A stretch of DNA of 64,000 bases, from NCBI RefSeq assembly GCF_000466985.1, contig NZ_BATC01000009.1:1-64000 (forward strand). Direction: 5' to 3'. Source of the stretch: Brevundimonas abyssalis TAR-001. GTDB taxonomy: Bacteria; Pseudomonadota; Alphaproteobacteria; Caulobacterales; Caulobacteraceae. Below are positions 1 to 64,000 of this stretch, one piece after another; within the stretch, counting starts at the first letter, position 1, and every line of letters starts with the position of its first letter. The position numbers and the translations under genes are program-made. The notes beneath the pieces are model-generated. The model saw only the letters and a program-made list of their open reading frames with translations, made no database searches and was not told the origin of the DNA.

Positions 1-150
1 CAGACCGGCCAGCAGGGCGGCAGGGATGAAGGCGGCGAGCAGGACCAGGGACATCCAGTTGGGAATGGTCATGGTGGTCAGATCGCGCACGCCCGCCAGA
101 ACGGCGATGACCGGCAGTATGGCGAGCAGGGCCCAGGTCAGGATGTCCAT
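1..150 (-). CDS. cpaA: Prepilin peptidase CpaA/TadV-like, N-terminal part (runs off left edge)
   Basis: Fifty N-terminal residues are visible, starting at the ATG whose complement is at 148-150. They form a hydrophobic first segment, then RDLTTMTIPNW, then a second hydrophobic segment. The D...T..IPNW pattern is the conserved first aspartate region of A24 prepilin peptidases of the CpaA/TadV group, inner-membrane proteases that cut the leader from Flp pilins. The pilin gene immediately upstream on the same strand supports this. No strong Shine-Dalgarno is seen. The rest of the gene, including the second catalytic aspartate, lies outside the window. Family call is firm from motif plus context; activity is inferred. 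Confidence 0.8.
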   Translation of the reverse strand, partial: MDILTWALLAILPVIAVLAGVRDLTTMTIPNWMSLVLLAAFIPAALLAGL

Positions 151-430
151 GCCGCCATGAGGACGATCACCGCTTAAGAACCCGTTTTCATCCCTCATGG
201 CGGACGGCGAGATGGGATCCCGACGCCGTCGGCTGGTCCCTTGATCCCGCATTTTTCCCGCCCGATCCCTTTCAGGACAAGGGATCGACGCCCTGGGCAA
301 CCCATTCTACGCCCCCTGCCCCAGGCGCCCTTATGATGGCCTCAGGGTTGCGTTCATTCAGGGAGGCGCCTGTCGAGTGAGACTCCATTGCACTGTTTTT
401 CGTGCGGACCGTCTCACCGCCGCCAGGGAG

Positions 431-488
431 GGATTTCAGACCATTCAGACAATTCAGACCCTGTTTTTTCGCTCGGAGTCTGAAATCC
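431..488. repeat. Intergenic hairpin-ended repeat, copy 1 of 2
   Basis: An 11-bp perfect inverted repeat (GGATTTCAGAC at 431-441, GTCTGAAATCC at 478-488) encloses TTCAGAC direct repeats and a C-T6 run. A clearly related copy lies at 26830-26886, far away and next to unrelated genes. The rest of 151-500 between cpaA and the pilA terminator shows no convincing gene. This looks like a small dispersed non-coding element; function unknown. Confidence 0.6.
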
Positions 489-505
489 GCATGGCCCAAA
501 CGAAA

Positions 506-531
506 GGGCCGCGGCGTTTCCGCCGCGGCCC
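506..531 (-). terminator. Rho-independent terminator of pilA
   Basis: An 11-bp perfect GC stem (506-516 pairs with 521-531, loop 517-520) lies 30 bases past the pilA stop. On the minus strand it is followed by TTTCGTTT, so it reads as an intrinsic terminator for pilA and separates it from cpaA. Confidence 0.8.
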
Positions 532-560
532 CTCGCATCTTTGGTGGTTCGCTTGGGCGT

Positions 561-746
561 TTAGCCTTCGCCGCCGCCGCCGCCGCCAACGGCCGTGGCG
601 ACCGAGTTGAAGGCGGTGCTCATGTTGCCGCCGAGCAGCTGCAGGGCGCCGATGATCACCACGGCGATGAGGGCGGCGATCAGACCGTATTCAATGGCCG
701 TGGCGCCGGACTCGTCTTTGGCGAACTTGTTGATGAACGTCTTCAT
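561..746 (-). CDS. pilA: Flp family type IVb pilin
   Basis: This 61-residue protein is the major pilin of a Tad/Flp pilus. A short positively charged leader ends at DESG, followed by ATAIEYGLIAALIAVVII: the G14/A15 junction is the class III prepilin cleavage site, with the conserved glutamate at position +5 and the hydrophobic assembly helix. The C-terminus is glycine-rich, with seven glycines near the end. The leader would be cut by the neighbouring CpaA. AAGAGGAAG precedes the ATG at a normal distance, so the start is secure. In Caulobacter pilA is CtrA-dependent, and CtrA-like boxes lie upstream at 851-930. A terminator follows at 506-531. Confidence 0.92.
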   Translation of the reverse strand: MKTFINKFAKDESGATAIEYGLIAALIAVVIIGALQLLGGNMSTAFNSVATAVGGGGGGEG

Positions 747-850
747 GTGAATCTTCCTCTTGAATTCTAGCGAGCAACTGTTCCCGTTCAGGGCCGCCGG
801 ATTGCCCGCCTGACCCCCGTTCTACGCAAACGAGAGTGGACCGGGTCATG

Positions 851-930
851 TTAATACCAAGTAAAATGGAAACGCACTTCCGGTGTTTTCTATAGTTAGC
901 GAGTATTTACCGTAAACACCTCTTAACCAT
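851..930. promoter_or_regulatory. Candidate CtrA boxes between pilA and the CpaC-like gene
   Basis: The AT-rich part of this 285-base divergent region contains TTAA-N7-TAAA at 851-865, TAAA-N6-TTAAC at 913-927 and TTAACCAT at 923-930. CtrA of Caulobacter binds TTAA-N7-TTAA, and TTAACCAT is a described half-site form. The cluster sits 105-185 bases upstream of pilA, in an otherwise GC-rich window. The match is by eye and the first two sites each deviate by one base. Confidence 0.45.
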
Positions 931-1031
931 GTCGTGGCGAGCGGGCGGACCTTCAGGATTTGTTGAGGGTTCGCGCACATGCTGCGGCCTTCTCACGCGC
1001 GCCCACGCGCCCTCTCGAATGAGACCGCCCC

Positions 1032-1442
1032 ATGCGTCTGCTCGCCCCGACCCTCGCCGCGGCCCTTCTGGCCGCCGCCGCCTTCCCCGCCCTGGCCCAG
1101 AACCGCGGGCTGGACGTGGAGATCGACCGGGCCCAGCGTATCCAGCTGCGCGGCGCGGCGTCGTCCGTCATCGTGGCCAACCCGGCGGTGGCCGATGTCA
1201 CCATGGTGGACGCCTCGACCCTCTATGTGACCGGGCGCGGCTACGGCTCCACCGAGGTGGTCGTCGTCGACGCCATCGGGCGCACCCTCTACCAGTCCGT
1301 GGTCACCGTGACCGCGCCGTCGAGCGGCCATGTCCGGGTCTGGCGCGGCGGAGCGGCGACGGAGATGTCCTGCGGCGCGGGCTGCGCGCCCAGCCAGCGT
1401 CAGGCGCCGGTCCCGACGTCCGTGCCCGACGGAACCCCCTGA
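1032..1442 (+). CDS. CpaC-related pilus assembly protein, N-terminal domain only
   Basis: A 136-residue exported protein: residues 1-22 form a signal peptide ending in ALA, then a domain of about 75 residues follows with DRAQRIQLRGAASSVIVANP and a TLYVTGRGYGSTEVVVVD segment. This is the small beta-rich domain found at the N-terminus of the outer-membrane secretin CpaC/RcpA (pilus-formation N-terminal family). The secretin domain itself is missing; the C-terminus is a short Pro/Ser-rich tail with two cysteines. Such stand-alone versions occur beside TadE-like genes in Caulobacterales. It probably acts in the periplasm at the pilus secretin, which is inference. Confidence 0.75.
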   Translation: MRLLAPTLAAALLAAAAFPALAQNRGLDVEIDRAQRIQLRGAASSVIVANPAVADVTMVDASTLYVTGRGYGSTEVVVVDAIGRTLYQSVVTVTAPSSGHVRVWRGGAATEMSCGAGCAPSQRQAPVPTSVPDGTP

Positions 1443-1461
1443 CGCCGGATCGGGGGCAAGC

Positions 1462-2007
1462 ATGATGCAAGGATCACGATCAAGACTGCGGGGCCTGAAA
1501 CGCTTCCGCCGCGACCAGGGCGGAGCGACGGCCATCGAGTTCGCCTTCGTGGCCGCTCCCTTCTTCTTCATGATGTTCGCCCTGATCGAACTGGGCGTTC
1601 TGTTCGTCATGGACGTGACCCTGGAGACCGCGGTCAGCCAGACCGGCCGGCTGGTGCGCACCGGACAGGCGCACGAACGGGCCATGAGCGTCTCGCAATT
1701 CCGGCAGGAAGTCTGCGCCCGCATGGGCGTGTTCGAAAGCCAGTGCACGGATCGCCTGCTGGTGGACGTGCGGGTGATACCCCGCTTCACCGGCCAGACC
1801 CCGCCCGATCCTGTCGACGAGAACGGCGAACTGTCCGAGAGCGGCCTGCTGTTCGCCATCGGCGGGCCCCGCGACATCATCCTCGTCAGCGCCTGGTATC
1901 CCCAGCCGCTCTTCACGCCCCTGGTGTCCCAGGGCGCGGAGCGTGTGGCGGGCCAGAGGGTGCTGAACGTGACCACCGCCTTCCGCAACGAGCCGTTCGG
2001 ATCATGA
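1462..2007 (+). CDS. TadE-like pilus assembly protein
   Basis: A 181-residue protein with basic residues followed by RRDQGGATAIEFAFVAAPFF, the prepilin-like GG/ATAIEF cleavage and transmembrane segment of TadE/TadG pseudopilins. The remaining ~140 residues would be periplasmic. The reading frame is open further upstream, but the ATG at 1462 directly precedes the basic leader and lies just after the previous gene. It overlaps the next TadE-like gene by four bases (ATGA), implying translational coupling. Role: minor pilin or envelope component of the Flp pilus. Confidence 0.85.
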   Translation: MMQGSRSRLRGLKRFRRDQGGATAIEFAFVAAPFFFMMFALIELGVLFVMDVTLETAVSQTGRLVRTGQAHERAMSVSQFRQEVCARMGVFESQCTDRLLVDVRVIPRFTGQTPPDPVDENGELSESGLLFAIGGPRDIILVSAWYPQPLFTPLVSQGAERVAGQRVLNVTTAFRNEPFGS

Positions 2008-2554
2008 GGCGCGTCCGGGACGACAGGGGCTTCCTGACGCGCCTGCGAGGCGACCGTCGCGGCGTATCGGCGGTGGAGTTCGCGCTGATCGCCCCGGTGA
2101 TCCTCCTGTTCTACTTCGGCCTGGCCGAGTTCTGTCAGGCCTTCATGGCCCAGAAACGCATGGGCCGCACCGCCGCCACCGTGGCGGACCTCGTCACCCA
2201 GAACGAGACGGTCACCGTGGCCGACGTGGCCGACGTGTTCGAGGTGGGGCGGCTGATGATGCGCCCCTTCCCGTCCACGCCGCTGGAGCAGCGGGTCACC
2301 GCCCTCACCCGTGAGGCCGACGGCCAGGTGCGCGTGGACTGTCCCGGGCCCAGGGCATGACCGCGCGGGGCGCCGGCTCCACCGTGGAGATTCCCGATGG
2401 CCTGATCGCCGCGGACGAGAGCCTGGTGATGACCGAGATCACCTACGACTATGAATCCCCCTTCGGCGAACTGCTGCCGGGCCTGACCCGCTTCAGCCAT
2501 ACCTACTATCTGCGTCCGCGCAAGGTGGAGCAGGTGGCCTGCACCGACTGCTGA
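2004..2554 (+). pseudogene. Second TadE-like protein, interrupted by a one-base frameshift
   Basis: The first part (2004-2360) starts with basic residues and RRGVSAVEFALIAPVILLFY, a TadE-like cleavage and membrane segment. The frame breaks near 2341: adding one base after GGACTG restores WSRAQG and continues as VEIPDGLIAADESLVMTEIT to a stop at 2554, giving 183 residues. The 3' part keeps coding character and ends with VEQVACTDC. As many genes in the first 27 kb, including essential ones, show the same one-base loss, a sequencing error is more likely than real decay. Coupled to the preceding TadE-like gene by ATGA. Confidence 0.75.
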
Positions 2555-2609
2555 CCGGAATCGGCGCCGCCCCCTGTCATCCTTCGCCGCCCGGCATTAG
2601 ATAGGCGGC

Positions 2610-2939
2610 ATGAAGGACCTCAACGAACTGATGAAACAGGCCCAGGCCATGCAGCAGAAGCTGCAGGACGCCCAGGCCAGGATGGCGGAATCCTCGGCCG
2701 AGGGCACCTCGGGCGGCGGTCTGGTCACCGTGGCCCTCAAGGGCGCCGGCGAGATCACCCGCATCGTCATCGACGACAGCCTGATGGCGCCCGGCGAGGG
2801 GGAAATCCTGGCTGACCTGATCGTGGCCGCCCACGCCGACGCCAGGCGCAAGCTGGACGCGGTCAACGCCGAGCTGATGCGCGAGGCCGCCGGTCCCATG
2901 GCGGGCATGAACATCCCCGGCATGCCCAAACTGTTCTGA
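2610..2939 (+). CDS. ebfC: YbaB/EbfC family nucleoid-associated protein
   Basis: This 109-residue protein has the family layout: an N-terminal helix (MKDLNELMKQAQAMQQKLQD), a central beta part with GGGLVTVALKGAGEITRI, and a C-terminal helix rich in Ala/Asp (LIVAAHADARRKL). Members form dimers that bind DNA and shape the nucleoid. It lies six bases upstream of recR, the usual pairing in bacteria; dnaX, which often precedes it, is not here. Length and motif match the family well. Confidence 0.92.
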   Translation: MKDLNELMKQAQAMQQKLQDAQARMAESSAEGTSGGGLVTVALKGAGEITRIVIDDSLMAPGEGEILADLIVAAHADARRKLDAVNAELMREAAGPMAGMNIPGMPKLF

Positions 2940-2945
2940 CGCCCC

Positions 2946-3548
2946 ATGGCCGCGTCCGCCGGACCCGAGATCGAGCGCCTGATCGGCCTGCTGGCCAAGC
3001 TGCCCGGCATGGGTCCGCGCTCGGCCCGCCGCGCGGCCCTGGCCTTGCTGAAACGGCGCGAACAGCTGCTTGAGCCTCTGGCCGCCTCGCTGGCCGAGAC
3101 CGCGGCCAAGGTGCGCTCCTGTTCGGTCTGCGGCGCGCCCGACACGCGCGATCCCTGCTCCATCTGCGCCGACACGGGACGCGACGGGGGCCTGATCTGC
3201 GTGGTTGAGGAGGCTGGCGCCCTGTGGGCCATGGAGCGGTCCGGCGCCTTCCGCGGCAAATATCATGTGCTGGGCGGCCTGCTGTCGGCGCTGGACGGTG
3301 TCGGGCCCGAGGCCCTGCGCATCAGCGAACTGATCGGCCGGGCCCGCGAAGGCGCGGTCAAGGAGGTGGTGCTGGCCCTGCCCGCCACCGTCGACGGCCA
3401 GACCACCGCCCACTATCTGGCCGACCGCCTGTCCGGAACCGAGGTCCAGATCACCAGCCTGGCCCGCGGCGTGCCCGTCGGCGGCGAGCTGGACTGGCTG
3501 GATGACGGCACCATCGTCCAGGCCATGCGTCAGCGCCGCCCCGCCTGA
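2946..3548 (+). CDS. recR: Recombination mediator RecR
   Basis: A 200-residue protein, normal for RecR. Residues 8-25 hold the helix-hairpin-helix (LIGLLAKLPGMGPRSARR). A C4 zinc motif follows (CSVCGAPDTRDPCSIC, about 58-73), then a Toprim domain with CVVEE at about 85-89 and a Walker-B-like C-terminus with PVGGELDWLDDGT. RecR works with RecF/RecO to load RecA at gaps. It forms an operon with ebfC and is closed by a bidirectional terminator at 3570-3595. Confidence 0.95.
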   Translation: MAASAGPEIERLIGLLAKLPGMGPRSARRAALALLKRREQLLEPLAASLAETAAKVRSCSVCGAPDTRDPCSICADTGRDGGLICVVEEAGALWAMERSGAFRGKYHVLGGLLSALDGVGPEALRISELIGRAREGAVKEVVLALPATVDGQTTAHYLADRLSGTEVQITSLARGVPVGGELDWLDDGTIVQAMRQRRPA

Positions 3549-3569
3549 CCCGGAGGCGGCGCACGAAAA

Positions 3570-3595
3570 AGCCCCGCGCCGAGCGACGCGGGGCT
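3570..3595. terminator. Bidirectional terminator between recR and atpC
   Basis: A 9-bp perfect stem (AGCCCCGCG at 3570-3578, CGCGGGGCT at 3587-3595) with an 8-base loop lies between convergent recR and atpC. It is preceded by AAAA and followed by CTTGT, so it can serve both strands. Confidence 0.8.
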
Positions 3596-3620
3596 CTTGT
3601 CGTCTGATCGAAACCTCGCC

Positions 3621-3890
3621 TCAGCCGGCGGCGATCTCGGCGGCTTCCTCGGCCAGGATGGTCAGGCCCGACGCGTTGACGTCAGCGAAACCGCCCTTGA
3701 CCTCGAACCGGCGCACGCCCTTGGCGTCATAGACCGTGACCGGTCCTTCGCGCAGGGCGGTCATGAACGGCGCGTGCTCGGGCAGGACGCCGAAGTCGCC
3801 CTCCACGCCCGGCGCGTCCACCTGATCCACCTGGCCCGAAAAGACCTCGCGCTCGGGCGACACCAACGAGAAGTTCAGTTTCCCGGCCAT
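3621..3890 (-). CDS. atpC: F1 ATP synthase epsilon subunit, short form
   Basis: From the ATG complement at 3888-3890 the protein is 89 residues (MAGKLNFSLVSPEREVFSG...), an N-terminal beta-sandwich with GDFGVLPEHAPFM, the signature of epsilon. The C-terminal helical hairpin of about 45 residues that many epsilon subunits use to inhibit ATP hydrolysis is missing; short epsilon is usual in this bacterial group. A TTG six bases upstream is also in frame, but the ATG two bases after the atpD stop fits better. Last gene of the atpHAGDC operon. Confidence 0.93.
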   Translation of the reverse strand: MAGKLNFSLVSPEREVFSGQVDQVDAPGVEGDFGVLPEHAPFMTALREGPVTVYDAKGVRRFEVKGGFADVNASGLTILAEEAAEIAAG

Positions 3891-3892
3891 GA

Positions 3893-6388
<2,496 letters not shown>

Positions 6389-6418
6389 CCGGCGTTACTC
6401 TCTAATGCTTTCCGGGGC

Positions 6419-8004
<1,586 letters not shown>

Positions 8005-8024
8005 CTAAGAATGGATTTTTGCGG

Positions 8025-8579
8025 TCAGGCCCGGCGAAGGGCGAACTTCATCTGGTCGAGCTTGGTCTTCAGCGAGGCGTCGTAAAGCTTCGAGCCCACC
8101 TTGACCTTGAGACCACCCAGAAGCGCCGGATCGACGCGGGCGGTCAGTTCGGGGTCTTGGCCCAAGGCGCCCTTCAGGGCGGCCTTGACGGCGCTGATCT
8201 GTTTGGCGGCCAGCGGCTTGGCCGAAACCACCTCGGCGGACACCACGCCGGTGTGACGGGCGTACAGGGCCTCAAAAGCGGCCATCGCGCCGGTCAGGTC
8301 TGCAGCGCGCCCGTTGGCGGCCATCAGGCCCAGAAAATTCTTCGTGGTCCGGTCGAACTGCGCCTTGTCGGCGATCGCCTCCAGACCCTTCTGCTGGTCC
8401 TCGGCCGGAATCACCGGCGAGGTGGCCAGACGGCGCAGGTCGGCGCTCTCGATCCAGGCAGCCTTCAAGCTGCGCAGGTCATCGCGCACGGCGTCCAGCC
8501 GCTTGTTTTCATTGGCGAGATCGAACAACGCCTGAGCGTAGCGTTCGCCGACTTCCGTCGATCTGAAATCTTCAGCCAC
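8025..8579 (-). CDS. atpH: F1 ATP synthase delta subunit
   Basis: 184 residues: VGERYAQALFDLANENKRLD at the N-terminus and VDPALLGGLKVKVGSKLYD near the C-terminus are characteristic of delta/OSCP, which links F1 to the peripheral stalk. First gene of atpHAGDC; F0 genes are absent, as usual in alphaproteobacteria where F0 and F1 form separate operons. The leader upstream carries a perfect hairpin at 8616-8637. Confidence 0.95.
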   Translation of the reverse strand: MAEDFRSTEVGERYAQALFDLANENKRLDAVRDDLRSLKAAWIESADLRRLATSPVIPAEDQQKGLEAIADKAQFDRTTKNFLGLMAANGRAADLTGAMAAFEALYARHTGVVSAEVVSAKPLAAKQISAVKAALKGALGQDPELTARVDPALLGGLKVKVGSKLYDASLKTKLDQMKFALRRA

Positions 8580-8615
8580 TTATAAGGTCCGCCGGGTCGA
8601 AGCGTTTGGGTCGTC

Positions 8616-8637
8616 GCCGGAACGGGGTCGTTCCGGC
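8616..8637 (-). promoter_or_regulatory. Perfect hairpin in the atp operon leader
   Basis: GCCGGAACG (8616-8624) and CGTTCCGGC (8629-8637) form a 9-bp stem with a 4-base loop, 37 bases upstream of the atpH start. It could be a leader structure or an operator. No T-run follows, so it does not look like a terminator. Confidence 0.35.
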
Positions 8638-8724
8638 CAAAGGCTTGGATTGCTTGATGAAAGCACGCAGGGGCGAGATCCGTCCGAACCCCGCCTCTGG
8701 CAAGCCGGGCGCCTGTTAGCATGG

Positions 8725-8754
8725 GCCTCGCCGCCCCGCAACCGAGGCGGGGCG
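8725..8754 (+). promoter_or_regulatory. Two mutually exclusive stems upstream of terC
   Basis: GCCTCG/CGAGGC (8725-8730 with 8743-8748) and CGCCCCG/CGGGGCG (8732-8738 with 8748-8754) use overlapping bases, so only one stem can form fully. They lie about 120 bases before terC. TerC-family genes are often under yybP-ykoY manganese riboswitches, but I do not see that consensus here. The rest of 8580-8872 has no gene that I can support. Confidence 0.3.
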
Positions 8755-8872
8755 CCGCATCCGGCTCAGAGAGCGATATCGGGAACCCGGATGCACTGGC
8801 GACATTGTCTTCGCCTTGGTATCCCACCTTACTGGAGCGCACTTCCGCGTCTGACCGGAACCTCGACCCTCG

Positions 8873-9669
8873 ATGGAAGATCTTTCCTCTTACCTTCTGA
8901 CCCTGCTGGCTGATCCAGCCGCCTGGGCCGCCCTCATCACCCTCATCGTCATGGAGGTGGTGCTGGGGATCGACAACCTGATCTTCATCTCGATCCTGTC
9001 CAACAAGCTGCCCGCCGAGCATCGCTCGCGGGTGCGGCGCATCGGCATCTCCCTGGCCCTGATCATGCGTCTGGTGCTGCTGTCCACCATCGCCTGGATC
9101 GTGACCCTCACAGCCCCGCTCTTCAGCGTGTTCGGCAACGAGTTCTCGTGGAAGGACCTGATCCTGATCGCGGGCGGCCTGTTCCTGGTGTGGAAGGCCA
9201 CCAAGGAGATTCACCACTCGGTGGACCCCGCGTCCGGCGACATCTGCTGGAGAAGGACAAGGCCGATGTGGTCATCAGCAACATCGGCGGCGCGATCTTC
9301 CAGATCATCCTGCTGGACCTGGTGTTCTCCATCGACTCCATCCTGACGGCCGTGGGCATGACCGAGCATCTGCCGATCATGGTCATCGCGGTTCTGGTGG
9401 CCATCGCGGTGATGCTGCTGGCGGCCGATCCGTTGGGCGAGTTCATCCACAAGAACCCCACCGTGGTCATGCTGGCCCTCGGCTTCCTGCTGATGATCGG
9501 CATGGTGCTGATCGCCGAAGGCTTCGGCGCCCATGTGCCCAAGGGCTACATCTATGCGGCCATGGCCTTCTCCGCAGGGGTCGAGGCCCTGAACATGTGG
9601 CAGCGGAAATCCCACGAGCGAAAGGCCGCGGCCCGAACCGCCGCGAGCGGCGGCGATCCGTCGATCTGA
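8873..9669 (+). CDS. terC: TerC family integral membrane protein (one-base frameshift)
   Basis: Repaired length is 265 residues with about seven membrane segments. [20 protein letters not shown] carries the family motif E-V-V-L-G-x-D-N, and the second half repeats it as [13 protein letters not shown]; the acidic residues are thought to bind metal. The frame breaks near 9230: adding one G gives [18 protein letters not shown]. TerC proteins are linked to tellurite resistance and to manganese export during protein secretion. No CBS or CorC domain is attached. Convergent with priA. Confidence 0.85.
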
Positions 9670-9681
9670 GGCGGCGGCCCC

Positions 9682-11843
9682 CTACAGGAAGCTGTAGGGG
9701 TCCACGTCCACCGACAGGCGCACCGAGGACGGGATCTTCACCCGCGCCAGCCAGCGCGCAGGAAGGCCTGAAGGTCCACGTCCCGGTCGGCCCGGACCAG
9801 CAGCCGTTTCCTGCGTCGCCCGCGCACCAGCGCCAGCGGGGCGTCGGCGGGGCCGTAGACCTCCAGCCGCTCGGCATTGGGAATGGCGGCGGCCAGATCG
9901 GCGGCCGCCTTCTCCACCGCCTCGGCCTTTTCGCCGGACAGGATCAGCGCCGCCAGCCGGCCGTGGGGCGGCAGGGACGCGGCCTCCCGCTCGGCGATCT
10001 CGGTCTGCATGAACGCCTCCCGGTCCCCCGCCGCCAGCGCCTGAAGCACCGGATGCTCCGGCGTCCAGGTCTGCAGCAGGGCCCGGCCCGGCCGGTCGGC
10101 CCGTCCCGCCCGGCCCGTGGCCTGGGTCAGCAGCTGGAAGGTGCGCTCGGCCGCGCGCAGGTCGCCGCCCCGCAGGCCCAGATCGGCGTCCACCACCCCC
10201 ACCAGGGTCAGGCGGGGAAAGTTGTGCCCCTTCGCCGCCGCCTGGGTGGCCACCAGAATGTCGATGCCGCCCTCGGCCATGGTCTCGATCAGGGCCCGGG
10301 CGCTCTTGCCGTCCGGCACGGTGTCAGAGCTGAACACCGCCGTGCGCGCGTCCGGGAACAGGCCGCGCACCTCCTCCTCCACCCGCTCCACGCCCGGGCC
10401 CACGGGCACCAGGGTGTCGGCCGCCCCGCAGGCCGGGCAGGTCTTCGGCTTCGTCATGGAGAAGCCGGTCAGGTGGCACACCAGCCGCCCGGTGTAGCGA
10501 TGCTCCACCAGCCACGAATCCGTATCCGGCGCCGTCAGCCGGTGCCCGCAGGCCCGGCACAGCACCACCGGCGCATAGCCCCGCCGGTTCAGGAACAGCA
10601 GCACCTGCTCGCCCCGCCCCAGGGTCTCGATCATGGCCTCGCGCAGGGGCTGGGACAGCCAGGTCTGGGGGTCGGGCGGAGCCTGCCGCAGGTCGATCAG
10701 GGCGATGGACGGCATCACCGCCGCCCCGTGCCGCGCCGACAGCCGGAGCCAGCCGTAGCGGCCCTGCCGCGCATTGGTCAGGGTCTCCAGCGACGGGGTG
10801 GCCGAGGCCAGCACCACGGCCGCGCTTTCGATCCGGGCGCGCGCCACGGCCAGGTCGCGGGCGTGATAGATCAGGCCCTCCTCTTGCTTGAACGAGCCAT
10901 CGTGCTCCTCGTCCACCACCAGCAGGCGCAGATTGACGAAGGGCAGGAACAGGGCCGACCGGGCCCCCACCACGATGTTGCAGCGGCCGGCGGCCACCGC
11001 CTCCCAGACCTGACGACGGCGCGGGCCGGGCACGCCGGAATGCCATTCGGCCGGCAGGGCGCCGAAACGGTCGGCGATGCGCGCGATCACCGCCTGGGTC
11101 AGGGCGATTTCGGGCAGCAGGATCAGGATCTGGGCGTCCGGCTCGACCTTCAGCAGCCGGGCCATGGCCTCCAGATAGGCCTCGGTCTTGCCCGAGCCCG
11201 TGACCCCGTCCAGCAGGAACGGCGCGAAGGCGCGGGTCGCCACCGCCTCGGCCAGCACATCGGCCGCCGCCGCCTGATCGGCGTTCAGGGTCGCGGGCGC
11301 ATGACCCGGATCGGGCGGATCGAACCCGGCCTCCGCCGCGATCTCGATGACCTCCAGCACGCCCTCGTCCGTCAGACCCTTGACCACCCCCGAGGACACC
11401 CCCGCCGCCCGGGCCAGGTCCGCGCCGGTCATGGCCTTGTCGCCCAGGGCCTCCAGCACCGCATCACGGGCGGGCGTGGCGCGGGCGGGGACACGGTCGC
11501 CCACCCGGCGCACCCGGCGCTCGGGCCGGGGCGGCGGGCTGCGCAGGCCCTTGACCGCCATGGCCGCCATCTCGCCCGGCGGGCTCAGCGTCCAGCGGGC
11601 GGCCCATTCCACGAAAGCCAGGGTTCGGGGCGGCAGAGGCGGGTCGTCCAGCCGATGATCCACCGCCTTCAGACGACGGTTGGACCCGGTCGTCTCGCGC
11701 ACCTCCGACACGACACCCCGCACCAGCCGGGGGCCCAGCGGCACCGCCACATGGTCCCCCGGGGCGAGCGTCAGGCCCTCCGGCGCCTCGTAGTCGAAGG
11801 CTTCGGGCACCGGCAGGGGAATCAGGACGGCGGCGATGATCAT
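9682..11843 (-). CDS. priA: Primosomal helicase PriA (one-base frameshift near the 3' end)
   Basis: Start MIIAAVLIPLPVPEAFDYEA at 11843; repaired length 720 residues. A PriA N-terminal DNA-binding domain is followed by P-loop GVTGSGKTE, DEEHDGSFKQ (DEAH-like box), the zinc-binding cysteine region (CRACGHRL ... CPACG) and AAKGHNFPRLTLVGVVDAD. Near 9754 the frame breaks; adding one base turns RAGWRG-stop into RAWLARVKIPSSVRL and ends in the family tail DVDPYSFL at 9682. PriA restarts stalled replication forks. The frame stays open far upstream of 11843, across the opposite gene, which I treat as chance. Confidence 0.93.
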
Positions 11844-11888
11844 GCCGCACGCTCGCACAAGCCGCGATGATCCGCTAAAGGGCGAGCC

Positions 11889-12542
11889 ATGAAACTCTTC
11901 CTCGACACAGCCGACGTCGCCGTCATCAAGGACATGGTCCCCACCGGCATGGTGGACGGCGTCACCACCAATCCATCCCTGATCGCCAAATCCGGTCGCA
12001 ACATCGCCGAGGTCATCGCCGAGATTTGCGCCCTCGTCGAGGGGCCCATTTCCGCCGAAGCCGTGGCCGTGGACTTCGAGACCATGGTCAAGGAAGGCGA
12101 CAAGCTGGCCGCCATCGCCGACAATGTGGTGGTCAAGCTGCCCCTGACCTGGGACGGGCTGCGGGCCTGCCGCGCCTTCACCGACAAGGGCATAAAGACC
12201 AACGTCACCCTGTGCTTCTCCGCAGCCCAGGCCATGCTGGCGGCCAAGGCCGGCGCCACCTTCATCTCGCCCTTCGTGGGCCGGCTTGAGGATCACGGCG
12301 CGGACGGCATCGGCCTGCTGGAGGAAATCCGCGTCCTTTACGACGTGCACGGCTTCGAGACCGAAATCCTCGCCGCCTCCCTGCGCAATCCGGCCCATGT
12401 CTCGGCCGCGGCCCTGGCCGGCGCCGACGCCGCGACCCTGCCGCCGGACGTTTTGAAGGCCCTGGTCAAGCATCCCTTAACCGACAAGGGGCTTGATCAA
12501 TTCCTGGCCGACTGGGGCAAGACGGGACAATCCATCCTGTAA
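11889..12542 (+). CDS. Transaldolase / fructose-6-phosphate aldolase family protein
   Basis: 217 residues, the size of the short TalC/FSA-type family. [30 protein letters not shown] and the Schiff-base lysine region [16 protein letters not shown] are clear, as is [20 protein letters not shown]. The enzyme works in the cytoplasm on sugar phosphates; whether it is transaldolase or fructose-6-phosphate aldolase cannot be decided by eye. Divergent from priA with 45 bases between the starts, and upstream of DUF484-xerC, an order common in Caulobacterales. Confidence 0.9.
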
Positions 12543-12548
12543 TCCCCG

Positions 12549-12571
12549 CTCCGGCTTCATTCGAGCCGGAG
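12549..12571 (+). promoter_or_regulatory. Hairpin containing the ribosome binding site of the DUF484 gene
   Basis: CTCCGGCT (12549-12556) and AGCCGGAG (12564-12571) form an 8-bp stem with a 7-base loop. The only Shine-Dalgarno for the GTG start at 12578, GGAG at 12568-12571, is inside the 3' arm, so folding could block translation. It may also act as a weak terminator after the transaldolase gene. Confidence 0.4.
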
Positions 12572-12577
12572 ATCGTC

Positions 12578-13270
12578 GTGAGCGGCGCACAGGAATCCAT
12601 CGAGACGGACGCCGCACCGGGCCTGCACTGGCCCGAGGTGCGCGCATGGGTGCAGGCCAACGCCGACCTGCTGACCCATGATCGCGCCCTGCTGGAAGAA
12701 CTGGGCCTGAAGACCACGGGGCCGAATGTGGTGGAGTTCGGCCGCGCCGCCCTCACACGCCTCGAAACCCTGATCGAACGGGAATCGGGCGCCCGGCGCC
12801 AGATCGAGGCCGTGGCCCGCGCCAATTTCGCCGCCCAGACCCAGACCCATGTGGCGGTGCTGGACCTGATGGAGTCCCGCAACCATTCCGACCTGGCCCG
12901 GCGGCTGGACGCCGCGGCCCTGGCCCGCTTCGGCCTGGCGGGCGCGGCCATCGCCCTGGAGAAGCCCGGCGGCGTGCCGTTCGGCTGGCGCGCCCTTGAG
13001 GCGGGCGCCGTGGACGGTCTGGTGGGCGCCGACGGCCTCGCCTGGCTGGGCCCCAATTTCGACGGGCTCGATCTGTTCGGCGGGGCCGAAGACGAGGTGC
13101 GCAGCGTCGCCCTGATCCGCATGGCCCCGTGGTCACCCGCGCGACCCGCCCTGTGCGCCTTCGGCTCGCCCGAGCCCGAGGGCTTCACCCCCGCCATGGG
13201 CTGCGAACTGGTGTCCTTCCTGACCCGGGTGGTGGAACGCATGGCCGAGCGATGGCCCATCCTCAACTGA
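12578..13270 (+). CDS. DUF484 family protein
   Basis: 230 residues starting with GTG. The N-terminal WPEVRAWVQANADLLTHDRA is the conserved helix of DUF484, followed by a coiled region and a GAF-like fold ending in FLTRVVERMAERW. The family typically sits directly upstream of xerC, as here, where the two genes overlap by 19 bases; its function is not established. The overlap suggests coupled expression with the recombinase. Confidence 0.85.
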   Translation: MSGAQESIETDAAPGLHWPEVRAWVQANADLLTHDRALLEELGLKTTGPNVVEFGRAALTRLETLIERESGARRQIEAVARANFAAQTQTHVAVLDLMESRNHSDLARRLDAAALARFGLAGAAIALEKPGGVPFGWRALEAGAVDGLVGADGLAWLGPNFDGLDLFGGAEDEVRSVALIRMAPWSPARPALCAFGSPEPEGFTPAMGCELVSFLTRVVERMAERWPILN

Positions 13271-14180
13271 CCGCCGATCAGGCCCTGACCGCGTGGCTGG
13301 AGCACCTGGCCCACGAGCGGCGGCTGTCGCCCCGCACGCTGGAGGCCTATGGCCACATCGGCCGCCACTACATCGCCTTTCTGGGCCGGCACCGGGGCGA
13401 GAACCCGGGCATCGCTGATCTGGGCACGGTGACGGCGGCGGAGGTGCGCGCCCATCTGGCCGAGCGCCGCTCGGGCGACCGGCCGCTCGGCGCCCGATCC
13501 CTGAACCAGACCCTGGCGGGCATCCGCAGCTGCATGATTTCCTCGACCGGCGCTGCGGCGTCCCCGCCCCCCAGATCGCCCTGGTGAAGGGGCCGCGCGC
13601 CAGATCCTCCCTGCCCCGCCCGGTCAGCGAGGATCAGGCGCGGGGCCTGATGGCCGAGCCGGAAACCGACACCGATCTGCAGCCGTGGGAGGCGGCGCGG
13701 GACAAGGCGGTGCTGACCCTGCTGTACGGCTGCGGCCTGCGCATCTCGGAAGGGCTGAGCCTGACCCGCGCTGACGCGCCCCTGCCCGAAACCCTGCGCA
13801 TCACCGGCAAGGGCGGCAAGACCCGGCTGGTGCCGGTCCTGCCCGCCGTGCGCGAGGCGGTGAACGCCTATGTGGCCGCCGCGCCCTTTCCCCTGTCGCC
13901 GGACGAGCCCCTGTTCCGCGCCCGGCGCGGCGGGGCCCTGAGCCCCCGGCATGTGCAGGCCACGGTCCAGCGGCTGCGCGGTCGGCTGGGCCTGCCCGCC
14001 TCCGCCACGCCCCATGCCCTGCGCCACAGCTTCGCCACTCACCTGCTGGGAGCGGGCGCCGACCTGCGCTCCATCCAGGAGTTGCTGGGCCACGCCTCCC
14101 TCTCCACCACCCAGAAATACGCCGCGGTGAACGCTGATCACCTTATGGGGGCCTATGCACGGGCCCATCCCCGGGCCTAA
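13252..14180 (+). CDS. xerC: Tyrosine recombinase XerC (one-base frameshift)
   Basis: Repaired length is 309 residues, normal for XerC. The N-terminal SAM-like domain begins LTADQALTAWLEHLAHERRL. Near 13530 the frame breaks; adding one C gives IRSLHDFLDRRCGV and continues without gap. Catalytic residues are all present: Arg in GCGLRISEGL, Lys in GKGGKTR, HALRHSFATH, GHASLSTTQ and the nucleophile in KYAAV. XerC with XerD resolves chromosome dimers at dif. Because the downstream part is perfectly conserved, a sequencing error is likely. Confidence 0.92.
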
Positions 14181-14213
14181 CGTCGGTTTTCCGCTGGGGG
14201 GCGGGAGGGGCGC

Positions 14214-15200
14214 ATGCGCCTGACGAGACGGTCCGCACTGACGGGTCTGGCGGGGGCCGCCCTGGCGCCAGGGCCTGCCCTTGCGCGGGCTCAGGTGATT
14301 GAAGGGGCGGGTCCTGATGGGCCGCCGCCCATCGATCCGACTGCGCTCCAGACCCTGTCCAATCTGGTCACGCGCATGGCCGTGCCGGTGCAGATCGCCG
14401 GCCAGGGTCCGTTCCACTTCGTCATCGACACCGGCGCGACGCGCACCACCCTTTCACGGGAACTGGCCGAGAGTCTGAACCTGCCGCCGGGACCGGAGGT
14501 GGTGGTGCATGGGGTCGTCAACGCCGAGCGGGCGGCGACCGTCGTCGTGCCCCGGCTGGATTTCGCCAGCAGCCGGATGCCCGATCTTATCGCGCCGGTC
14601 TTCCCCCGCGCCCGGCTGGGTGTCGACGGCCTGCTGGGCGTGGATGTGCTGGGCGACTATCGGCTGGTTTTCGACATGGCGGGCGAACGGGTCTCGCTGC
14701 TGCGCTCGCCCCGGGTCGCCTATGTCCAGCGCATGGACGTGGACGTCAGCCGCCTGAACCGCGCCAACGAACTGCGCGGCCATCGGGAGTACGGACAGCT
14801 GACCGTGACTGACGTGGCCGCCGACGGGGTGACTGTGACCGCCTTCATCGACAGCGGCGCCCAGCATTCCATCGGCAACATGGCCCTGTTCAACTCTGTG
14901 GCCGTCCAGCGGCCGTCGCTTCACGATCAGGTGTGGGAGACGCCCATCATCGGGGTGACGGGCCAGACCACCACCGGTCGGCTGGCCTATCTGCGGTCGT
15001 TACGCCTGGGGTCGGCGCGCGTGCATGACCTTCCGGTGCTGTTCGCCGACCTGCACGCCTTCGACGTATGGCGTCTGACCGACACCCCGGCCCTGCTGAT
15101 GGGGGCCGACATCCTGGGCATGTTCCGCAGCGTGACCATGGATTACGGCCAGATGCGCATGGTGTTCGGATCGAGACTCGCGCGGCGGGGGGATGGATAG
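14214..15200 (+). CDS. Exported double-domain retropepsin-like aspartyl protease
   Basis: 328 residues. MRLTRRSALTGLAGAA is a Tat-type signal. Two retropepsin-like domains follow: FVIDTGATRT at about residues 66-75 and AFIDSGAQHS at about 212-221, each followed by a GVDGLLGVDVLG or ALLMGADILG flap/hydrophobic-Gly motif. Two D-T/S-G motifs in one chain would let a single polypeptide form the two-lobed active site normally made by a dimer. Substrate unknown; export to the periplasm is inferred. GGGAGGGG lies before the ATG. It overlaps by eight bases a paralogue. Confidence 0.75.
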   Translation: MRLTRRSALTGLAGAALAPGPALARAQVIEGAGPDGPPPIDPTALQTLSNLVTRMAVPVQIAGQGPFHFVIDTGATRTTLSRELAESLNLPPGPEVVVHGVVNAERAATVVVPRLDFASSRMPDLIAPVFPRARLGVDGLLGVDVLGDYRLVFDMAGERVSLLRSPRVAYVQRMDVDVSRLNRANELRGHREYGQLTVTDVAADGVTVTAFIDSGAQHSIGNMALFNSVAVQRPSLHDQVWETPIIGVTGQTTTGRLAYLRSLRLGSARVHDLPVLFADLHAFDVWRLTDTPALLMGADILGMFRSVTMDYGQMRMVFGSRLARRGDG

Positions 15201-16193
15201 CACCACCATGACTTTGACCAGACGAAAGGCGGCGGCGGGCCTGACGCTTCTCGGGGGCTTCACCGCTTTCGGGCGAACCGTCGCGGCGCAGGCCCCGCCT
15301 GTTGCCCAGGACGCCCCGGCCGAGCCCGCCCTGGTCCTGACGGTGGTTCCCAATCTGATCACCCGTATGGCCGTGCAGGTGATGATCGGCGATGCCGGTC
15401 CCTATCGGTTCGTGGTGGACACCGGAGCGGGCCGAACCTCCATATCCCGGGAGCTGGCCGCAGAGCTGGGCCTGGCCCCGGGTCCGCCCGTCATCGTGCA
15501 CAGCATCCTGGACTCCGAGGTGACGTCGACGGCACGGGCGCCCAGCCTGTCGGTGGCCGACATCCGCGCGCGCGATCTGGTCATGCCCGTCTTCAGCCGC
15601 GCCCGTCTGGGCGTAGACGGACTGCTGGGCCTGGACGTGCTTGGCGGGCGGCGCCTGGTCTTCGATATCCTCGGCGAGGAGTTGCACATCACGCCCACCG
15701 GCTCCCGCCATCTACAGGCGCCGCGAAGCCGCCTGGGCGTGAGTGACGAGGCCGAGGTTCTGCGCGGACAACGGTGGTTCGGGGGGCTCACCATGGTCCA
15801 GGGCCGCGCCGATCGGGCGCCGGTTTCTGCGGTTCTGGACACCGGAGCCCAGTACTCCATCGGCAACCGGGCGCTCTACGATTCGATCGCGGTTCGCCGC
15901 CCGGCCACCATACAGCGCGCCATGCCGTTGACCCTGTACGGCGTGGCGGGTCAGCCCATGCAGGGGGATCTGGCCACGCTGAACGAGTTGCGGCTGGGCG
16001 GCGTCCGGATCACCAGCCTGCCGATCCTGTTCGCGGACCTGCACGTCTTTGACCTGTGGGAGGCTCAAGAGACGCGACGTTGCTGATGGGTGCGGACATC
16101 ATGGGGCTGTTCAGCCGGATCATCCTCGACTTCGGGAGCGACGAGGTGACCTTTCACACGGCCTCAAGGATCAGACCGCGGATTCCGCTGTAA
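15193..16193 (+). CDS. Paralogous double-domain aspartyl protease (one-base frameshift)
   Basis: Repaired length 333 residues; 318 if the ATG at 15208 is used, which begins directly with the Tat-like MTLTRRKAAAG. Domain 1 has FVVDTGAGRTS and GVDGLLGLDVLGG; domain 2 has AVLDTGAQYSIGN and, after repair of a missing base near 16074, TPTLLMGADIMGLFSRIIL. It aligns along its whole length with the preceding gene, so the pair arose by tandem duplication of an already duplicated domain. Its 3' end overlaps the convergent oxidoreductase gene by 23 bases. Confidence 0.72.
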
Positions 16194-17298
16194 GCGCGTC
16201 CGCCACCGCCTCGCCGATAGCCAGGGAGCTGGTCAGACCGGGGCTCTCGATGCCGAACAGGGCCATGAGGCCGGCGACCCCGTGCACCTGGGCGCCGTCC
16301 AGCCGGAAATCGCCCTGGGGCTCGCCCGGCCCGTGCAGCTTGGGCCGGATTCCGGCGTAGTCGGGCGACAGGGCGTTCTCGGGCAGGCCCGGCCAGAAAC
16401 GCCGGATGACCGCCTCGAACGCCTCGGCCCGGGCGGGATCGACGGCGTAGTCCTCAGTCTCGACGAAGGCCAGATCGGGCCCGAACACGGCCTGTCCGCC
16501 CAGATCCTTTCGGTAGTGGGTGCCCAAGGCGCCGGGGATGGGCGGCGGATAGATCAGCCGGTCGAACGGCGCCTTGCCCATCAGGCGGAAATAGACCCCC
16601 TTGCCCAGATGCCGGGCGGGGATGGCGTCCGCTGGATAGCCCTCCACCCGCGCCGCCGCTTCCTGGGCGCCCAGTCCCGCCGACAGCACCAGCAGGCGCG
16701 TGGTCAGTTCGGCGCCGGCCTCGCCGCCTGCGCACACCCGAAAACCGCCGTCCGGCAGCGGTTCGGCGGCCTCGAAGGGAGTGGCGGCGACCACCGACCC
16801 GCCCGCGTCCTCGATCTCTCCCTTCAGGGCCAGCATGTAGCCGTGGCTGTCGAACACCCCGCTCTCGGGCGACAGCAGGGCGCCGTGGCACGCCAGTTCG
16901 GGCTCCAGCGCCCGGACCTGTTCGGCGGTCAGCCGCGCCATGCCCTCTACGTCATTGGAGCGGGCCTGCTCCAGAATGGCGTCCAGACGCTCGACTTCAT
17001 CGGCCGCCGTGGCCACCACCAGCTTGCCGCACTTGCGGTGGTCGATCTTGCGGCTGTCCAGATAGGGCCACAAGGCCCGACGGCCTTGAACGCAGAACCG
17101 CGCCTTCAGGGAGCCGGTGGGATAGTAGAGCCCGCCGTGGACCACCTCGGAATTGCGCGAGGAGATTCCCTGGCCGATGTCGGGTTCGCGCTCCAGCACC
17201 AGCACGGTCTGGCCCCGCTTCGCCAGCGCCCGCCCGCAGGCCAGGCCGACGGCGCCCGCGCCCACCACCACCGCGTCGAAATCGAAGGGGGTGCTCAG
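16171..17298 (-). CDS. FAD-dependent oxidoreductase, L-2-hydroxyglutarate dehydrogenase-like
   Basis: About 375 residues with N-terminal dinucleotide fold VVVGAGAVGLACGRALAKRG and GGLYYPTGSLKARFCVQGRR, the pattern of DAO-family LhgO-type enzymes that oxidise 2-hydroxy acids. The C-terminus ends GIESPGLTSSLAIGEAVAD, the second FAD contact. The first GTG in frame (17271) would leave nothing before the Rossmann strand; the CTG at 17298, overlapping the kdsD stop as CTGA, gives STPFDFDAVVVGAG and fits relatives better, so I use it with caution. Substrate is inferred. Confidence 0.75.
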   Translation of the reverse strand: MSTPFDFDAVVVGAGAVGLACGRALAKRGQTVLVLEREPDIGQGISSRNSEVVHGGLYYPTGSLKARFCVQGRRALWPYLDSRKIDHRKCGKLVVATAADEVERLDAILEQARSNDVEGMARLTAEQVRALEPELACHGALLSPESGVFDSHGYMLALKGEIEDAGGSVVAATPFEAAEPLPDGGFRVCAGGEAGAELTTRLLVLSAGLGAQEAAARVEGYPADAIPARHLGKGVYFRLMGKAPFDRLIYPPPIPGALGTHYRKDLGGQAVFGPDLAFVETEDYAVDPARAEAFEAVIRRFWPGLPENALSPDYAGIRPKLHGPGEPQGDFRLDGAQVHGVAGLMALFGIESPGLTSSLAIGEAVADALTAESAV

Positions 17299-18287
17299 CT
17301 GACGTATCCCGCCTGGATCAACTCGGCGATGTGGGCCACCGCCACGGGGCGGCGGTCGTCCACCACGAACAGGTTGGCGATCTTGTTGGCGGCCAGCAGA
17401 TCGATGACCTCGCTCATGCGCGCGTCCGGCGTCACGGTGATGGGGTCACGACTCATGATGTCCGCGGCCTTCAGGCTGGTGATGTCGCGAAGGAAGGCCC
17501 GGCGCACGTCGCCGTCGGTGATCATGCCGATCAGGCGGCTGTCAGACTCCACGATGGCCACGCAGCCCTGACGCCCCTTGGTGATGGCCGAGACCACCTC
17601 GGCGAAGGCCGCGCCCTCGGGCAGGGTCACCGGCGGCTCGCGCTTGTCGCCCATCCACTCGCTGACCCGCTGCAGCCGCATGCCCAGCGATCCGCCGGGA
17701 TGCCTCTGCCCGAAGTCCTCGGCGGTGAAGCCGCGCTGGTCCATCAGCACCATGGCCAGGGCGTCGCCCAGCGCCAGGGTCATCAGGGTCGAGGTGGTGG
17801 GCGCCAGATTGTTGGGGCAGGCCTCGGCCACCCTGGGCATCACCAGGGGCACGGTGGACATGCGGTGCAGGAAGCTGCCCTCGCGCTGGGTCACCCCGAT
17901 CACCGGGATGCCATGGCGCTGGCAGAACAGCAGCGGATCGCGCAGCTCGCGGCTCTCTCCCGATGATGAGATGGCCAGCAGGGTGCAGTCGTCGCGCAGC
18001 ATGCCCAGATCGCCGTGGCTCATCTCGGCCGGATGCACGAAGAAGGCGTTGGTGCCGGTGGACGCCAGGGTGGCGGCGATCTTGCCGCCGATGTGGCCCG
18101 ACTTGCCCATGCCCGTGACCACCAGATAACCGGGGCGGCCCAGGATCACGCGGCAAGCCTCCACCAGCGGTTCGCCGAGGCTGTCGCTCAGGGCGGCCAG
18201 CGCCTCGATGTTCAGGGCCATCACCTCGCGGGCGCGAGCCAGCATGGCCTTGTCTTCCGCGTGGCCGTTTGGAGTGCTCGTGTTCAT
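17295..18287 (-). CDS. kdsD: D-arabinose-5-phosphate isomerase (KpsF/GutQ family)
   Basis: 330 residues: an SIS domain with VVTGMGKSGHIGGKIAATLA and ISSSGESRELRDPL, then two CBS repeats (about 205-325), the second including DIMSRDPITVTPDARMSEVI. The enzyme makes arabinose 5-phosphate, the precursor of KDO in lipopolysaccharide. The next genes on the strand include kdsB upstream, consistent with a KDO pathway cluster. Length and domain order are standard. Confidence 0.92.
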   Translation of the reverse strand: MNTSTPNGHAEDKAMLARAREVMALNIEALAALSDSLGEPLVEACRVILGRPGYLVVTGMGKSGHIGGKIAATLASTGTNAFFVHPAEMSHGDLGMLRDDCTLLAISSSGESRELRDPLLFCQRHGIPVIGVTQREGSFLHRMSTVPLVMPRVAEACPNNLAPTTSTLMTLALGDALAMVLMDQRGFTAEDFGQRHPGGSLGMRLQRVSEWMGDKREPPVTLPEGAAFAEVVSAITKGRQGCVAIVESDSRLIGMITDGDVRRAFLRDITSLKAADIMSRDPITVTPDARMSEVIDLLAANKIANLFVVDDRRPVAVAHIAELIQAGYVS

Positions 18288-18315
18288 GAACCGGCCATAG
18301 CCTATCCGCCCCGGT

Positions 18316-19038
18316 TCAGGCCAGCTTTCGCGCCGCCTCCAGGTCCGCCGGATTGTCCACCGACAGGGGCGCTTCGTCGATCACGGCGGCCCAGAGGCTC
18401 AGCCCCATCTCCAGCGCCCGCAGCTGCTCCAGCTTCTCGCGGCGCTCCAGCGGCGAGGGCGGAGCGGCGCAGAAAGCCTCCAACGCGGCGCGCCGGTAGC
18501 CGTAGACCCCCACGTGCCGCCACACCGGCCCGTCGCCGTACAGGGTGGAGCGGGTGAAGTAGAGCGCCCGACCGCTGCGTCCGGTCCCGTCCAGCGCCAG
18601 CACCGCCTTGACTACGTCGGGATTGGCCCGGTCCTCCGGCCCCGCCTCGGGCGCCACCAGGGTGGCGATGTCGCACGACGGCTCGCGCGCCATCAGTTCG
18701 GCGCACAGGCGGCTGATGGAAGGGCCCGCGAAGGGCATGTCGCCCTGCAGGTTGATGACCACGTCGTGCGCCCCGTTGGGGTCGATGGCGTCCAGGGCCG
18801 CCCGGATGCGGTCCGAGCCCGACGGCAGGTCCGGATCGGTCAGAACCGCGCGGCCGCCCGCCGCCTCCACCGCCTGCACGATCTCGGGATCGCCTGCCGC
18901 CACCGCCACCGGCAGGCCCGAGGCGGCCGCGGCCTCCCAGGCGCGCACGATCATGGGCTTGCCGCCGATGTCGGCGAGCGGCTTGTTGGGCAGGCGGGTG
19001 GCCGCCATGCGGGCGGGGATCAGGACCAGCGGATTCAT
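18316..19038 (-). CDS. kdsB: 3-deoxy-manno-octulosonate cytidylyltransferase
   Basis: 240 residues with the nucleotidyltransferase start PLVLIPARMAATRLPNKPLA, LTDPDLPSGSDRIRAAL, VINLQGDMPFAGP and HVGVYGYRRAALEAF, all typical of KdsB. It activates KDO as CMP-KDO for lipid A inner core assembly in the cytoplasm. The gap to kdsD is 28 bases, so the two form an operon. Confidence 0.94.
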   Translation of the reverse strand: MNPLVLIPARMAATRLPNKPLADIGGKPMIVRAWEAAAASGLPVAVAAGDPEIVQAVEAAGGRAVLTDPDLPSGSDRIRAALDAIDPNGAHDVVINLQGDMPFAGPSISRLCAELMAREPSCDIATLVAPEAGPEDRANPDVVKAVLALDGTGRSGRALYFTRSTLYGDGPVWRHVGVYGYRRAALEAFCAAPPSPLERREKLEQLRALEMGLSLWAAVIDEAPLSVDNPADLEAARKLA

Positions 19039-19075
19039 GCTCCGGCGCTAGCCCCGATCCGCTCCGCCTGCAAGA

Positions 19076-20233
19076 TCACTCATCCAGCGCCGCCGCCACG
19101 CGCGCCAGGAAGGCGTTGCGGGCCGCCGAACGGGCATTGCCCGTCGCCACCGGCCAGGCCGACAGGATCACCACCACCGCGCGGCGCTCCGGATCGATGT
19201 GGATCATCTGCCCGAAGATGCCCCGCGCCGCGAAGGTCCCGTCATCGAAGGTCCACCACTGATAGCCATAGCCCATGCCGGGCACGCCGATATCGGCCTG
19301 CCTCGAGGTCGCCTCGTCAAACCACCCCTCCGGAAGGATGGACCGGCCGTCCACGACCCCGTCCTCCAGCACCAGTTGTCCGACCCGGCCCCAGTCGCTC
19401 AGGGACGCCATCAGACAGCAGCCGGCGGCTTCCTGCCCGGCCGCGTCCACCATCCAGGCCGCGTCCCGTTCCATGCCGTAGGACCGCCAGATTTTTTCCG
19501 ACAGATAGTCCGCCAGGGTCCGCCCCGTGGCCCGGCTGACCAGCAGGCCGACCAGATTTGTCTCCCCCGAGCTGTAATGCCAGCGCGTCCCCGGCTCGGC
19601 GGCCCGCGCCAGCCCGCGCATGTAATACAGGGTCGGGTCCATGCCGCCGGTCTCGCGCGGCTCGAAGAAGCGCGCCACGTCGGAGTTGGCGTCCGTGTAG
19701 TCCTCGTTCCAGGCCGCGCCCGAAGTCATGGTCAGCAACTGGCGCACCGTGACCCCGTCATAGGCCCCGCCCGCCAGTTCCGGCAGATAGCGGGTGATGG
19801 GCGTTTCAAGGCTCTCGATGTGGCCGTCGGCGATGGCGGCGCCCACCAGGGTCGAGGTCAGGGACTTGGCCACTGAAAACGAGGTCCAGCGCCCCTCCGG
19901 CCCGAAATCCAGGCCATACCGCTCCAGCCGCACCCGGCCGTCCTGAAGCACGAGCAGGCCCGCGACCTTCTCGGCCTCCATGAAGGCGTCCACGTCCAGA
20001 TCCAGCGGCGCCCCCGGCGGCAGGGCGCGGACATCCCCGCCCGCCGCCACCGTGCGGTGCGGCGCGATCCGCTCCATGGCGCGGAACCCGGCCTCGCGCT
20101 CGGTCTGACTCCAGAACAGCACCTCGGACGGCCGCTCCAGCCGGGGCAGCCCATCGGAATGCGGCTCCGGCTGGAGCGCGCAGGCCGACAGAGCAAAGAC
20201 GGCCATGAGGCCGAGGATAGGACGACAGCGCAT
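19076..20233 (-). CDS. Serine hydrolase, class C beta-lactamase-like lipoprotein
   Basis: 385 residues. MRCRPILGLMAVFALSAC is a lipoprotein signal with lipobox LSAC. The catalytic SxxK is in TSFSVAKSLTST at about residue 119, the tyrosine motif in RWHYSSGETN (YSS instead of the common YxN), and a C-terminal GIFGQMIHIDP part replaces the KTG box. Such proteins are often esterases or peptidases rather than true beta-lactamases. It would be anchored in the periplasm. Substrate cannot be told from sequence. Confidence 0.82.
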   Translation of the reverse strand: MRCRPILGLMAVFALSACALQPEPHSDGLPRLERPSEVLFWSQTEREAGFRAMERIAPHRTVAAGGDVRALPPGAPLDLDVDAFMEAEKVAGLLVLQDGRVRLERYGLDFGPEGRWTSFSVAKSLTSTLVGAAIADGHIESLETPITRYLPELAGGAYDGVTVRQLLTMTSGAAWNEDYTDANSDVARFFEPRETGGMDPTLYYMRGLARAAEPGTRWHYSSGETNLVGLLVSRATGRTLADYLSEKIWRSYGMERDAAWMVDAAGQEAAGCCLMASLSDWGRVGQLVLEDGVVDGRSILPEGWFDEATSRQADIGVPGMGYGYQWWTFDDGTFAARGIFGQMIHIDPERRAVVVILSAWPVATGNARSAARNAFLARVAAALDE

Positions 20234-20257
20234 GGAAACCCCCTGTTGAGGGCCGAT

Positions 20258-20389
20258 CTATAGGCCGGGCGACGGCGCGCTGGAAACCGCAGTGGCCGGC
20301 GTGGCGCCGGCGCGGGCGTCGGCCATGACGGGAACGGCGCCGGCGCAGCTGGCGACGATCAACATGAAAAGGACGGCGAGCGGCTTCAT
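20258..20389 (-). CDS. Possible small exported peptide
   Basis: A 43-residue frame beginning MKPLAVLFMLIVASCAGAVP looks like a signal peptide with a lipobox-like ASC, followed by a short Ala/Pro/Ser tail. The same frame is open upstream, but the ATG at 20389 marks the hydrophobic segment. The ribosome binding site is weak. It could be a real small lipoprotein or chance. Confidence 0.3.
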   Translation of the reverse strand: MKPLAVLFMLIVASCAGAVPVMADARAGATPATAVSSAPSPGL

Positions 20390-20628
20390 GCCTGCAAGAG
20401 GGCCTCGATCGCCGCGCCGGATGCGTGATGACCGCGAATTCACATACTGATCAACAAAATGGCTTTTTCCACAAGGGTGTGCTAAGTGAGTGACACCCCA
20501 CGCGGTTCCCGTCGACCGCCCTCGCATCCCCGGCCCTTTTCGCCGCCTGCGCGCCTGAACCCTGAAGAGGGCGGCCGCGCGACGGTGTTTCTACCCTTGG
20601 ACCGGCGTCAGACCCGAAAGGACAAACG

Positions 20629-20949
20629 ATGGTCGAAGAAGGCTTCGTTCAACTCTACGTTCGCGATTTCGCCGCCATGGCCGCCCGCGCCGACGGCGGC
20701 CAGGACGTGGAGGAGGCGCTGACGCGTCGTGTCCGCGAACTGAAGTCTCACGCCGAACTGATGGACCGTCGCAAGACCCCCGGCCACCAGGCGGCGGTGG
20801 CCGAGCGCCTGATCTCTGAGTCCGAACGCACCCACGTGCGTCACGGCCGCATCGGCCCGGATGACGTGGAGGCGCTGGAGCGCCGCCGGGACTTCCTGCT
20901 GCGCGTCGCTGAAATGCTGCGCGAGGATCAGGCCGAACTGGCCGCCTGA
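20629..20949 (+). CDS. Conserved-looking hypothetical protein, helical
   Basis: 106 residues, rich in Ala, Arg and Glu, predicted mostly helical: MVEEGFVQLYVRDFAAMAAR then a run of charged helices (VEALERRRDFLLRVAEMLRE). AAAGGACAAACG precedes the ATG, a good ribosome binding site. No signal peptide or membrane segment. I do not recognise the family. The 240 bases upstream hold AT-rich stretches (20430-20475) that could be a promoter, but I see no clear box. Confidence 0.6.
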   Translation: MVEEGFVQLYVRDFAAMAARADGGQDVEEALTRRVRELKSHAELMDRRKTPGHQAAVAERLISESERTHVRHGRIGPDDVEALERRRDFLLRVAEMLREDQAELAA

Positions 20950-21012
20950 CCACTTTTCCCGCCACCAAATCAACGGTGAAGCGTTCCCGGTCGTCATACC
21001 CGGGAACACACC

Positions 21013-23090
21013 GTGAAATTTCCTGACTGGAACCGCCTCAGAGCCGACGCCGCTTCACGCGGTCGTCGGCTTTTGACGTCCGGGCGCTCGCGTTTCCACA
21101 CGAGCCGCGCCTGGGTCTCCGCCAATGACCCCGTCTGGAAGGCCTGGCGCAGGCCCGGCAGGGCGGAGACGATTTCGGGCGCTGTGGCGGGCGTGCTGGT
21201 CCTGGCCGTGGTCCTGACCCTGGCCCTGTTCGACTGGAACCATCTGCGCGGGCCATCGGCCGCTGGGCCTCGGACAAATACGAGCGCGACATCAGCATCG
21301 ACGGCGATCTGGACGTGACCCTGTTCGGCTGGACGCCATCCGTAGCGGTCGAAGATCTGCGCATCGGCGGACCGGACTGGGCCGATGAAGACGATACGCT
21401 GCGGGTGGGCCGCTTCGAAGGCTCGGCGCGCTTGCAACGGCTGCTGGCCGGACAGCTCGAACTGACCCGCGCCGTGGTGATCGAGCCGGAAATCGTGCTC
21501 ATCGTCCACGAGGACGGCCGCCGCAGCTGGGTCATGGACGACACCGGCCCGGACGAACCCACCCGCTTGCCCCTGATCGAGCGCCTGTTGATCCGCGACG
21601 GCCGGGTGCGGGTGGATGAGCGGGGACGCGGTCTGACCCTGGATGCGGCCATCGACGCCCGCGAACTGGCCGAGGGTGTCGGCGACGAGGATGAACGCTC
21701 CGGCTTCCGTCTGGAAGGCGAGGGCGCCCTGAACGGCCAGCCGCTGACCCTGCGCGTTCTGGGCGAGCCCTTCGTCCAGTTGCGCCGGGACCGGCCCTGG
21801 CGCTTCCGTGCCGAACTGACCGGCGCGGGCAGCGAACTGGAGGCCCGCGGCCAGATCACCCGCCCCTTCGACCTCAGCCATTTCACCGCCGACCTGTCCC
21901 TGTCCGGCCCCGACCTGGCGAACCTGTATCTGATCACCGGCGTGGTGACGCCCAACACGCCGCCCTACAGCCTCGAAGGCGACCTGGCCCGCGACGACAG
22001 CCTGTGGACCTTCAATGAGGTGACCGGCCGGGTGGGCGACAGCGATCTGTCGGGCGATGTCAGCGTCGACCGGGTCGACGACCGTCTGCGGGTGGAGGCG
22101 GATCTGCGCAGTCGGTCGCTGGATCTTGACGACCTGTTCGCCGTTCTGGGCGCGCCGCCGGACCCGACCGAAACCGCCTCGCCCGAGCAGCGCGCTCGCG
22201 CCGGGGCCATGCGCGCCCAGGCGCGCCTGCTGCCCGACGCGCCCCTACGCACCGAGCGGCTGCGCACCATGGACGGCCGACTGGATTTTCGCGCCGACGA
22301 GGTGAAGCACAACGACCTGGCCGTCACGGCGGTCAGCCTGGGCGCCGCGCTGGAGGACGGCATCCTGGGCCTGGACCCCATCGCCTTCGCCTTTGCACAA
22401 GGGGAGCTGAACGGCACGGCCCGCATCGACGCCACGGGCGACGTTCCCCAATCCACCGTCGACCTCCGGCTGGCGGGCTATCCGCTGGAGGCCGTCATCC
22501 CCGCCCGCGACGGCCAGCCGACGGTCACGGGCCGAGCCCTGGGACGGGTCCGGCTGCAGGGGCCGGGCGCCTCCATCGCCGACTTCGCGGCCCGCTCCCG
22601 GGGGACCATCACGGTGGTGGTCCCGCAAGGCCAGATGCGCGAGGCCTTTGCCGAGCTGCTGGGAATCAATGTCGGGCGCGGTCTGCGCCTGCTCCTGTCC
22701 GACGACCAGCGCACCACGCCGATCCGCTGCGCCGTGGCCAGTTTCGATGTTCGGGACGGCATCGGCACGGCCTCGACCTTCATCATCGACACCGATGTGG
22801 TGCTGGCCCAGGGGGAAGGGACCCTGAACCTGCGAAACGAACGGCTGGACATCCGCATCGACGGCGAAAGCAAGAAGCCGCGCCTGCTGCGCGTCTGGTC
22901 GCCCATCACCGTCTCGGGCCCGATCCGGTCCCCTTCGGTGGGCGTTGACGAGGCCGCCATCGCCGGCCAGGTGGGCCTGATCGCCGCCATCGGGGCGCTG
23001 GTGGCGCCGGTCGCGGGGGTGCTGGGGCTGATCGAGCCGGGGCTGGCTGAGGACGCCAACTGCGGCGCCCTGATCAGTCAGGCCCGTTGA
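21013..23090 (+). CDS. AsmA family protein (one-base frameshift)
   Basis: Repaired length is 692 residues. A cytoplasmic N-terminus is followed by one membrane segment (ETISGAVAGVLVLAVVLTLA, about 58-77), then LFDWNHLRGP. The frame breaks near 21254; one added C gives GPIGRWASDKYERDISIDGD, the typical start of the AsmA periplasmic domain. The C-terminal region (VDLRLAGYPLEAVIPARDG, then GTITVVVPQGQM) matches AsmA-like proteins, which bridge inner and outer membranes and are linked to lipid transport. It probably sits in the envelope; substrate is not known. Confidence 0.8.
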
Positions 23091-23182
23091 TCCGGCGTCG
23101 TTGTCCTGACGTCCGACCCGGACCGTCGCAACCCGCGCCGGATGACGCGCGTATCTGACCTGAAGCTTTGACACGGACGCCC

Positions 23183-24034
23183 ATGACTCGACGTGGATTC
23201 CTCATGCCCGCCCTTGCCGGCCTCATGGCCGGCTGCTCCCCGCTGGGCGCCCTCAACGCCCTGGGTCCCCGGGACAGCGGCGCGGGCCGGGTGGCCCGGG
23301 GCCTGGCCTACGGGTCCGAAGACCGCCAGCGCTTCGACCTGTTCGCCCCCGCCGACGGGGCGGACCTGCCCGTGGTGGTGTTCTTCTACGGCGGCGGCTG
23401 GGATTCCGGATCGAGGGACGTCTACGGCTGGGCGGCGCAGGCCCTGGCCGCGCGCGGTTTTCTGGTGGCCCTGCCGGACTATCGCCTGTCGCCGGACGTC
23501 CATTTCCCGGCGTTCATCGAGGACGCGGCCCTGGCCACGGCGGCGGCGGCGGATGTGGCGGCGCGGCACGGCGGCGACCCGGCGCGGCTGGCGGTCAGCG
23601 GCCATTCGGCGGGCGCGCACCTGGCCATGATGATCACCCTGGACCCGCGCTACATGGCGGGTGTGGAGCGGCCGGACCTGATCAGGGCCGCAGCGGGTCT
23701 GGCCGGGCCCTACGACTTCCTGCCCTTCGACGTGGCCGCCAGCCGCAACGCCTTCGGCCGCACCCCGGACCCGACCCTGACCCAGCCGGTCACTTTCGCC
23801 CGCGCTGACGCCCCGCCCGTCTGGCTGGCCCACGGGACCGAGGACAGCACGGTGCACGCCGAGGACTCCGAGATCCTGCACGCCCGCCTGTCGGAGCTGG
23901 GCGCGCCCTCGACATTGCGCCTCTATGAGGGGCTGAACCACGCCGATCTGATCGCGACCTTCTCGCCCCTGTTCCGCCGCAAGGCCCCGGTGCTGGATGA
24001 CATGGCGGCGTTCCTGAGCGGGGTCCTGACCTGA
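23183..24034 (+). CDS. Alpha/beta hydrolase, esterase/lipase type (BD-FAE/HSL-like)
   Basis: 283 residues from the ATG at 23183; an in-frame TTG at 23168 is less likely. MTRRGFLMPALAGLMAGC carries a twin arginine and a lipobox, so export as a lipoprotein is possible. The oxyanion segment is VVFFYGGGWDSGS, the nucleophile motif GHSAGAHLA, the acid HGTEDSTVH and the histidine LNHADL. The substrate is probably a small ester or carbohydrate ester, not determinable here. Single gene with a 132-base gap upstream of the start to asmA. Confidence 0.82.
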   Translation: MTRRGFLMPALAGLMAGCSPLGALNALGPRDSGAGRVARGLAYGSEDRQRFDLFAPADGADLPVVVFFYGGGWDSGSRDVYGWAAQALAARGFLVALPDYRLSPDVHFPAFIEDAALATAAAADVAARHGGDPARLAVSGHSAGAHLAMMITLDPRYMAGVERPDLIRAAAGLAGPYDFLPFDVAASRNAFGRTPDPTLTQPVTFARADAPPVWLAHGTEDSTVHAEDSEILHARLSELGAPSTLRLYEGLNHADLIATFSPLFRRKAPVLDDMAAFLSGVLT

Positions 24035-24098
24035 TCGTCAGCTTGCGTCAGCGGCCTTTTCGTCGCGGAATGGCCAGGATGGGATCGGGAGGCCGGGC

Positions 24099-25178
24099 AT
24101 GAGGGCATGGATTGCGGGACTGGCGGGGGCGGCCGCGCTGGCGCTGGGGATCGGCGCGGCCGCCGCCCAACCGGCGCCGTCGGACCTGGAGGCCGCCTTC
24201 GAAGCGGCACGAACCGCCAGCGCGGTCCCGCTGTCTCTGGACCGCGAGCAGGCGGACTGGCGCGAGTACGGCGATCGGAGCCCCGACGGCCTGGCGGCCC
24301 GGATAGATGAGCTGACCGAGCGAGCCGCGCGCGACCGCGCCGCCTGGGCCCTGCGGACAACGCCCGCCTTGATGGCTGATGGCTGTGTGCCCATAGCCCT
24401 GAGCGACTGCCACACCGTGTCAGGGGGCTATGTGGCCCGGCGCGACGGCCCGACCCTGTACTGGCAGCTCCAGCGCGGTTTCACTGAGGCGGATGGCGTC
24501 GGGGGCGGTTTCGTCCTGCTTCAGCTTGAGACGGACGGGATCACCCTGCGGCCCGTCGCCTGGGACTACGCCGGCTACATTTATGGCCAGCCCGAATGGG
24601 CGGGGGATGAGGGCGAGGGCGTCGTGCACGTGGCGGTCCCCGGCGTGCACGGCGGCACCGGCGCGCACAACGCCGACGTGATTTTCCGCCTGACGGATGA
24701 TGCCGACAGGCCCTTGCGTCAGATCGACAACTTCACCTGGCGGGAGGGTCTGGGCGCCCGGCTGCCGCAAGGGCTGGAGGTGTGGAAAGGGGTCAATTTC
24801 GCCTACGAGGCCCTGATGGCCGACACGGCGCTCTGGCGCACCAGCGACGCCAACTGCTGCCCCACCGGCGGCGAGGCCTATCTGGATTTCGAGATTCGCG
24901 ATGACCGCCTGACCCTGACCGGCGTTCAGGTGAATGACGCGCTCACGAGCCTCGCCCAACAGGTTCCGGCCGGCGTCTTCGCCTGGGTCCAGCGGCGCAT
25001 GGCCTGCGACCACTGGGGCGGGGAGGAGCCGTATGACGCCGAGCGCGCGGCCCAGATCGAGGCGGCGCTGTCCGAGGCCCGTTGCGACGCCCTGGAGACG
25101 GATGGTCAGACCCTGCGCCGCACCCACGCCGACGATGACGCCGTGCTCGCCATCCTCGCCCGCGCCGAGGCGATGTAG
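24099..25178 (+). CDS. Exported protein of unknown function
   Basis: 359 residues with a signal peptide (MRAWIAGLAGAAALALGIGA, cleavage after AAA-Q near 24). Mature part contains eight cysteines, several in pairs (GCVPIALSDCH; SDANCCPTGGEAYLDFEI), suggesting disulphides in the periplasm. The segment NCCPTGGEAYLDFEIRDDRL resembles short repeats in secreted proteins but I do not recognise a family. GGGAGGCCGGGC before the ATG is a fair ribosome binding site. No operon partner is obvious; amn follows 45 bases later. Confidence 0.65.
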   Translation: MRAWIAGLAGAAALALGIGAAAAQPAPSDLEAAFEAARTASAVPLSLDREQADWREYGDRSPDGLAARIDELTERAARDRAAWALRTTPALMADGCVPIALSDCHTVSGGYVARRDGPTLYWQLQRGFTEADGVGGGFVLLQLETDGITLRPVAWDYAGYIYGQPEWAGDEGEGVVHVAVPGVHGGTGAHNADVIFRLTDDADRPLRQIDNFTWREGLGARLPQGLEVWKGVNFAYEALMADTALWRTSDANCCPTGGEAYLDFEIRDDRLTLTGVQVNDALTSLAQQVPAGVFAWVQRRMACDHWGGEEPYDAERAAQIEAALSEARCDALETDGQTLRRTHADDDAVLAILARAEAM

Positions 25179-25223
25179 CGCGCCGCGTCTCGCCATCGTC
25201 ACGCTTGCCCGCTAGACTGGGTC

Positions 25224-26672
25224 ATGACCGAGACCATGACCATCGAGGCGGTGCTGGACCGCCTGCAAGACCTTTATTCCAGCTCCGTCGGCAATCTGCG
25301 TGAAGCCGTCAAACAGTTCCTCGACAGCGGCGCCCTGCCCGACCCCGACGCTCGCGCCCAGGGCCTGTTCGCCTATCCCGAGCTGAGGGTCAGCTGGCGC
25401 GGCGAGCGCCCCGGCGATCTGGAGCCCCGCGCCTTCGCCCGCCTGTCGCGGCCCGGCGACTATGCCGCCACCATCACCCGGCCGGACTTGTTCCGCTCCT
25501 ACATCCGCGAGCAGCTGGAGCTGCTTGAAGCCGACTACGGCGCGACCTTCGCGGTGGTCGCTTCACGTCAGGAGATCCCGTTCCCCTATGTGATGGACGG
25601 CTCGGGGGTGACGCTGGACCGCACCATGACCTCGGCCATCGCCCGCTACTTCCCCACCACCGAGCTGGCCCATATCGGCGACGAGATCGCCGACGGCCTG
25701 TTCGATCCGGCCGCGGGCGCCTTCCCCCTGTCGCACTTCGACGGGCTGCGGACCGACTTCTCCCTGGCGCGGTTGAAGCACTACACGGGCGCCCCGGTGG
25801 ACGACATTCAGTCCTTCATCCTGTTCACCAACTACCACCGCTATGTGGACGAGTTCGTGCGCTGGGCCTGTGCACAGCTGGCCGACCCGGACAGCCCCTA
25901 CGAAACCCTCTCCTGTGCCGGGGGGGTGGTGGTGACCCGGGATGATCCGGACGCCGACGCGGCCCTGTCGGACGGCGCATGGCGCCGCCACCAGATGCCG
26001 GCCTGGCACCTGACCGCGCCCGGCTGGCGCGGCGTGACCCTGGTGAACATCGGCGTGGGGCCCTCCAACGCCAAGACCATCACCGACCACCTGGCTGTGA
26101 CCCGGCCCCACGCCTGGCTGATGATCGGCCACTGCGGCGGCCTGCGCGCCAGCCAGTCCATCGGCGACTATGTGCTGGCCCACGCCTATCTGCGCGACGA
26201 CCATGTGCTGGACGCGGTGCTGCCGCCGGACATCCCGATCCCCTCCATCGCCGAGGTCCAGCGCGCCCTGTACGACGCCACCAAGTCCGTTTCGGGCATG
26301 CCGGGCGAACAGGTGAAGCGGCGCTTGCGCACGGGCACGGTGGTCACCACCGACGATCGCAATTGGGAGCTGCGCTATTCCCGCTCGGCCCTGCGCTTCA
26401 ACCAGAGCCGGGCCGTGGCCATCGACATGGAGAGCGCCACCATCGCCGCCCAGGGCTACCGCTTCCGCGTGCCCTACGGCACCCTGCTGTGCGTGTCCGA
26501 CAAGCCCTTGCACGGCGAGATCAAGCTGCCCGGCCAGGCCAACCGCTTCTACGAGGGCTCCATCTCCGAGCACCTGCAGATCGGCATCGAGGCGGTAGCC
26601 CTGCTGCGTCAGGAAGGCCTCGGCCTGCACTCCCGCAAGCTCCGCGCCTTCGACGAGCCGCCTTTCAGGTAA
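25224..26672 (+). CDS. amn: AMP nucleosidase
   Basis: 482 residues, the length of bacterial Amn. The N-terminal domain (VLDRLQDLYSSSVGNLREAV) precedes a nucleoside-phosphorylase-like domain with VNIGVGPSNAKTITDHLAV, MIGHCGGLRASQSIGDYVLA and VAIDMESATIAAQGYRFRVP; the ME(S) pair contacts the ribose. It hydrolyses AMP to adenine and ribose 5-phosphate and balances adenylate levels. The stop is followed within 12 bases by a dispersed repeat. Confidence 0.93.
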   Translation: MTETMTIEAVLDRLQDLYSSSVGNLREAVKQFLDSGALPDPDARAQGLFAYPELRVSWRGERPGDLEPRAFARLSRPGDYAATITRPDLFRSYIREQLELLEADYGATFAVVASRQEIPFPYVMDGSGVTLDRTMTSAIARYFPTTELAHIGDEIADGLFDPAAGAFPLSHFDGLRTDFSLARLKHYTGAPVDDIQSFILFTNYHRYVDEFVRWACAQLADPDSPYETLSCAGGVVVTRDDPDADAALSDGAWRRHQMPAWHLTAPGWRGVTLVNIGVGPSNAKTITDHLAVTRPHAWLMIGHCGGLRASQSIGDYVLAHAYLRDDHVLDAVLPPDIPIPSIAEVQRALYDATKSVSGMPGEQVKRRLRTGTVVTTDDRNWELRYSRSALRFNQSRAVAIDMESATIAAQGYRFRVPYGTLLCVSDKPLHGEIKLPGQANRFYEGSISEHLQIGIEAVALLRQEGLGLHSRKLRAFDEPPFR

Positions 26673-26682
26673 AGAGCCCTAA

Positions 26683-26712
26683 CGCTCGCCGCGCGGCGGC
26701 TCGCTGCTTGAG
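26683..26712 (-). repeat. 30-bp palindromic repeat, inverted copy
   Basis: CGCTCGCCGCGCGGCGGCTC at the start of this copy contains a long GC palindrome; the full 30 bases are identical to the complement of the copies at 26912-26941 and 26961-26990. Each copy is preceded (in this orientation) by GCnCTAn. It lies just after the amn stop. A REP-like element is the best description. Confidence 0.75.
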
Positions 26713-26829
26713 GGCGGTTTGGGCCCTGCCGTTCGCAGCGCAGGGCCTCGCTGTTCAAGGGCTCAACATTAAATTTGCGCCCACCGCTTTCGCCCCGGTC
26801 TATGATGGGGCTTGCGACCAGGGAGGGCC

Positions 26830-26886
26830 ATTTCAGACAATTCAGACTATTCGCACCCTGTTTTTTTGAGTCCGGAGTCCGAAATT
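26830..26886. repeat. Intergenic hairpin-ended repeat, copy 2 of 2
   Basis: Related to 431-488: CAGGGAGGG, then ATTTCAGAC, ATTCAGAC-type repeats, CCTGTTTTTTT and a closing GTCCGAAAT that pairs with the first arm with one mismatch. The first copy lies beside pilA, the second between amn and a methyltransferase gene. Confidence 0.6.
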
Positions 26887-26911
26887 CCGGCGCCGCTCTG
26901 AAGCCCGCGCG

Positions 26912-26941
26912 CTCAAGCAGCGAGCCGCCGCGCGGCGAGCG
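26912..26941 (+). repeat. 30-bp palindromic repeat, direct copy 1
   Basis: Identical in all 30 bases to 26961-26990, 49 bases downstream in the same orientation, and to the complement of 26683-26712. Confidence 0.75.
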
Positions 26942-26960
26942 ATAGTGCGTCAAGGATGCG

Positions 26961-26990
26961 CTCAAGCAGCGAGCCGCCGCGCGGCGAGCG
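26961..26990 (+). repeat. 30-bp palindromic repeat, direct copy 2, overlapping a gene end
   Basis: This copy includes the stop codon and last nine codons of the methyltransferase on the minus strand (protein end LAARRLAA). The same peptide followed by a stop would be read from the other two copies in the matching frame. Confidence 0.75.
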
Positions 26991-27737
26991 GTAGCGCTCT
27001 AAAGAGATACAAACCGAAGCCGAAGACGCGGAAACCTTCGGTCTCGAACATCGCCTTCTGCATATCCGCGCGGGCGATCAGGCGCGGCGCCTCCGGCGCC
27101 TCGGGGTGGGCGGCGGCCCAGGCGCGGACGGCGGCGTCCATGGTGTCGATGTAGGTGCGCCATTCCTCATCGGTGCTGTGCCGGACATGGACGACGCGCC
27201 ATCCGGCCTGTTCGGCGGCCGTACGCAACCCGCGTCGGTCTGGTAGCTGTTGGTCATCTCGACGATCTGGCGAAGCGGCGCGCTGGGCTCGGCCTTCCAG
27301 AACGGTTCGCCCCAGAGCAGGCGCCCGCCGGGCGCCACCGCGTTCTTCAGCCGCGCGAAGACGGCGACCGGATCGCGCAGGCCCGGCGCTGCGGCGTCCG
27401 TGGCGCCCAGCACCGTGATCAGGTCCGGCAGGGGCGCATGGTCCAGAACCTCGCTGGAATCCCGGACCAGCAGCTCGACCCGCTCCCCCTGTCCGGAGGC
27501 GGCGATGCGTCGGGAGGCAAGAGCGGCCATGACGGGATCGCGCTCCACCGCCCGAACCTTCAGGCCGAAGTCGCGCGCCAGGCCGATGGCGACAGTGGCG
27601 TTGCCGGCGCCCAGATCCAGCGCCAACGCGCCGGGTTTCAGCCCCGCCGCAGCGACGGCCTCGCGCACCGCGTCCCAGGACACGGCGTTGCAGACCTCCA
27701 GCGCCTCATAGGCGATATGGTTGAAGTTCACGGCCAT
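26962..27737 (-). CDS. Class I SAM-dependent methyltransferase (one-base frameshift)
   Basis: From the ATG at 27737 (MAVNFNHIAYEALEVCN) the repaired protein has 258 residues. Motif I is ALALDLGAGNATVAIGLA, acidic loop AVERDP, and later LLVRDSSEVL and GGRLLWGEPFW. The frame breaks near 27229; adding one base gives TDAGLRTAAEQAGWRVVHVR, continuing to FGFGLYLFRAL. Substrate unknown. The last residues come from a dispersed repeat (26961-26990), so the original C-terminus may have been replaced when the repeat arrived. Confidence 0.75.
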
Positions 27738-27835
27738 GAGGCGGGCTTGCACCGGGTACCGGAGAGACACCACGAGAAAGCACTTTACATCTTAAAGCAA
27801 ATTGATAAGGTCAGCCCATCCAAGGGAGAGGCTCC

Positions 27836-28462
27836 ATGACCGACGACCACAGCAAGTCCATACACGACGACATCGCCTATATGCGCGGCTTGGCCGATGA
27901 AGGGCGTCACGCGCCCCTGCTCAGCGGGCCCGTGATGGTCGCGGCGGGCGTGATCTTCGGCTTGGCCAGCCTCGGCCAATGGGCCATCGTGACCGAGGTG
28001 CTGGTCGTCGACCCCATGGCCCAACTCTGGCTGTGGCTCGCCGCCGGCGGCGCCTTCGCCGTAGCTCTCACCCTTCTGATCCGGCGCCAGCAGGCCAAGC
28101 CCGGCTTCTATTCTCCCGGCAACAAGGCGGTGGGGGCCGCCTGGACGGCGGTGGGTTTCGGCATCTTCGCCATGTGGGTCGCCTTCATGGCCGTCGGATT
28201 CAGTTCCGGCGACTGGACGCTCATGCGCGCCATGCCGATCGTGGTCTTCGCCGCCTACGGCTCGGCCTGGATGGTGGCGGGCGCGATGTCGGACGCCGGC
28301 TGGATGAAGGGCGTGGCTCTGCTCGCCTATGGTGGCGCGGTTCTGCTGGGCGTGTTCGCCGACAGTACGTGGGGGTATCTGGTGTTTGCGGGCCTGATGG
28401 TCTTCGTCGCCCTGCTCCCCGGCCTGGCCCTGATGCGCCAAGAACCCTCGGACGTGGTCTGA
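27836..28462 (+). CDS. Integral membrane protein of unknown function
   Basis: 208 residues with six likely membrane segments (for example LLSGPVMVAAGVIFGLASLG and GVALLAYGGAVLLGVFADST), preceded by a short acidic cytoplasmic N-terminus MTDDHSKSIHDDIAYMRGLA. AAGGGAGAGGCTCC lies before the ATG. It is followed after three bases by a winged-helix regulator, a pairing I have seen in proteobacterial genomes; the regulator probably controls this operon. Function not known. Confidence 0.7.
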   Translation: MTDDHSKSIHDDIAYMRGLADEGRHAPLLSGPVMVAAGVIFGLASLGQWAIVTEVLVVDPMAQLWLWLAAGGAFAVALTLLIRRQQAKPGFYSPGNKAVGAAWTAVGFGIFAMWVAFMAVGFSSGDWTLMRAMPIVVFAAYGSAWMVAGAMSDAGWMKGVALLAYGGAVLLGVFADSTWGYLVFAGLMVFVALLPGLALMRQEPSDVV

Positions 28463-28465
28463 CCC

Positions 28466-28768
28466 ATGGCCGACGATTTCCAGATCGCCGACATCGACGA
28501 GGTCATTCACGGGCGGGTGCGCCTGGGGATCATGGCCTATCTGTCCGGCGCGGACATGGCCGACTTCAACGAGCTGAAGACGCGGCTGCAGGTCACCGAC
28601 GGCAATCTGTCGGTGCATCTGAGAAAGCTCGAGGACGCCGGCTTCGTGGAGGTGCTCAAGAGCTTCCAGGGCCGCCGCCCCCTGACCCGCGCCCGCCTGA
28701 CCGATACGGGGCGCAAGGCCTTCGTCGACTATCTGGACGCCATGGCCCGTCTGGTGGAGCAGCGATAG
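28466..28768 (+). CDS. Winged-helix transcriptional regulator (MarR-like fold)
   Basis: 100 residues, a single winged-helix domain: VIHGRVRLGIMAYLSGADMA, then the recognition helix region VTDGNLSVHLRKLEDAGFVE and the wing with RRPLTRARLTDTGRKAF. This is the compact family of one-domain regulators annotated as winged helix DNA-binding proteins. It likely represses or activates its own operon with the membrane protein gene just upstream. Confidence 0.85.
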   Translation: MADDFQIADIDEVIHGRVRLGIMAYLSGADMADFNELKTRLQVTDGNLSVHLRKLEDAGFVEVLKSFQGRRPLTRARLTDTGRKAFVDYLDAMARLVEQR

Positions 28769-28787
28769 GGCGCCTATAGACAGGGGC

Positions 28788-29570
28788 ATGACCTCCTCAC
28801 GCCTTCATCGCTTCGACGCCGTCGAGAATTTCCGCGACTACGGCGACTACGCCACCGCTGCGGGGCGGCGGGTGCGCGGCGGCGTCCTGTTTCGGTCGGG
28901 ACACCATGCCCGGGCGTCCGATGCAGACGTGGCGCGGCTGGATGCCCTGGGTGTCGCCACGGTTGTGGACCTGCGACGGGCTTCGGAACGCCGGGCCCAA
29001 CCGTCAAAGCGGCCTGCCGGATTTTCGGGACAGGTGATCGAGTGGGAGCAGGTCGATGACGGCGAGGCCCCGCACATAACCTTCCTGAAGACCTCACCCC
29101 TGACCGAGGACGCCGGACGGGCCTTCATGATGCGGACCTATCGCCGCCTGCCGTTCGAAGACGCGCACCTGGACCTGTTCCGCCGCTATTTCCACGCCTT
29201 GGGCGACAGCGACGGGCCGGTGTTGATCCACTGCGCCGCGGGCAAGGACCGCACAGGCCTTCTGGCCGCCCTGACCCATCACCTGCTGGGCGTCGGCCAC
29301 GACGAGATGATGGAGGACTATCTGCTGACCAACCATGCGGTGGATCTGGAAGGCCGCGCCCCGGCTGTGGCGAAACAGCTTGAAACCTGGACCGGACGCC
29401 CGGCCTCCCACGCGGCGGTGGTCGCGTTCCTGGGCGTCGAGCCTGACTATCTGGACGCCGCCATTGAAGCGATGGTCCAGACCCACGGCTCCATCGACGG
29501 CTATCTGGAGCAGGCCCTGGGCCTGGACGCGGCCTTGCGCGACCGCATCGGCGAGCGGTTGTCGGCCTGA
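28788..29570 (+). CDS. Tyrosine/dual-specificity protein phosphatase family
   Basis: 260 residues. The N-terminus NFRDYGDYATAAGRRVRGGV and the P-loop VLIHCAAGKDRTGLLAALT (CX5R, Cys about residue 148) are typical of the bacterial Y_phosphatase3 family, cytoplasmic enzymes acting on phosphotyrosine or phosphoinositides. A DLRRASERRAQP segment holds the general region of the acid. pabB starts three bases after its stop, so they are probably co-transcribed although the functions are unrelated. Confidence 0.85.
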   Translation: MTSSRLHRFDAVENFRDYGDYATAAGRRVRGGVLFRSGHHARASDADVARLDALGVATVVDLRRASERRAQPSKRPAGFSGQVIEWEQVDDGEAPHITFLKTSPLTEDAGRAFMMRTYRRLPFEDAHLDLFRRYFHALGDSDGPVLIHCAAGKDRTGLLAALTHHLLGVGHDEMMEDYLLTNHAVDLEGRAPAVAKQLETWTGRPASHAAVVAFLGVEPDYLDAAIEAMVQTHGSIDGYLEQALGLDAALRDRIGERLSA

Positions 29571-29573
29571 GCC

Positions 29574-30929
29574 ATGGCGGGTCTGTCGCTGGCCCTGATC
29601 GAACGGGACTGGATTGACCCGCTGCACGTGGCGGCGGGGCTGGACGACGTCGAAGGTCGCCTGATCCTGCTGTCAGATGGCGGGCCGAACGCCCGCTGGT
29701 CCTATGTGGCCGCCGAGCCGACGCGGGTGGAACGAGTCCCAAGGGCGGCCCCGGGTCCCTTCGATCGCATCGGCGCGCTGCTCGGCGAGCGGGCGGTGAC
29801 ACCCCCGGGTGCGCCGCCCTTCACCGGCGGGGTCGTCGGACTGGCCAGCTACGATCTGGACGCGCCCGAGGCGACGCTGGGCGGCGACGATCAGGACTGG
29901 CCCGGCCTGACTCTGGCCCGTCATGACGCGGTGCTCGCCTTCGATCATCACCACCGACGCGTGATCGCCGCAGGGCGGGGCGAGGACCCCGAACGCGCCG
30001 CCCATGCCGCAGACCGCGCCCTGCGTTGGCTGGCCGGCGCCCGCACGCCCGCGCCGGCGCCCGCCCCCCTGGCCGACGCTTTCACCTCTGAAAGACCCGC
30101 ACAGGCCTACCGCGACGCTGTGGCCGATGTGGTCCGGCGCATCGCGGCGGGCGAGATCTTTCAGGCCAACATCGCCCGCGCCTGGACCGGAATGCTGGCC
30201 GAAAGCGCAGAGCCGTTCGATCTGTTCGTGCGGCTGGCCGGCGCCAGCCCGGCGCCCTACGCGGCCTTCTGGGAGCTGGGCGACCATGTGCTGGCGTCCA
30301 ACTCGCCCGAATCCTTCCTCAGCGTGCGCGACGGCCGGATCACCGCCCGGCCCATCAAGGGCACACGCCCGCGCGGCTCGACCCCGCAAGAAGACGCGGC
30401 GCTGAAGGCTGAACTTCTGGCCAGCGCCAAGGACCGGGCCGAGAACCTGATGATCGTGGATCTGATGCGCAACGACCTGTCGCGGGTCTGCACGCCCGGA
30501 AGCGTCACGGCTCCGGACCTGTTCCGGCTCGAGACCTTCGCCAATGTCCACCATCTGGTGTCCACGGTTCAGGGCCGACTGGCCCCGGACATGGGCTCCG
30601 CAGAGGTGATGTCCGCGACCTTCCCGCCCGGCTCCATCACCGGCGCGCCCAAACACCAGGCGATGCAGGTCATCGCCTGCCACGAGGCAGCGCGTGGGCC
30701 GTGGTGCGGCAGCCTGTTCCTGGCCGGGTTTGATGGGTCGCTGGAGGCCTCGGTCCTGATCCGGACCGTGGCGCTGCGCCGCGCGGCCGACGGCTGGCGC
30801 TTCCGCACGCTCGCGGGGGCGGGAATCGTGGCGGACAGCGACCCGGACGCCGAACTGGCCGAGACGGACGCCAAGATCGCCAGCATACGCCACGCCCTCA
30901 TGGACCATCCCGCGCCTTGGACGCTATGA
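29574..30929 (+). CDS. pabB: Aminodeoxychorismate synthase component I
   Basis: 451 residues with the chorismate-binding domain in the C-terminal 260: GEIFQANIARAWTG, RPIKGTRPRGSTPQEDAALK, ENLMIVDLMRNDLSRVC, LVSTVQGRLAPD, FPPGSITGAPKHQAMQVI and FRTLAGAGIVADSDPDAELA. The residue pattern PIKGTRPR favours PabB over TrpE. It converts chorismate to aminodeoxychorismate for folate synthesis. No fused PabC domain is present and no pabA is beside it. Confidence 0.88.
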   Translation: MAGLSLALIERDWIDPLHVAAGLDDVEGRLILLSDGGPNARWSYVAAEPTRVERVPRAAPGPFDRIGALLGERAVTPPGAPPFTGGVVGLASYDLDAPEATLGGDDQDWPGLTLARHDAVLAFDHHHRRVIAAGRGEDPERAAHAADRALRWLAGARTPAPAPAPLADAFTSERPAQAYRDAVADVVRRIAAGEIFQANIARAWTGMLAESAEPFDLFVRLAGASPAPYAAFWELGDHVLASNSPESFLSVRDGRITARPIKGTRPRGSTPQEDAALKAELLASAKDRAENLMIVDLMRNDLSRVCTPGSVTAPDLFRLETFANVHHLVSTVQGRLAPDMGSAEVMSATFPPGSITGAPKHQAMQVIACHEAARGPWCGSLFLAGFDGSLEASVLIRTVALRRAADGWRFRTLAGAGIVADSDPDAELAETDAKIASIRHALMDHPAPWTL

Positions 30930-30960
30930 TAAGTACGGGGGCCTGATCAGGAGTTCGGAT

Positions 30961-31347
30961 ATGCGCACCATTACTCTGTCCATCGCGCTGACCACGGCGG
31001 CTCTCGCCGGATGCGCGCCCATGCCGCCGTCCGCCACGGGCCCCGATGGGCAGGTCGAAACCCGGCGGTGCTTCTTCGTCAACCAGGTCCGCAATTTCAG
31101 CGCTGCTGAAGACGGCAAGATCGTTGTCCACGCCTCGCATCGTTCCGCCTTCGAACTGACGGCCGTCGGCTATTGCCGCGACATCGACTGGGCCAATCAG
31201 GTGGCCATCCAGCCCCTCGCCGGTGAATCCAGGCTGTGCGTGGACAACCTGGCGGATCTGGTGGTTCGTCCTCTGGGCGGCAGCGCTGATCGCTGCCGCA
31301 TTCGTGTGACACGCAGCCTGACCGAGGCCGAGATCGAAGCGCTCTGA
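30961..31347 (+). CDS. Small lipoprotein, DUF6491-like
   Basis: 128 residues. MRTITLSIALTTAALAGC is a lipoprotein signal with lipobox LAGC. The mature part has RCFFVNQVRNFSAAEDGKIV, a second cysteine pair (YCRDIDWANQ; LCVDNLADLVV) and RCRIRVTRSLTEAEIEAL, matching a small periplasmic protein family found in Caulobacterales (DUF6491-like, by memory). It sits alone between pabB and phoX. A short in-frame GTG peptide (31361-31429) follows and is probably chance. Confidence 0.65.
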   Translation: MRTITLSIALTTAALAGCAPMPPSATGPDGQVETRRCFFVNQVRNFSAAEDGKIVVHASHRSAFELTAVGYCRDIDWANQVAIQPLAGESRLCVDNLADLVVRPLGGSADRCRIRVTRSLTEAEIEAL

Positions 31348-31533
31348 TTCTGAGGTGGTGTGCAGGCCGACGTGGATGAGCAGGACGTTCTGCGCGCGGC
31401 ATTGACCGACATGGTCATGCCGCTGTGACAGAACGTACCTAATCTGCTGGTCCGTCACCGTTCCTGCCGATCCAACACTGCGAGCCCGGAAATCAAAGAC
31501 TTCGAACGCGACTACCCCGACCACACCCAGGCG

Positions 31534-33534
31534 ATGGGGCATGAGCACGGCGACGAGCCCCCGTGCAACGCCTCGCCCAACCGCAACTTCTATGAGGTGA
31601 TGGAGGCGCGTGTCGCCCGTCGCGGGTTCCTGATGGGGGGGCTGGGCGCCCTCACCACGGGCTTCATCGGCGCTTCGCTCTCGGGCAAGCCTGCCTTGGC
31701 GCAGGGCCTGTCCAGCCTGATCGGCTTCTCGGCGGTCCCCGTCAGCTTTGAGGACACGGTGGTCGTGCCGGAAGGGTACAGCATCCAGGTGCTGGGCCCG
31801 ATGGGCATGCCGATTTCCGGGAAGCTGCCGGCCTATCGGCCCGGCGCCAACACCGGCGCCGAGCAGGAGCACCAGATCGGCCAGCATCACGACGGCATCC
31901 ACTTCTTCCCGATCGACGGCTCGTCCGAGGACGGCCTCATCGCGGTGAACCACGAGTACATCGAGCCGCGTTTCCTGCATGCCGAAAAGCCGGCCTACAA
32001 GGGCAAGCCTTTCAACAACCACGGCGTGGCCCTCGACGCCGACGGCAGGCGTGACGACGACGAGGTGCGCATGGAGATCGCCGCTCATGGCGTCTCGGTC
32101 TACCGCACCACCAGACAGGCTGACGGACTGTGGGCGGTCGTCCCGGATCCCCGCAACCGCCGTATCACCGCCGGCACGCCCGTGGAGATCGGCGGCCCGG
32201 TGCGCGGCACGGCCCATGTGCGCACCCGGTTCAGCCCGGACGGAACGAGGGCGCGCGGCACCTTGAACAACTGCGCCCACGGCGCAACGCCCTGGAACAC
32301 CTATCTGGCGGCCGAAGAGAACTGGGCGAGCTACTTTGCGAACACCGACGCGGAGGTGCCGCGCGAGCACGCCCGGTATGGGGTTCCCGGCGACCCCAGG
32401 GGCGCCCGTTACGGCTGGCACCTGGCGAAATCCGGCGCGGACGAGCACGTGCGTTTCGACGCCTCCGCCAGGGGCGCCTCGGCGGCCGAAGACTACCGCA
32501 ACGAGCCCAACACCTGTGGATGGATGGTGGAGGTCGACCCGTTCGATCCCGATGCGGCGCCGATCAAGCGCACCCATCTGGGCCGGTTCGCCCATGAGGG
32601 CGTGGTGTTCGCTCCTGCCGTGGAGGGAGCACCGGTGGTCTGCTACTCGGGCGACGACTCGCGGTTCGAGTACATCTACAAATTCGTCTCCGACGGGCTC
32701 TGGATTCCGGGCCGGACCGACGGCTCGATCCTGGACAGCGGCACACTGTACGTGGCCCGCTTCAACGATGACGGCAGCGGGGAATGGCTGGCGCTGGCGC
32801 CCGGCCAGAACGGTCTGACGCCCGCCAACGGCTTCGCCGACCTGGCCGACATCCTCGTCAACACCCGCCTCGCCGCCGACCGTGCGGGCGCCACCAAGAT
32901 GGACCGGCCGGAGTGGGGCACGGTCGATCCGAACACCGGGACGACCTATTTCTCTCTCACCAACAATACCCGGCGCACCCAGGCCCAGGTAGACGCGGTC
33001 AATCCGCGGGCCGTCAATAATTTCGGCCAGATCGTGCGCTGGAACTATCAAGACGGCGACCACGCCCGCGCCCACTTCAACTGGGACCTGTTCGTGATCG
33101 CCGGCGACGCCAGGACCTCGTCCGTGGCCCCGGGCGATGCGCTGGACGTCGACAGCATCTTCGCCTGCCCGGACGGGCTATGGTGCGACCGCCAGTCCAG
33201 GCTGTGGATTCAGACCGACATGGGCGACATGGGGCCGGACTATGAGGGTCCGCTGAAGCCGTTCGGCATGAACATGCTGCTGGCGGCCGACCCGGCCACG
33301 GGCGAGATCAAGCGTTTCATGACCGGCCCGTGGGGGCAGGAGTGCACCGGCGTGGTCACCACCCCGGACGGCAAGACCATGTTCGTGAACTTCCAGCACC
33401 CCGGCGCCCACGCCACGGCCGAGCAGTTCGCCGCCGGAGACTATGGCTCGGGGTTCCCTGACTACACCGGGGCCGTGCCGCGCTCGGCCACGGTGGTGAT
33501 CACCAGGAACGACGGCGGCGTCATCGGGTCGTGA
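31534..33534 (+). CDS. phoX: PhoX family alkaline phosphatase
   Basis: 666 residues. MGHEHGDEPPCNASPNRNFY precedes a Tat signal (VARRGFLMGGLGALTTGFIG, arginines at 29-30), so the enzyme is exported folded. PhoX marks include LIAVNHEYIEPRFLH, GATPWNTYLAAEENWASYF, FEYIYKFVSDG and CTGVVTTPDGKTMFVNFQHP. PhoX hydrolyses phosphate esters with calcium and iron cofactors and is normally induced by phosphate starvation. I see no convincing Pho box. The frame is open upstream to 31426 without any ATG/GTG/TTG, so 31534 is the best start. Confidence 0.92.
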   Translation: MGHEHGDEPPCNASPNRNFYEVMEARVARRGFLMGGLGALTTGFIGASLSGKPALAQGLSSLIGFSAVPVSFEDTVVVPEGYSIQVLGPMGMPISGKLPAYRPGANTGAEQEHQIGQHHDGIHFFPIDGSSEDGLIAVNHEYIEPRFLHAEKPAYKGKPFNNHGVALDADGRRDDDEVRMEIAAHGVSVYRTTRQADGLWAVVPDPRNRRITAGTPVEIGGPVRGTAHVRTRFSPDGTRARGTLNNCAHGATPWNTYLAAEENWASYFANTDAEVPREHARYGVPGDPRGARYGWHLAKSGADEHVRFDASARGASAAEDYRNEPNTCGWMVEVDPFDPDAAPIKRTHLGRFAHEGVVFAPAVEGAPVVCYSGDDSRFEYIYKFVSDGLWIPGRTDGSILDSGTLYVARFNDDGSGEWLALAPGQNGLTPANGFADLADILVNTRLAADRAGATKMDRPEWGTVDPNTGTTYFSLTNNTRRTQAQVDAVNPRAVNNFGQIVRWNYQDGDHARAHFNWDLFVIAGDARTSSVAPGDALDVDSIFACPDGLWCDRQSRLWIQTDMGDMGPDYEGPLKPFGMNMLLAADPATGEIKRFMTGPWGQECTGVVTTPDGKTMFVNFQHPGAHATAEQFAAGDYGSGFPDYTGAVPRSATVVITRNDGGVIGS

Positions 33535-33568
33535 CCCAGGGGCAGGGCAGTCCGATGAGAGAGCGCGC

Positions 33569-33676
33569 ATGTACCGGGTCTTCACGATCTCGGAAGGCTG
33601 CGAGGTGCGCGTGGACCCTATCAGACCGACGACCCGAGCCGCTGGACCGCCACGCCTGCAGCTTCTCGGTCTCTGA
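33569..33676 (+). pseudogene. Possible gene remnant next to tRNA-Val
   Basis: MYRVFTISEGCEVRVDP starts a 35-residue frame. With one added base near 33618 it would go on as YQTDDPSRWTATPAASR to a stop at 33740. It might be the 5' part of a broken gene or chance coding. No family recognised. Confidence 0.25.
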
Positions 33677-33752
33677 TCGCCAGTATTCGGGATTCTGGCC
33701 AGTTTCCAGCGAGTCCCCGAAGGGCTGTATCGGGTTAGATTGTCGGAAGTAA

Positions 33753-33827
33753 TGGTGGACGCGACAGGGATTGAACCTGTGACCCCCTCGATGTCAACGA
33801 GGTGCTCTCCCGCTGAGCTACGCGTCC
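33753..33827 (-). tRNA. tRNA-Val (anticodon GAC)
   Basis: The minus strand gives a 75-base cloverleaf: acceptor GGACGCG pairs with CGCGTCC, D-arm GTAGCTCAGCGGGAGAGC, anticodon arm CTCGTTGACATCGAG with GAC in the loop, T-arm with GGTTCAATCCC, and an encoded CCA end at 33753-33755. All four stems form. The 3' end points left, toward phoX, away from the island on the right. Confidence 0.96.
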
Positions 33828-34327
33828 GACGAGTAGTAGATCACGGGGCGTGGGCGCTTAGCGGGGGACGGGCGCCTTAAGCTCACTCCGGCCTCCAAAC
33901 CCTTGTAGAGATGGGCTTGAGGGCTGGCTTGGTGGGGTGATGACATCAGCCAATCGGGCCTTTCTGGAAGCCACTAGCTGACATGCTGGCTGGTCCGTGA
34001 GGTCTGGTCGGATGCCGATTGATACACGCTCGTGCCAACCATTTCACATCGCTTCTGGCTAGTTTCTGGCTACCGAGAGCCAGCCGAAAAAGCGTCTCGG
34101 GAAGCAGCGCGTCTGTCTGAAATGGGCTCATTGCCGACAAGCTGGACCGCTTACCGCCAGTCTGATGGCGGACTGCACGGAGCCTCGTCGATGCTGTGCC
34201 CTGCTCGCCCCTCCGCCACCGGCCGCCGCGGCGGGCGAACGGGCGCTCGACGGTATCCGGGCCGTCTTGCAGATGCGGCCCGACCCCTTCCTCCGATCCT
34301 GCGCCAGAACGCCGCCGACGAAGCCCC
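33828..34327. other. 500-base region without a recognisable gene at the island edge
   Basis: I see no supportable gene. At 34053-34072 TTCTGGCTAGTTTCTGGCTA resembles TTCTGGCCAGTTTCCAGCGA at 33693-33712 on the other side of the tRNA, matching at 16 of 20 positions. The region separates chromosomal genes from the accessory cluster and may hold degraded integration sequence. Confidence 0.4.
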
Positions 34328-34370
34328 TTGACGCAATCCGTCCATGCGCTATCTTCACTGAACTCAGTGA
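34328..34370 (+). promoter_or_regulatory. Promoter with palindromic operator for the STAS-like operon
   Basis: TTGACG (34328-34333), 16 bases, TATCTT (34350-34355) forms a good sigma-70 type promoter. Directly over and after the -10 box lies TCACTGA-AC-TCAGTGA (34355-34370), a 7-bp inverted repeat that would cover the transcription start, so a repressor could bind there. GAGG follows as ribosome binding site for the ATG at 34380. Confidence 0.5.
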
Positions 34371-34379
34371 GGTTAATAA

Positions 34380-34940
34380 ATGCGTATCCCCCTTTACGAA
34401 CTTTGTGATCGCCAGCCGATCCTCAGCGGTGTCCGGGCCGGACGCCAAGCCTTTGCGCAGATGGCGGCGCGGGCTATCCCGCCGGTGTCCGAAGAGACGG
34501 CCTATCTGGACTTCGCGGGGATTCAAGTCGCCACCGGCTCCTTCCTGCGCGAGAGCGTTATGGCGTTTCGCGACTATGCCCGCTCCACCCTGCCCAATCT
34601 TTACCCCGTTGTCGCCAATCCGTCCGAAGCGGTGACCGAGGAGCTCGACTTCCTGCTCAGGCATCGCAAGGACGCGCTCTGGTCATGCCGTCTCGGTGCC
34701 GGAGGCGAAGTGACCGATGGGACGATCCTCGGCGAACTGGAGACCGGGCATCGCATCGCCTTTGACCTCGTGGCGCGCCTGCGCACCGCCAGCGCTCCGG
34801 ACCTGGCCGCGCAGGGCGACGCCAGCATCGGGCCAACCGCCTGGAACAACCGACTCGCCTTTCTCGCTTCGCGCGGGCTCCTGATGGAGCGCCGAGCCGG
34901 CAAGAGCAAAATTTTCACCCCGGTTCTGGAGACCCTCTGA
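34380..34940 (+). CDS. STAS-like (DUF4325-like) protein with possible C-terminal winged helix
   Basis: 186 residues. The N-terminal half has GVRAGRQAFAQMAARAIPPV, then TAYLDFAGIQVATGSFLRES, the strand-helix signature of STAS-like DUF4325 proteins, which often accompany GHKL ATPases. The C-terminal part (GPTAWNNRLAFLASRGLLME, then KSKIFTPVL) looks like a winged helix, so DNA binding at its own promoter palindrome is possible. Ends in TGATG with the next gene, so the three genes 34380-36552 are translationally coupled. The family call is by pattern only. Confidence 0.5.
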   Translation: MRIPLYELCDRQPILSGVRAGRQAFAQMAARAIPPVSEETAYLDFAGIQVATGSFLRESVMAFRDYARSTLPNLYPVVANPSEAVTEELDFLLRHRKDALWSCRLGAGGEVTDGTILGELETGHRIAFDLVARLRTASAPDLAAQGDASIGPTAWNNRLAFLASRGLLMERRAGKSKIFTPVLETL

Positions 34941-35281
34941 TGGGGATCGATTTCATCCGCGCAGCCAGCGGCAAGCCCTATGTCAAACGCTGGGCTAAGG
35001 GACACGAGCGCGCCCGCACGCCGGGCTTGTTCGACATCCAGTTTGGAGCCGAGACCAAGATCGTCACGGCGGCCCTGTCGTCCGAAGCCCAGCCGGGCAC
35101 CAAGGTGATCCTGCAGCGCTGCGGCACCGAGGTCATGGTGTTCGAGGGCCTCAAGTCGGTGGGCAAGCTCCTCGATCCGCCGGCCAGTGTGTCGGCGGCA
35201 CTGGACGCCTCCCATGGCCTTACCCCCGGCGTCATCGATCGTGTGGGCGGCCTGGGCCATACGGCGGAGATCAGCTTCTGA
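34940..35281 (+). CDS. Unknown protein in the STAS-like operon
   Basis: 113 residues, no signal or membrane segment. The start (MGIDFIRAASGKPYVKRWAK) contains three basic residues close together, and the middle KVILQRCGTEVMVFEGLKSV looks like beta structure. I do not recognise it. Its start overlaps the previous stop and its stop overlaps the next start (both TGATG), which implies fixed stoichiometry with its neighbours. Confidence 0.6.
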   Translation: MGIDFIRAASGKPYVKRWAKGHERARTPGLFDIQFGAETKIVTAALSSEAQPGTKVILQRCGTEVMVFEGLKSVGKLLDPPASVSAALDASHGLTPGVIDRVGGLGHTAEISF

Positions 35282-36552
35282 TGTCGGCACGTCCCGCTCA
35301 CGAACCGGCTGGCCCGTTTCGGCCGGCGCAAAGGTTACTCGACGATACGGCCAAACACCCTCCCGCCCTGGGCTGCCTCGCCTGTCCCGACTACAAGGCA
35401 TGCGGAGGTCTGCACATCGAGGCGGGCGTCTTCGATTGCTCCGACCTCTGCGCCTGCACCGACCCGACGAAATGCGACATGGTCTGCCGCAACAAGCCGG
35501 ACCAGTTCGTCGACCGGTATCGGGAGGTCGGCGGTTTCGACCTCGACTCGGTCCCGAGAGTGGCGGCGCGAGCGATCCCCGTCCTGCCGCCGGTCATCCC
35601 CTTGATCGGTCACAAATACAGCCGCCAGACCATCCTGGCGGAGCCGGTCGTGGCCCTTTCGCTCTATGAGCTGATCCATATGGGGACCGGGGAGCCCCAT
35701 GTCCGGACGCGCGCAGAGCTGGCGCAGCGTTTCCTCATCCCCGAAGACGCAACCCTCGTGGTCACCGGCGTGGATCGGGACGCCAAGCTTGAGGCTTGGT
35801 GGGGTTTCGAAAATCGTGAGCGCCTGATCTCGGCGCTGCGCGCCTTGGATGTCGCCCTTGTCACCGGGCCGAATTTCAGCCTGTTCACCGACACGCCGCG
35901 CCCCGACAATCTGCACAGTATCAAGCGGATCGCCCTGAGTTGGGCGGAGTTGATGGCCGGGGGCGTCGCCGCGGCCCTGCATCTCAACGCCCGGACGGAC
36001 CACGACTACAGACGATGGGCCCAATTCATTCGCGCGCGGCCGGAAGTCACGACGGTGGCATTTGAGTTCGGCACCGGCGCCGGCTACCAGGGCCGGATCG
36101 ATTGGCATGTTGAACGCCTTTGTGCGCTGGCGAAGCGCGTGGGACGGCCCCTCACCCTCATACTGCGAGGCGGGATCCCCGCGCTGGCGCGTCTGCGCGC
36201 TCACTTTGCTCAGGTCATCCTCATCGAGACCGACGCCTTCACCCGAACGCTCAAACGCCGCCGGGCCGAAATCAGCCCGGCGGGGCGTTTGCGCTGGATG
36301 CGGGTCACGACCGAGCCCGGCGCACCCTTAGACGACCTGCTCGCGCATAATATCGCTACTCGCCGCACCGACCTCATGGCCGCCTCACGGCCAACGCCGC
36401 TGCGGCTGGTCCGGGCACCGGCCAAACGGGCGACAAAGCACGCTCACGGTGAAGCCGGGCAGCGTAGCCTTATGGCGGACCTCGAGCTGTCCCTGCAGCG
36501 TGGGACTGTCGCCGCGAATATCCAAGACGTGGTCATCGCTGCGAAAGCGTAG
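35281..36552 (+). CDS. DUF4417-like protein with N-terminal cysteine cluster
   Basis: 423 residues. The N-terminal ~70 residues hold nine cysteines: GCLACPDYKACGG, then CSDLCACTDPTKCDMVCRN, spaced like an iron-sulphur or zinc cluster and reminiscent of SPASM regions. The central part (KRIALSWAELMAGGVAAALH with NARTDHDYRRWAQFI before it in fold) matches DUF4417, a family known mostly from phages and islands without known function. The last ~55 residues overlap the convergent GHKL gene by 168 bases; this basic tail (LVRAPAKRATKHAHG) looks less conserved, so its end may be fortuitous. Confidence 0.55.
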   Translation: MSARPAHEPAGPFRPAQRLLDDTAKHPPALGCLACPDYKACGGLHIEAGVFDCSDLCACTDPTKCDMVCRNKPDQFVDRYREVGGFDLDSVPRVAARAIPVLPPVIPLIGHKYSRQTILAEPVVALSLYELIHMGTGEPHVRTRAELAQRFLIPEDATLVVTGVDRDAKLEAWWGFENRERLISALRALDVALVTGPNFSLFTDTPRPDNLHSIKRIALSWAELMAGGVAAALHLNARTDHDYRRWAQFIRARPEVTTVAFEFGTGAGYQGRIDWHVERLCALAKRVGRPLTLILRGGIPALARLRAHFAQVILIETDAFTRTLKRRRAEISPAGRLRWMRVTTEPGAPLDDLLAHNIATRRTDLMAASRPTPLRLVRAPAKRATKHAHGEAGQRSLMADLELSLQRGTVAANIQDVVIAAKA

Positions 36553-37236
36553 ATCGCCGTCCTGATTGGCGAGGGCGCGAAAGATCTGGCCGATCCCCAC
36601 GCCGCAGCCGCTATCCCGTCCGAATCGCGACTCTCCGTTTGCGAGCGCATGCCGCAAGGCGTCGCCCGCGTCCCGGAGATCGGCGTAGTCTGGGTGGGTC
36701 CGCAGGCTACCCAAGACGCCGACGCCGCGGTCGCTGACGACAAGTTCGAACCCGTCCCGCGTGATGGCGAAGGCGACCACGCCGCTGCTGTAGGCTTGGC
36801 TATGCCGGAAGACGTTGTCCTGCAGCTCGCCGAATGCCCCCATGATCATGGCCGCCGTGAGGTTGGTAAAGCCCGCGCTCCGGGCGGCCTGATCGGCGCG
36901 GCTGAACCAGAGCGTCCACTGATCGGATGGGTCGCCGTCTGGGCCGAGGTGGACGAGCGGAAAGACGCCAAAGCGGGCGCTCCTCTGAAGTCCGCAGATC
37001 GCCCCGTCCCCGATCGCCCGTTCCAGGGCCTTGGCGAACGGCGCCTCCGCGGTGACCCGGGCATAGACAGCGGGGTGGAGGCGACGCGCCGACGCCAGTT
37101 CAACTAAGGGGCCGATACGGCCCGAACGGAGGACTCGGATGGGTCGGAAGCCCCCGAGCGACCCCGATTGCGCCAGGGCCAAGAGTTCATCCGTACCCGC
37201 ATAATCGCCGACAATGTTTTGTGGCTCGACCATCAT
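36385..37236 (-). CDS. GHKL (HATPase_c-like) ATP-binding protein
   Basis: 283 residues from the second ATG of MAMMVEP; CGGGAG lies six bases before it, which decides the start. The C-terminal half shows the Bergerat fold: N-box GAFGELQDNVFRHSQA, G1 VVSDRGVGVLGS and G2 RFGRDSGCGVGIGQI, then a closing strand LPGFTVSVLCR. The N-terminal 130 residues match nothing I know. No histidine kinase phosphoacceptor or MutL domain is seen. GHKL proteins paired with STAS-like partners recall anti-sigma/anti-anti-sigma pairs. 3' end overlaps the DUF4417-like gene; lies downstream of the helicase on the same strand. Confidence 0.65.
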   Translation of the reverse strand: MMVEPQNIVGDYAGTDELLALAQSGSLGGFRPIRVLRSGRIGPLVELASARRLHPAVYARVTAEAPFAKALERAIGDGAICGLQRSARFGVFPLVHLGPDGDPSDQWTLWFSRADQAARSAGFTNLTAAMIMGAFGELQDNVFRHSQAYSSGVVAFAITRDGFELVVSDRGVGVLGSLRTHPDYADLRDAGDALRHALANGESRFGRDSGCGVGIGQIFRALANQDGDLRFRSDDHVLDIRGDSPTLQGQLEVRHKATLPGFTVSVLCRPFGRCPDQPQRRWP

Positions 37237-37416
37237 GGCCATCTCCCGAAACCGGAGCGCGGTGCGAAGCCAGTGTTTGGCCCATGGGCGGAAGTGTCTG
37301 GGGCCGACTGCAAAGCCATTCCATGCCGCGAAGTGGAATGTCTCCAACCAGCTCCGGGGTTAGTGTATGCTCCTGGCGTATCTACCACATCAGGCCTTCA
37401 CGTCGTCGCTTGGATG

Positions 37417-40400
37417 TCAGTCTTCAAAGCGAAACAACAGGAGCCGTACCTGCACACGGTCAAACACGTCCCCAAAAGTTCCGCCATCATCGATCTCGCC
37501 GTCCCCGGCGAACGCTCGGAAACGAGTGTGGGCTTCGACCCGTGTACGGATGTCGTTATGGAGGTGATGGAAGGCAGTCTTTGCGGCGGAATCAAAGCCA
37601 ACCCGAAGGGCGTAAGCCAGTATGTCTATGACGGCAGGGATCTGGACGACGCCCTCCGCAGTCGGCGCAAGGCGTCGCTTCGCGAGTTCAGTGGCTGCTG
37701 TCGCTACCATATAGAGGTTGCGACCGACGACCTTGAGCACAAGGTCTCTCGATCGCTTGCAGGTCTTCACGGCGTTGGCGGCAACGCCTAGCGCCTGCTC
37801 GATCTCCGAAAAAGGACGACCGCTAATCCAAGCCTGCAGCGCCAGATTCAGGCGGTCAAACTCGGCGTCCGTGATCGGTCCACCTGTCTTTCGACCTCGC
37901 GTGACGGCCTTGATGGTGTCGAGGCCGCCCACGAGGTGTCCGGCGGCCTCCGGTTCGCGCCTGAAGAACTCGACTATCCATCTCACCCAAGCCGGGATGG
38001 TCGCGGGGAAGGCGGCGGGGTCGGTCCCGAGGCGGGCGGCGAGCACCGCCACCGCATCACGGGGGAGGCCGGTCAAGGCAGCAACGAGGCTTCCAGTCTC
38101 GTCATCTTCAGCGGGCGTGGCAGCTAGGGCCCGCTCCAGCGCAGCCACAGCGGCGTCGATGGTCTCGCCGCGCTTACGCGCAAGAAATGCGCCGAACGAA
38201 CGGCGGGTCAGGGCCACGGCCGCCGCACCGGCTTCGTCGGGTTCGCCGGACCGCATCCGGTTGACGAAATAGTCGATCCGGGCGCTCACCTGACCCAGCT
38301 GGATCTGATCGAGCATATGTTCGACTGGGTCCTCCACCAGTACGCACCGGTCGTCAGTCGGCAGGATGGACAAAAGCTTCGGATAGGCCGCGAGGGCGGG
38401 CTGCTCGGGCGTGAAGCCGATCACCGGCTCCGGCACGAGCAGGACCATGCCATTGGCCAAGAAGCCGGCGCGGCCCGCCCGCCCGGCGGCGTTTAGCAGC
38501 TCGTGCTGCTCCAGCTGTGCTCGTTCGCCGCCCGCGCCCGATCGCTTGTCGCCGGCCAGAATGGCGACCTGAGCCGGAAGGTTGATACCTTGGGCGAGCG
38601 TCGGGGTGGCGACGATAATGGCGGCGCCATCCTCCCGCCGGTAGAGCGACTCAGCTAGACGGCGTTCAAGTGGAATCATGTCGCCGTTGTGGGGCACGGC
38701 TCCGGCTTGGGGTTGGACGAGCGACTTGCCCGTCCCCAGCTCGACCGCGATGTCCGCGGCGAAGCCCTGTTCCGTCTCGGTCATCCGCCACGGCCCCACG
38801 AGACGTTCGGAAATCTTTCGCGCCGTGGACGGCGCGTGATCCGCCTGCTGGACGAAGATTATTGTCTTCAGTCCGGCCTGGCTGGCCCGTTCGGCTAGGG
38901 TGCCGGCGACGGTGTTGGCGGTCGGCTGAAGTCCGTATGCTCCCGTCGTGAGCGGTACGGTCTCATCCATCAGTTTGACCACGGCTGTGTCCGTTCCCGC
39001 GGCGGGGATCCAGTTCTGCTGCAAGCCGAACAGTGCGTGAGGGGTTGCAGGATAGGTCGGGCGCGGCACCATGCCGTTTTGGATGTCGCGGCGGAACTGA
39101 TTGAGTTCATCCTGCGGATAGACGACAACGCCCCGCGCCTGCCGGCTCGGCTTCCACGGGTCGTGAAAGAATACGGCCTGGCGGCCGGTTAGCTCGCCGA
39201 GCCATTCGGCGAGGTCGTCGCCATTTGTCAGCATGGCGGAAAGTAGCAGGAAATCTGCGTCTGGCGCCCGGCGCGCCGCATGCAGCAGGCAGAGCATGGC
39301 GTCGAGGCTGCGAGTTCCGCCGCCCCGGGGCGCGAGCAGATGGCATTCGTCGAAGACGATCAGGCCGACGTCCGACAGGTCGGCGTCCGCGAAACTGAGC
39401 ATGGCTAGTAGCCGCTCTGGCGTCATGACCTCGATCTCGCTGATGCTTGGGCCGCTGACTAGGGCGCTGAGGTCGCCGTCCGTCGAGACGACTACCTGGC
39501 CGAGATCGCTGCTGAAGGTGCGGGCGAACTCGTCCCGCAACTGGTCCACGAGGGCTAGGGTGGGTGCCAGGAAGATAACCTTGCGGCCGCTGGCGAGGGC
39601 CGCGGCGATCTTCAGCTCCGACAAGGTCGTCTTGCCCGCCCCAGTCGGCAGCACCAGGACGGCGGACACACCACGTTCGAGCAGGCCGGTCTCGATGGCG
39701 GCGCGGTGGTTGGGCCAGATGACGGGCTTGTTGACGGCGCGCCGCTTCAGCCATGGCCGCCAGGTCGCTTCCGCGACTCCAGCCGGCGCGGGTAGTCCGG
39801 CGAGGCCGAACCCCATGAACTGGCGCGAGGCGTGCTGCAGCAGGCGCGCCAAGTGCCGCGGCCCGGCATAGGTGTTGACGATCTCGATCCCCTCCCGCGC
39901 GAGGTGGGGACGCATCGCGGACAGGACTTCGACTTGGTGGAAGGTCGCCTCGGGCGTGTCGAACAGGCGGAACAGGGTCTGCGGCGTATCGCGCGAGAGC
40001 ACCGAGGCGGCGAGTTGCGCGAGACCCGCCCAGCAGAGACCGTAGAGCGTCTGTTCGGTCTGACCGATCAGATCGCCGCGGTCAGGCCGGCGTTCGGCCA
40101 GACGTGCGGCCCGGTTGACGATGGCGACCAGGTTCTCGCGTGCGAGATCGGCGACGGATTCGATCAGGGCGCCGATCAGAACCGGCCCGTCCCGCAGGGT
40201 AGCGAGCCGGCCTCCCGCCTCCCGGGCGTCCGGGCTTTGTCCCGCGATGATGAACAGAAGGGGGGCGGCAATCCGGGGGTGGATGGCGTCCGGCGTCAGC
40301 AGAGGCGCATCGCTGTCATCCCGGTCCGCGACCCGGCCAAGGATCTGATAGGCGGTGGCCGCGACGAAGGCGGCCCCGCGGCGATGGTCCTCATCCTCGG

Positions 40401-40614
40401 TGGTGTCGACAACGCCCTCATAGACGGCGGCCAGACGCAGCAAACCTTCGTACCGTTCATCGGCCGCCGCGGCGGCCTCCGGGTCCGCCGCCCGCAACCT
40501 GAGCGCCACAAGCTGGGCGTAGGTCTGGGTCAGGGCTTGGGGCAGAGTCCTTGGATCGATGTCGGCGACCCGTGGGGCGAGCCGGATGAGGCGGGCGGAT
40601 TCGGCGTCAAACAT
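37417..40614 (-). CDS. Large Ski2-like DEAD/DEAH helicase (HamB-like)
   Basis: 1065 residues. After a 300-residue helical N-terminal part come the SF2 motifs: Walker A LVLPTGAGKTT (about 321-331), DECH box FDECH (421-425), SAM (459-461), motif V ATPTLAQGINLP (669-680) and motif VI NAAGRAGRAGF (708-718). The GRAGR form and the long C-terminal region are typical of Ski2-like helicases. The gene overlaps by eight bases a nuclease-like gene upstream, the arrangement of Hachiman (HamA-HamB) and AbpAB anti-phage systems. Helicase identity is firm; defence role is inferred from the pair and the island. Confidence 0.8.
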   Translation of the reverse strand: MFDAESARLIRLAPRVADIDPRTLPQALTQTYAQLVALRLRAADPEAAAAADERYEGLLRLAAVYEGVVDTTEDEDHRRGAAFVAATAYQILGRVADRDDSDAPLLTPDAIHPRIAAPLLFIIAGQSPDAREAGGRLATLRDGPVLIGALIESVADLARENLVAIVNRAARLAERRPDRGDLIGQTEQTLYGLCWAGLAQLAASVLSRDTPQTLFRLFDTPEATFHQVEVLSAMRPHLAREGIEIVNTYAGPRHLARLLQHASRQFMGFGLAGLPAPAGVAEATWRPWLKRRAVNKPVIWPNHRAAIETGLLERGVSAVLVLPTGAGKTTLSELKIAAALASGRKVIFLAPTLALVDQLRDEFARTFSSDLGQVVVSTDGDLSALVSGPSISEIEVMTPERLLAMLSFADADLSDVGLIVFDECHLLAPRGGGTRSLDAMLCLLHAARRAPDADFLLLSAMLTNGDDLAEWLGELTGRQAVFFHDPWKPSRQARGVVVYPQDELNQFRRDIQNGMVPRPTYPATPHALFGLQQNWIPAAGTDTAVVKLMDETVPLTTGAYGLQPTANTVAGTLAERASQAGLKTIIFVQQADHAPSTARKISERLVGPWRMTETEQGFAADIAVELGTGKSLVQPQAGAVPHNGDMIPLERRLAESLYRREDGAAIIVATPTLAQGINLPAQVAILAGDKRSGAGGERAQLEQHELLNAAGRAGRAGFLANGMVLLVPEPVIGFTPEQPALAAYPKLLSILPTDDRCVLVEDPVEHMLDQIQLGQVSARIDYFVNRMRSGEPDEAGAAAVALTRRSFGAFLARKRGETIDAAVAALERALAATPAEDDETGSLVAALTGLPRDAVAVLAARLGTDPAAFPATIPAWVRWIVEFFRREPEAAGHLVGGLDTIKAVTRGRKTGGPITDAEFDRLNLALQAWISGRPFSEIEQALGVAANAVKTCKRSRDLVLKVVGRNLYMVATAATELAKRRLAPTAEGVVQIPAVIDILAYALRVGFDSAAKTAFHHLHNDIRTRVEAHTRFRAFAGDGEIDDGGTFGDVFDRVQVRLLLFRFED

Positions 40615-41377
40615 CGATTTTGGCCCACACCAGAACGGCGAAAGCTTGGAACCACGCCCGCATATCTGCCAGGGGCATGGTCGAGCCGGACCGCTGCGGA
40701 CGCGCGCCGAGGCCGTCGTAGTGAGAGAAGAGGTCGATGCAGGCGTCGGCGTCGAAGATGCCAGGCTCGACAGTCAAAGCCGCGTCGAACAGGAGTGGCC
40801 GACCGTATACGATCGTCGAATAGGCGTTCGCCCGCTCTTGGGCGTTCAGATTGAAGCGGGCCAGCAGGGCGATCGCGCCTTGGATCAGCTGGGAGTCCCG
40901 CTTTCCGTCATAGTAGCCCCTAAAGGCCTTTATAACCTTGTCGCGGAAAACCTGCCGAGCGTTGGTGGTACATTTGTATTCGTAGATTGTAGCCGCCGTC
41001 AGACGTCGGTTGGGCTCGTCCCAAGCTACCTTGAGACCGTCTAGCCCCTGTTGCGTCGCCTTGGTGTGGGGTTCGAGGACGACCTCGCCCGGGGCGGCCT
41101 TCTGCAGGGCCACGATCCAGCAGATAATCTCGAACAGGAGGCCGTCCCGGTGCCAAGGGTCACCCGCCGGAAAGAGCTGGGCGCGGATCTGGGCCTTCAT
41201 TTCGGCGTCGGAGGGGAGGTCAAGTGTCATTGCGCCCGCGAGGGCGTCGGCAGCGTCCGCGGCACGGCCTTGGAGCACAACGGCGACCAGACCGGCCAAG
41301 CCGTCCAGATCGGCCACTACCCATTGAACGCCCCCACAGTGAGGCTCGGCGGGTTGGTTGGTGATGGTCAGAGGCAT
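40607..41377 (-). CDS. PD-(D/E)XK nuclease-like protein (HamA/DUF1837-like)
   Basis: 256 residues from the ATG at 41377 (MPLTITNQPAEPHCGG); a GTG at 41425 would add 16 residues, and neither has a good ribosome binding site. Candidate catalytic residues are Glu83 in GLLFEIICW, Asp113 in QQGLDGLKV and Glu133-x-Lys135 in TIYEYKC, the E-D-ExK layout of this nuclease fold. FRDKVIKAFRGYYDGK follows. In Hachiman, HamA is an inactive-until-triggered nuclease released by its helicase. Similarity is by motif layout; other restriction-like families cannot be excluded. Confidence 0.6.
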   Translation of the reverse strand: MPLTITNQPAEPHCGGVQWVVADLDGLAGLVAVVLQGRAADAADALAGAMTLDLPSDAEMKAQIRAQLFPAGDPWHRDGLLFEIICWIVALQKAAPGEVVLEPHTKATQQGLDGLKVAWDEPNRRLTAATIYEYKCTTNARQVFRDKVIKAFRGYYDGKRDSQLIQGAIALLARFNLNAQERANAYSTIVYGRPLLFDAALTVEPGIFDADACIDLFSHYDGLGARPQRSGSTMPLADMRAWFQAFAVLVWAKIDV

Positions 41378-41401
41378 GAGGCCAGCTTGGCGGTTTATGA
41401 T

Positions 41402-41459
41402 GCGATAGCACCGCCGCTTGATCACTAATAGGTTGGTGTGTCGAACGCGGTGCGATCGC
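41402..41459 (-). promoter_or_regulatory. Inverted repeat upstream of the nuclease-helicase pair
   Basis: GCGATAGCACCGC (41402-41414) and GCGGTGCGATCGC (41447-41459) are complementary at 12 of 13 positions, separated by 32 bases, and lie 25-82 bases before the ATG at 41377. Probable operator or long-range hairpin. No clear -35/-10 pair is seen. Confidence 0.35.
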
Positions 41460-41540
41460 TAGAAACGGGATAAAGCTTACGGACCCCTTCCGAGGTCATT
41501 TGGATGGAGTCGGCTAATGTCGCCTTCTTGAGAGTTCACG

Positions 41541-41568
41541 AATGTCCGCTTCTGGCGCTTTCCAGACC
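41541..41568 (+). repeat. 28-bp repeat, left copy flanking the ubiquitin-like cluster
   Basis: Matches 48572-48599 at 24 of 28 positions in the same orientation (AATGTCCG, TTGGCGCTT-like core, CAGACC). The two copies enclose 41.5-48.6 kb. The rest of 41378-41841 shows no gene that I trust. Confidence 0.5.
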
Positions 41569-41841
41569 TTGGCCACGTCGGCAGAGAGCTCAAGGCGGAC
41601 ATCCGAAGCGTCTGCTCCCGACTGAAATTTAGTCAAGAAACGAATCCCGGGGAACGGTGCCACGAGGACCGGCAAGGCTGCTGCGCTATCCCGAGATTCA
41701 GCGCGCCCGTTGCATGGCCGTGCTGACGCAATCCTTTGGCGCGGGATGATCGTCTCCTCGGCGAGCAGCAGCACGGAAATGGACCCATCCGCGTCATTCC
41801 AAAGGCGATTTCCCACTGGAGCTCGCAGTCGCTGCCGATGT

Positions 41842-42201
41842 TCAGCACCAAAGGACACGGCCTCTCACGAGATTAAAGTGACTGCCGCAGCCGGTCCGCC
41901 GCCAGATCGAGGGCCGCACGGTCGGCCGCGCCTCCCGATCCCAGGCGACGGACCAACGCGGTCGACGATTGCCGAAGAAGCGTAGGTTGAGGGTCTCGCC
42001 ACAGCCGCATGGACAGAGCATCGTTCCGAAGGCCGGCGCGCCCGCCTGAAGGCTGACGTAGAGTCGGCGACGTCGGAGCTTTCGCGGTCGTTCGGCGACG
42101 AGCTCCAGTTGAACCCGCGGCCGGCACCAGCGCTCGCGCGCCCGGGAAAAATCACCGGTGGCCCGCTGAAACCATCGGCGCATGTTCCCGAGCGGATTCA
42201 T
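41842..42201 (-). CDS. DUF6527 family protein
   Basis: 119 residues, basic N-terminal half (about 20 Arg/Lys in the first 50), then TMLCPCGCGETLNLRF with a CPCGC zinc-knuckle-like motif, and a conserved end RRTGCGSHFNLVRGRVLWC. This is the pattern I know as DUF6527, a recurring last gene in bacterial ubiquitin-like operons. The start overlaps the E1-like stop (ATGA), so expression is coupled. Zinc binding and a role in target choice are guesses. Confidence 0.7.
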   Translation of the reverse strand: MNPLGNMRRWFQRATGDFSRARERWCRPRVQLELVAERPRKLRRRRLYVSLQAGAPAFGTMLCPCGCGETLNLRFFGNRRPRWSVAWDREARPTVRPSIWRRTGCGSHFNLVRGRVLWC

Positions 42202-43574
42202 GCCGCGGCCGTCTCGATACGCCCACAGCCGATCGGAGGTGTGCAGTCACCGCGGCCCACCAAGGGGGCCAACTCCAGATCGGGATCTCCGTCCCCGCGA
42301 TGAATGGTGCGTCCATGGGTAAGAAGCAGCTTCTGGACGGCGACGTCCGCATTGTTCACCGTGCGGAACGGATGGAGCCGCGCGAGCAACTCGTTCACCG
42401 CCGAAGCGGCAGCCAGGGTGTTGACGCTGATCACCGCCGGGCTGTCGACCCGGACACCGCGGATGTAGCCGCGGCGAACCTGATCTTCGTAGAAGGGCTG
42501 ATCCGTCCGCTTCAAATACTCCGCCCTGAGGCCTTCATCTGAATAGACTCCCCGGCTCTTGAGGCTCGCTCCGCCGGGCTGCAGATAGTGAACCGCGGCC
42601 GAGACGCTGGCGACGCCGCCCTGCCCGTCCGCGTCGAGACGCACGCCGATATCAAGGTAGGGCAGAGTGTAGAAGGTGGCGACCCGGTTGAGAGTGTCTC
42701 GGCCCTCAAGACTGTCGACGCAGCCGATCAGAACGTCGGCGATGCTGATCAGCTGGATAGCCTCGACCGTATCGACCCGACCTTGGAAATCCACGACATC
42801 GGTGCCCAAACCCATCCGATCCAAGTGACCACGCATCATCAGGGCCTTGTTCGCGCCGACCTCCGCGTCCGAGCGGGTGGAGCCCCAGATCCGATTGAGA
42901 TTACGCCCTTCCACCACATCCGGATCGATCAACAGGATGCGGCCGACACCCAGGCGCGCCAGCATTTCGACCGTGGGGCTGCCGGTGCCGGAGATCCCCA
43001 CGACGGCGACGGTGAGCGCCCGCAACAGGTTGGTCGTCCGATCGCCGAACACCTGTCGGTGGCGCTGGTCGAAGTCGTTGGCCGCTGCCAGCGGGTCGGG
43101 CCAGAAGACGAGATCGTCTCCGACCACGGCGACCCGGTCCACCGCGCGGAAAGTTCCGTCATCCATGACCAAGCGAGCCAAAATTTCGCCGTCGGGCAGC
43201 ATCACGGCGCTGATGTGGGGTCCGGGAACCTTGAGCGACACAGCCGCGAACAGTTCGCGATCGGAAGCGTCGTCAAGAGCCGAGAAGCCGCGATAGCCGT
43301 TGGGGTGGGAATGTATCTTGAGCACCTTCATTCCCCCGGCTCCGGCCTCGGGCAACAGCGCCCTCAGCCGGCGGGTCGGCCAAGTGACCGTGGCCTCGGC
43401 GCGAACGCACTCCGCGTACGGAATCTCGGTGATCCGGTGCAACAAATGCGCCCGCCGCGTCGCGGGTGCGGTTTGGCCAAGCAGGCCGACCGCGACGGCC
43501 TCAAGATCGCTGCCGTCAAAGAGGTGATGCTGGAGCCGCCGATGCTGGGCTGCGGTCAGTCGAAAGGTGTCCAT
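42198..43574 (-). CDS. JAB deubiquitinase-like / ThiF E1-like fusion
   Basis: 458 residues from the ATG at 43574; AAGGAG eight bases before it decides this start over longer options. Residues 1-150 are a JAB/JAMM domain with intact metal motif KIHSHPNGYRGFSALDD (His88, His90, Ser98, Asp101). Residues ~180-450 are a ThiF/E1 adenylation domain: VVGISGTGS (192-199), LIDPDVVEGRNLNRIWGSTR and IGCVDSLEGRDTLNR. Where E1-like proteins of this type commonly show PGG-C-L-x-C, this one reads PGGASLKS (333-340), with serines at 337 and 340. It would activate the Ub-like protein; the JAB part may trim or remove it. Confidence 0.85.
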   Translation of the reverse strand: MDTFRLTAAQHRRLQHHLFDGSDLEAVAVGLLGQTAPATRRAHLLHRITEIPYAECVRAEATVTWPTRRLRALLPEAGAGGMKVLKIHSHPNGYRGFSALDDASDRELFAAVSLKVPGPHISAVMLPDGEILARLVMDDGTFRAVDRVAVVGDDLVFWPDPLAAANDFDQRHRQVFGDRTTNLLRALTVAVVGISGTGSPTVEMLARLGVGRILLIDPDVVEGRNLNRIWGSTRSDAEVGANKALMMRGHLDRMGLGTDVVDFQGRVDTVEAIQLISIADVLIGCVDSLEGRDTLNRVATFYTLPYLDIGVRLDADGQGGVASVSAAVHYLQPGGASLKSRGVYSDEGLRAEYLKRTDQPFYEDQVRRGYIRGVRVDSPAVISVNTLAAASAVNELLARLHPFRTVNNADVAVQKLLLTHGRTIHRGDGDPDLELAPLVGRGDCTPPIGCGRIETAAA

Positions 43575-43587
43575 CAGGGGCGCTCCT

Positions 43588-43971
43588 TCAGCGTTTGCGG
43601 AATTCATGAGTGAGCCAGCCCCGCACCCGACGAAGATGTGTGGCCAGAGTGTCGACACCTGATCGCCATGCGTAGTGCCGACTCCATTGCTGGAAGGTCC
43701 GACCGTCGATCGCGAGGGCGCTCAGGTTGTTGATGGCCTTGCCGTCAACGCGGGCGAGGGGCGGGTCGAAATAGGCCATGTCGATCTGGCCCGGCGGATA
43801 GGTGTCCATCCGGATCGCCACCGTGGCGCTGCTGGACGTGTAGCCGGTCGGGACCGGGTGGTTGTGGATCAAGATCCACCGGGACGGACCCGAGCGGATA
43901 GCCTCCCAGGACAATCCGAGCGCATCGAGCGCCCGGACGTCCTCGGAACCGAGTTCGAAGTCCCGGCGCAT
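43588..43971 (-). CDS. E2-like protein (prokaryotic E2 family E)
   Basis: 127 residues. RWILIHNHPVPTGYTSSSAT, then YPPGQIDMAYFDPPLARVDG and IDGRTFQQWSRHYAW...GVDTL follow the E2-fold pattern of the prokaryotic E2 family E found in multiubiquitin operons. The protein contains no cysteine at all, so a classical thioester intermediate is impossible. Histidine in WSRH and several serines are the remaining candidates. It lies four bases after the Ub-like gene and 13 bases before the E1-like start. Confidence 0.8.
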   Translation of the reverse strand: MRRDFELGSEDVRALDALGLSWEAIRSGPSRWILIHNHPVPTGYTSSSATVAIRMDTYPPGQIDMAYFDPPLARVDGKAINNLSALAIDGRTFQQWSRHYAWRSGVDTLATHLRRVRGWLTHEFRKR

Positions 43972-43975
43972 GGGC

Positions 43976-44344
43976 TCAGCCCTCCGTCTCGTCGAGCGGG
44001 AAGGTCTCGAAGACTTCGATGCCGGGCTCGCCCAGGTCCACCACTTGATCGAGGCCGATGGCCACGTAGGTGCCGCCGCGCACCCGCTTTTCGATCTCGT
44101 AGTGTTCCGGGGGTGTCTTGCCCGCCTTCACCAGAAGATCGCGGCCGGTGACACGCCGCGCCTGAAACAGGTGGTGGTCGTGGTCGATCTTGACCTTGTA
44201 CGTCTTGGCGGGCGGCGGGGGCCGGTTTTCGCGTCCATAGATTTCTACCTCGACCACATCGACGAGTGGGCTCGAGGTATCGGTGCTGTCGACGCCGTCT
44301 TGGGCGCGGGTCTGGATGAGCGAAGGGGAGGAACGGGCGTCCAT
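43976..44344 (-). CDS. Multiubiquitin-family Ub-like protein
   Basis: 122 residues from the ATG at 44344 (GAGG six bases upstream; a longer in-frame start at 44422 would overlap the operator). Residues 1-45 look disordered; then PAKTYKVKIDHDHHLFQA, RVTGRDLLVKAGKTPPEHYE and RGGTYVAIGLDQVVDLGEPG form one beta-grasp domain of the multiubiquitin family. Only one copy is present. The end is FETFPLDETEG, so the last residue is a single glycine. It would be the modifier joined to targets by the E1/E2-like proteins downstream. Confidence 0.82.
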   Translation of the reverse strand: MDARSSPSLIQTRAQDGVDSTDTSSPLVDVVEVEIYGRENRPPPPAKTYKVKIDHDHHLFQARRVTGRDLLVKAGKTPPEHYEIEKRVRGGTYVAIGLDQVVDLGEPGIEVFETFPLDETEG

Positions 44345-44406
44345 GTTGACCTCGTATTGACATCGACGAGGCCACCGCGGCCCGTCTTCGCTTGATATGC
44401 GAAGCG

Positions 44407-44456
44407 GTGCTAAGTTTGTCAAGCGCTCGCTTAGCGGCGCTTGACGAATTTAGCAC
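44407..44456. promoter_or_regulatory. Mirrored divergent promoters inside an inverted-repeat operator
   Basis: GTGCTAAGTTTGTCAAGCG (44407-44425) and CGCTTGACGAATTTAGCAC (44438-44456) are complementary at 16 of 19 positions around a 12-base centre that carries another TTAGC. Each arm contains a -35 box: TTGACA on the minus strand (44421-44416) with CATATC 17 bases later, and TTGACG on the plus strand (44441-44446) with TACCCT about 16 bases later. One regulator, probably the adjacent XRE protein, can therefore block both the ubiquitin-like operon and its own operon. Confidence 0.6.
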
Positions 44457-44500
44457 AAGCCCTACCCTGCGTCACCCACAACTGCGCCTCCAGGTTCGCG

Positions 44501-44869
44501 ATGAAGCCCCCGACAACAAAGGAAGACACCACGCCCGGCCTAGGCAGATACTTGAAAGACATAAGAAATTCCCGAGGCTACTCACTCCGCGAAGTCGAGC
44601 GGCTGACCGGCGGCAAAATTTCCAACGGCTATCTCAGTCAACTCGAGAACGGAGAAATCGCGCGTCCGTCCGCCGTAATGCTGCACCGTCTGGCGGCCAC
44701 CTACGGGGTGGACTACGCCGTGTTGATGGAGCGGGCCGGCTTCGTCAGCGAGTCGGAAACGCCGGCGAACCGTGCGCCGACCTCCGTATTGGGGGAACTC
44801 ACTCCCGACGAAGAAGAGCAGCTCCTGAACTTCCTTGGCTATCTTCGGAGTCAGAAGGCAAGAAAGTGA
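44501..44869 (+). CDS. XRE family transcriptional regulator
   Basis: 122 residues from ATG 44501; an in-frame TTG at 44441 lies inside the -35 box and is rejected. The HTH is LGRYLKDIRNSRGYSLREVE with GYLSQLENGEIARPSAVMLH. A tail follows (LTPDEEEQLLNFLGYLRSQK). It overlaps the next gene by TGATG. XRE-IrrE/ImmA pairs in mobile elements work as repressor plus protease that inactivates it; the palindrome at 44407-44456 is the likely binding site. Confidence 0.88.
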   Translation: MKPPTTKEDTTPGLGRYLKDIRNSRGYSLREVERLTGGKISNGYLSQLENGEIARPSAVMLHRLAATYGVDYAVLMERAGFVSESETPANRAPTSVLGELTPDEEEQLLNFLGYLRSQKARK

Positions 44870-45783
44870 TGCTCGTCGACGACTGTTCCATTCCCTCGCA
44901 GGAGGCTGAGGCCATTCGATCCGAGGCCGGCCGCCTGTTGCGCGAGGCCGGAGCGGTCGGCGTTTTCCCGACGCCGGTCGACGAAATCATGCGGACCGCT
45001 AGAATTCAGGTTGTACCCATCAGCCTCGACGACAATTATTTGGCGCTGCTTCGCCGCAAGGCCGCCCAGGCAGGCGACGCTCTGCTAAGCGCGCTGAGCA
45101 AAGTATGGGGCGTCTTCGATCCCAAGGCGCGGATCGCCTTCATCGATCCCGAGACGCCCAAGGAAAAACTACCGTTCCTCAAATTGCACGAAGGCGGCCA
45201 CGCGGTCCTGCCATGGCAGTCGATCTTCGGAATCTTCGAGGACTGCCGCAAGACGCTCGACCCTGAGGTCAAGCAGCAGTTCGAGCGGGAAGCCAACGTC
45301 TTCGCCTCCGAGGTTCTCTTTCAACTCGACGCCTTCACCTCTGAGGCTGACGATCATGCGTTCGGGATCGGAGTGCCGTTGCGGCTGGCTCGGCGTTACG
45401 GCGCGTCGGTCTACGCGACCATCCGACGCTACGTGTCCCACAGCGACAAGACCTGCGCCGTTGTGGTGCTGAACCCCGCCGAGCCCGCCGAAATGGTCGG
45501 CTATTTCTGCACCGTGAGGCGAGTGATCGTCTCTGCGGCGTTCGCCCGTCGTTTCTCGAATATCGCCTGGCCCCAGACCGTCACGGCCGACGACGCCCTC
45601 GGCCGCCTCGTCCCGGTGAATCGAATGACCGGCCCAAGAACCCTGAGGATCACAGATGCCAACGGCGACCGGCAGGAGATGATCGCCGAAGCGTTCAAGA
45701 CGCCGCACCAGATTTTCGTTCTGATCAACGCCACCGCCAAGCCCGCTCGCCGGATCATCCTGCCAGCAAGCGTCACTTGCTGA
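44869..45783 (+). CDS. ImmA/IrrE-like metallopeptidase
   Basis: 304 residues starting at the ATG in the TGATG overlap. FLKLHEGGHAVLPWQ holds the zinc motif HEGGH (about residues 106-110), and FEREANVFASEVLF supplies the third ligand and the usual A-N-x-F-A segment of ImmA/IrrE proteins. A C-terminal domain of about 130 residues with EMVGYFCTVRRVIVSAAFAR is larger than in minimal ImmA. In ICEBs1 ImmA cleaves the ImmR repressor; here the same switch would open the divergent promoters. That role is inferred from pairing. Confidence 0.85.
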   Translation: MLVDDCSIPSQEAEAIRSEAGRLLREAGAVGVFPTPVDEIMRTARIQVVPISLDDNYLALLRRKAAQAGDALLSALSKVWGVFDPKARIAFIDPETPKEKLPFLKLHEGGHAVLPWQSIFGIFEDCRKTLDPEVKQQFEREANVFASEVLFQLDAFTSEADDHAFGIGVPLRLARRYGASVYATIRRYVSHSDKTCAVVVLNPAEPAEMVGYFCTVRRVIVSAAFARRFSNIAWPQTVTADDALGRLVPVNRMTGPRTLRITDANGDRQEMIAEAFKTPHQIFVLINATAKPARRIILPASVTC

Positions 45784-45790
45784 CGATCCG

Positions 45791-46138
45791 ATGGCACAGA
45801 TCCTCGGCTATGTGACTCCGGACGAACGCGATCGATTCGAGGCCTATGCCCGCAGCCACGGCCTCCACGTTACCGCTCTCGCGAACCTTCTGATCGCCCG
45901 CGAACTCCGCGCTGGCCGTCTGTCCGACCTGATCGAGCGCTTTGACATTCGCCCGTTGCCCGCTCGGACTAAGATCGTCGCCCACACTCCGGACGCGGCG
46001 ACCAAGGCGGCGTTCGCCCTCCGGGCCGCAGAGGCCGGTGTGAAACCCTCGCGCGCCGCGGCGGTTCTCTTTCGAGCCGAGCTGCACGAGCGATGGTTGG
46101 AGACCCATGTCCTCATTAACTATTTTGACTCAACTTGA
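45791..46138 (+). CDS. Small protein with two similar helical halves
   Basis: 115 residues. VTPDERDRFEAYARSHGLHV (8-27) and HTPDAATKAAFALRAAEAGV (65-84) resemble each other, and the following segments ANLLIARELRAGRL and AAVLFRAELHERWL do too. This internal duplication could be a single-chain version of a ribbon-helix-helix-like dimer, but I do not recognise the family. Seven bases after the metallopeptidase stop, so part of the operon. Confidence 0.6.
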   Translation: MAQILGYVTPDERDRFEAYARSHGLHVTALANLLIARELRAGRLSDLIERFDIRPLPARTKIVAHTPDAATKAAFALRAAEAGVKPSRAAAVLFRAELHERWLETHVLINYFDST

Positions 46139-46240
46139 GTCCAACGGTAGGGTCTGGGCAGATTCTCGCTTGCCGTGCCTGTCCATCCGATTAGGGTCGC
46201 GCCCGAGGGCTATTCGGGCTGTGCGAGGGGGCCGCCGCCA

Positions 46241-46699
46241 ATGATATCCACGGGACAGGCCACGTCTAAGTTCCGGCTAACCCAATTGGCCTTGCGCGCC
46301 GCCGTCGAGTTGGAACGTGCGCGCGCCGGCGGTCAGCCCCGCCGGGAGCCGTTGGACGCTCTGTCGCAGGCGCTTCTGCAGACGAGCGGATCGGACGACG
46401 GCGCAGCGCCTTTCCGTTTCGTAGAACCAGGTTTCTACCAGCCGCTGCAAAGGCTGTACTATGATCACGAATCGGTTCCCGCTTCCGACGTGGAGCATAT
46501 TCAAGCTCTAATTCGGCGGATCAGTGAGGCCCTCGCCCAAGTTGCGGACGGCGGCCGCGCCGGTACCGATGCGCTGATCCGCTTCTGCGTGGCTCTCCAC
46601 CAGGAACTGATCGAAGAACAGACGGCGGAGGATGCGCTTGTCGTCCATGAAGGACGAGCCCACGGCCACGGAGCTACGCCTCGCCTCTGCGCGGCGTAG
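46241..46699 (+). CDS. Unknown protein in the XRE-IrrE operon
   Basis: 152 residues from ATG 46241. Helical, with FRLTQLALRAAVELERARAG and VEHIQALIRRISEALAQVAD. No signal, membrane segment or known motif. Its end overlaps the metalloprotease start by up to 68 bases, an unusually long same-strand overlap, so either this C-terminus or the next start is misjudged. Confidence 0.5.
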   Translation: MISTGQATSKFRLTQLALRAAVELERARAGGQPRREPLDALSQALLQTSGSDDGAAPFRFVEPGFYQPLQRLYYDHESVPASDVEHIQALIRRISEALAQVADGGRAGTDALIRFCVALHQELIEEQTAEDALVVHEGRAHGHGATPRLCAA

Positions 46700-47873
46700 A
46701 GTTCGCGCGTTCGTCGATCAGATCGCCGAGCTCGAGGCTTCGGACTTTCCGCACCGCGACGGTTTGGACGCCCTGGGAGTCATCCGGGCGGAGCTTGAGT
46801 ATTATCTGAACGACTTCCTAGGAGGTTTGCCACCCACCCTGAGCGACCCTGTGGTGGATGAAATATGCGCCGAGATCAGTTTCACGGTGTCCAAATATAC
46901 CGACGTCTTGGGGTTCATCCTTCGCTCCACCAATGTGCGCAACGCCTTCGAGGTGCAGTTCCCGCTGAAACGCCTGGTGGCGCAGGTGATCTCGCCCGAG
47001 GCCCGGCTCATCATGTCTTCGGAATGGAACTTCGTTCCTTTCACCTATCCGATGACCTTGGACCTGCTGCCCGGCTTCGTCCTTGTCGGGGCCCCGGCAC
47101 CGGAATCGGGCAATGTGCTGCTTTTTCCGCTCGCCGGGCACGAGATTGGGCATTCGGCGTGGCGACAGCATGAACTGAAGGCCGCGCTGCAAACGGCCGT
47201 CACCCGCGCGGTGGCCGGTGCGATCGACGCCGATCCCGAAGCAAAGGCGCGGATCTTGGATCGCGCCGGGGAGACGCTGCCGGATCTCCAGAACGTCGTA
47301 CTGGGGACCGCGTTGAAGCAGCTTGAGGAGATCTTCTGCGACCTCTTCGGCCTCTATGTTTTTGGCGCGTCGTACGCCCACGCCTACGAGTATTTCCTGG
47401 CGCCCGGCGGCGGCAGCCGCAGCCCCTTCTATCCCAGCAGTTCTGAGCGGGTCGGCTATATGCTGACTGCGGCGAAGGCGCTCGGTATCGATCTGGAGCC
47501 AGGCCTTTTCGGGCGTTGGCGACAGTCCACGCAGCGCAAGGGCGTCGACCCGGATGCCCTCGCCTTCGCCGACGCCGCAGTCGCTGCAGTCTTTCCTGCC
47601 ATGATGCAGAGAACCTTCGACCTGCTCCTCGACCGAAAGGTCTCGCAGCCCCGTAGCGAGGTCGTGGAACGAATTATTGGGGCTTTCGGCCGTCGGGTCC
47701 CAGACGACGACGGCGCTACTTTCCCGGAGATTGTCACCGCCGGCTGGCTCTATCTGCGCCGTCACGGCGGGCTTTCCGAAGAAGCCGATCGGGCCGAATA
47801 CGACATGCTCGGCGAGCTCATGCTGAAGTCCATCGAGGTGGCCGAGTTTCGCGAAAGGCTCGCTGATGCTTAG
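46632..47873 (+). CDS. HEXXH zinc metalloprotease-like protein of unknown family
   Basis: 413 residues. FPLAGHEIGHSAWRQHELKA holds HEIGH at about residues 173-177; LEEIFCDLFGLYVFG some 60 residues later gives a plausible third ligand Glu/Asp. The rest is helical and cytoplasmic, with no signal peptide. The exact start is unclear: ATG 46632 is too close to GGAGG, TTG 46638 has better spacing, ATG 46647 is also possible. The next gene overlaps by eight bases. I do not recognise the family; a protease in a regulated defence-like operon could be an effector or activator. Confidence 0.65.
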   Translation: MRLSSMKDEPTATELRLASARRRVRAFVDQIAELEASDFPHRDGLDALGVIRAELEYYLNDFLGGLPPTLSDPVVDEICAEISFTVSKYTDVLGFILRSTNVRNAFEVQFPLKRLVAQVISPEARLIMSSEWNFVPFTYPMTLDLLPGFVLVGAPAPESGNVLLFPLAGHEIGHSAWRQHELKAALQTAVTRAVAGAIDADPEAKARILDRAGETLPDLQNVVLGTALKQLEEIFCDLFGLYVFGASYAHAYEYFLAPGGGSRSPFYPSSSERVGYMLTAAKALGIDLEPGLFGRWRQSTQRKGVDPDALAFADAAVAAVFPAMMQRTFDLLLDRKVSQPRSEVVERIIGAFGRRVPDDDGATFPEIVTAGWLYLRRHGGLSEEADRAEYDMLGELMLKSIEVAEFRERLADA

Positions 47874-48480
47874 CGCCGATCAGATCGCCGACGCCCTCAA
47901 CCTCGAGGCCACCCATCCTGATCGCTTGACTGTCGTTCCCAAGCCCGACGACGCGGCGCTGCGTGATCGCGCCGCCACTTCCATCGACCTGCGTCTCGGT
48001 CGCTGGTTTCGGGCGTTCAAGCAAACTCGCGCGCAGGCTTATCCACTCGCCGTGGTTCACGCCGATGCGACCGACGACCCGACCGAGGTTTCCCGCACCA
48101 AGCAGCATTTCGTACCGTTCGGGAAGAAGTTCGTTCTGCATCCTGGCCGGTTCGTCTTGGGCGCGACCTTGGAGTGGCTGCAACTCCCGGGAAGCCTGTC
48201 CGGCTATGTGACCGGAAAATCCTCGCTTGGTCGCCACGGCCTCGTGATCGAGACCGCGGCGGGCATCCATCCTCACTTCTCCGGCTGCTTGACCCTTGAG
48301 CTCGCAAACGTGGGCGAGGTGCCCCTCGCCATCTACCCGGGAATGACGGTCTGTCAGGTTTTCCTTCACCGAACGGAGTCGGGGAAGACGGCCGATCTCG
48401 GGATGTTCTCCGGGCGCCGCAAACCCGTACTCTCGCCCCCGAAGCCCGATGAGATCTTCAGTCGTCTCAGCGACGCCTAA
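47866..48480 (+). CDS. dCTP deaminase
   Basis: 204 residues. VTGKSSLGRHGLVIETAAGI, HPHFSGCLTLELANVGEVPL and YPGMTVCQVFLHR match the trimeric dCTP deaminase/dUTPase superfamily; the S-S-x-G-R and the catalytic Glu in TLEL or ETAAG are present. It converts dCTP to dUTP. Chromosomal dcd is usually elsewhere and shorter (~185 residues); deaminases of this family are known anti-phage effectors that drain dCTP during infection. Its place at the end of an inducible island operon makes that role plausible here. Confidence 0.82.
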   Translation: MLSADQIADALNLEATHPDRLTVVPKPDDAALRDRAATSIDLRLGRWFRAFKQTRAQAYPLAVVHADATDDPTEVSRTKQHFVPFGKKFVLHPGRFVLGATLEWLQLPGSLSGYVTGKSSLGRHGLVIETAAGIHPHFSGCLTLELANVGEVPLAIYPGMTVCQVFLHRTESGKTADLGMFSGRRKPVLSPPKPDEIFSRLSDA

Positions 48481-48571
48481 AGGACTCCTGCCCGGGGAGA
48501 CTTGCGTCTGGAGCGGGTCGAAACGAACCATCAGCGACGCTAGCCGAACGTCCACTTTGCGCTCAGCTGCA

Positions 48572-48599
48572 AATGTCCGGTTTTGGCGCTTCTCAGACC
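48572..48599 (+). repeat. 28-bp repeat, right copy flanking the ubiquitin-like cluster
   Basis: See the left copy at 41541-41568 (24 of 28 identical). A further partial match, GAACGTCCACTTTGCGCT, lies just before it at 48546-48563. The 128 bases between the deaminase and RusA genes contain nothing else recognisable. Confidence 0.5.
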
Positions 48600-48608
48600 C
48601 ATCACGCA

Positions 48609-49079
48609 TCATGGCACGCGGGAAACGTTCACCTCTACCCGGCTGCTGACCGCATACGATTTAGTCGCGGCGATCTTCACGACGAGAACATCGTCACGGA
48701 AGACAACCCCATTACAGCCGTCGAGAATGGATTTGACGATGTTGTCGAGGTCAGGAGCCTTGGTGGGCTTGATCCGTCCAGCGATCATCTCGGAGTAACG
48801 AGAGCGGGACGTAGAAGCTACCGGCTCGACGAAAACGTCGATCTCTACGAAGACCGGGTCGTCTATCCGCCCACGGTTTTCCATAGCTTCGCTTGCAACC
48901 AGCCGAACGAGGCTTTCGTAAGCAACCGTTTTGCTGTCCTTGAAGCGCTGGACCTTTCCCATGAACGCGCGAGCCTGAGGTCGAGCTTTCCCGCGAGGCG
49001 CGCCAGGGACCGAGAAATTGATGACAGTACAGTCGCCCTCGGGCGTAGGCGCAGCGGTCGGAGAGAGAAGAGTCGTCAT
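48609..49079 (-). CDS. RusA-like Holliday junction resolvase
   Basis: 156 residues from the ATG at 49079, preceded by AAAGGAG at good spacing. VINFSVPGAPRGKARPQARA at the N-terminus and KAPDLDNIVKSILDGCNGVV with FRDDVLVVKI near the C-terminus are the RusA pattern; the aspartates in PDLDN and RDD are the catalytic group. RusA genes are mostly phage-borne and cut four-way junctions. Lies just downstream of an integrase on the same strand, so this side of the island is of phage or integrative-element origin. Confidence 0.85.
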   Translation of the reverse strand: MTTLLSPTAAPTPEGDCTVINFSVPGAPRGKARPQARAFMGKVQRFKDSKTVAYESLVRLVASEAMENRGRIDDPVFVEIDVFVEPVASTSRSRYSEMIAGRIKPTKAPDLDNIVKSILDGCNGVVFRDDVLVVKIAATKSYAVSSRVEVNVSRVP

Positions 49080-49131
49080 GCAAGCTCCTTTCAATGCGGC
49101 CCACGGGGGGCCGATGGGGGTGGATTGCGTC

Positions 49132-50364
49132 TCAGCCCGCGTGTCGGCTGGTGCGGCGGTCGAAGGCGTCGCTGACGTCAGACTGGTAGTCGGGCCGATG
49201 GTGGCCGTAGACCTTTTCCAACGTGCGCGGGGTCATACCCAAGTACTGGGCAGCGCGCCGCAGCGGTACGTCAGCCTCCATCAACCAAGTTGCCGCCGTA
49301 TGCCGGTGCCAGTGCGGTGTGATGTCGGGGGAAAGGCCAGCGTCGACAATGATTCCGCGGTAGCCCTTGCGGATTCGGCCCCGGATCGCCCGACCACCGT
49401 GGTGCAGAACGGTTTCGATCGGCGGGAGGCCGGCCTTGGCACGCTCGACGTTCAGCGCATTATCCTGTCGGCGCCAACGCACCATGTGCCGCAGCAGACG
49501 CTTCGGAATACGGCACATGGGGCGACGCTTTGTGGGCTTGTCGGCCTCGCGCCTGCCGCGCCGAAAGATCCAGCCCTTGTCCAGGTCGACCCAGGCGCAG
49601 TCATCCGATGGCTTCCAGCGAAGCTTCGGAAGAACGCCGGGGCGAGTGCCCGAGTACACCCCCAGCAACACGAAACGCACGAGGTGAGCACGGTTGGAGC
49701 GAGTCGACGTCACCGTGGCCTGCCAGCGTCCCGCCTTCAGCCGCCAACCCCTGGCGGCTCGCAGAATTGCCGCGACCTGCTGACGGCTGAGTGCGTCACG
49801 CGGACCGACCGCGGGAGCCGGATAGGTGAAGACAGGCTTGCGGGTGAGGCGGTGCTCCCCGTCCCAGTACGTTGTGGCCGCAGAAAGGTCCTCGAGCTCG
49901 CGACGCGCCCCCGAAGGACTGACCTTGCGCGCCTTGGCGGGGTCCTTGTACGTCTTCACAGGCTGCGTCGTACGATGGACCACATAGGCCTCGCAGGTGC
50001 TGCGCTTGATGTCGCCGAGCGTCTTGCCGCTCCACCAGTCCAGCACGGCCGTCAAGCGGGCGCGGGCCGATCCCGGATCAGCAAGAAAGGGAGCCTTCTC
50101 GCGCGCATAAAGAGCGATGACCTCGTCGACGAGCACCTCTTCGGGCTCGAGCGCGCGATCCTTGGGTCGGCTCGAAGCGGCTCGCTCGGTCAGGTACTCC
50201 GCGAGTACGGCTTCAGCCTCTGCAAGGCGGTCCGCGCCGCAACCTGTGCTGACGTTCTTGTCGCCGTCCCGGATAAAGTAGACGGCCGCAAGCGGTCGGC
50301 CGGACTTGGGGTCAATCCGGCCAGTGCGGAGGTAGAGCCGAGCGCCCTTTCGCGGCCTACCCAT
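49132..50364 (-). CDS. Tyrosine integrase 1
   Basis: 410 residues from ATG 50364 (MGRPRKGARLYLRTGR). C-terminal catalytic domain: Arg in LLGVYSGTRPGVLPKLRW, HWHRHTAATWLMEADVPLRR with the H-x-x-R/H core, YLGMTPRTLEKVYGHH with the tyrosine nucleophile. N-terminal arm and core-binding domains are present (ALEPEEVLVDEVIALYARE). It overlaps by 175 bases its excisionase-like partner, an arrangement common in alphaproteobacterial islands. Complete, no frame break. Confidence 0.9.
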   Translation of the reverse strand: MGRPRKGARLYLRTGRIDPKSGRPLAAVYFIRDGDKNVSTGCGADRLAEAEAVLAEYLTERAASSRPKDRALEPEEVLVDEVIALYAREKAPFLADPGSARARLTAVLDWWSGKTLGDIKRSTCEAYVVHRTTQPVKTYKDPAKARKVSPSGARRELEDLSAATTYWDGEHRLTRKPVFTYPAPAVGPRDALSRQQVAAILRAARGWRLKAGRWQATVTSTRSNRAHLVRFVLLGVYSGTRPGVLPKLRWKPSDDCAWVDLDKGWIFRRGRREADKPTKRRPMCRIPKRLLRHMVRWRRQDNALNVERAKAGLPPIETVLHHGGRAIRGRIRKGYRGIIVDAGLSPDITPHWHRHTAATWLMEADVPLRRAAQYLGMTPRTLEKVYGHHRPDYQSDVSDAFDRRTSRHAG

Positions 50365-50626
50365 TGTCTGAGCTCGAATAGCGAACGAACCGCTGCAGGC
50401 GTGACAAACCACTGTCCGGCGACCTTCTTCGCGCGAAGGTTTCCTTTGCGGATTTCCGTACGGAAGGACGAGAGGGTGAGCGGACCGCCAGGAAAGAAGA
50501 CAGCCACTGCTTCTCGAAGCGTGAGAGGCTCCTCATCTCCCCAGTCGCTGGGTGAAGGGCGATCTCGAACTCGGGATAAAGTATGGCCTCGCTGGACAGG
50601 CTCTCCGTTTTCTGGGTAATAAACAG
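50190..50626 (-). CDS. Excisionase-like helix-turn-helix protein (one-base frameshift)
   Basis: Repaired length 145 residues. The N-terminal AILYPEFEIALHPATG joins, after one added base near 50537, to DEEPLTLREAVAVFFPGGPL and LSSFRTEIRKGNLRAKKVAG, the HTH common to integrase-linked proteins in Rhizobiales and Caulobacterales; the tail TSAQVAARTALQRLK is also typical. The start is inferred: AAAGGAGG at 50643-50636 is nine bases from a CTG at 50626 and no ATG/GTG fits. It likely steers integrase 1 or controls it. Confidence 0.65.
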
Positions 50627-50677
50627 ATATAGGCTCCTCCTTTGGATTGCGGCGCCCGGCGCCTGGCTCGGATAATT

Positions 50678-51274
50678 ATGGCTCGATTGCCTGCCCTCGT
50701 AGCCGCTGTGGCTGCAATTGATGGACGCCCCCGCGGCGCGGTTGATCACATTGCGAGGGCGGTGCGCGAGGCCGGCTTCATTCAGACGACCAAGCGCGGA
50801 CGTGGAGCAGCAGAGATGACGGCGGAAGACGCCGCCGCGTTGCTGATAGGACTCTATGGCGCCCGTGACCCGGCCAGCGCTGCTGACGCGGTGAACGCTT
50901 TCGCCGAACTGCCGCATAAGAAGGATCCGGACCATGAGTGGGACGAAGTCCCTGACTGGCTCGTTCCCCTCCAACGGGCGCGGAATCCGCTGCAGGCCCT
51001 GGCTGCTGTGGTCGAAGCCACGCCCCGCTTTACCCCATGGGGGCGTGCGTCCGGTGAAGGTGTCCGCCTCCACGTCTACTTCTACCGACCCCGCCTTGGC
51101 ATGACGATCGAACTGGTCAATCCCGGTCGCCCGCGTCCGGATTGGGGGCACGTCATGAGCTTCGGTGAGGAGCGACGAGAGTTCGTCAACGCCTATGACG
51201 TGGTCACCCGGCTTCAGTTGCCCCTTTTCAGCGCTGTTCATCGGGCCCTCCATCCTCAGGGGCCGACGGCGTGA
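50678..51274 (+). CDS. Unknown protein divergent from the excisionase-like gene
   Basis: 198 residues from ATG 50678 (MARLPALVAAVAAIDGRPRG). The first 70 residues (VDHIARAVREAGFIQTTKRG, then TAEDAAALLIGLYGARDP) look like a small HTH or phage terminase-small-like segment; the rest contains VRLHVYFYRPRLGMTIELVN. Such genes are often found beside this excisionase family; a regulator is a reasonable guess. Its 3' end overlaps integrase 2 by 47 bases (convergent). Confidence 0.6.
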   Translation: MARLPALVAAVAAIDGRPRGAVDHIARAVREAGFIQTTKRGRGAAEMTAEDAAALLIGLYGARDPASAADAVNAFAELPHKKDPDHEWDEVPDWLVPLQRARNPLQALAAVVEATPRFTPWGRASGEGVRLHVYFYRPRLGMTIELVNPGRPRPDWGHVMSFGEERREFVNAYDVVTRLQLPLFSAVHRALHPQGPTA

Positions 51275-52480
51275 CCGCCTTGGGCAAGTCACCCAGGTAG
51301 ATGCAGCGCGCACCTTCCACGATGATCTCCCCCGAAAGCCCCGCCACCTGTTCCAGGCGGCGGCGCTCACGCTTCTCCATTGCGCGGTTCGCCAGCTCGG
51401 TGTTCTTGCTCAGGTAGTGCTTGAGCGTATGGTGCACCGTCTCCAAACTGTGGCTGGTGATCGAGGCGATCTCGGGAATGTTGCAGCCCGCCAGCGCCAG
51501 TTCGAGCACGACGGTGTGACGCAACTGGCGCAACTGAAGCTTCTGATCGAAACCCCTGAGCTGCTTGCGAATGCGGGTAAACGCCTTGGTCAGCTCCACA
51601 CCAGTGAACGGCTTGCCGTCCAAGGTGCGGGGGAACATGTAGGCGCCGTACTTGTAGGAGGCGTCCAGCACCTCGCGAGCGCGCGGGTTCATTACCTGAA
51701 TTCGCACTTCGCGGCCGGTCTTGACGCACTTGTAGAAGAAGCAGCCGTTCTCGTACTGGTGGCCGTAACGGAACAGACGCACACTCTGCAGGCGCTGGCC
51801 GATCTCCCACTGGGTCAGCAACAAGCGCGCCAAGCCGCGCTCGCCGTCGGTGACCGCCTGGGTGACCGCACATCGCAGGTCGTCGCAGTCCAGACACGCA
51901 AGACCGACTCGGGGAGTCTGGCGCTGTAGGAGATGGTGAGCGCCGCGTCGCGCCAGCCCTCTCGGACCGCCTTCTCAAGCAGCCGGCGGACCTCCAGGTA
52001 AGCCGCCTTGCGCCTGTGAGCGCTCGGGATCCGCGGGAGGAAGATGCGGTCGATCTGGGATTCCAGCACGATGGAAGGGGCCAAGCCTTCGAAGCCGCCT
52101 AACAGGCTGAGAATACGCTTCTGGCTCGAGGCGTAAGTGGCTCGTGAGGCTGGCTTCAGACCCAGCCAATTGGAGTGCTCGCGTCGCAGCGCAATCAGCT
52201 CCTCCCAGGAGCGTTCAATCTTGGGTGCCGCCGGGGTTACGCCGCCCAACTCCTGGGCGCGCATGCGGCCCAGGTCGATGAAGAGCGCCTCCGCCTTGCG
52301 CTCCACTTCCTTTTCGAGCTGCGGGGTCATCTCGCTCAGGCGCACGCCGTCACGGCCATTGATCAGGATCGGCCGGGTGCGCGGCCAGCTCCGGGGGCGA
52401 TTTCGCCGCACCTCGAAACGGAACTTCACCGTTCCGTCACTGCGCGGACGCACCGCGACACAGGGTCCATAGTTTTTCAT
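51228..52480 (-). CDS. Tyrosine integrase 2 (one-base frameshift)
   Basis: Repaired length 417 residues. ATG 52480 is preceded by AAAGGAGG. N-terminal DNA-binding part MKNYGPCVAVRPRSDGTVKF, core-binding part SNWLGLKPASRATYASSQKR, catalytic part LRQLRHTVVLELALAGCNIP with HSLETVHHTLKHYL, where the final Tyr is the nucleophile. The frame breaks near 51879; one added base gives WTATxLRCAVTQAVTDGERG. It is unrelated in sequence to integrase 1, so two elements were probably integrated in tandem. Confidence 0.82.
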
Positions 52481-52566
52481 CGGTCCTCCTTTGATGCATA
52501 CAGCTCCTTTCATTCTGTTTGATGCCCAGAATGAGCGATGGCGTGTATTCTGCGTATCGCGCATAA

Positions 52567-52848
52567 TCAAGCTCCTTTTCGACGACGGCGACGCAACTGC
52601 TCGAGGCGTTGCTCGATTGCCACAGCTACGTCAGGCGGCCGATCGACGTCTGTGGACAGGGCCGCAATGATCGCGGATTTAAGAAACAGGGCCTGGCGGC
52701 CCTGGTCGGCAGGGGCGGGCAGGCGACCGCAACGGACGCGCCGCCACAGGGTCGCTCGCGAGATGCGCGCCAACGCCAGGACCTCGGATGTCGTCATGCG
52801 TTCGACGACGGCTTCAGCGGGCGGAGGCTGATTGAGGGGCGCGTTCAT
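52567..52848 (-). CDS. AlpA-like excisionase / HTH regulator
   Basis: 93 residues: ERMTTSEVLALARISRATLW followed by RRVRCGRLPAPADQGRQALF is the MerR/AlpA-type HTH used by recombination directionality factors. The start overlaps the upstream gene (TGATG). Immediately upstream of integrase 2 on the same strand, so it is the likely excisionase or activator of that integrase. Confidence 0.82.
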   Translation of the reverse strand: MNAPLNQPPPAEAVVERMTTSEVLALARISRATLWRRVRCGRLPAPADQGRQALFLKSAIIAALSTDVDRPPDVAVAIEQRLEQLRRRRRKGA

Positions 52849-53399
52849 CAGTGCAGCACCTTCCGATCGAAGGGCAGCCCGCGCATGCGTCGGCGCAAGA
52901 GCAGCATGGTTTCCGCTGAGGTCTTGTGGCGGCGCCCCGAGATGTTGAGCAGCGGCTCCTGCATCGCGATCAGCGACTTCTCTTCGACCAGGGCGTGGCC
53001 GGATTCGCGTATCGCCACCGATACGTGGTCCTCAATCCACCGGCTCAGGCGCGCCTCCCCCTCCGGCTCGAAGCGGAAGCCGCGCACCCCGCTGGGACGG
53101 GCGCTCAATTGGAGTTGTTCAGCCAGCACCGCCCCCAGACTCATGCGGAAGGTTGAGCGCGCACTGTCGTCAGACAGGTGGCATTTCAGCCGGCGACGCA
53201 GACTGTCGTCGTCGCGCCCAGATAGAGGATGGCGCGCCCACCCAGGCGCAGGGGATCAAGTTTCAACCCCGCACGATGCAGCGCAGTCCAGAGCCTTGGG
53301 GTGATCCAGCAGCAGGACATAGATCCCACCCGCTTCAGGCACGAAGTTGATGTGGCCACGGATCGCTCCGGCCGGTTGAATCAGATACGAAGACAACAT
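52848..53399 (-). pseudogene. GIY-YIG-like nuclease domain protein with two frame breaks
   Basis: Repaired length 184 residues. MLSSYLIQPAGAIRGHINFV, PEAGGIYVLLL (GIY) and GGRAILYLGAT (YLG for YIG) lie in three different frames. A CT loss near 53290 (GCTCTGG for GCTCTCTGG) and a one-base loss near 53208 restore LRRRLKCHLSDDSARSTFRM and the family-like end SLGAVLAEQL...GEARLSRWIEDH. Two breaks in one small gene suggest either poor local sequence or true decay. First gene of the operon with the AlpA-like protein and integrase 2. Confidence 0.6.
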
Positions 53400-53417
53400 A
53401 TCGATAGGGCCTCCTCT

Positions 53418-53508
53418 GCCCATATGGGCGATTTGCGCCCACGAAGCAACGAGCTAACACAACGGTTCTCGATGGTCAATATGCGCCCACATGGAATATT
53501 TTCGCCCA
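53418..53508. promoter_or_regulatory. Operator region with four TGGGCG/CGCCCA half-sites
   Basis: Between the divergent GIY-YIG-like and repressor genes lie a 12-bp palindrome GCCCATATGGGC (53418-53429), an inverted pair TGGGCG-N5-CGCCCA (53425-53441), and two more CGCCCA(C) at 53484-53489 and 53503-53508, the last two in the first codons of the repressor. The spacing pattern is that of a phage-type control region where the repressor regulates both directions. Confidence 0.5.
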
Positions 53509-53741
53509 CAGCTCAGCAGCTGACGGCGGCGCGTGCGGCGACCGGGCTGTCGATCCAGAAGCTGGCTGAGGCGACCGGCCTTGGGGTCAACACCATCCGC
53601 CGCGCCGAAGCGGGCGGCGCGCAGGTGCTGACGCCGGTCAACGCCCAGCGGTTGGTTGAGGTGCTCCAGGGTCTGGGGGTCACTTTCCTGGAAGCCGACG
53701 CCAACGGTCCGGGCGTACGCATTCGTTCCGCTAACGGCTGA
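53481..53741 (+). CDS. Phage-type XRE repressor
   Basis: 86 residues from ATG 53481 (ATG 53472 also possible). FSPTAQQLTAARAATGLSIQ, then KLAEATGLGVNTIRRAEAGG is a lambda-repressor-like HTH, followed by a short dimerisation-like strand VLQGLGVTFLEADANGPGVR. The family is common in alphaproteobacterial prophages. It most likely binds the CGCCCA half-sites overlapping its own start. Confidence 0.82.
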   Translation: MRPHGIFSPTAQQLTAARAATGLSIQKLAEATGLGVNTIRRAEAGGAQVLTPVNAQRLVEVLQGLGVTFLEADANGPGVRIRSANG

Positions 53742-53754
53742 CCGCGCGCCGCGC

Positions 53755-53780
53755 CAGCCGGGTTCCCCCTAACCCGGCTG
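53755..53780 (+). terminator. Hairpin after the repressor gene, then a gene-free stretch
   Basis: CAGCCGGGTT (53755-53764) and AACCCGGCTG (53771-53780) form a perfect 10-bp stem with a 6-base loop 13 bases after the stop. No T-run follows, so termination may be weak. The stretch to 54144 shows no gene; AAGGAGTTACAG near 54010 is a ribosome-binding-site-like motif without a frame, and AAAGGACCTTCAAT serves the next gene. Confidence 0.5.
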
Positions 53781-54144
53781 CTCATCCTGGACGAGGCGCC
53801 GCGGGGCCTTGGCCCGCGCCAAGCGCAAACGGCCAAGGAGGCGCGCCGGTCCGTGTGTCCGGCGGTTCCGACGTCGAGTCCGGCGCGTGTCCGGCGCTCA
53901 CCAGGCCTTTGGCCTTTTCCCTGAAATTTTGAGCGCTTAGCCACGGCTGGAGGCCGGAGAGACTCTAATTCTGGGTTCGATCCGAGTCCGACGCAGGTCA
54001 ACAAAAACAAGGAGTTACAGACGCCCCCGAAAACCAGCTGTCTCACACCGTCTCTACCAGGCGCAGGCCGTCTCATACGAGTCCGCGCGTCTCGACCGCG
54101 TCAGGTCACCCCGACCGGCGGCCTCCATATAAAGGACCTTCAAT

Positions 54145-54675
54145 ATGACTTCCGGCATCATCCAGAATCTTGCGCATGCAGCGCGCACGGTCGCCGACCA
54201 TCCCGACCCGTCCGCGCGCTTCGGCATGGCGGTCGGCTTCATCTGCGACATCGCCCTTCAGAATGACATCGACGGGCTGTGGATCGCGTCGAGCGCGGCG
54301 TGCTCGATTACATCCACACGACCGATGAGGAGGACATTGAGCGCGGCATGGCCGTGCCCCGCCGACGGAACGAAGCTGGAGAGGTTATCGACCTTCTGGT
54401 GAGCGACACCGACTGGGGGGGGGCATCAGTATGTAGAGCTCGCCGCTGAGATCGCGCTGATGAAGGAACCTGAGGCTCGACTCGTCGCGCTGGAGGCTGC
54501 GGCGATCCGACTGATCCAAGATGGTCACGATCCGCTCGACGACCTGCTGGCGAAGGTTACGCGTGCGCGCCATGAGGGTCTTGCCGCGGACCACCTGGGC
54601 ATCCCCCTCGCTGCGCAAACGCGGACCCAGCTGCGCTGGAAGGTTGTCGGCGGAAACCTGGAAGTGGTGTCGTGA
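54145..54675 (+). pseudogene. Unknown island protein with two frame breaks
   Basis: AAAGGACCTTCAAT precedes the ATG. With one base added near 54282 and one G removed from the nine-G run at 54415-54423, a single frame of 176 residues results: SGIIQNLAHAARTVADHPDP, DRVERGVLDYIHTTDEEDIE, then LAAEIALMKEPEARLVALEA and LAKVTRARHEGLAADHLGIP. The opposite sign of the two repairs returns the original frame, which supports the reconstruction. Acidic, helical, no family recognised; phage-like origin is likely from context. Confidence 0.5.
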
Positions 54676-54787
54676 GCCCCACGCCTCCGTCAACCTGCTC
54701 TTCCTTGGCCTCCTGACGGAGCTGCTCCAGCCCGAACGCGGCGCAGAGCGCGCAGAACTGAAAATCAGCCCGAAGGACTAAACCGAC

Positions 54788-55266
54788 ATTACCGCATCCT
54801 CCAAGTTTGACCTCGACGTAGCCCCGGGGCCCATCGACCCCGCGTACACCCCGAGTGAAAAGTTGCTCGCCACGATCGATAGTATCGCCGGCCACGACGA
54901 CATCGTCTTTCGCTTTTGGGCGGCCATGACGCTGTACGTGAACATGTCCACCCTCTTCCCCTGCGTGGACGCCGAGGACGTGGTCGTGTTCGTGGTCGAT
55001 GATGCGGTCGAAGAGGGCGAGCCGACCGACTGCAACTACAGGCTCGTCATCGGTGAGGACGGACGGATCAGCGGAGTCGCCTCGGCCGATTTCGACGCCC
55101 TCGAACCCGACGAGGATGAGCGACTGATCCTCGATGCCTGGAGGAAGCCTCGGTTCGTCGGGCGACGCTCGTCGACCTCGCTATCCGCAGCGCGATCACC
55201 CCCGAGAACAACAGCCTTGAGGATTCCCCCTACTGGGCGGCGGCGCAGCGAACCGCCACGCACTGA
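54788..55266 (+). pseudogene. Unknown acidic protein, start codon and frame damaged
   Basis: GAAGGACTAAACCGAC is followed by ATT ACC GCA where ATG would be expected; an internal TTG at 54863 is the first normal start. The frame reads IDSIAGHDDIVFRFWAAMTL and VFVVDDAVEEGEPTDCNYRL, then breaks near 55138; one added base gives LEEASVRRATLVDLAIRSAI and ENNSLEDSPYWAAAQRTATH before the stop. Repaired length 159. Function unknown. Confidence 0.45.
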
Positions 55267-55313
55267 CCCTCTGCCTATCGGCCACCGCCCGTCACTCCAA
55301 CCACGAGATGATC

Positions 55314-55790
55314 ATGACTACCCCCCACCCCCTCTCATGGCGCCCGCCCGCGCAACCGAAGACTCCGCCGGGGGCTCTGCCCCATTTCCGGGGTCCATAC
55401 ACTTGCGAAATGGCGTTCACCATGCCGCTGAGGCTCGGTCGCGCCATGCCAGACGCGCTTTTTGCAGCCTTGTTGACCCGCAGCCCCGACGCGGACGGTG
55501 GCAATTACCGAGAACTCGAGGGAGGCTGGCCCCGCCACCCCGTGCGGGTCGTCGGGCGTTCGTCGAAGTACCTGGCGGTCGATCATTCCTTGCTTTTTGA
55601 TGTACCGCCTCAGGACATTCCGAGCCTCGGCCTGTTCGATCACCCCGAACCGGGCGAGGGTCAGCTCTGGTTCTACGGAGCCTTGCGGGCGATTCGGACT
55701 CAGCCTCATCCGGAGAGCCGCTATGAGTTTCCTGCGTATGGCGTCCTTCTGAAGAAGCCCCCGTCAGCTGCACTGGCCGAGCATCCCTAG
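55314..55790 (+). CDS. Phage tail-fibre-like domain protein
   Basis: 158 residues. MPDALFAALLTRSPDADGGN, HPVRVVGRSSKYLAVDHSLL and IPSLGLFDHPEPGEGQLWFY follow the pattern of a domain found in tailed-phage neck or tail-fibre proteins (short N-terminal helix, then beta strands ending in WGLFD...G..L.FYG). No other structural phage gene is nearby, so it is probably a leftover or a moron. The N-terminal Pro-rich 25 residues may not belong to the domain. Confidence 0.4.
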   Translation: MTTPHPLSWRPPAQPKTPPGALPHFRGPYTCEMAFTMPLRLGRAMPDALFAALLTRSPDADGGNYRELEGGWPRHPVRVVGRSSKYLAVDHSLLFDVPPQDIPSLGLFDHPEPGEGQLWFYGALRAIRTQPHPESRYEFPAYGVLLKKPPSAALAEHP

Positions 55791-55952
55791 CCGTCTGTAC
55801 CGAGCCGTGGTCGCAAATCGCCCTAACCCCGGGGAGCGGCTCCACTCACACACTCCCAGGACAATTTATTGAGACTACACAACTGGCCGTCCCAACCACG
55901 GGGACATTAGGCCGCCTGGTGTCGCGTCACTATTGGCACAAAGGAGACACCC

Positions 55953-56987
55953 ATGATCGTGCCCCATGGAATGACGCTGAAGCTCGACCCTCGAGACGAG
56001 TATCAGCACGAGCCAGAAGCCGCTTCGAACTTCAACGAGAGCATGTACTTCGATGTGTTCGACAGGCGGCGGTCGATCGGTGCCTGGTTCCGGATCGGCA
56101 ATCGCGTCAATGAGGGACATGCGGAGGTCACAGTATGCGTTCATCTCTCGGACGGCCGCGTCGCCTTCTGGTTTGCCCGTCCGCAGATCGCGTCAAACGC
56201 CTCCCTCGATGCCGGCGGGTTCAAGGTTTCGGTCGTCGAGCCCTTTAAGGCTCTCCATATCGCCTACGAAGGCGAAGTGCTCATCCTGGATGACGCGAAA
56301 GCTCTGCGGGATGCCCGCTCGGCCTTCAAGCAGTCCCCCCGGGCCCACGCCTCGATCAGCCTCGATCTCAGCGGCGTTTCGCCCATGCACGGTGGAGAGA
56401 TCGTCAATCTCGACGGTTCCCGGTGGGACCTGGACCCGGAAACGTCCGCATATCGCGGCCACACCGAGCAGCACATCGCTGCCAGGGGAACCATCAGAGT
56501 CGGCGACACCGTTATCGACGTCGATGGGTTCGGGTTCCGCGACAAGTCGTGGGGTCCTCGTCACTGGGGAAATCTCTACTGGCACAAATGGACGCCGGTC
56601 ACCTTCGGCCCGGATTTCGGTGTCCTGCTGGCGCTCATGGGCCGTCCTGGCCAGGAGCCGGACGTGGTCGGCCATGTGTGGCGTGACGGAGCACTCCTGC
56701 CGCTGACCGACGCACGCCTGGACGTCGATTACGGGCCCGACTTCGTCCAGCGATCCATGACGCTCGAACTTGAGACTGCAGCAGGGCGTACGCTCATGAC
56801 GGGCGAAGTTCTATCGACGACGCCACTTCAGCATCGCAAGGCCAACCCAGCCGGCGGCGAAACTCTCGTTCGGATCATAAAGGGGGTGACCCTCTTCAAG
56901 TGCGAAGGCCGTGAAGCGTGGGGAATGTCCGAATTTTTGGATCTCGTCGAGGATGGACGCCCCGTCTCTACCCTGCGTCACCTGTGA
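55953..56987 (+). CDS. CrtC/AttH-like (DUF7064-type) protein
   Basis: 344 residues, strong AAAGGAGACACCC before the ATG. The C-terminal lipocalin-like part carries DGFGFRDKSWGPRHWGNLYW, the D-x-S-W-G-x-R motif of the AttH/hydroxyneurosporene-synthase superfamily; DUF7064/7065 proteins of this kind occur in steroid and terpenoid degradation clusters. First gene of an eight-gene plus-strand operon. Exact reaction unknown. Confidence 0.65.
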   Translation: MIVPHGMTLKLDPRDEYQHEPEAASNFNESMYFDVFDRRRSIGAWFRIGNRVNEGHAEVTVCVHLSDGRVAFWFARPQIASNASLDAGGFKVSVVEPFKALHIAYEGEVLILDDAKALRDARSAFKQSPRAHASISLDLSGVSPMHGGEIVNLDGSRWDLDPETSAYRGHTEQHIAARGTIRVGDTVIDVDGFGFRDKSWGPRHWGNLYWHKWTPVTFGPDFGVLLALMGRPGQEPDVVGHVWRDGALLPLTDARLDVDYGPDFVQRSMTLELETAAGRTLMTGEVLSTTPLQHRKANPAGGETLVRIIKGVTLFKCEGREAWGMSEFLDLVEDGRPVSTLRHL

Positions 56988-56999
56988 ACGGCTGACACA

Positions 57000-58034
57000 A
57001 TGGGCACATCCGCGGCGTCAATCGACATTCAAACCTTGGCCCGGTGGTTGGCGAGCAACCTTGAGGGCTTCGAGGGACCTGTAGAGGTCGAAAAATTTTC
57101 AGGGGGGCAATCCAATCCAACTTATCGCCTGCGCACGCCGGGTGGAGATTATGTCCTTCGGAGCAAGCCGCCCGGGCCGGTGCTCAATAACGCCCATGCC
57201 ATCGACCGGGAGTTCCGGGTCATGCAGGCTCTGGCGAGCCATGTTCCCGTGCCCCGGGTCAGACGACTTTGCGAAGACCCCTCGGTCATCGGGCGGAACT
57301 TTTACGTCATGGACTTCGTCGAAGGAGACATTCTCTGGCAGCCGGATCTGCCCGAGATCGAGCGCAACCGGCGACCGGCCTATTATAGGGCGCTTGCTGA
57401 AAGTCTGGCCGCCCTCCACGCAGTGGATCCCACATCCGTCGGCCTCGAAAATTTCGGCAAAGGCAGCGGCTATCTGGAACGCCAGATTTCGCGCTGGACG
57501 AGACAGTACCTAGCTGACGAACAGGCGGGGCGCACCGACCGTATGGATCAAGTCGCCCGTTGGCTCGCCGACAACGCTCCCGTTTCCACTGACGTGTCGA
57601 TCGTTCACGGCGATTACCGCGTCAACAATGTGATGTTTAAGCCGTCGGAGCCGCAAGTCGTCGCTATCTTGGACTGGGAGCTATCCACCCTAGGCAATCC
57701 GGCGACCGACTTCGCCTATCACCTGATGAAATACCGCATTCCAGCAGGAATTCCAGGCGGCGGCCTGAAAGGCCTCGATCTACCGGAATTAAACATCCCG
57801 ACTGAAGACGAACACATGCAGACCTATTGTGATCGCTCCGGGCGATCAGAGATCCCCCACCTGCAGTTCCACATTACCTTCAACATCTTTCGGTTTGCAG
57901 CAATCGTGCACGGGATCAAAGGGCGACTGCTGCGCGGCACTGCATCCTCCGACCGCGCAGGCGCCGTCGCCGATGCACTTGAGACCTATGTCGATCTGGC
58001 GTGGAACGAGGCGCGCCGCGCCGGCATGAAATGA
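57000..58034 (+). CDS. Phosphotransferase family protein (APH/ACAD10-like)
   Basis: 344 residues of the aminoglycoside-phosphotransferase fold: VEKFSGGQSNPTYRLRTPGG, YVLRSKPPGPVL with the ATP-contact lysine, VSIVHGDYRVNNVMFKPSEP (catalytic H-G-D-x-x-x-x-N) and AILDWELSTLGNPATDFAYH with the metal Asp. Proteins of this group accompany acyl-CoA dehydrogenases and phosphorylate hydroxyacyl-type substrates. The next gene starts inside its stop (AAATGA). Confidence 0.85.
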   Translation: MGTSAASIDIQTLARWLASNLEGFEGPVEVEKFSGGQSNPTYRLRTPGGDYVLRSKPPGPVLNNAHAIDREFRVMQALASHVPVPRVRRLCEDPSVIGRNFYVMDFVEGDILWQPDLPEIERNRRPAYYRALAESLAALHAVDPTSVGLENFGKGSGYLERQISRWTRQYLADEQAGRTDRMDQVARWLADNAPVSTDVSIVHGDYRVNNVMFKPSEPQVVAILDWELSTLGNPATDFAYHLMKYRIPAGIPGGGLKGLDLPELNIPTEDEHMQTYCDRSGRSEIPHLQFHITFNIFRFAAIVHGIKGRLLRGTASSDRAGAVADALETYVDLAWNEARRAGMK

Positions 58035-58870
58035 CTCATCTTGACCTTCGAGATATCTCGCCCGAACACGCGGAATCGGAGTTGGTCCGGCACATTGGCT
58101 TTACCTACGAAGATGTCTCCTCCGACAGCTTTAGGGTCCGCATCATACCGTCGGTCGCCGCCGTGACCGGCTCCGGGTCGAAGGTCATCGACAGGCGTAC
58201 TCTGGTGGCGGTGTCGGACCATGTCATGGGCCTCGCCATACATCTTGCGCTCGGCCAGAAAGCGCCGCTAGCGACGATTGATCTAAACTTCGGGCACATG
58301 CGGCCCCTCGAAGCCGGCGATGTCTTCATTCGTCTGAATCGGCCCACGACAGTCAGCCGAATAGCCTTTGTATCCGGGACAGTCGACCAGGGCGACACCT
58401 CGCTTCCGGCCGGCTCGGTCACCTCCCGGTTCCTGATCGGCGCCTGGCCCGGCGGTACGGTGTCGGAATTTCCTCCACCTGCAGACATGGATGTTTACCT
58501 CGAGGGGGTCGATAGCTTCGCCGCCTTCGCCGGCTTACCGGCGGCGGGTGCCGCCACGAACGACTTCGATCTGCAGCCGCATCCCCGGACGATCGGAGCA
58601 AGGTCGGTCCCCGCCTTCCATGGCGGCATCGTCGCGGCTGGACTGGCGACATCAGCTGCTGCCTTGGCAGAAAAGGAACGCGGATCGGCGGCGCTCTTAC
58701 GGAGCGAGGCCATCAACTATCTCCGAGCGGCGTTCGCGACGACCTCGATTCAGTACAGGTCGGAGATCATTTCAAGCGGTCGCAACCTGATGCGCATTCG
58801 AGCAAGTGCCCATCAGAATGGAGACGCCCGGCCCGTGGCCCAGTCTCTCGTCCTGTTTGAAATCGCATAG
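58031..58870 (+). CDS. Double-hotdog thioesterase-like protein (PaaI/acyl-CoA thioesterase type)
   Basis: 279 residues from ATG 58031. Two hotdog halves: residues ~45-140 with RRTLVAVSDHVMGLAIHLAL and LNFGHMRPLEAGDVFIRLNR, and ~185-275 with SVPAFHGGIVAAGLATSAAA and RAAFATTSIQYRSEIISSGR. The H-G-G in the second half and D-H in the first resemble PaaI-type active sites. It may hydrolyse or bind an acyl-CoA made by this operon. Confidence 0.7.
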   Translation: MTHLDLRDISPEHAESELVRHIGFTYEDVSSDSFRVRIIPSVAAVTGSGSKVIDRRTLVAVSDHVMGLAIHLALGQKAPLATIDLNFGHMRPLEAGDVFIRLNRPTTVSRIAFVSGTVDQGDTSLPAGSVTSRFLIGAWPGGTVSEFPPPADMDVYLEGVDSFAAFAGLPAAGAATNDFDLQPHPRTIGARSVPAFHGGIVAAGLATSAAALAEKERGSAALLRSEAINYLRAAFATTSIQYRSEIISSGRNLMRIRASAHQNGDARPVAQSLVLFEIA

Positions 58871-58950
58871 CACGATTGTCCGTCCCCCCTCGTGGGTACG
58901 TGACGGCTCCTACGTCCCGGTCCACCATACTGAAAAGTAGGAGACGCCAA

Positions 58951-60249
58951 GTGACTCAACACTATGACGCCGTGGTCATCGGCGCTGGCGCCGGGGGAAT
59001 GTGTGCGGCGGCGCGTCTGACTGTTGCGGGAAGGTCCGTTCTACTGATCGACGAAAACGATCGCGTCGGCGGTCGCGCGACGTCTTTCGAGAAAGAGGGC
59101 TTCATCCTCAATGTCGGCGCCATCGCCATCGAGCGCGGCGGCATCTTTGACGACACCTTCCAACTGGCCGGCGTCCCGCTCGATATCCGCGAACCCAACC
59201 CCGCGACGGTGTTTCGCATCGACGGCAAGACTCTTGATGTTTCAAAGGGTGGCTGGGCGTTTCTTCTGGGCGGTTTCACGAAACAGGCCGCCAAGATCGG
59301 CACCAAATTCGCTGACGCGCGAGCAGGCGACCTTCCCGAAGCGCGGATCACCACCGCTGAATGGCTCTCTGGCCTGACTAAGAACACCACGGTCCATCGC
59401 CTGTTCCGTAACCTGTGCGCGGCGATCTTCGCGGTGAACGCCGATGAACTGCCGGCGCGCGCCTTCCTCGTCTATTTCGGCACCAAAGGCGCCTTCAAGC
59501 GCTTCGGATTCTGTCCTCGTGGCACAATCGGGCTCTGGAATGACCTTGCAGACGCCCTCCGTGAGAAGGGTGCTGAAATCCGGCTTGAAACGCGTGCAAG
59601 CCGCATAAACATTGAGGAAGGCGTGGCCCGATCCGTAACCTTCACGGCCAACGGCACGGAAGAGACCGTGACCGCCGATGTGGTCATCAGCAACGCCGGC
59701 CCTCTAGCCACGATCGGTCTGGTGGGACCGGAGGCCTTTGGCCCGGACTATGTCGCCGAGGCGAACCGGGTAGTACGTCCCGCCGCGAACATCGTCATAG
59801 ATTTCGCCAGCCGCGAGGCACTAATCGACGCCCCTAGTCTGGTGACATTCGGGGATACAAAGCGCCTCTGCAACATCGTGGACATGACCATGACCTGCCC
59901 TGAAATGGCTCCAGTGGGTTGGCGGCTTTACAAGGCCTACGCCGTGCCCATCCCTGCGCTCGGCGACTTTGACGCCGAGCATGAGATTGAGGCCTCACTC
60001 GCCGAACTTCACTCAGAATACCCCCAGTCCGTTCACGCGCGGATTCTCAACATCAAGGTCATGCGCGACGGCTGGCCAGCCCAGCGCAGCTGCGCCGGCT
60101 ACGACATGGACCAAGCGACTCCGGTCGCCAATCTTTGGAACGTCGGAGATGCTGTGAAGACATACGGCTCCGGCGGCACCGAAGCCTGCGCTGAAACCGC
60201 CAGGATCGTTTCCGCCGCAGCGCTGGCAATGTTGGAGCCTGCTCGATGA
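58951..60249 (+). CDS. FAD-dependent oxidoreductase, phytoene desaturase-like
   Basis: 432 residues from GTG 58951; AGGAG eleven bases upstream fixes this start instead of an in-frame ATG at 58876. YDAVVIGAGAGGMCAAARLT with RVGGRATSFEKEGFILNVGA is the amino-oxidase/phytoene-desaturase fold, and the C-terminal VANLWNVGDAVKTYGSGGTE is the second FAD motif. It probably introduces or reduces a double bond in the operon substrate; the substrate is not known. Confidence 0.82.
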   Translation: MTQHYDAVVIGAGAGGMCAAARLTVAGRSVLLIDENDRVGGRATSFEKEGFILNVGAIAIERGGIFDDTFQLAGVPLDIREPNPATVFRIDGKTLDVSKGGWAFLLGGFTKQAAKIGTKFADARAGDLPEARITTAEWLSGLTKNTTVHRLFRNLCAAIFAVNADELPARAFLVYFGTKGAFKRFGFCPRGTIGLWNDLADALREKGAEIRLETRASRINIEEGVARSVTFTANGTEETVTADVVISNAGPLATIGLVGPEAFGPDYVAEANRVVRPAANIVIDFASREALIDAPSLVTFGDTKRLCNIVDMTMTCPEMAPVGWRLYKAYAVPIPALGDFDAEHEIEASLAELHSEYPQSVHARILNIKVMRDGWPAQRSCAGYDMDQATPVANLWNVGDAVKTYGSGGTEACAETARIVSAAALAMLEPAR

Positions 60250-61043
60250 GCGGCGATGGCCGCGCCGCCCGTGTCGACCTCAAGATCGAGGATGGGCTCG
60301 CCATCATCTCTCTGGTGCGCCCCAAGGCCGGGAACGCTCTGGATGACCAGAGCGGTCGCGAGCTTAATCAAGCGGCCCTGGAAAGCGCCATGTCGTCCCA
60401 GGTTCGCGCTGTGCTCCTGCGGGCGGACGGCCCGAACTTCTGCTTCGGTGGCGACCTGGGTCATGTCGCGAACCAAAAAGACCCGGCGCGGGCCTTGCGT
60501 GAAATGACTCAGGACTTCCACAATGCCATTCTCACCCTGACCCGGATGAACGCGCCGCTAGTCTGCGCTATACGGGGAGCGGCGACCGGCGCGGGGCTCT
60601 CGTTGGCTGCCGCATCAGACTACGTCGTGGCTTCCGAAACCGCCTTGTTCGCATACGCTTACACGGGCGTGGGCTTCAGCGCGGACGGCGGGCTGACATG
60701 GACCTTGCCGCGTCTGATCGGCCTTCGAAACTTCCAGACGATGTATCTGACCAATCGCCGGGTAGCGGCGCAGGAAGCGCTCGACCTGGGCATCGTCAGT
60801 GAGGTTGTTATCGACACCGAGATGGACGCCAGAGCTCACGCGCTTGCCCTCGAACTATCCCAAGGCCCGACCCTCGCCTTCGGGGTCGTAAAGCGCCTTG
60901 CGGCGGACAGTTTTAACTCGGCTTTTCCGGCGCAGCTACAGGTCGAGTCTGAACGACTTGCCGAGCTCGTTCAGACGGCCGACGCAAAGGGCGCAATCGA
61001 CGCCCTTCTCAATCGACGCTCCCCCGTATTTCGCGGCGTCTAA
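60246..61043 (+). CDS. Enoyl-CoA hydratase/isomerase family protein, first copy
   Basis: 265 residues, ATGA overlap with the previous gene. IISLVRPKAGNALDDQSGRE, the oxyanion FCFGGDLGHVA, and CAIRGAATGAGLSLAAASDY are the crotonase pattern. At the usual first catalytic Glu position (helix after GVGFSADGG) the sequence is SADGGLTWTLPRLIGLRNFQ, which lacks glutamate at one of the two usual sites, so it may act as isomerase or hydrolase rather than hydratase. Confidence 0.83.
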   Translation: MSGDGRAARVDLKIEDGLAIISLVRPKAGNALDDQSGRELNQAALESAMSSQVRAVLLRADGPNFCFGGDLGHVANQKDPARALREMTQDFHNAILTLTRMNAPLVCAIRGAATGAGLSLAAASDYVVASETALFAYAYTGVGFSADGGLTWTLPRLIGLRNFQTMYLTNRRVAAQEALDLGIVSEVVIDTEMDARAHALALELSQGPTLAFGVVKRLAADSFNSAFPAQLQVESERLAELVQTADAKGAIDALLNRRSPVFRGV

Positions 61044-61061
61044 CTGGCATCAGGATAGGTC

Positions 61062-62222
61062 ATGAGTGATACTCTGAACATCGACGGTGCCTTCCTGTCG
61101 GAAGAGCACCGCCTGCTGCGCGACCAGGTCCAGCGGCTTGTGCGAGAGGAAATTCAGCCCTCTGCGGACCAATGGGAGGAGGACGGCCGTGTTCCGGATA
61201 GTGTCTTTCGTCGACTTGGCGAGCTCGGCCTCCTCGGCCTCGCCTTTCCCGAGGCCGACGGCGGCTCCGGTATGGACGCTGTCGCCTCCCTGATCCTGAA
61301 TGAGGAGCTGGGGCGATCCGGCTATGGCGGACCGACTGCGGGCCTGACCGTTCACACCGACATGTCCGCTCTCCATCTGGCGCGCGTCGGGACGGCGGAA
61401 CAGAAGGCGAGATTTCTGCCGAGGATCCTCACGGGCGAAACCATTTGCGCGCTGGGTGTTACGGAGCCGGCCGGTGGTTCAGACCTGACGCGCATCGCAA
61501 CGACTGCGCGGCGAGAGGATGACACCTATATCCTGAACGGATCGAAGACATTCATCACCAACGCCAATATCGCCGACGTCTTCTTCGTGATCGCTCGCAC
61601 CTCAGCTGAAGCTCGCGGCGGGTCTGGTTTTTCACTGTTTGTGGTTCAGCGAGACACCCCGGGCTTCAGCAACGGCGAGCGGTTCAAAAAGACGGGTTGG
61701 CACGGTTCCGACACGGGGGAACTGCGCTTCGACGAGGCGCGCGTGCCCGCCGCCAACCTGCTCGGTGAAGAGGGGCGAGGCTTCTACTACATGATGAAGG
61801 GCCTGGATCATGAGCGCCTGTGCGCGGCCGGTCAGGTCCTGGGCCTGGCCCAGGCGGCAATCGATCACACACTCGAATGGACACGCGGCCGACAGGCCTT
61901 TGGCGGCGTACTGTGGGATCTCCAGGTCATCCGGCACGAGATGGCCAAACTGGCGACAGAACTGCTGGCCGCGCGGGCCTTCACCTACCTCGTGGCCATG
62001 AAGGCCGCGCGTGGCGAGCCGATCCAGATGGAAGGCGCGATGTTGAAGGCGCACGTACCCGAGCTTGGAAACCGGATCGCTTACAAATGCGTCCAGTATC
62101 ATGGAGGTGGCGGCTATATTCACGGCACGCCGGTTGAGCGGATTTCTCGTGATCTACGCCTGCTCAGCATCGGCGGCGGAGCCTCCGAGGTGATGTACGA
62201 CGAGGTAGCCAAGCGCCTCTGA
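61062..62222 (+). CDS. Acyl-CoA dehydrogenase
   Basis: 386 residues, standard length. FLSEEHRLLRDQVQRLVREE, CALGVTEPAGGSDLTRIATT (flavin and substrate loop), TFITNANIADVFFVIARTS, FKKTGWHGSDTGELRFDEAR and the C-terminal CVQYHGGGGYIHGTPVERIS. The base in the G-G-x-G-Y loop appears as YHGGGGY rather than the E-G form in some relatives; the other catalytic Glu option lies in the preceding helix. It oxidises an acyl-CoA in the cytoplasm, passing electrons to ETF. Confidence 0.88.
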   Translation: MSDTLNIDGAFLSEEHRLLRDQVQRLVREEIQPSADQWEEDGRVPDSVFRRLGELGLLGLAFPEADGGSGMDAVASLILNEELGRSGYGGPTAGLTVHTDMSALHLARVGTAEQKARFLPRILTGETICALGVTEPAGGSDLTRIATTARREDDTYILNGSKTFITNANIADVFFVIARTSAEARGGSGFSLFVVQRDTPGFSNGERFKKTGWHGSDTGELRFDEARVPAANLLGEEGRGFYYMMKGLDHERLCAAGQVLGLAQAAIDHTLEWTRGRQAFGGVLWDLQVIRHEMAKLATELLAARAFTYLVAMKAARGEPIQMEGAMLKAHVPELGNRIAYKCVQYHGGGGYIHGTPVERISRDLRLLSIGGGASEVMYDEVAKRL

Positions 62223-62242
62223 CCCGTCCCCGACGCCGGGAC

Positions 62243-63091
62243 ATGCCCATCGTACCGCGATCCGTCACTGTCCTGCCGATGGACCCGCTTGACTCCGAAC
62301 ACCCTGATGACGCCGCCCAGTCTCCGCGTGTCGTCCTGGAACATGTTGATCCGGGGATCACCATTGTTCGTCTGAACCGCCCGGACAAGCGCAATGCGCT
62401 GGACATTCCGATGCGTCAGGCGATTTCAGCTGCCTTTGTAGAGCTGGCCGCGGACCCCCGAATCCGCTGCGTCGTGTTGACGGGCGGCGATAGCGTTTTC
62501 GCCGCCGGGGCCGACCTGAACATGCTCGTTGATCGGGACGCTGAGCAGACGGCTGCGCTTGATCTTCCTCAGTATTGGAGGCCCGTTGCAAGCTTTCCCA
62601 AACCCGTTATCGCCGCCGTCAACGGTGTGGCATTCGGCGCCGGGTGTGAGCTGACAATGATGTGCGACATCATCGTCGCTGGCCAATCGGCAAAATTCGG
62701 ACAGCCGGAAGCGGCCGTCGGCATCATGCCGGGCGCCGGTGGCGTTCAGCGCCTGGGCCGCCTGATCGGAAGCAAGGCCGCGTCCTTGATGCTCTTTACC
62801 GCTGAGCCACTCGACGCCGCCCGCGCCTTTGAGCTTGGTCTGGTCAGCGCGCTGGTCGAGCCCGAGGCGGTCATGACCCGTGCGCTTGACCTGGCCAAGA
62901 GGATCGCACGCATGCCGCCCAGAGCCCTTGTCGCCATCAAGCGCAATCTCCAGGGTGGAGCCGATCTACCACTCGATGCCGCCCTCAGACTGGAGCAACG
63001 GGAGTTCCTCCAGCTGTTTGATACAGCAGACAAGACTGAGGGCATGAAAGCCTTCCTTGATCGTCGCAAACCCAACTTCACCGGCTCCTGA
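62243..63091 (+). CDS. Enoyl-CoA hydratase, second copy
   Basis: 282 residues from ATG 62243, or 270 from ATG 62279. ITIVRLNRPDKRNALDIPMR, VFAAGADLNMLVDRD, AVNGVAFGAGCELTMMCDII and FGQPEAAVGIMPGAGGVQRL carry both oxyanion-hole segments and the two catalytic glutamates (in AGCELTM and QPEAAVG), so this copy looks like a true hydratase, unlike the first. Next gene seven bases downstream. Confidence 0.88.
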   Translation: MPIVPRSVTVLPMDPLDSEHPDDAAQSPRVVLEHVDPGITIVRLNRPDKRNALDIPMRQAISAAFVELAADPRIRCVVLTGGDSVFAAGADLNMLVDRDAEQTAALDLPQYWRPVASFPKPVIAAVNGVAFGAGCELTMMCDIIVAGQSAKFGQPEAAVGIMPGAGGVQRLGRLIGSKAASLMLFTAEPLDAARAFELGLVSALVEPEAVMTRALDLAKRIARMPPRALVAIKRNLQGGADLPLDAALRLEQREFLQLFDTADKTEGMKAFLDRRKPNFTGS

Positions 63092-63098
63092 GGCGAAC

Positions 63099-64000
63099 AT
63101 GTCTGGCGAGAAATATCGGATCGGCGTCGTGGGTCTGGGCGTCATGGGGCGCGGAATCGCGCAGCTCTTCGCAACCACCGGCCACACCGTCACCATGTAT
63201 GACTCGGCGCCCGGCGGCGCGCGGGGACCGCGTGACCAGATCGCTGCAATCCTTGATCAGTTGGCCGGCAAAGGCAGGATATCGGCGGACGTCGCCCGCG
63301 AGGCTCGCGGGCGTCTGCTTCCTGTGGAGCGGCTAGACGGCTTGGCGGAGTGCGATGTTGTCATCGAGGCGATCGTCGAAGATCTCAATGCCAAGGTGTC
63401 TCTGGTCTCCGCACTAGAAGTCATCCTTGGCGAGGAGGCTATGATCGCTTCCAACACGTCTTCGCTGCTGATTTCACAAATCGCTTCCGGTGCCCGTCGG
63501 CCGGAGCGCATCGCCGGACTGCACTTCTTCAATCCGGTGCCACTCATGAAGGTGGTGGAGGTGATTGCGGGCGCACGCACTTCTTCCGACGTCGCCGCAG
63601 CGCTCAAGACGATGATCGAGGCAACGGGGCATCGCGCGGTTTCAGCCCAGGACCAGCCGGGCTTCCTCGTCAATCACGCAGGGCGCGGGCTCTACACCGA
63701 GGGCCTGGCGTTGCTGGAGGATGGCATCGCGTCGCATGCCGACATCGATCAGGTCCTCAAGGACGCCGCCGGCTTCCGCATGGGGCCCTTCGAGCTCTTC
63801 GACTTGACCGGCATCGATGTGTCAGGACGCGTCCTGCAGGGCATTTTCGAACAGTTCCAGTTTGAGCCGCGCTTCCGTCCCTCATCGCTCGTGCCGCCAC
63901 GGATTGCGGCGGGCCTTTTCGGACGGAAGACGGGACAGGGCTGGTACGACTATCGAGAGGGAACCCCCTCTGCTCAACGGGATCCGTCGAGCACCATTGG
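63099..64000 (+). CDS. 3-hydroxyacyl-CoA dehydrogenase (runs off right edge)
   Basis: 300 codons are visible without a stop. YRIGVVGLGVMGRGIAQLFA is the NAD-binding Rossmann motif, CDVVIEAIVEDLNAKVSLVS, SNTSSLLISQIASGARRPER, GLHFFNPVPLMKVVEVI with the catalytic His, and GFLVNHAGRGLYTEGLALLE complete the NAD and catalytic domains; MGPFELFDLTGIDV begins the C-terminal helical domain. It oxidises 3-hydroxyacyl-CoA after the hydratase step, which fits the operon order dehydrogenase - hydratase - dehydrogenase. Confidence 0.92.
   Translation, partial: MSGEKYRIGVVGLGVMGRGIAQLFATTGHTVTMYDSAPGGARGPRDQIAAILDQLAGKGRISADVAREARGRLLPVERLDGLAECDVVIEAIVEDLNAKVSLVSALEVILGEEAMIASNTSSLLISQIASGARRPERIAGLHFFNPVPLMKVVEVIAGARTSSDVAAALKTMIEATGHRAVSAQDQPGFLVNHAGRGLYTEGLALLEDGIASHADIDQVLKDAAGFRMGPFELFDLTGIDVSGRVLQGIFEQFQFEPRFRPSSLVPPRIAAGLFGRKTGQGWYDYREGTPSAQRDPSSTI

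What the first reader, a model, noticed from the sequence alone, without database searches (positions are those of the whole stretch)
41842..44344. Complete bacterial ubiquitin-like operon: Ub-like, E2-like, JAB-E1 fusion, DUF6527
Four coupled genes on one strand form a full conjugation and deconjugation set. The Ub-like protein has the multiubiquitin-family beta-grasp domain in a single copy with a C-terminal glycine; the JAB metal motif HSHP-x6-S-x2-D is intact. Operons of this composition were predicted by comparative genomics of prokaryotic ubiquitin-like systems and related ones act against phages. The target and the role of the DUF6527 protein remain open.
Basis: partly seen in the sequence, partly recalled or inferred. 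Interest (0 to 1): 0.8.

Follow-up and report, generated by a model that had tools for sequence, protein, structure and literature searches.

The report
Bub-type bacterial ubiquitin-like operon
This is a new copy of a recently described bacterial operon that makes and handles a ubiquitin-like protein tag; here it sits beside a switch of the kind that turns defence genes on after DNA damage, so it is a good example of a known system rather than a new one.

Summary
On the minus strand, 44344-41842, lie four coupled genes: a single Multi_ubiq-type Ubl ending in Gly, a Prok-E2_E protein, a JAB-E1 fusion and DUF6527. Solved structures identify it: Citrobacter BubCD (E=7e-67), BubB (5e-24) and BubA (2e-6). 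It is a new member of the published Bub (bacterial ubiquitination-like) family. One correction: the E2 has no cysteine, no E2 column among 92 aligned sequences holds Cys in more than 15%, and the E1 lacks the MoeB/ThiF-type catalytic cysteine. If it conjugates, it is not by the canonical thioester relay; the invariant Trp-Ser-Arg-His of the E2 is the candidate site. JAB residues are intact. On the other arm CapH-CapP runs into a dCTP deaminase gene. DUF6527 also accompanies a second, JAB-less E1 operon type, so its job is probably not JAB's. Target and role remain open; a 2026 paper says phage protection by Bub has not been shown.

The parts
43976..44344 (-). BubA-like Ubl, 122 aa, one detected beta-grasp domain (about residues 48-116), ends ...ETEG with Gly122 as last residue
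   Evidence: Pfam Multi_ubiq 9.1e-12; Citrobacter BubA 155-229, PDB 9ea8, E=2.2e-6; Gly at this column in 91% of 101 aligned domains
43588..43971 (-). BubB-like E2/UBC-fold protein, 127 aa, no cysteine; W96-S97-R98-H99 the same in 92 of 92 sequences
   Evidence: Pfam Prok-E2_E 3e-29; PDB 9eae BubB E=4.9e-24; no Cys; conservation; model pLDDT 94.5, VIA Z 21.3, 1.1 A over 125 residues to 9eae_C
42198..43574 (-). BubCD-like fusion, 458 aa: N-terminal JAB/JAMM peptidase (E25, H88, H90, S98, D101) and C-terminal ThiF/E1 adenylation domain without the canonical catalytic Cys or zinc CxxC pairs
   Evidence: Citrobacter BubCD, PDB 9ea4, E=6.6e-67 over residues 6-408; ThiF 4.7e-26; conservation; comparison with E. 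coli MoeB
41842..42201 (-). DUF6527 protein (BubE by recall), 119 aa: C63-P-C65-G-C67 and C105 (zinc-site-like), S98 in 91 of 91 and H108 in 90 of 91 sequences
   Evidence: Pfam DUF6527 2.2e-20; conservation; model core pLDDT blocks 86-95 from residue 31, no convincing fold match
44407..44456 (.). two facing operator-like sites, CGCTTGACAAACTTAGCA (-) and CGCTTGACGAATTTAGCA (+); 20-nt arms 90% complementary, 10 nt apart; each holds a TTGAC(A/G) that could be a -35 element
   Evidence: genome-wide count
44501..44869 (+). CapH-like HTH repressor, 122 aa from ATG 44501 (start chosen by me), divergent to the operon
   Evidence: PADLOC capH 5.3e-9 and Pfam HTH_31 5.3e-12, both on the longer ORF 44441-44869
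44869..45783 (+). CapP-like M78/ImmA-IrrE metalloprotease, 304 aa (start chosen by me), motif HEGGH
   Evidence: PADLOC capP 2e-16 and Pfam Peptidase_M78 2.6e-5, both on the longer ORF 44392-45783; sequence
45791..48480 (+). rest of the CapH-CapP arm: 45791-46138, 46175-46699, 46632-47873 (unknown; HEIGH motif in the last) and 47866-48480 dCTP deaminase-like
   Evidence: DCD 4.4e-30; same six-gene order next to a Bub operon in L020

Best explanation
It is a CapH/CapP-controlled Bub operon. Normally CapH sits on the two facing operators between 44407 and 44456 and keeps both divergent arms low. DNA damage (by phage or otherwise) activates CapP, which cleaves CapH, so both arms are induced. BubC (the E1 half) adenylates the free Gly122 terminus of the Ubl; because this Ubl ends at the glycine it should need no trimming, unlike the Ubl-E2 fusions of many relatives. 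The Ubl is then passed, with the cysteine-free E2, to a protein target. The relay uses no catalytic cysteine; the best guess for the E2 site is Ser97/His99 of the invariant WSRH motif, as an oxyester or as a general-base site. The fused JAB removes the tag. DUF6527 is a second, zinc-site-bearing enzyme or adaptor shared with JAB-less E1 operons, most likely a second hydrolase for Ubl linkages (S98/H108) or a target-specificity factor. Shown here: gene identities, JAB residues, missing cysteines, operator-like repeat and its recurrence. Inferred: repression, induction, conjugation, chemistry, target, defence role.
For: Sequence matches to solved Citrobacter BubCD, BubB and BubA; E2 model Z 21.3 to BubB. 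Depositors used BubCD D104A, the residue that aligns with JAB Asp101. H88, H90, S98, D101 at 100% and E25 at 98% of 93 sequences. No E2 column with more than 15% Cys; W96-S97-R98-H99 in 92 of 92. In the E1 the MoeB Cys187 position aligns to Q365 (Q 43, L 22, R 21 of 93), MoeB's first zinc pair to S337/S340, MoeB Cys128 to C285. 42 of 91 loci have the Ubl in one frame with the E2, 49 of 91 do not. CapH and CapP hits and published association: 219 of 544 Bub operons with CapW or CapH+CapP (PMC13373217). Operator-like pair: 16-base core without mismatch only here in 2.98 Mb; upstream sites scoring 15 or more of 18 in 6 of 8 strong-CapH loci and 0 of the other 83.
Against: No experiment. The consensus was drawn from the window, L018 and L016, so only 3 of the 5 other strong-CapH loci (L013, L020, L083) are independent support, L012 and L072 scored 14 and 13, and sites scoring up to 15 also occur elsewhere in loci (L074). 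No sigma-70 consensus promoter was found there. Prok-JAB is below its Pfam cut-off. Ser97 as the acceptor is not tested; an E2 without Cys could be a non-catalytic UEV-like scaffold (TSG101 UEV next after BubB, Z 8.2). Foldseek alone gave BubB as the only E2-model match at E up to 0.001, and Z below 8 may mean only a common arrangement (note). DUF6527 has no fold match, so a hydrolase reading rests on conserved residues. The two primary papers on Bub (three look-ups) could not be read.
Confidence: 0.85

Rival explanations
1. Same operon, but the E2-like protein is a non-catalytic UEV-like partner: the E1 adenylate reacts directly with a target lysine positioned by BubB, with no covalent Ubl-enzyme intermediate at all.
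For: E2 has no Cys and, after BubB, resembles TSG101 UEV best (Z 8.2, 3.2 A over 104 residues; tied with active E2s within 1 Z); E1 also lacks a Cys relay.
Against: WSRH is the same in 92 of 92 sequences, more than a scaffold would seem to need; counted back from the conserved W-x-P that follows, Ser lies 9 residues before the Trp in the family consensus against 8 for the Cys of canonical E2s (recalled); the window itself has a shorter loop (5).
Confidence: 0.3
2. The operon is a stress-response system, not phage defence: DNA damage induces tagging of host proteins for repair or dormancy.
For: Published Bub operons have not been shown to protect against phage (PMC13373217, passages); the adjacent regulator pair is of a DNA-damage type.
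Against: Neighbouring Hachiman-like helicase (HamB 1.2e-40) and dCTP deaminase suggest a defence island; accessory spread, 1 of 36 other same-genus genomes.
Confidence: 0.3
3. The operon is a sulfur-carrier-type system: ThiF-like adenylation for cofactor chemistry rather than protein tagging.
For: ThiF is the best Pfam family of the E1 half.
Against: E2 and JAB partners; closest solved relatives are BubCD and BubB rather than ThiF/MoeB; no zinc CxxC or sulfur-relay Cys in the E1.
Confidence: 0.03

Closest known systems
Citrobacter Bub operon (BubA, BubB, BubCD; PDB 9ea4, 9ea5, 9ea8, 9eae, 9eav)
   Same: Same three protein families, same JAB-E1 fusion, E2 with WSRH, E2 structures 1.1 A apart
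   Different: Citrobacter numbering (BubA 155-229, BubB chain 235-361) implies a longer BubA joined to BubB; the window has one Ubl domain, separate from the E2 and ending at Gly. The last residue of the Citrobacter BubA construct and its DUF6527 were not seen here
Bil (BilABCD) operons
   Same: Ubl + E1 + E2 + JAB logic; window Ubl weakly matches Ubl-BilA 8u38 (E=0.0014)
   Different: By recall, Bil has separate E1 and JAB and canonical cysteines; the window's E1/E2 lack them and DUF6527 is added
Type II CBASS Cap2/Cap3
   Same: E1-like activation plus JAB-like removal; the E1 half hits PADLOC E1-E2 (4.4e-12) and Cap2 (E=0.0033)
   Different: No CD-NTase among the neighbours scanned; JAB-E1 fusion instead of E1-E2 fusion
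DUF6791-ThiF / DUF6527 operons (second type, L123-L128)
   Same: CapP- and CapH-like genes nearby in 4 of 6 (some weak), multi-ubiquitin Ubl, ThiF E1, DUF6527 with CxCxC...PS...CxSH
   Different: No JAB motif and no Prok-E2_E hit; the Ubls read end in Ser or Ala, not Gly

Membership tests
Bub operon | E1 with N-terminal JAB homologous to BubCD | tested here: met
   E=6.6e-67 to PDB 9ea4 over residues 6-408; JAMM residues intact
Bub operon | Prok-E2_E partner homologous to BubB | tested here: met
   E=4.9e-24; Z 21.3
Bub operon | Ubl homologous to BubA, Gly at its end | tested here: met
   E=2.2e-6; ETEG end
Bub operon | DUF6527 gene in the operon (that the published definition asks for it is recalled) | tested here: met
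   found in 90 of 92 loci
Bub operon | Ubl conjugation activity | not testable with these tools
   needs biochemistry
CapH/CapP regulator | HTH repressor and M78 protease genes next to a defence-type operon | tested here: met
   homology and position only
CapH/CapP regulator | protease activated by ssDNA cleaves the repressor | not testable with these tools
   stated for CapH+CapP in PMC13373217, not for this pair
CapH/CapP regulator | repressor binding site at the controlled promoter | tested here: inconclusive
   strong inverted repeat, core exact only here in the genome, recurrent with CapH; binding not tested
canonical E1-E2 thioester cascade | catalytic Cys in E2 | tested here: not met
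   no Cys in the window E2; no column over 15% Cys in 92 sequences
canonical E1-E2 thioester cascade | catalytic Cys in E1 at the MoeB Cys187 / ThiF Cys184 site | tested here: not met
   no Cys between residues 286 and 443 of the window E1 and Q365 at the MoeB site; the MoeB alignment is weak in that loop and the ThiF one failed there
Hachiman (neighbour) | HamB helicase plus HamA (DUF1837) | tested here: inconclusive
   HamB 1.2e-40 and PDC-M23B 2.7e-34 on the helicase core; the 272-aa partner has no HamA or DUF1837 hit

The most novel reading that the evidence does not exclude
A cysteine-free ubiquitin-like pathway in which DUF6527 is a new class of small zinc-dependent Ser/His enzyme acting on Ubl linkages, shared by JAB-containing and JAB-less E1 operons; and in this genome one CapH double operator switches two arms together, Bub on one side and a dCTP deaminase operon on the other.
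Probability: 0.2. Interest if true: 0.6.

Novelty: new member of a known kind. Interest (0 to 1): 0.35.

Why it matters
It gives a compact, four-gene, single-Ubl Bub operon in which the tag already ends at its glycine, so conjugation can be tested without a maturation step. The conserved absence of cysteines makes the chemistry question sharp (Ser97/His99 mutants), the operator-like pair gives a direct test of CapH control, and DUF6527 in two operon types points to a function that JAB does not cover.

Tried and rejected
Canonical thioester cascade: rejected, no cysteine at the E2 or E1 sites. Sulfur-carrier ThiF/MoeB function: rejected on partners and closest relatives. tRNA-Val attachment repeat for an island: no shared word of 14 bases or more between 33700-33900 and the rest of the window. 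Viral contigs for the E1: 5 pattern matches, none a relative. Phage records for DUF6527: no match at E up to 0.01. DUF6527 fold: Foldseek best E 0.45, VIA best Z 3.6; absence of a match is not evidence of a new fold. DUF6527 by profile against PDB sequences: nothing below E 1.2. The E1-to-ThiF global alignment failed in the crossover region and was not used; the MoeB one was used with caution. NCBIfam has no hit for the Ubl, E2 or DUF6527 at E up to 0.01, and PADLOC none at E up to 0.1.

Literature: the Bub mechanism paper and the Ubl structure paper (PMC12885553 = doi 10.1038/s41594-025-01696-1, and PMC12145246) are not held (three look-ups); I saw them only as references in PMC13373217 and PMC12687455 (passages). 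I recall, without being able to check, that Bub is reported to use oxyester rather than thioester intermediates and that DUF6527 is called BubE; no conclusion above rests on this, but it makes it likely that the missing cysteines are already in print. The listings showed no other paper that, by title or abstract start, deals with Bub chemistry or DUF6527 (8 of 10 paper searches used); a 2006 comparative-genomics paper on prokaryotic ubiquitin-like systems (PMC1779556) was seen in a listing only.
Full report
What is there. The minus strand from 44344 to 41842 carries four tightly coupled genes: a 122-aa Ubl whose last residue is Gly122, a 127-aa E2-like protein, a 458-aa JAB-E1 fusion and a 119-aa DUF6527 protein whose ATG overlaps the E1 stop. 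Pfam puts all but the JAB half over the curated cut-off; Prok-JAB reaches 20 bits against 25, yet its metal motif is complete.

What it is. Sequence search of solved structures names it: Citrobacter BubCD (9ea4, E=6.6e-67, residues 6-408), BubB (9eae, E=4.9e-24), BubA (9ea8, E=2.2e-6). DUF6527 has no solved relative by sequence. The operon is therefore a member of the Bub (bacterial ubiquitination-like) family. The primary papers are not held. PMC13373217 (passages) states that its authors identified hundreds of Bub operons, that 219 of 544 are associated with CapW or CapH+CapP, and that Bub operons have not been shown to protect a host against phage.

Relatives. A scan of genome contigs with an alignment of 12 E1 proteins gave 397 relatives; the best 80 were kept. 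The closest are three Phenylobacterium MAGs (69, 62 and 61% identity); others span several phyla by their record titles. With 11 plasmid loci and the window this makes 92 loci: Ubl found in 91, E2 in 91, DUF6527 in 90 (L084 begins inside the E1 at its contig end; DUF6527 was not found in L013 and L066). The system is accessory: Prok-E2_E occurs in 1 of 36 other same-genus genomes (2 of 61 genomes of that search, the window's own included) and in 4 of 385 genomes drawn from the class, own included, one of the four under the cut-off. The genome shows no second Bub E1; its next match covers only the adenylation core (57 bits).

Missing cysteines. The window E2 has none, and no column of 92 aligned E2 sequences holds Cys in more than 15%; Y58, M65, W96, S97, R98 and H99 are the same in all 92. 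Its model (pLDDT 94.5) matches BubB at Z 21.3 (1.1 A, 125 residues), then TSG101 UEV at Z 8.2 (3.2 A, 104 residues) and active E2s at 7.8 and below; Foldseek by itself gave BubB as the only match at E up to 0.001. The E1 half has no Cys where MoeB has Cys187: the aligned residue is Q365 (Q 43, L 22, R 21 of 93), with Y370, P379 and V381 nearby the same in all 93; MoeB's first zinc pair falls on S337 and S340, and C285 matches MoeB Cys128. The MoeB alignment is weak in that loop. Two plasmid relatives, L015 and L121, keep CxxC pairs. So the canonical thioester relay is not available; what replaces it is inferred, not shown.

JAB and tail. H88, H90, S98 and D101 are at 100% and E25 at 98% in 93 sequences. 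Asp101 aligns with the residue changed in BubCD D104A. The Ubl terminus is a conserved glycine, mostly in (T/D)EG or similar (Gly in 91% of 101 aligned domains, inner repeats included; ends listed). In 42 of 91 loci the Ubl shares one open frame with the E2 and would have to be cut after the glycine; in 49 of 91 it is separate, ending at the glycine or some residues beyond. 81 of 91 loci have a single detected Ubl domain. The window is of the simplest kind: one domain, separate, ending at Gly.

DUF6527. C63, P64, C67, W83, P97, S98 and C105 are the same in 91 of 91 sequences, C65 and H108 in 90 of 91. The model's core is confident (blocks 86-95 from residue 31), with no convincing fold match. 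In 385 class genomes DUF6527 has 12 matches in 11 genomes. Three lie in operons of the window's type (own, G124, G164). Six lie beside an E1 of another type, without a JAB motif (profile and motif on all six; N-terminal DUF6791 shown by Pfam on the two tested). Of the three weaker ones, two gave no match to my profile (L129, L130) and one (L117) was not examined. Five Ubls of the second type that I read end in Ser or Ala, four of them found by profile and one by position only. DUF6527 thus goes with two E1 types of which one has no JAB, so it probably does a job of its own. A control genome, Caulobacter vibrioides, also has DUF6527 but no Prok-E2_E; its locus was not available to me.

Control. 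Divergent to the operon lie a CapH-like HTH gene (44501-44869) and a CapP-like M78 protease with HEGGH (44869-45783). An M78 match lies within 4.5 kb upstream, on either strand, in 46 of 91 loci with a located Ubl, and both genes in 22 of 91; some scores are weak and 17 of the 91 have at most 3 kb of upstream sequence. Between the arms is an inverted repeat with 20-nt arms, 18 of 20 complementary, 10 nt apart; 40 mononucleotide shuffles of the region gave at most score 9 against 14. Each arm holds a (T/C)GCTTGAC-type 18-mer. In the 2.98-Mb genome the 16-base core occurs without mismatch only at these two places, once elsewhere with one mismatch and four times with two. In the 91 loci, upstream sites matching 15 or more of 18 occur in 6 of the 8 loci whose CapH scores 131 bits or more and in none of the other 83; three of the six (window, L018, L016) helped to define the consensus, the two misses (L012, L072) score 14 and 13, and away from the upstream region the best site scores 15 (L074) among the loci listed. 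L016 carries the pair beside an E1 34% identical to the window's. No sigma-70 consensus promoter was found.

The other arm. CapH and CapP continue into three unknown genes and a dCTP deaminase-like gene ending at 48480. The same six-gene order flanks the Bub operon of L020. A dCTP deaminase-like gene lies in 5 of 91 non-window loci, 1.30 Mb in all; all 21 genomes searched have such a family match, mostly as two matches in one long frame plus a weaker one, so the excess is only suggestive.

Verdict. A well-formed new member of a known family, with a corrected view of its chemistry and an added control region. Identity is near certain; the switch is likely; the chemistry, the role of DUF6527, the target and a defence role are inferences to be tested.

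Noticed in passing
L123-L128 (regions of G437, G324, G064, G380, G398, G329): A second operon type with DUF6527: Multi_ubiq-like Ubl ending in Ser/Ala, ThiF E1 without JAB motif (N-terminal DUF6791 in the two tested by Pfam), CapP/CapH-like genes nearby in 4 of 6.
   Followed up: partly
44501-48480: CapH-CapP in one run with three unknown genes and a dCTP deaminase-like gene; same order in Phenylobacterium L020; dCTP deaminase-like genes in 5 of 91 non-window Bub loci.
   Followed up: partly
37417-41425 (-): Hachiman-like pair directly downstream of the Bub operon: HamB-like helicase (1.2e-40; PDC-M23B 2.7e-34 also) and a 272-aa partner without family hits that holds a possible D-x(n)-E-x-K nuclease motif (my reading). 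Neither gene was found in the other 91 Bub loci as fetched.
   Followed up: partly
36385-37347 (-): Protein with a weak HATPase_c_2 match (17.1 bits, below cut-off) next to the Hachiman-like genes.
   Followed up: no
49132-52570 (-): Phage-integrase-type recombinase gene and a second, weaker integrase match (24 bits, below cut-off) beside an ORF without a hit, perhaps a split gene. With tRNA-Val at 33753 this hints at an acquired region, but no attachment repeat was found, and G+C (about 0.65-0.73 before 33 kb, 0.61-0.68 after) stays low to the window's end, past the integrases.
   Followed up: partly
L118:3803-4845: Shinella plasmid: truncated Bub E1 (231 aa, C-terminal half only) still followed by DUF6527; no Ubl or E2 profile match in the 9.3-kb stretch.
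   Followed up: no
L121:1032-5127: Mesorhizobium plasmid: Ubl-E2-E1-phosphotransferase-DUF6527 run whose E1 keeps two CxxC pairs; its Prok-E2_E protein has FSWH in place of WSRH and one Cys elsewhere, in LDCFW.
   Followed up: no
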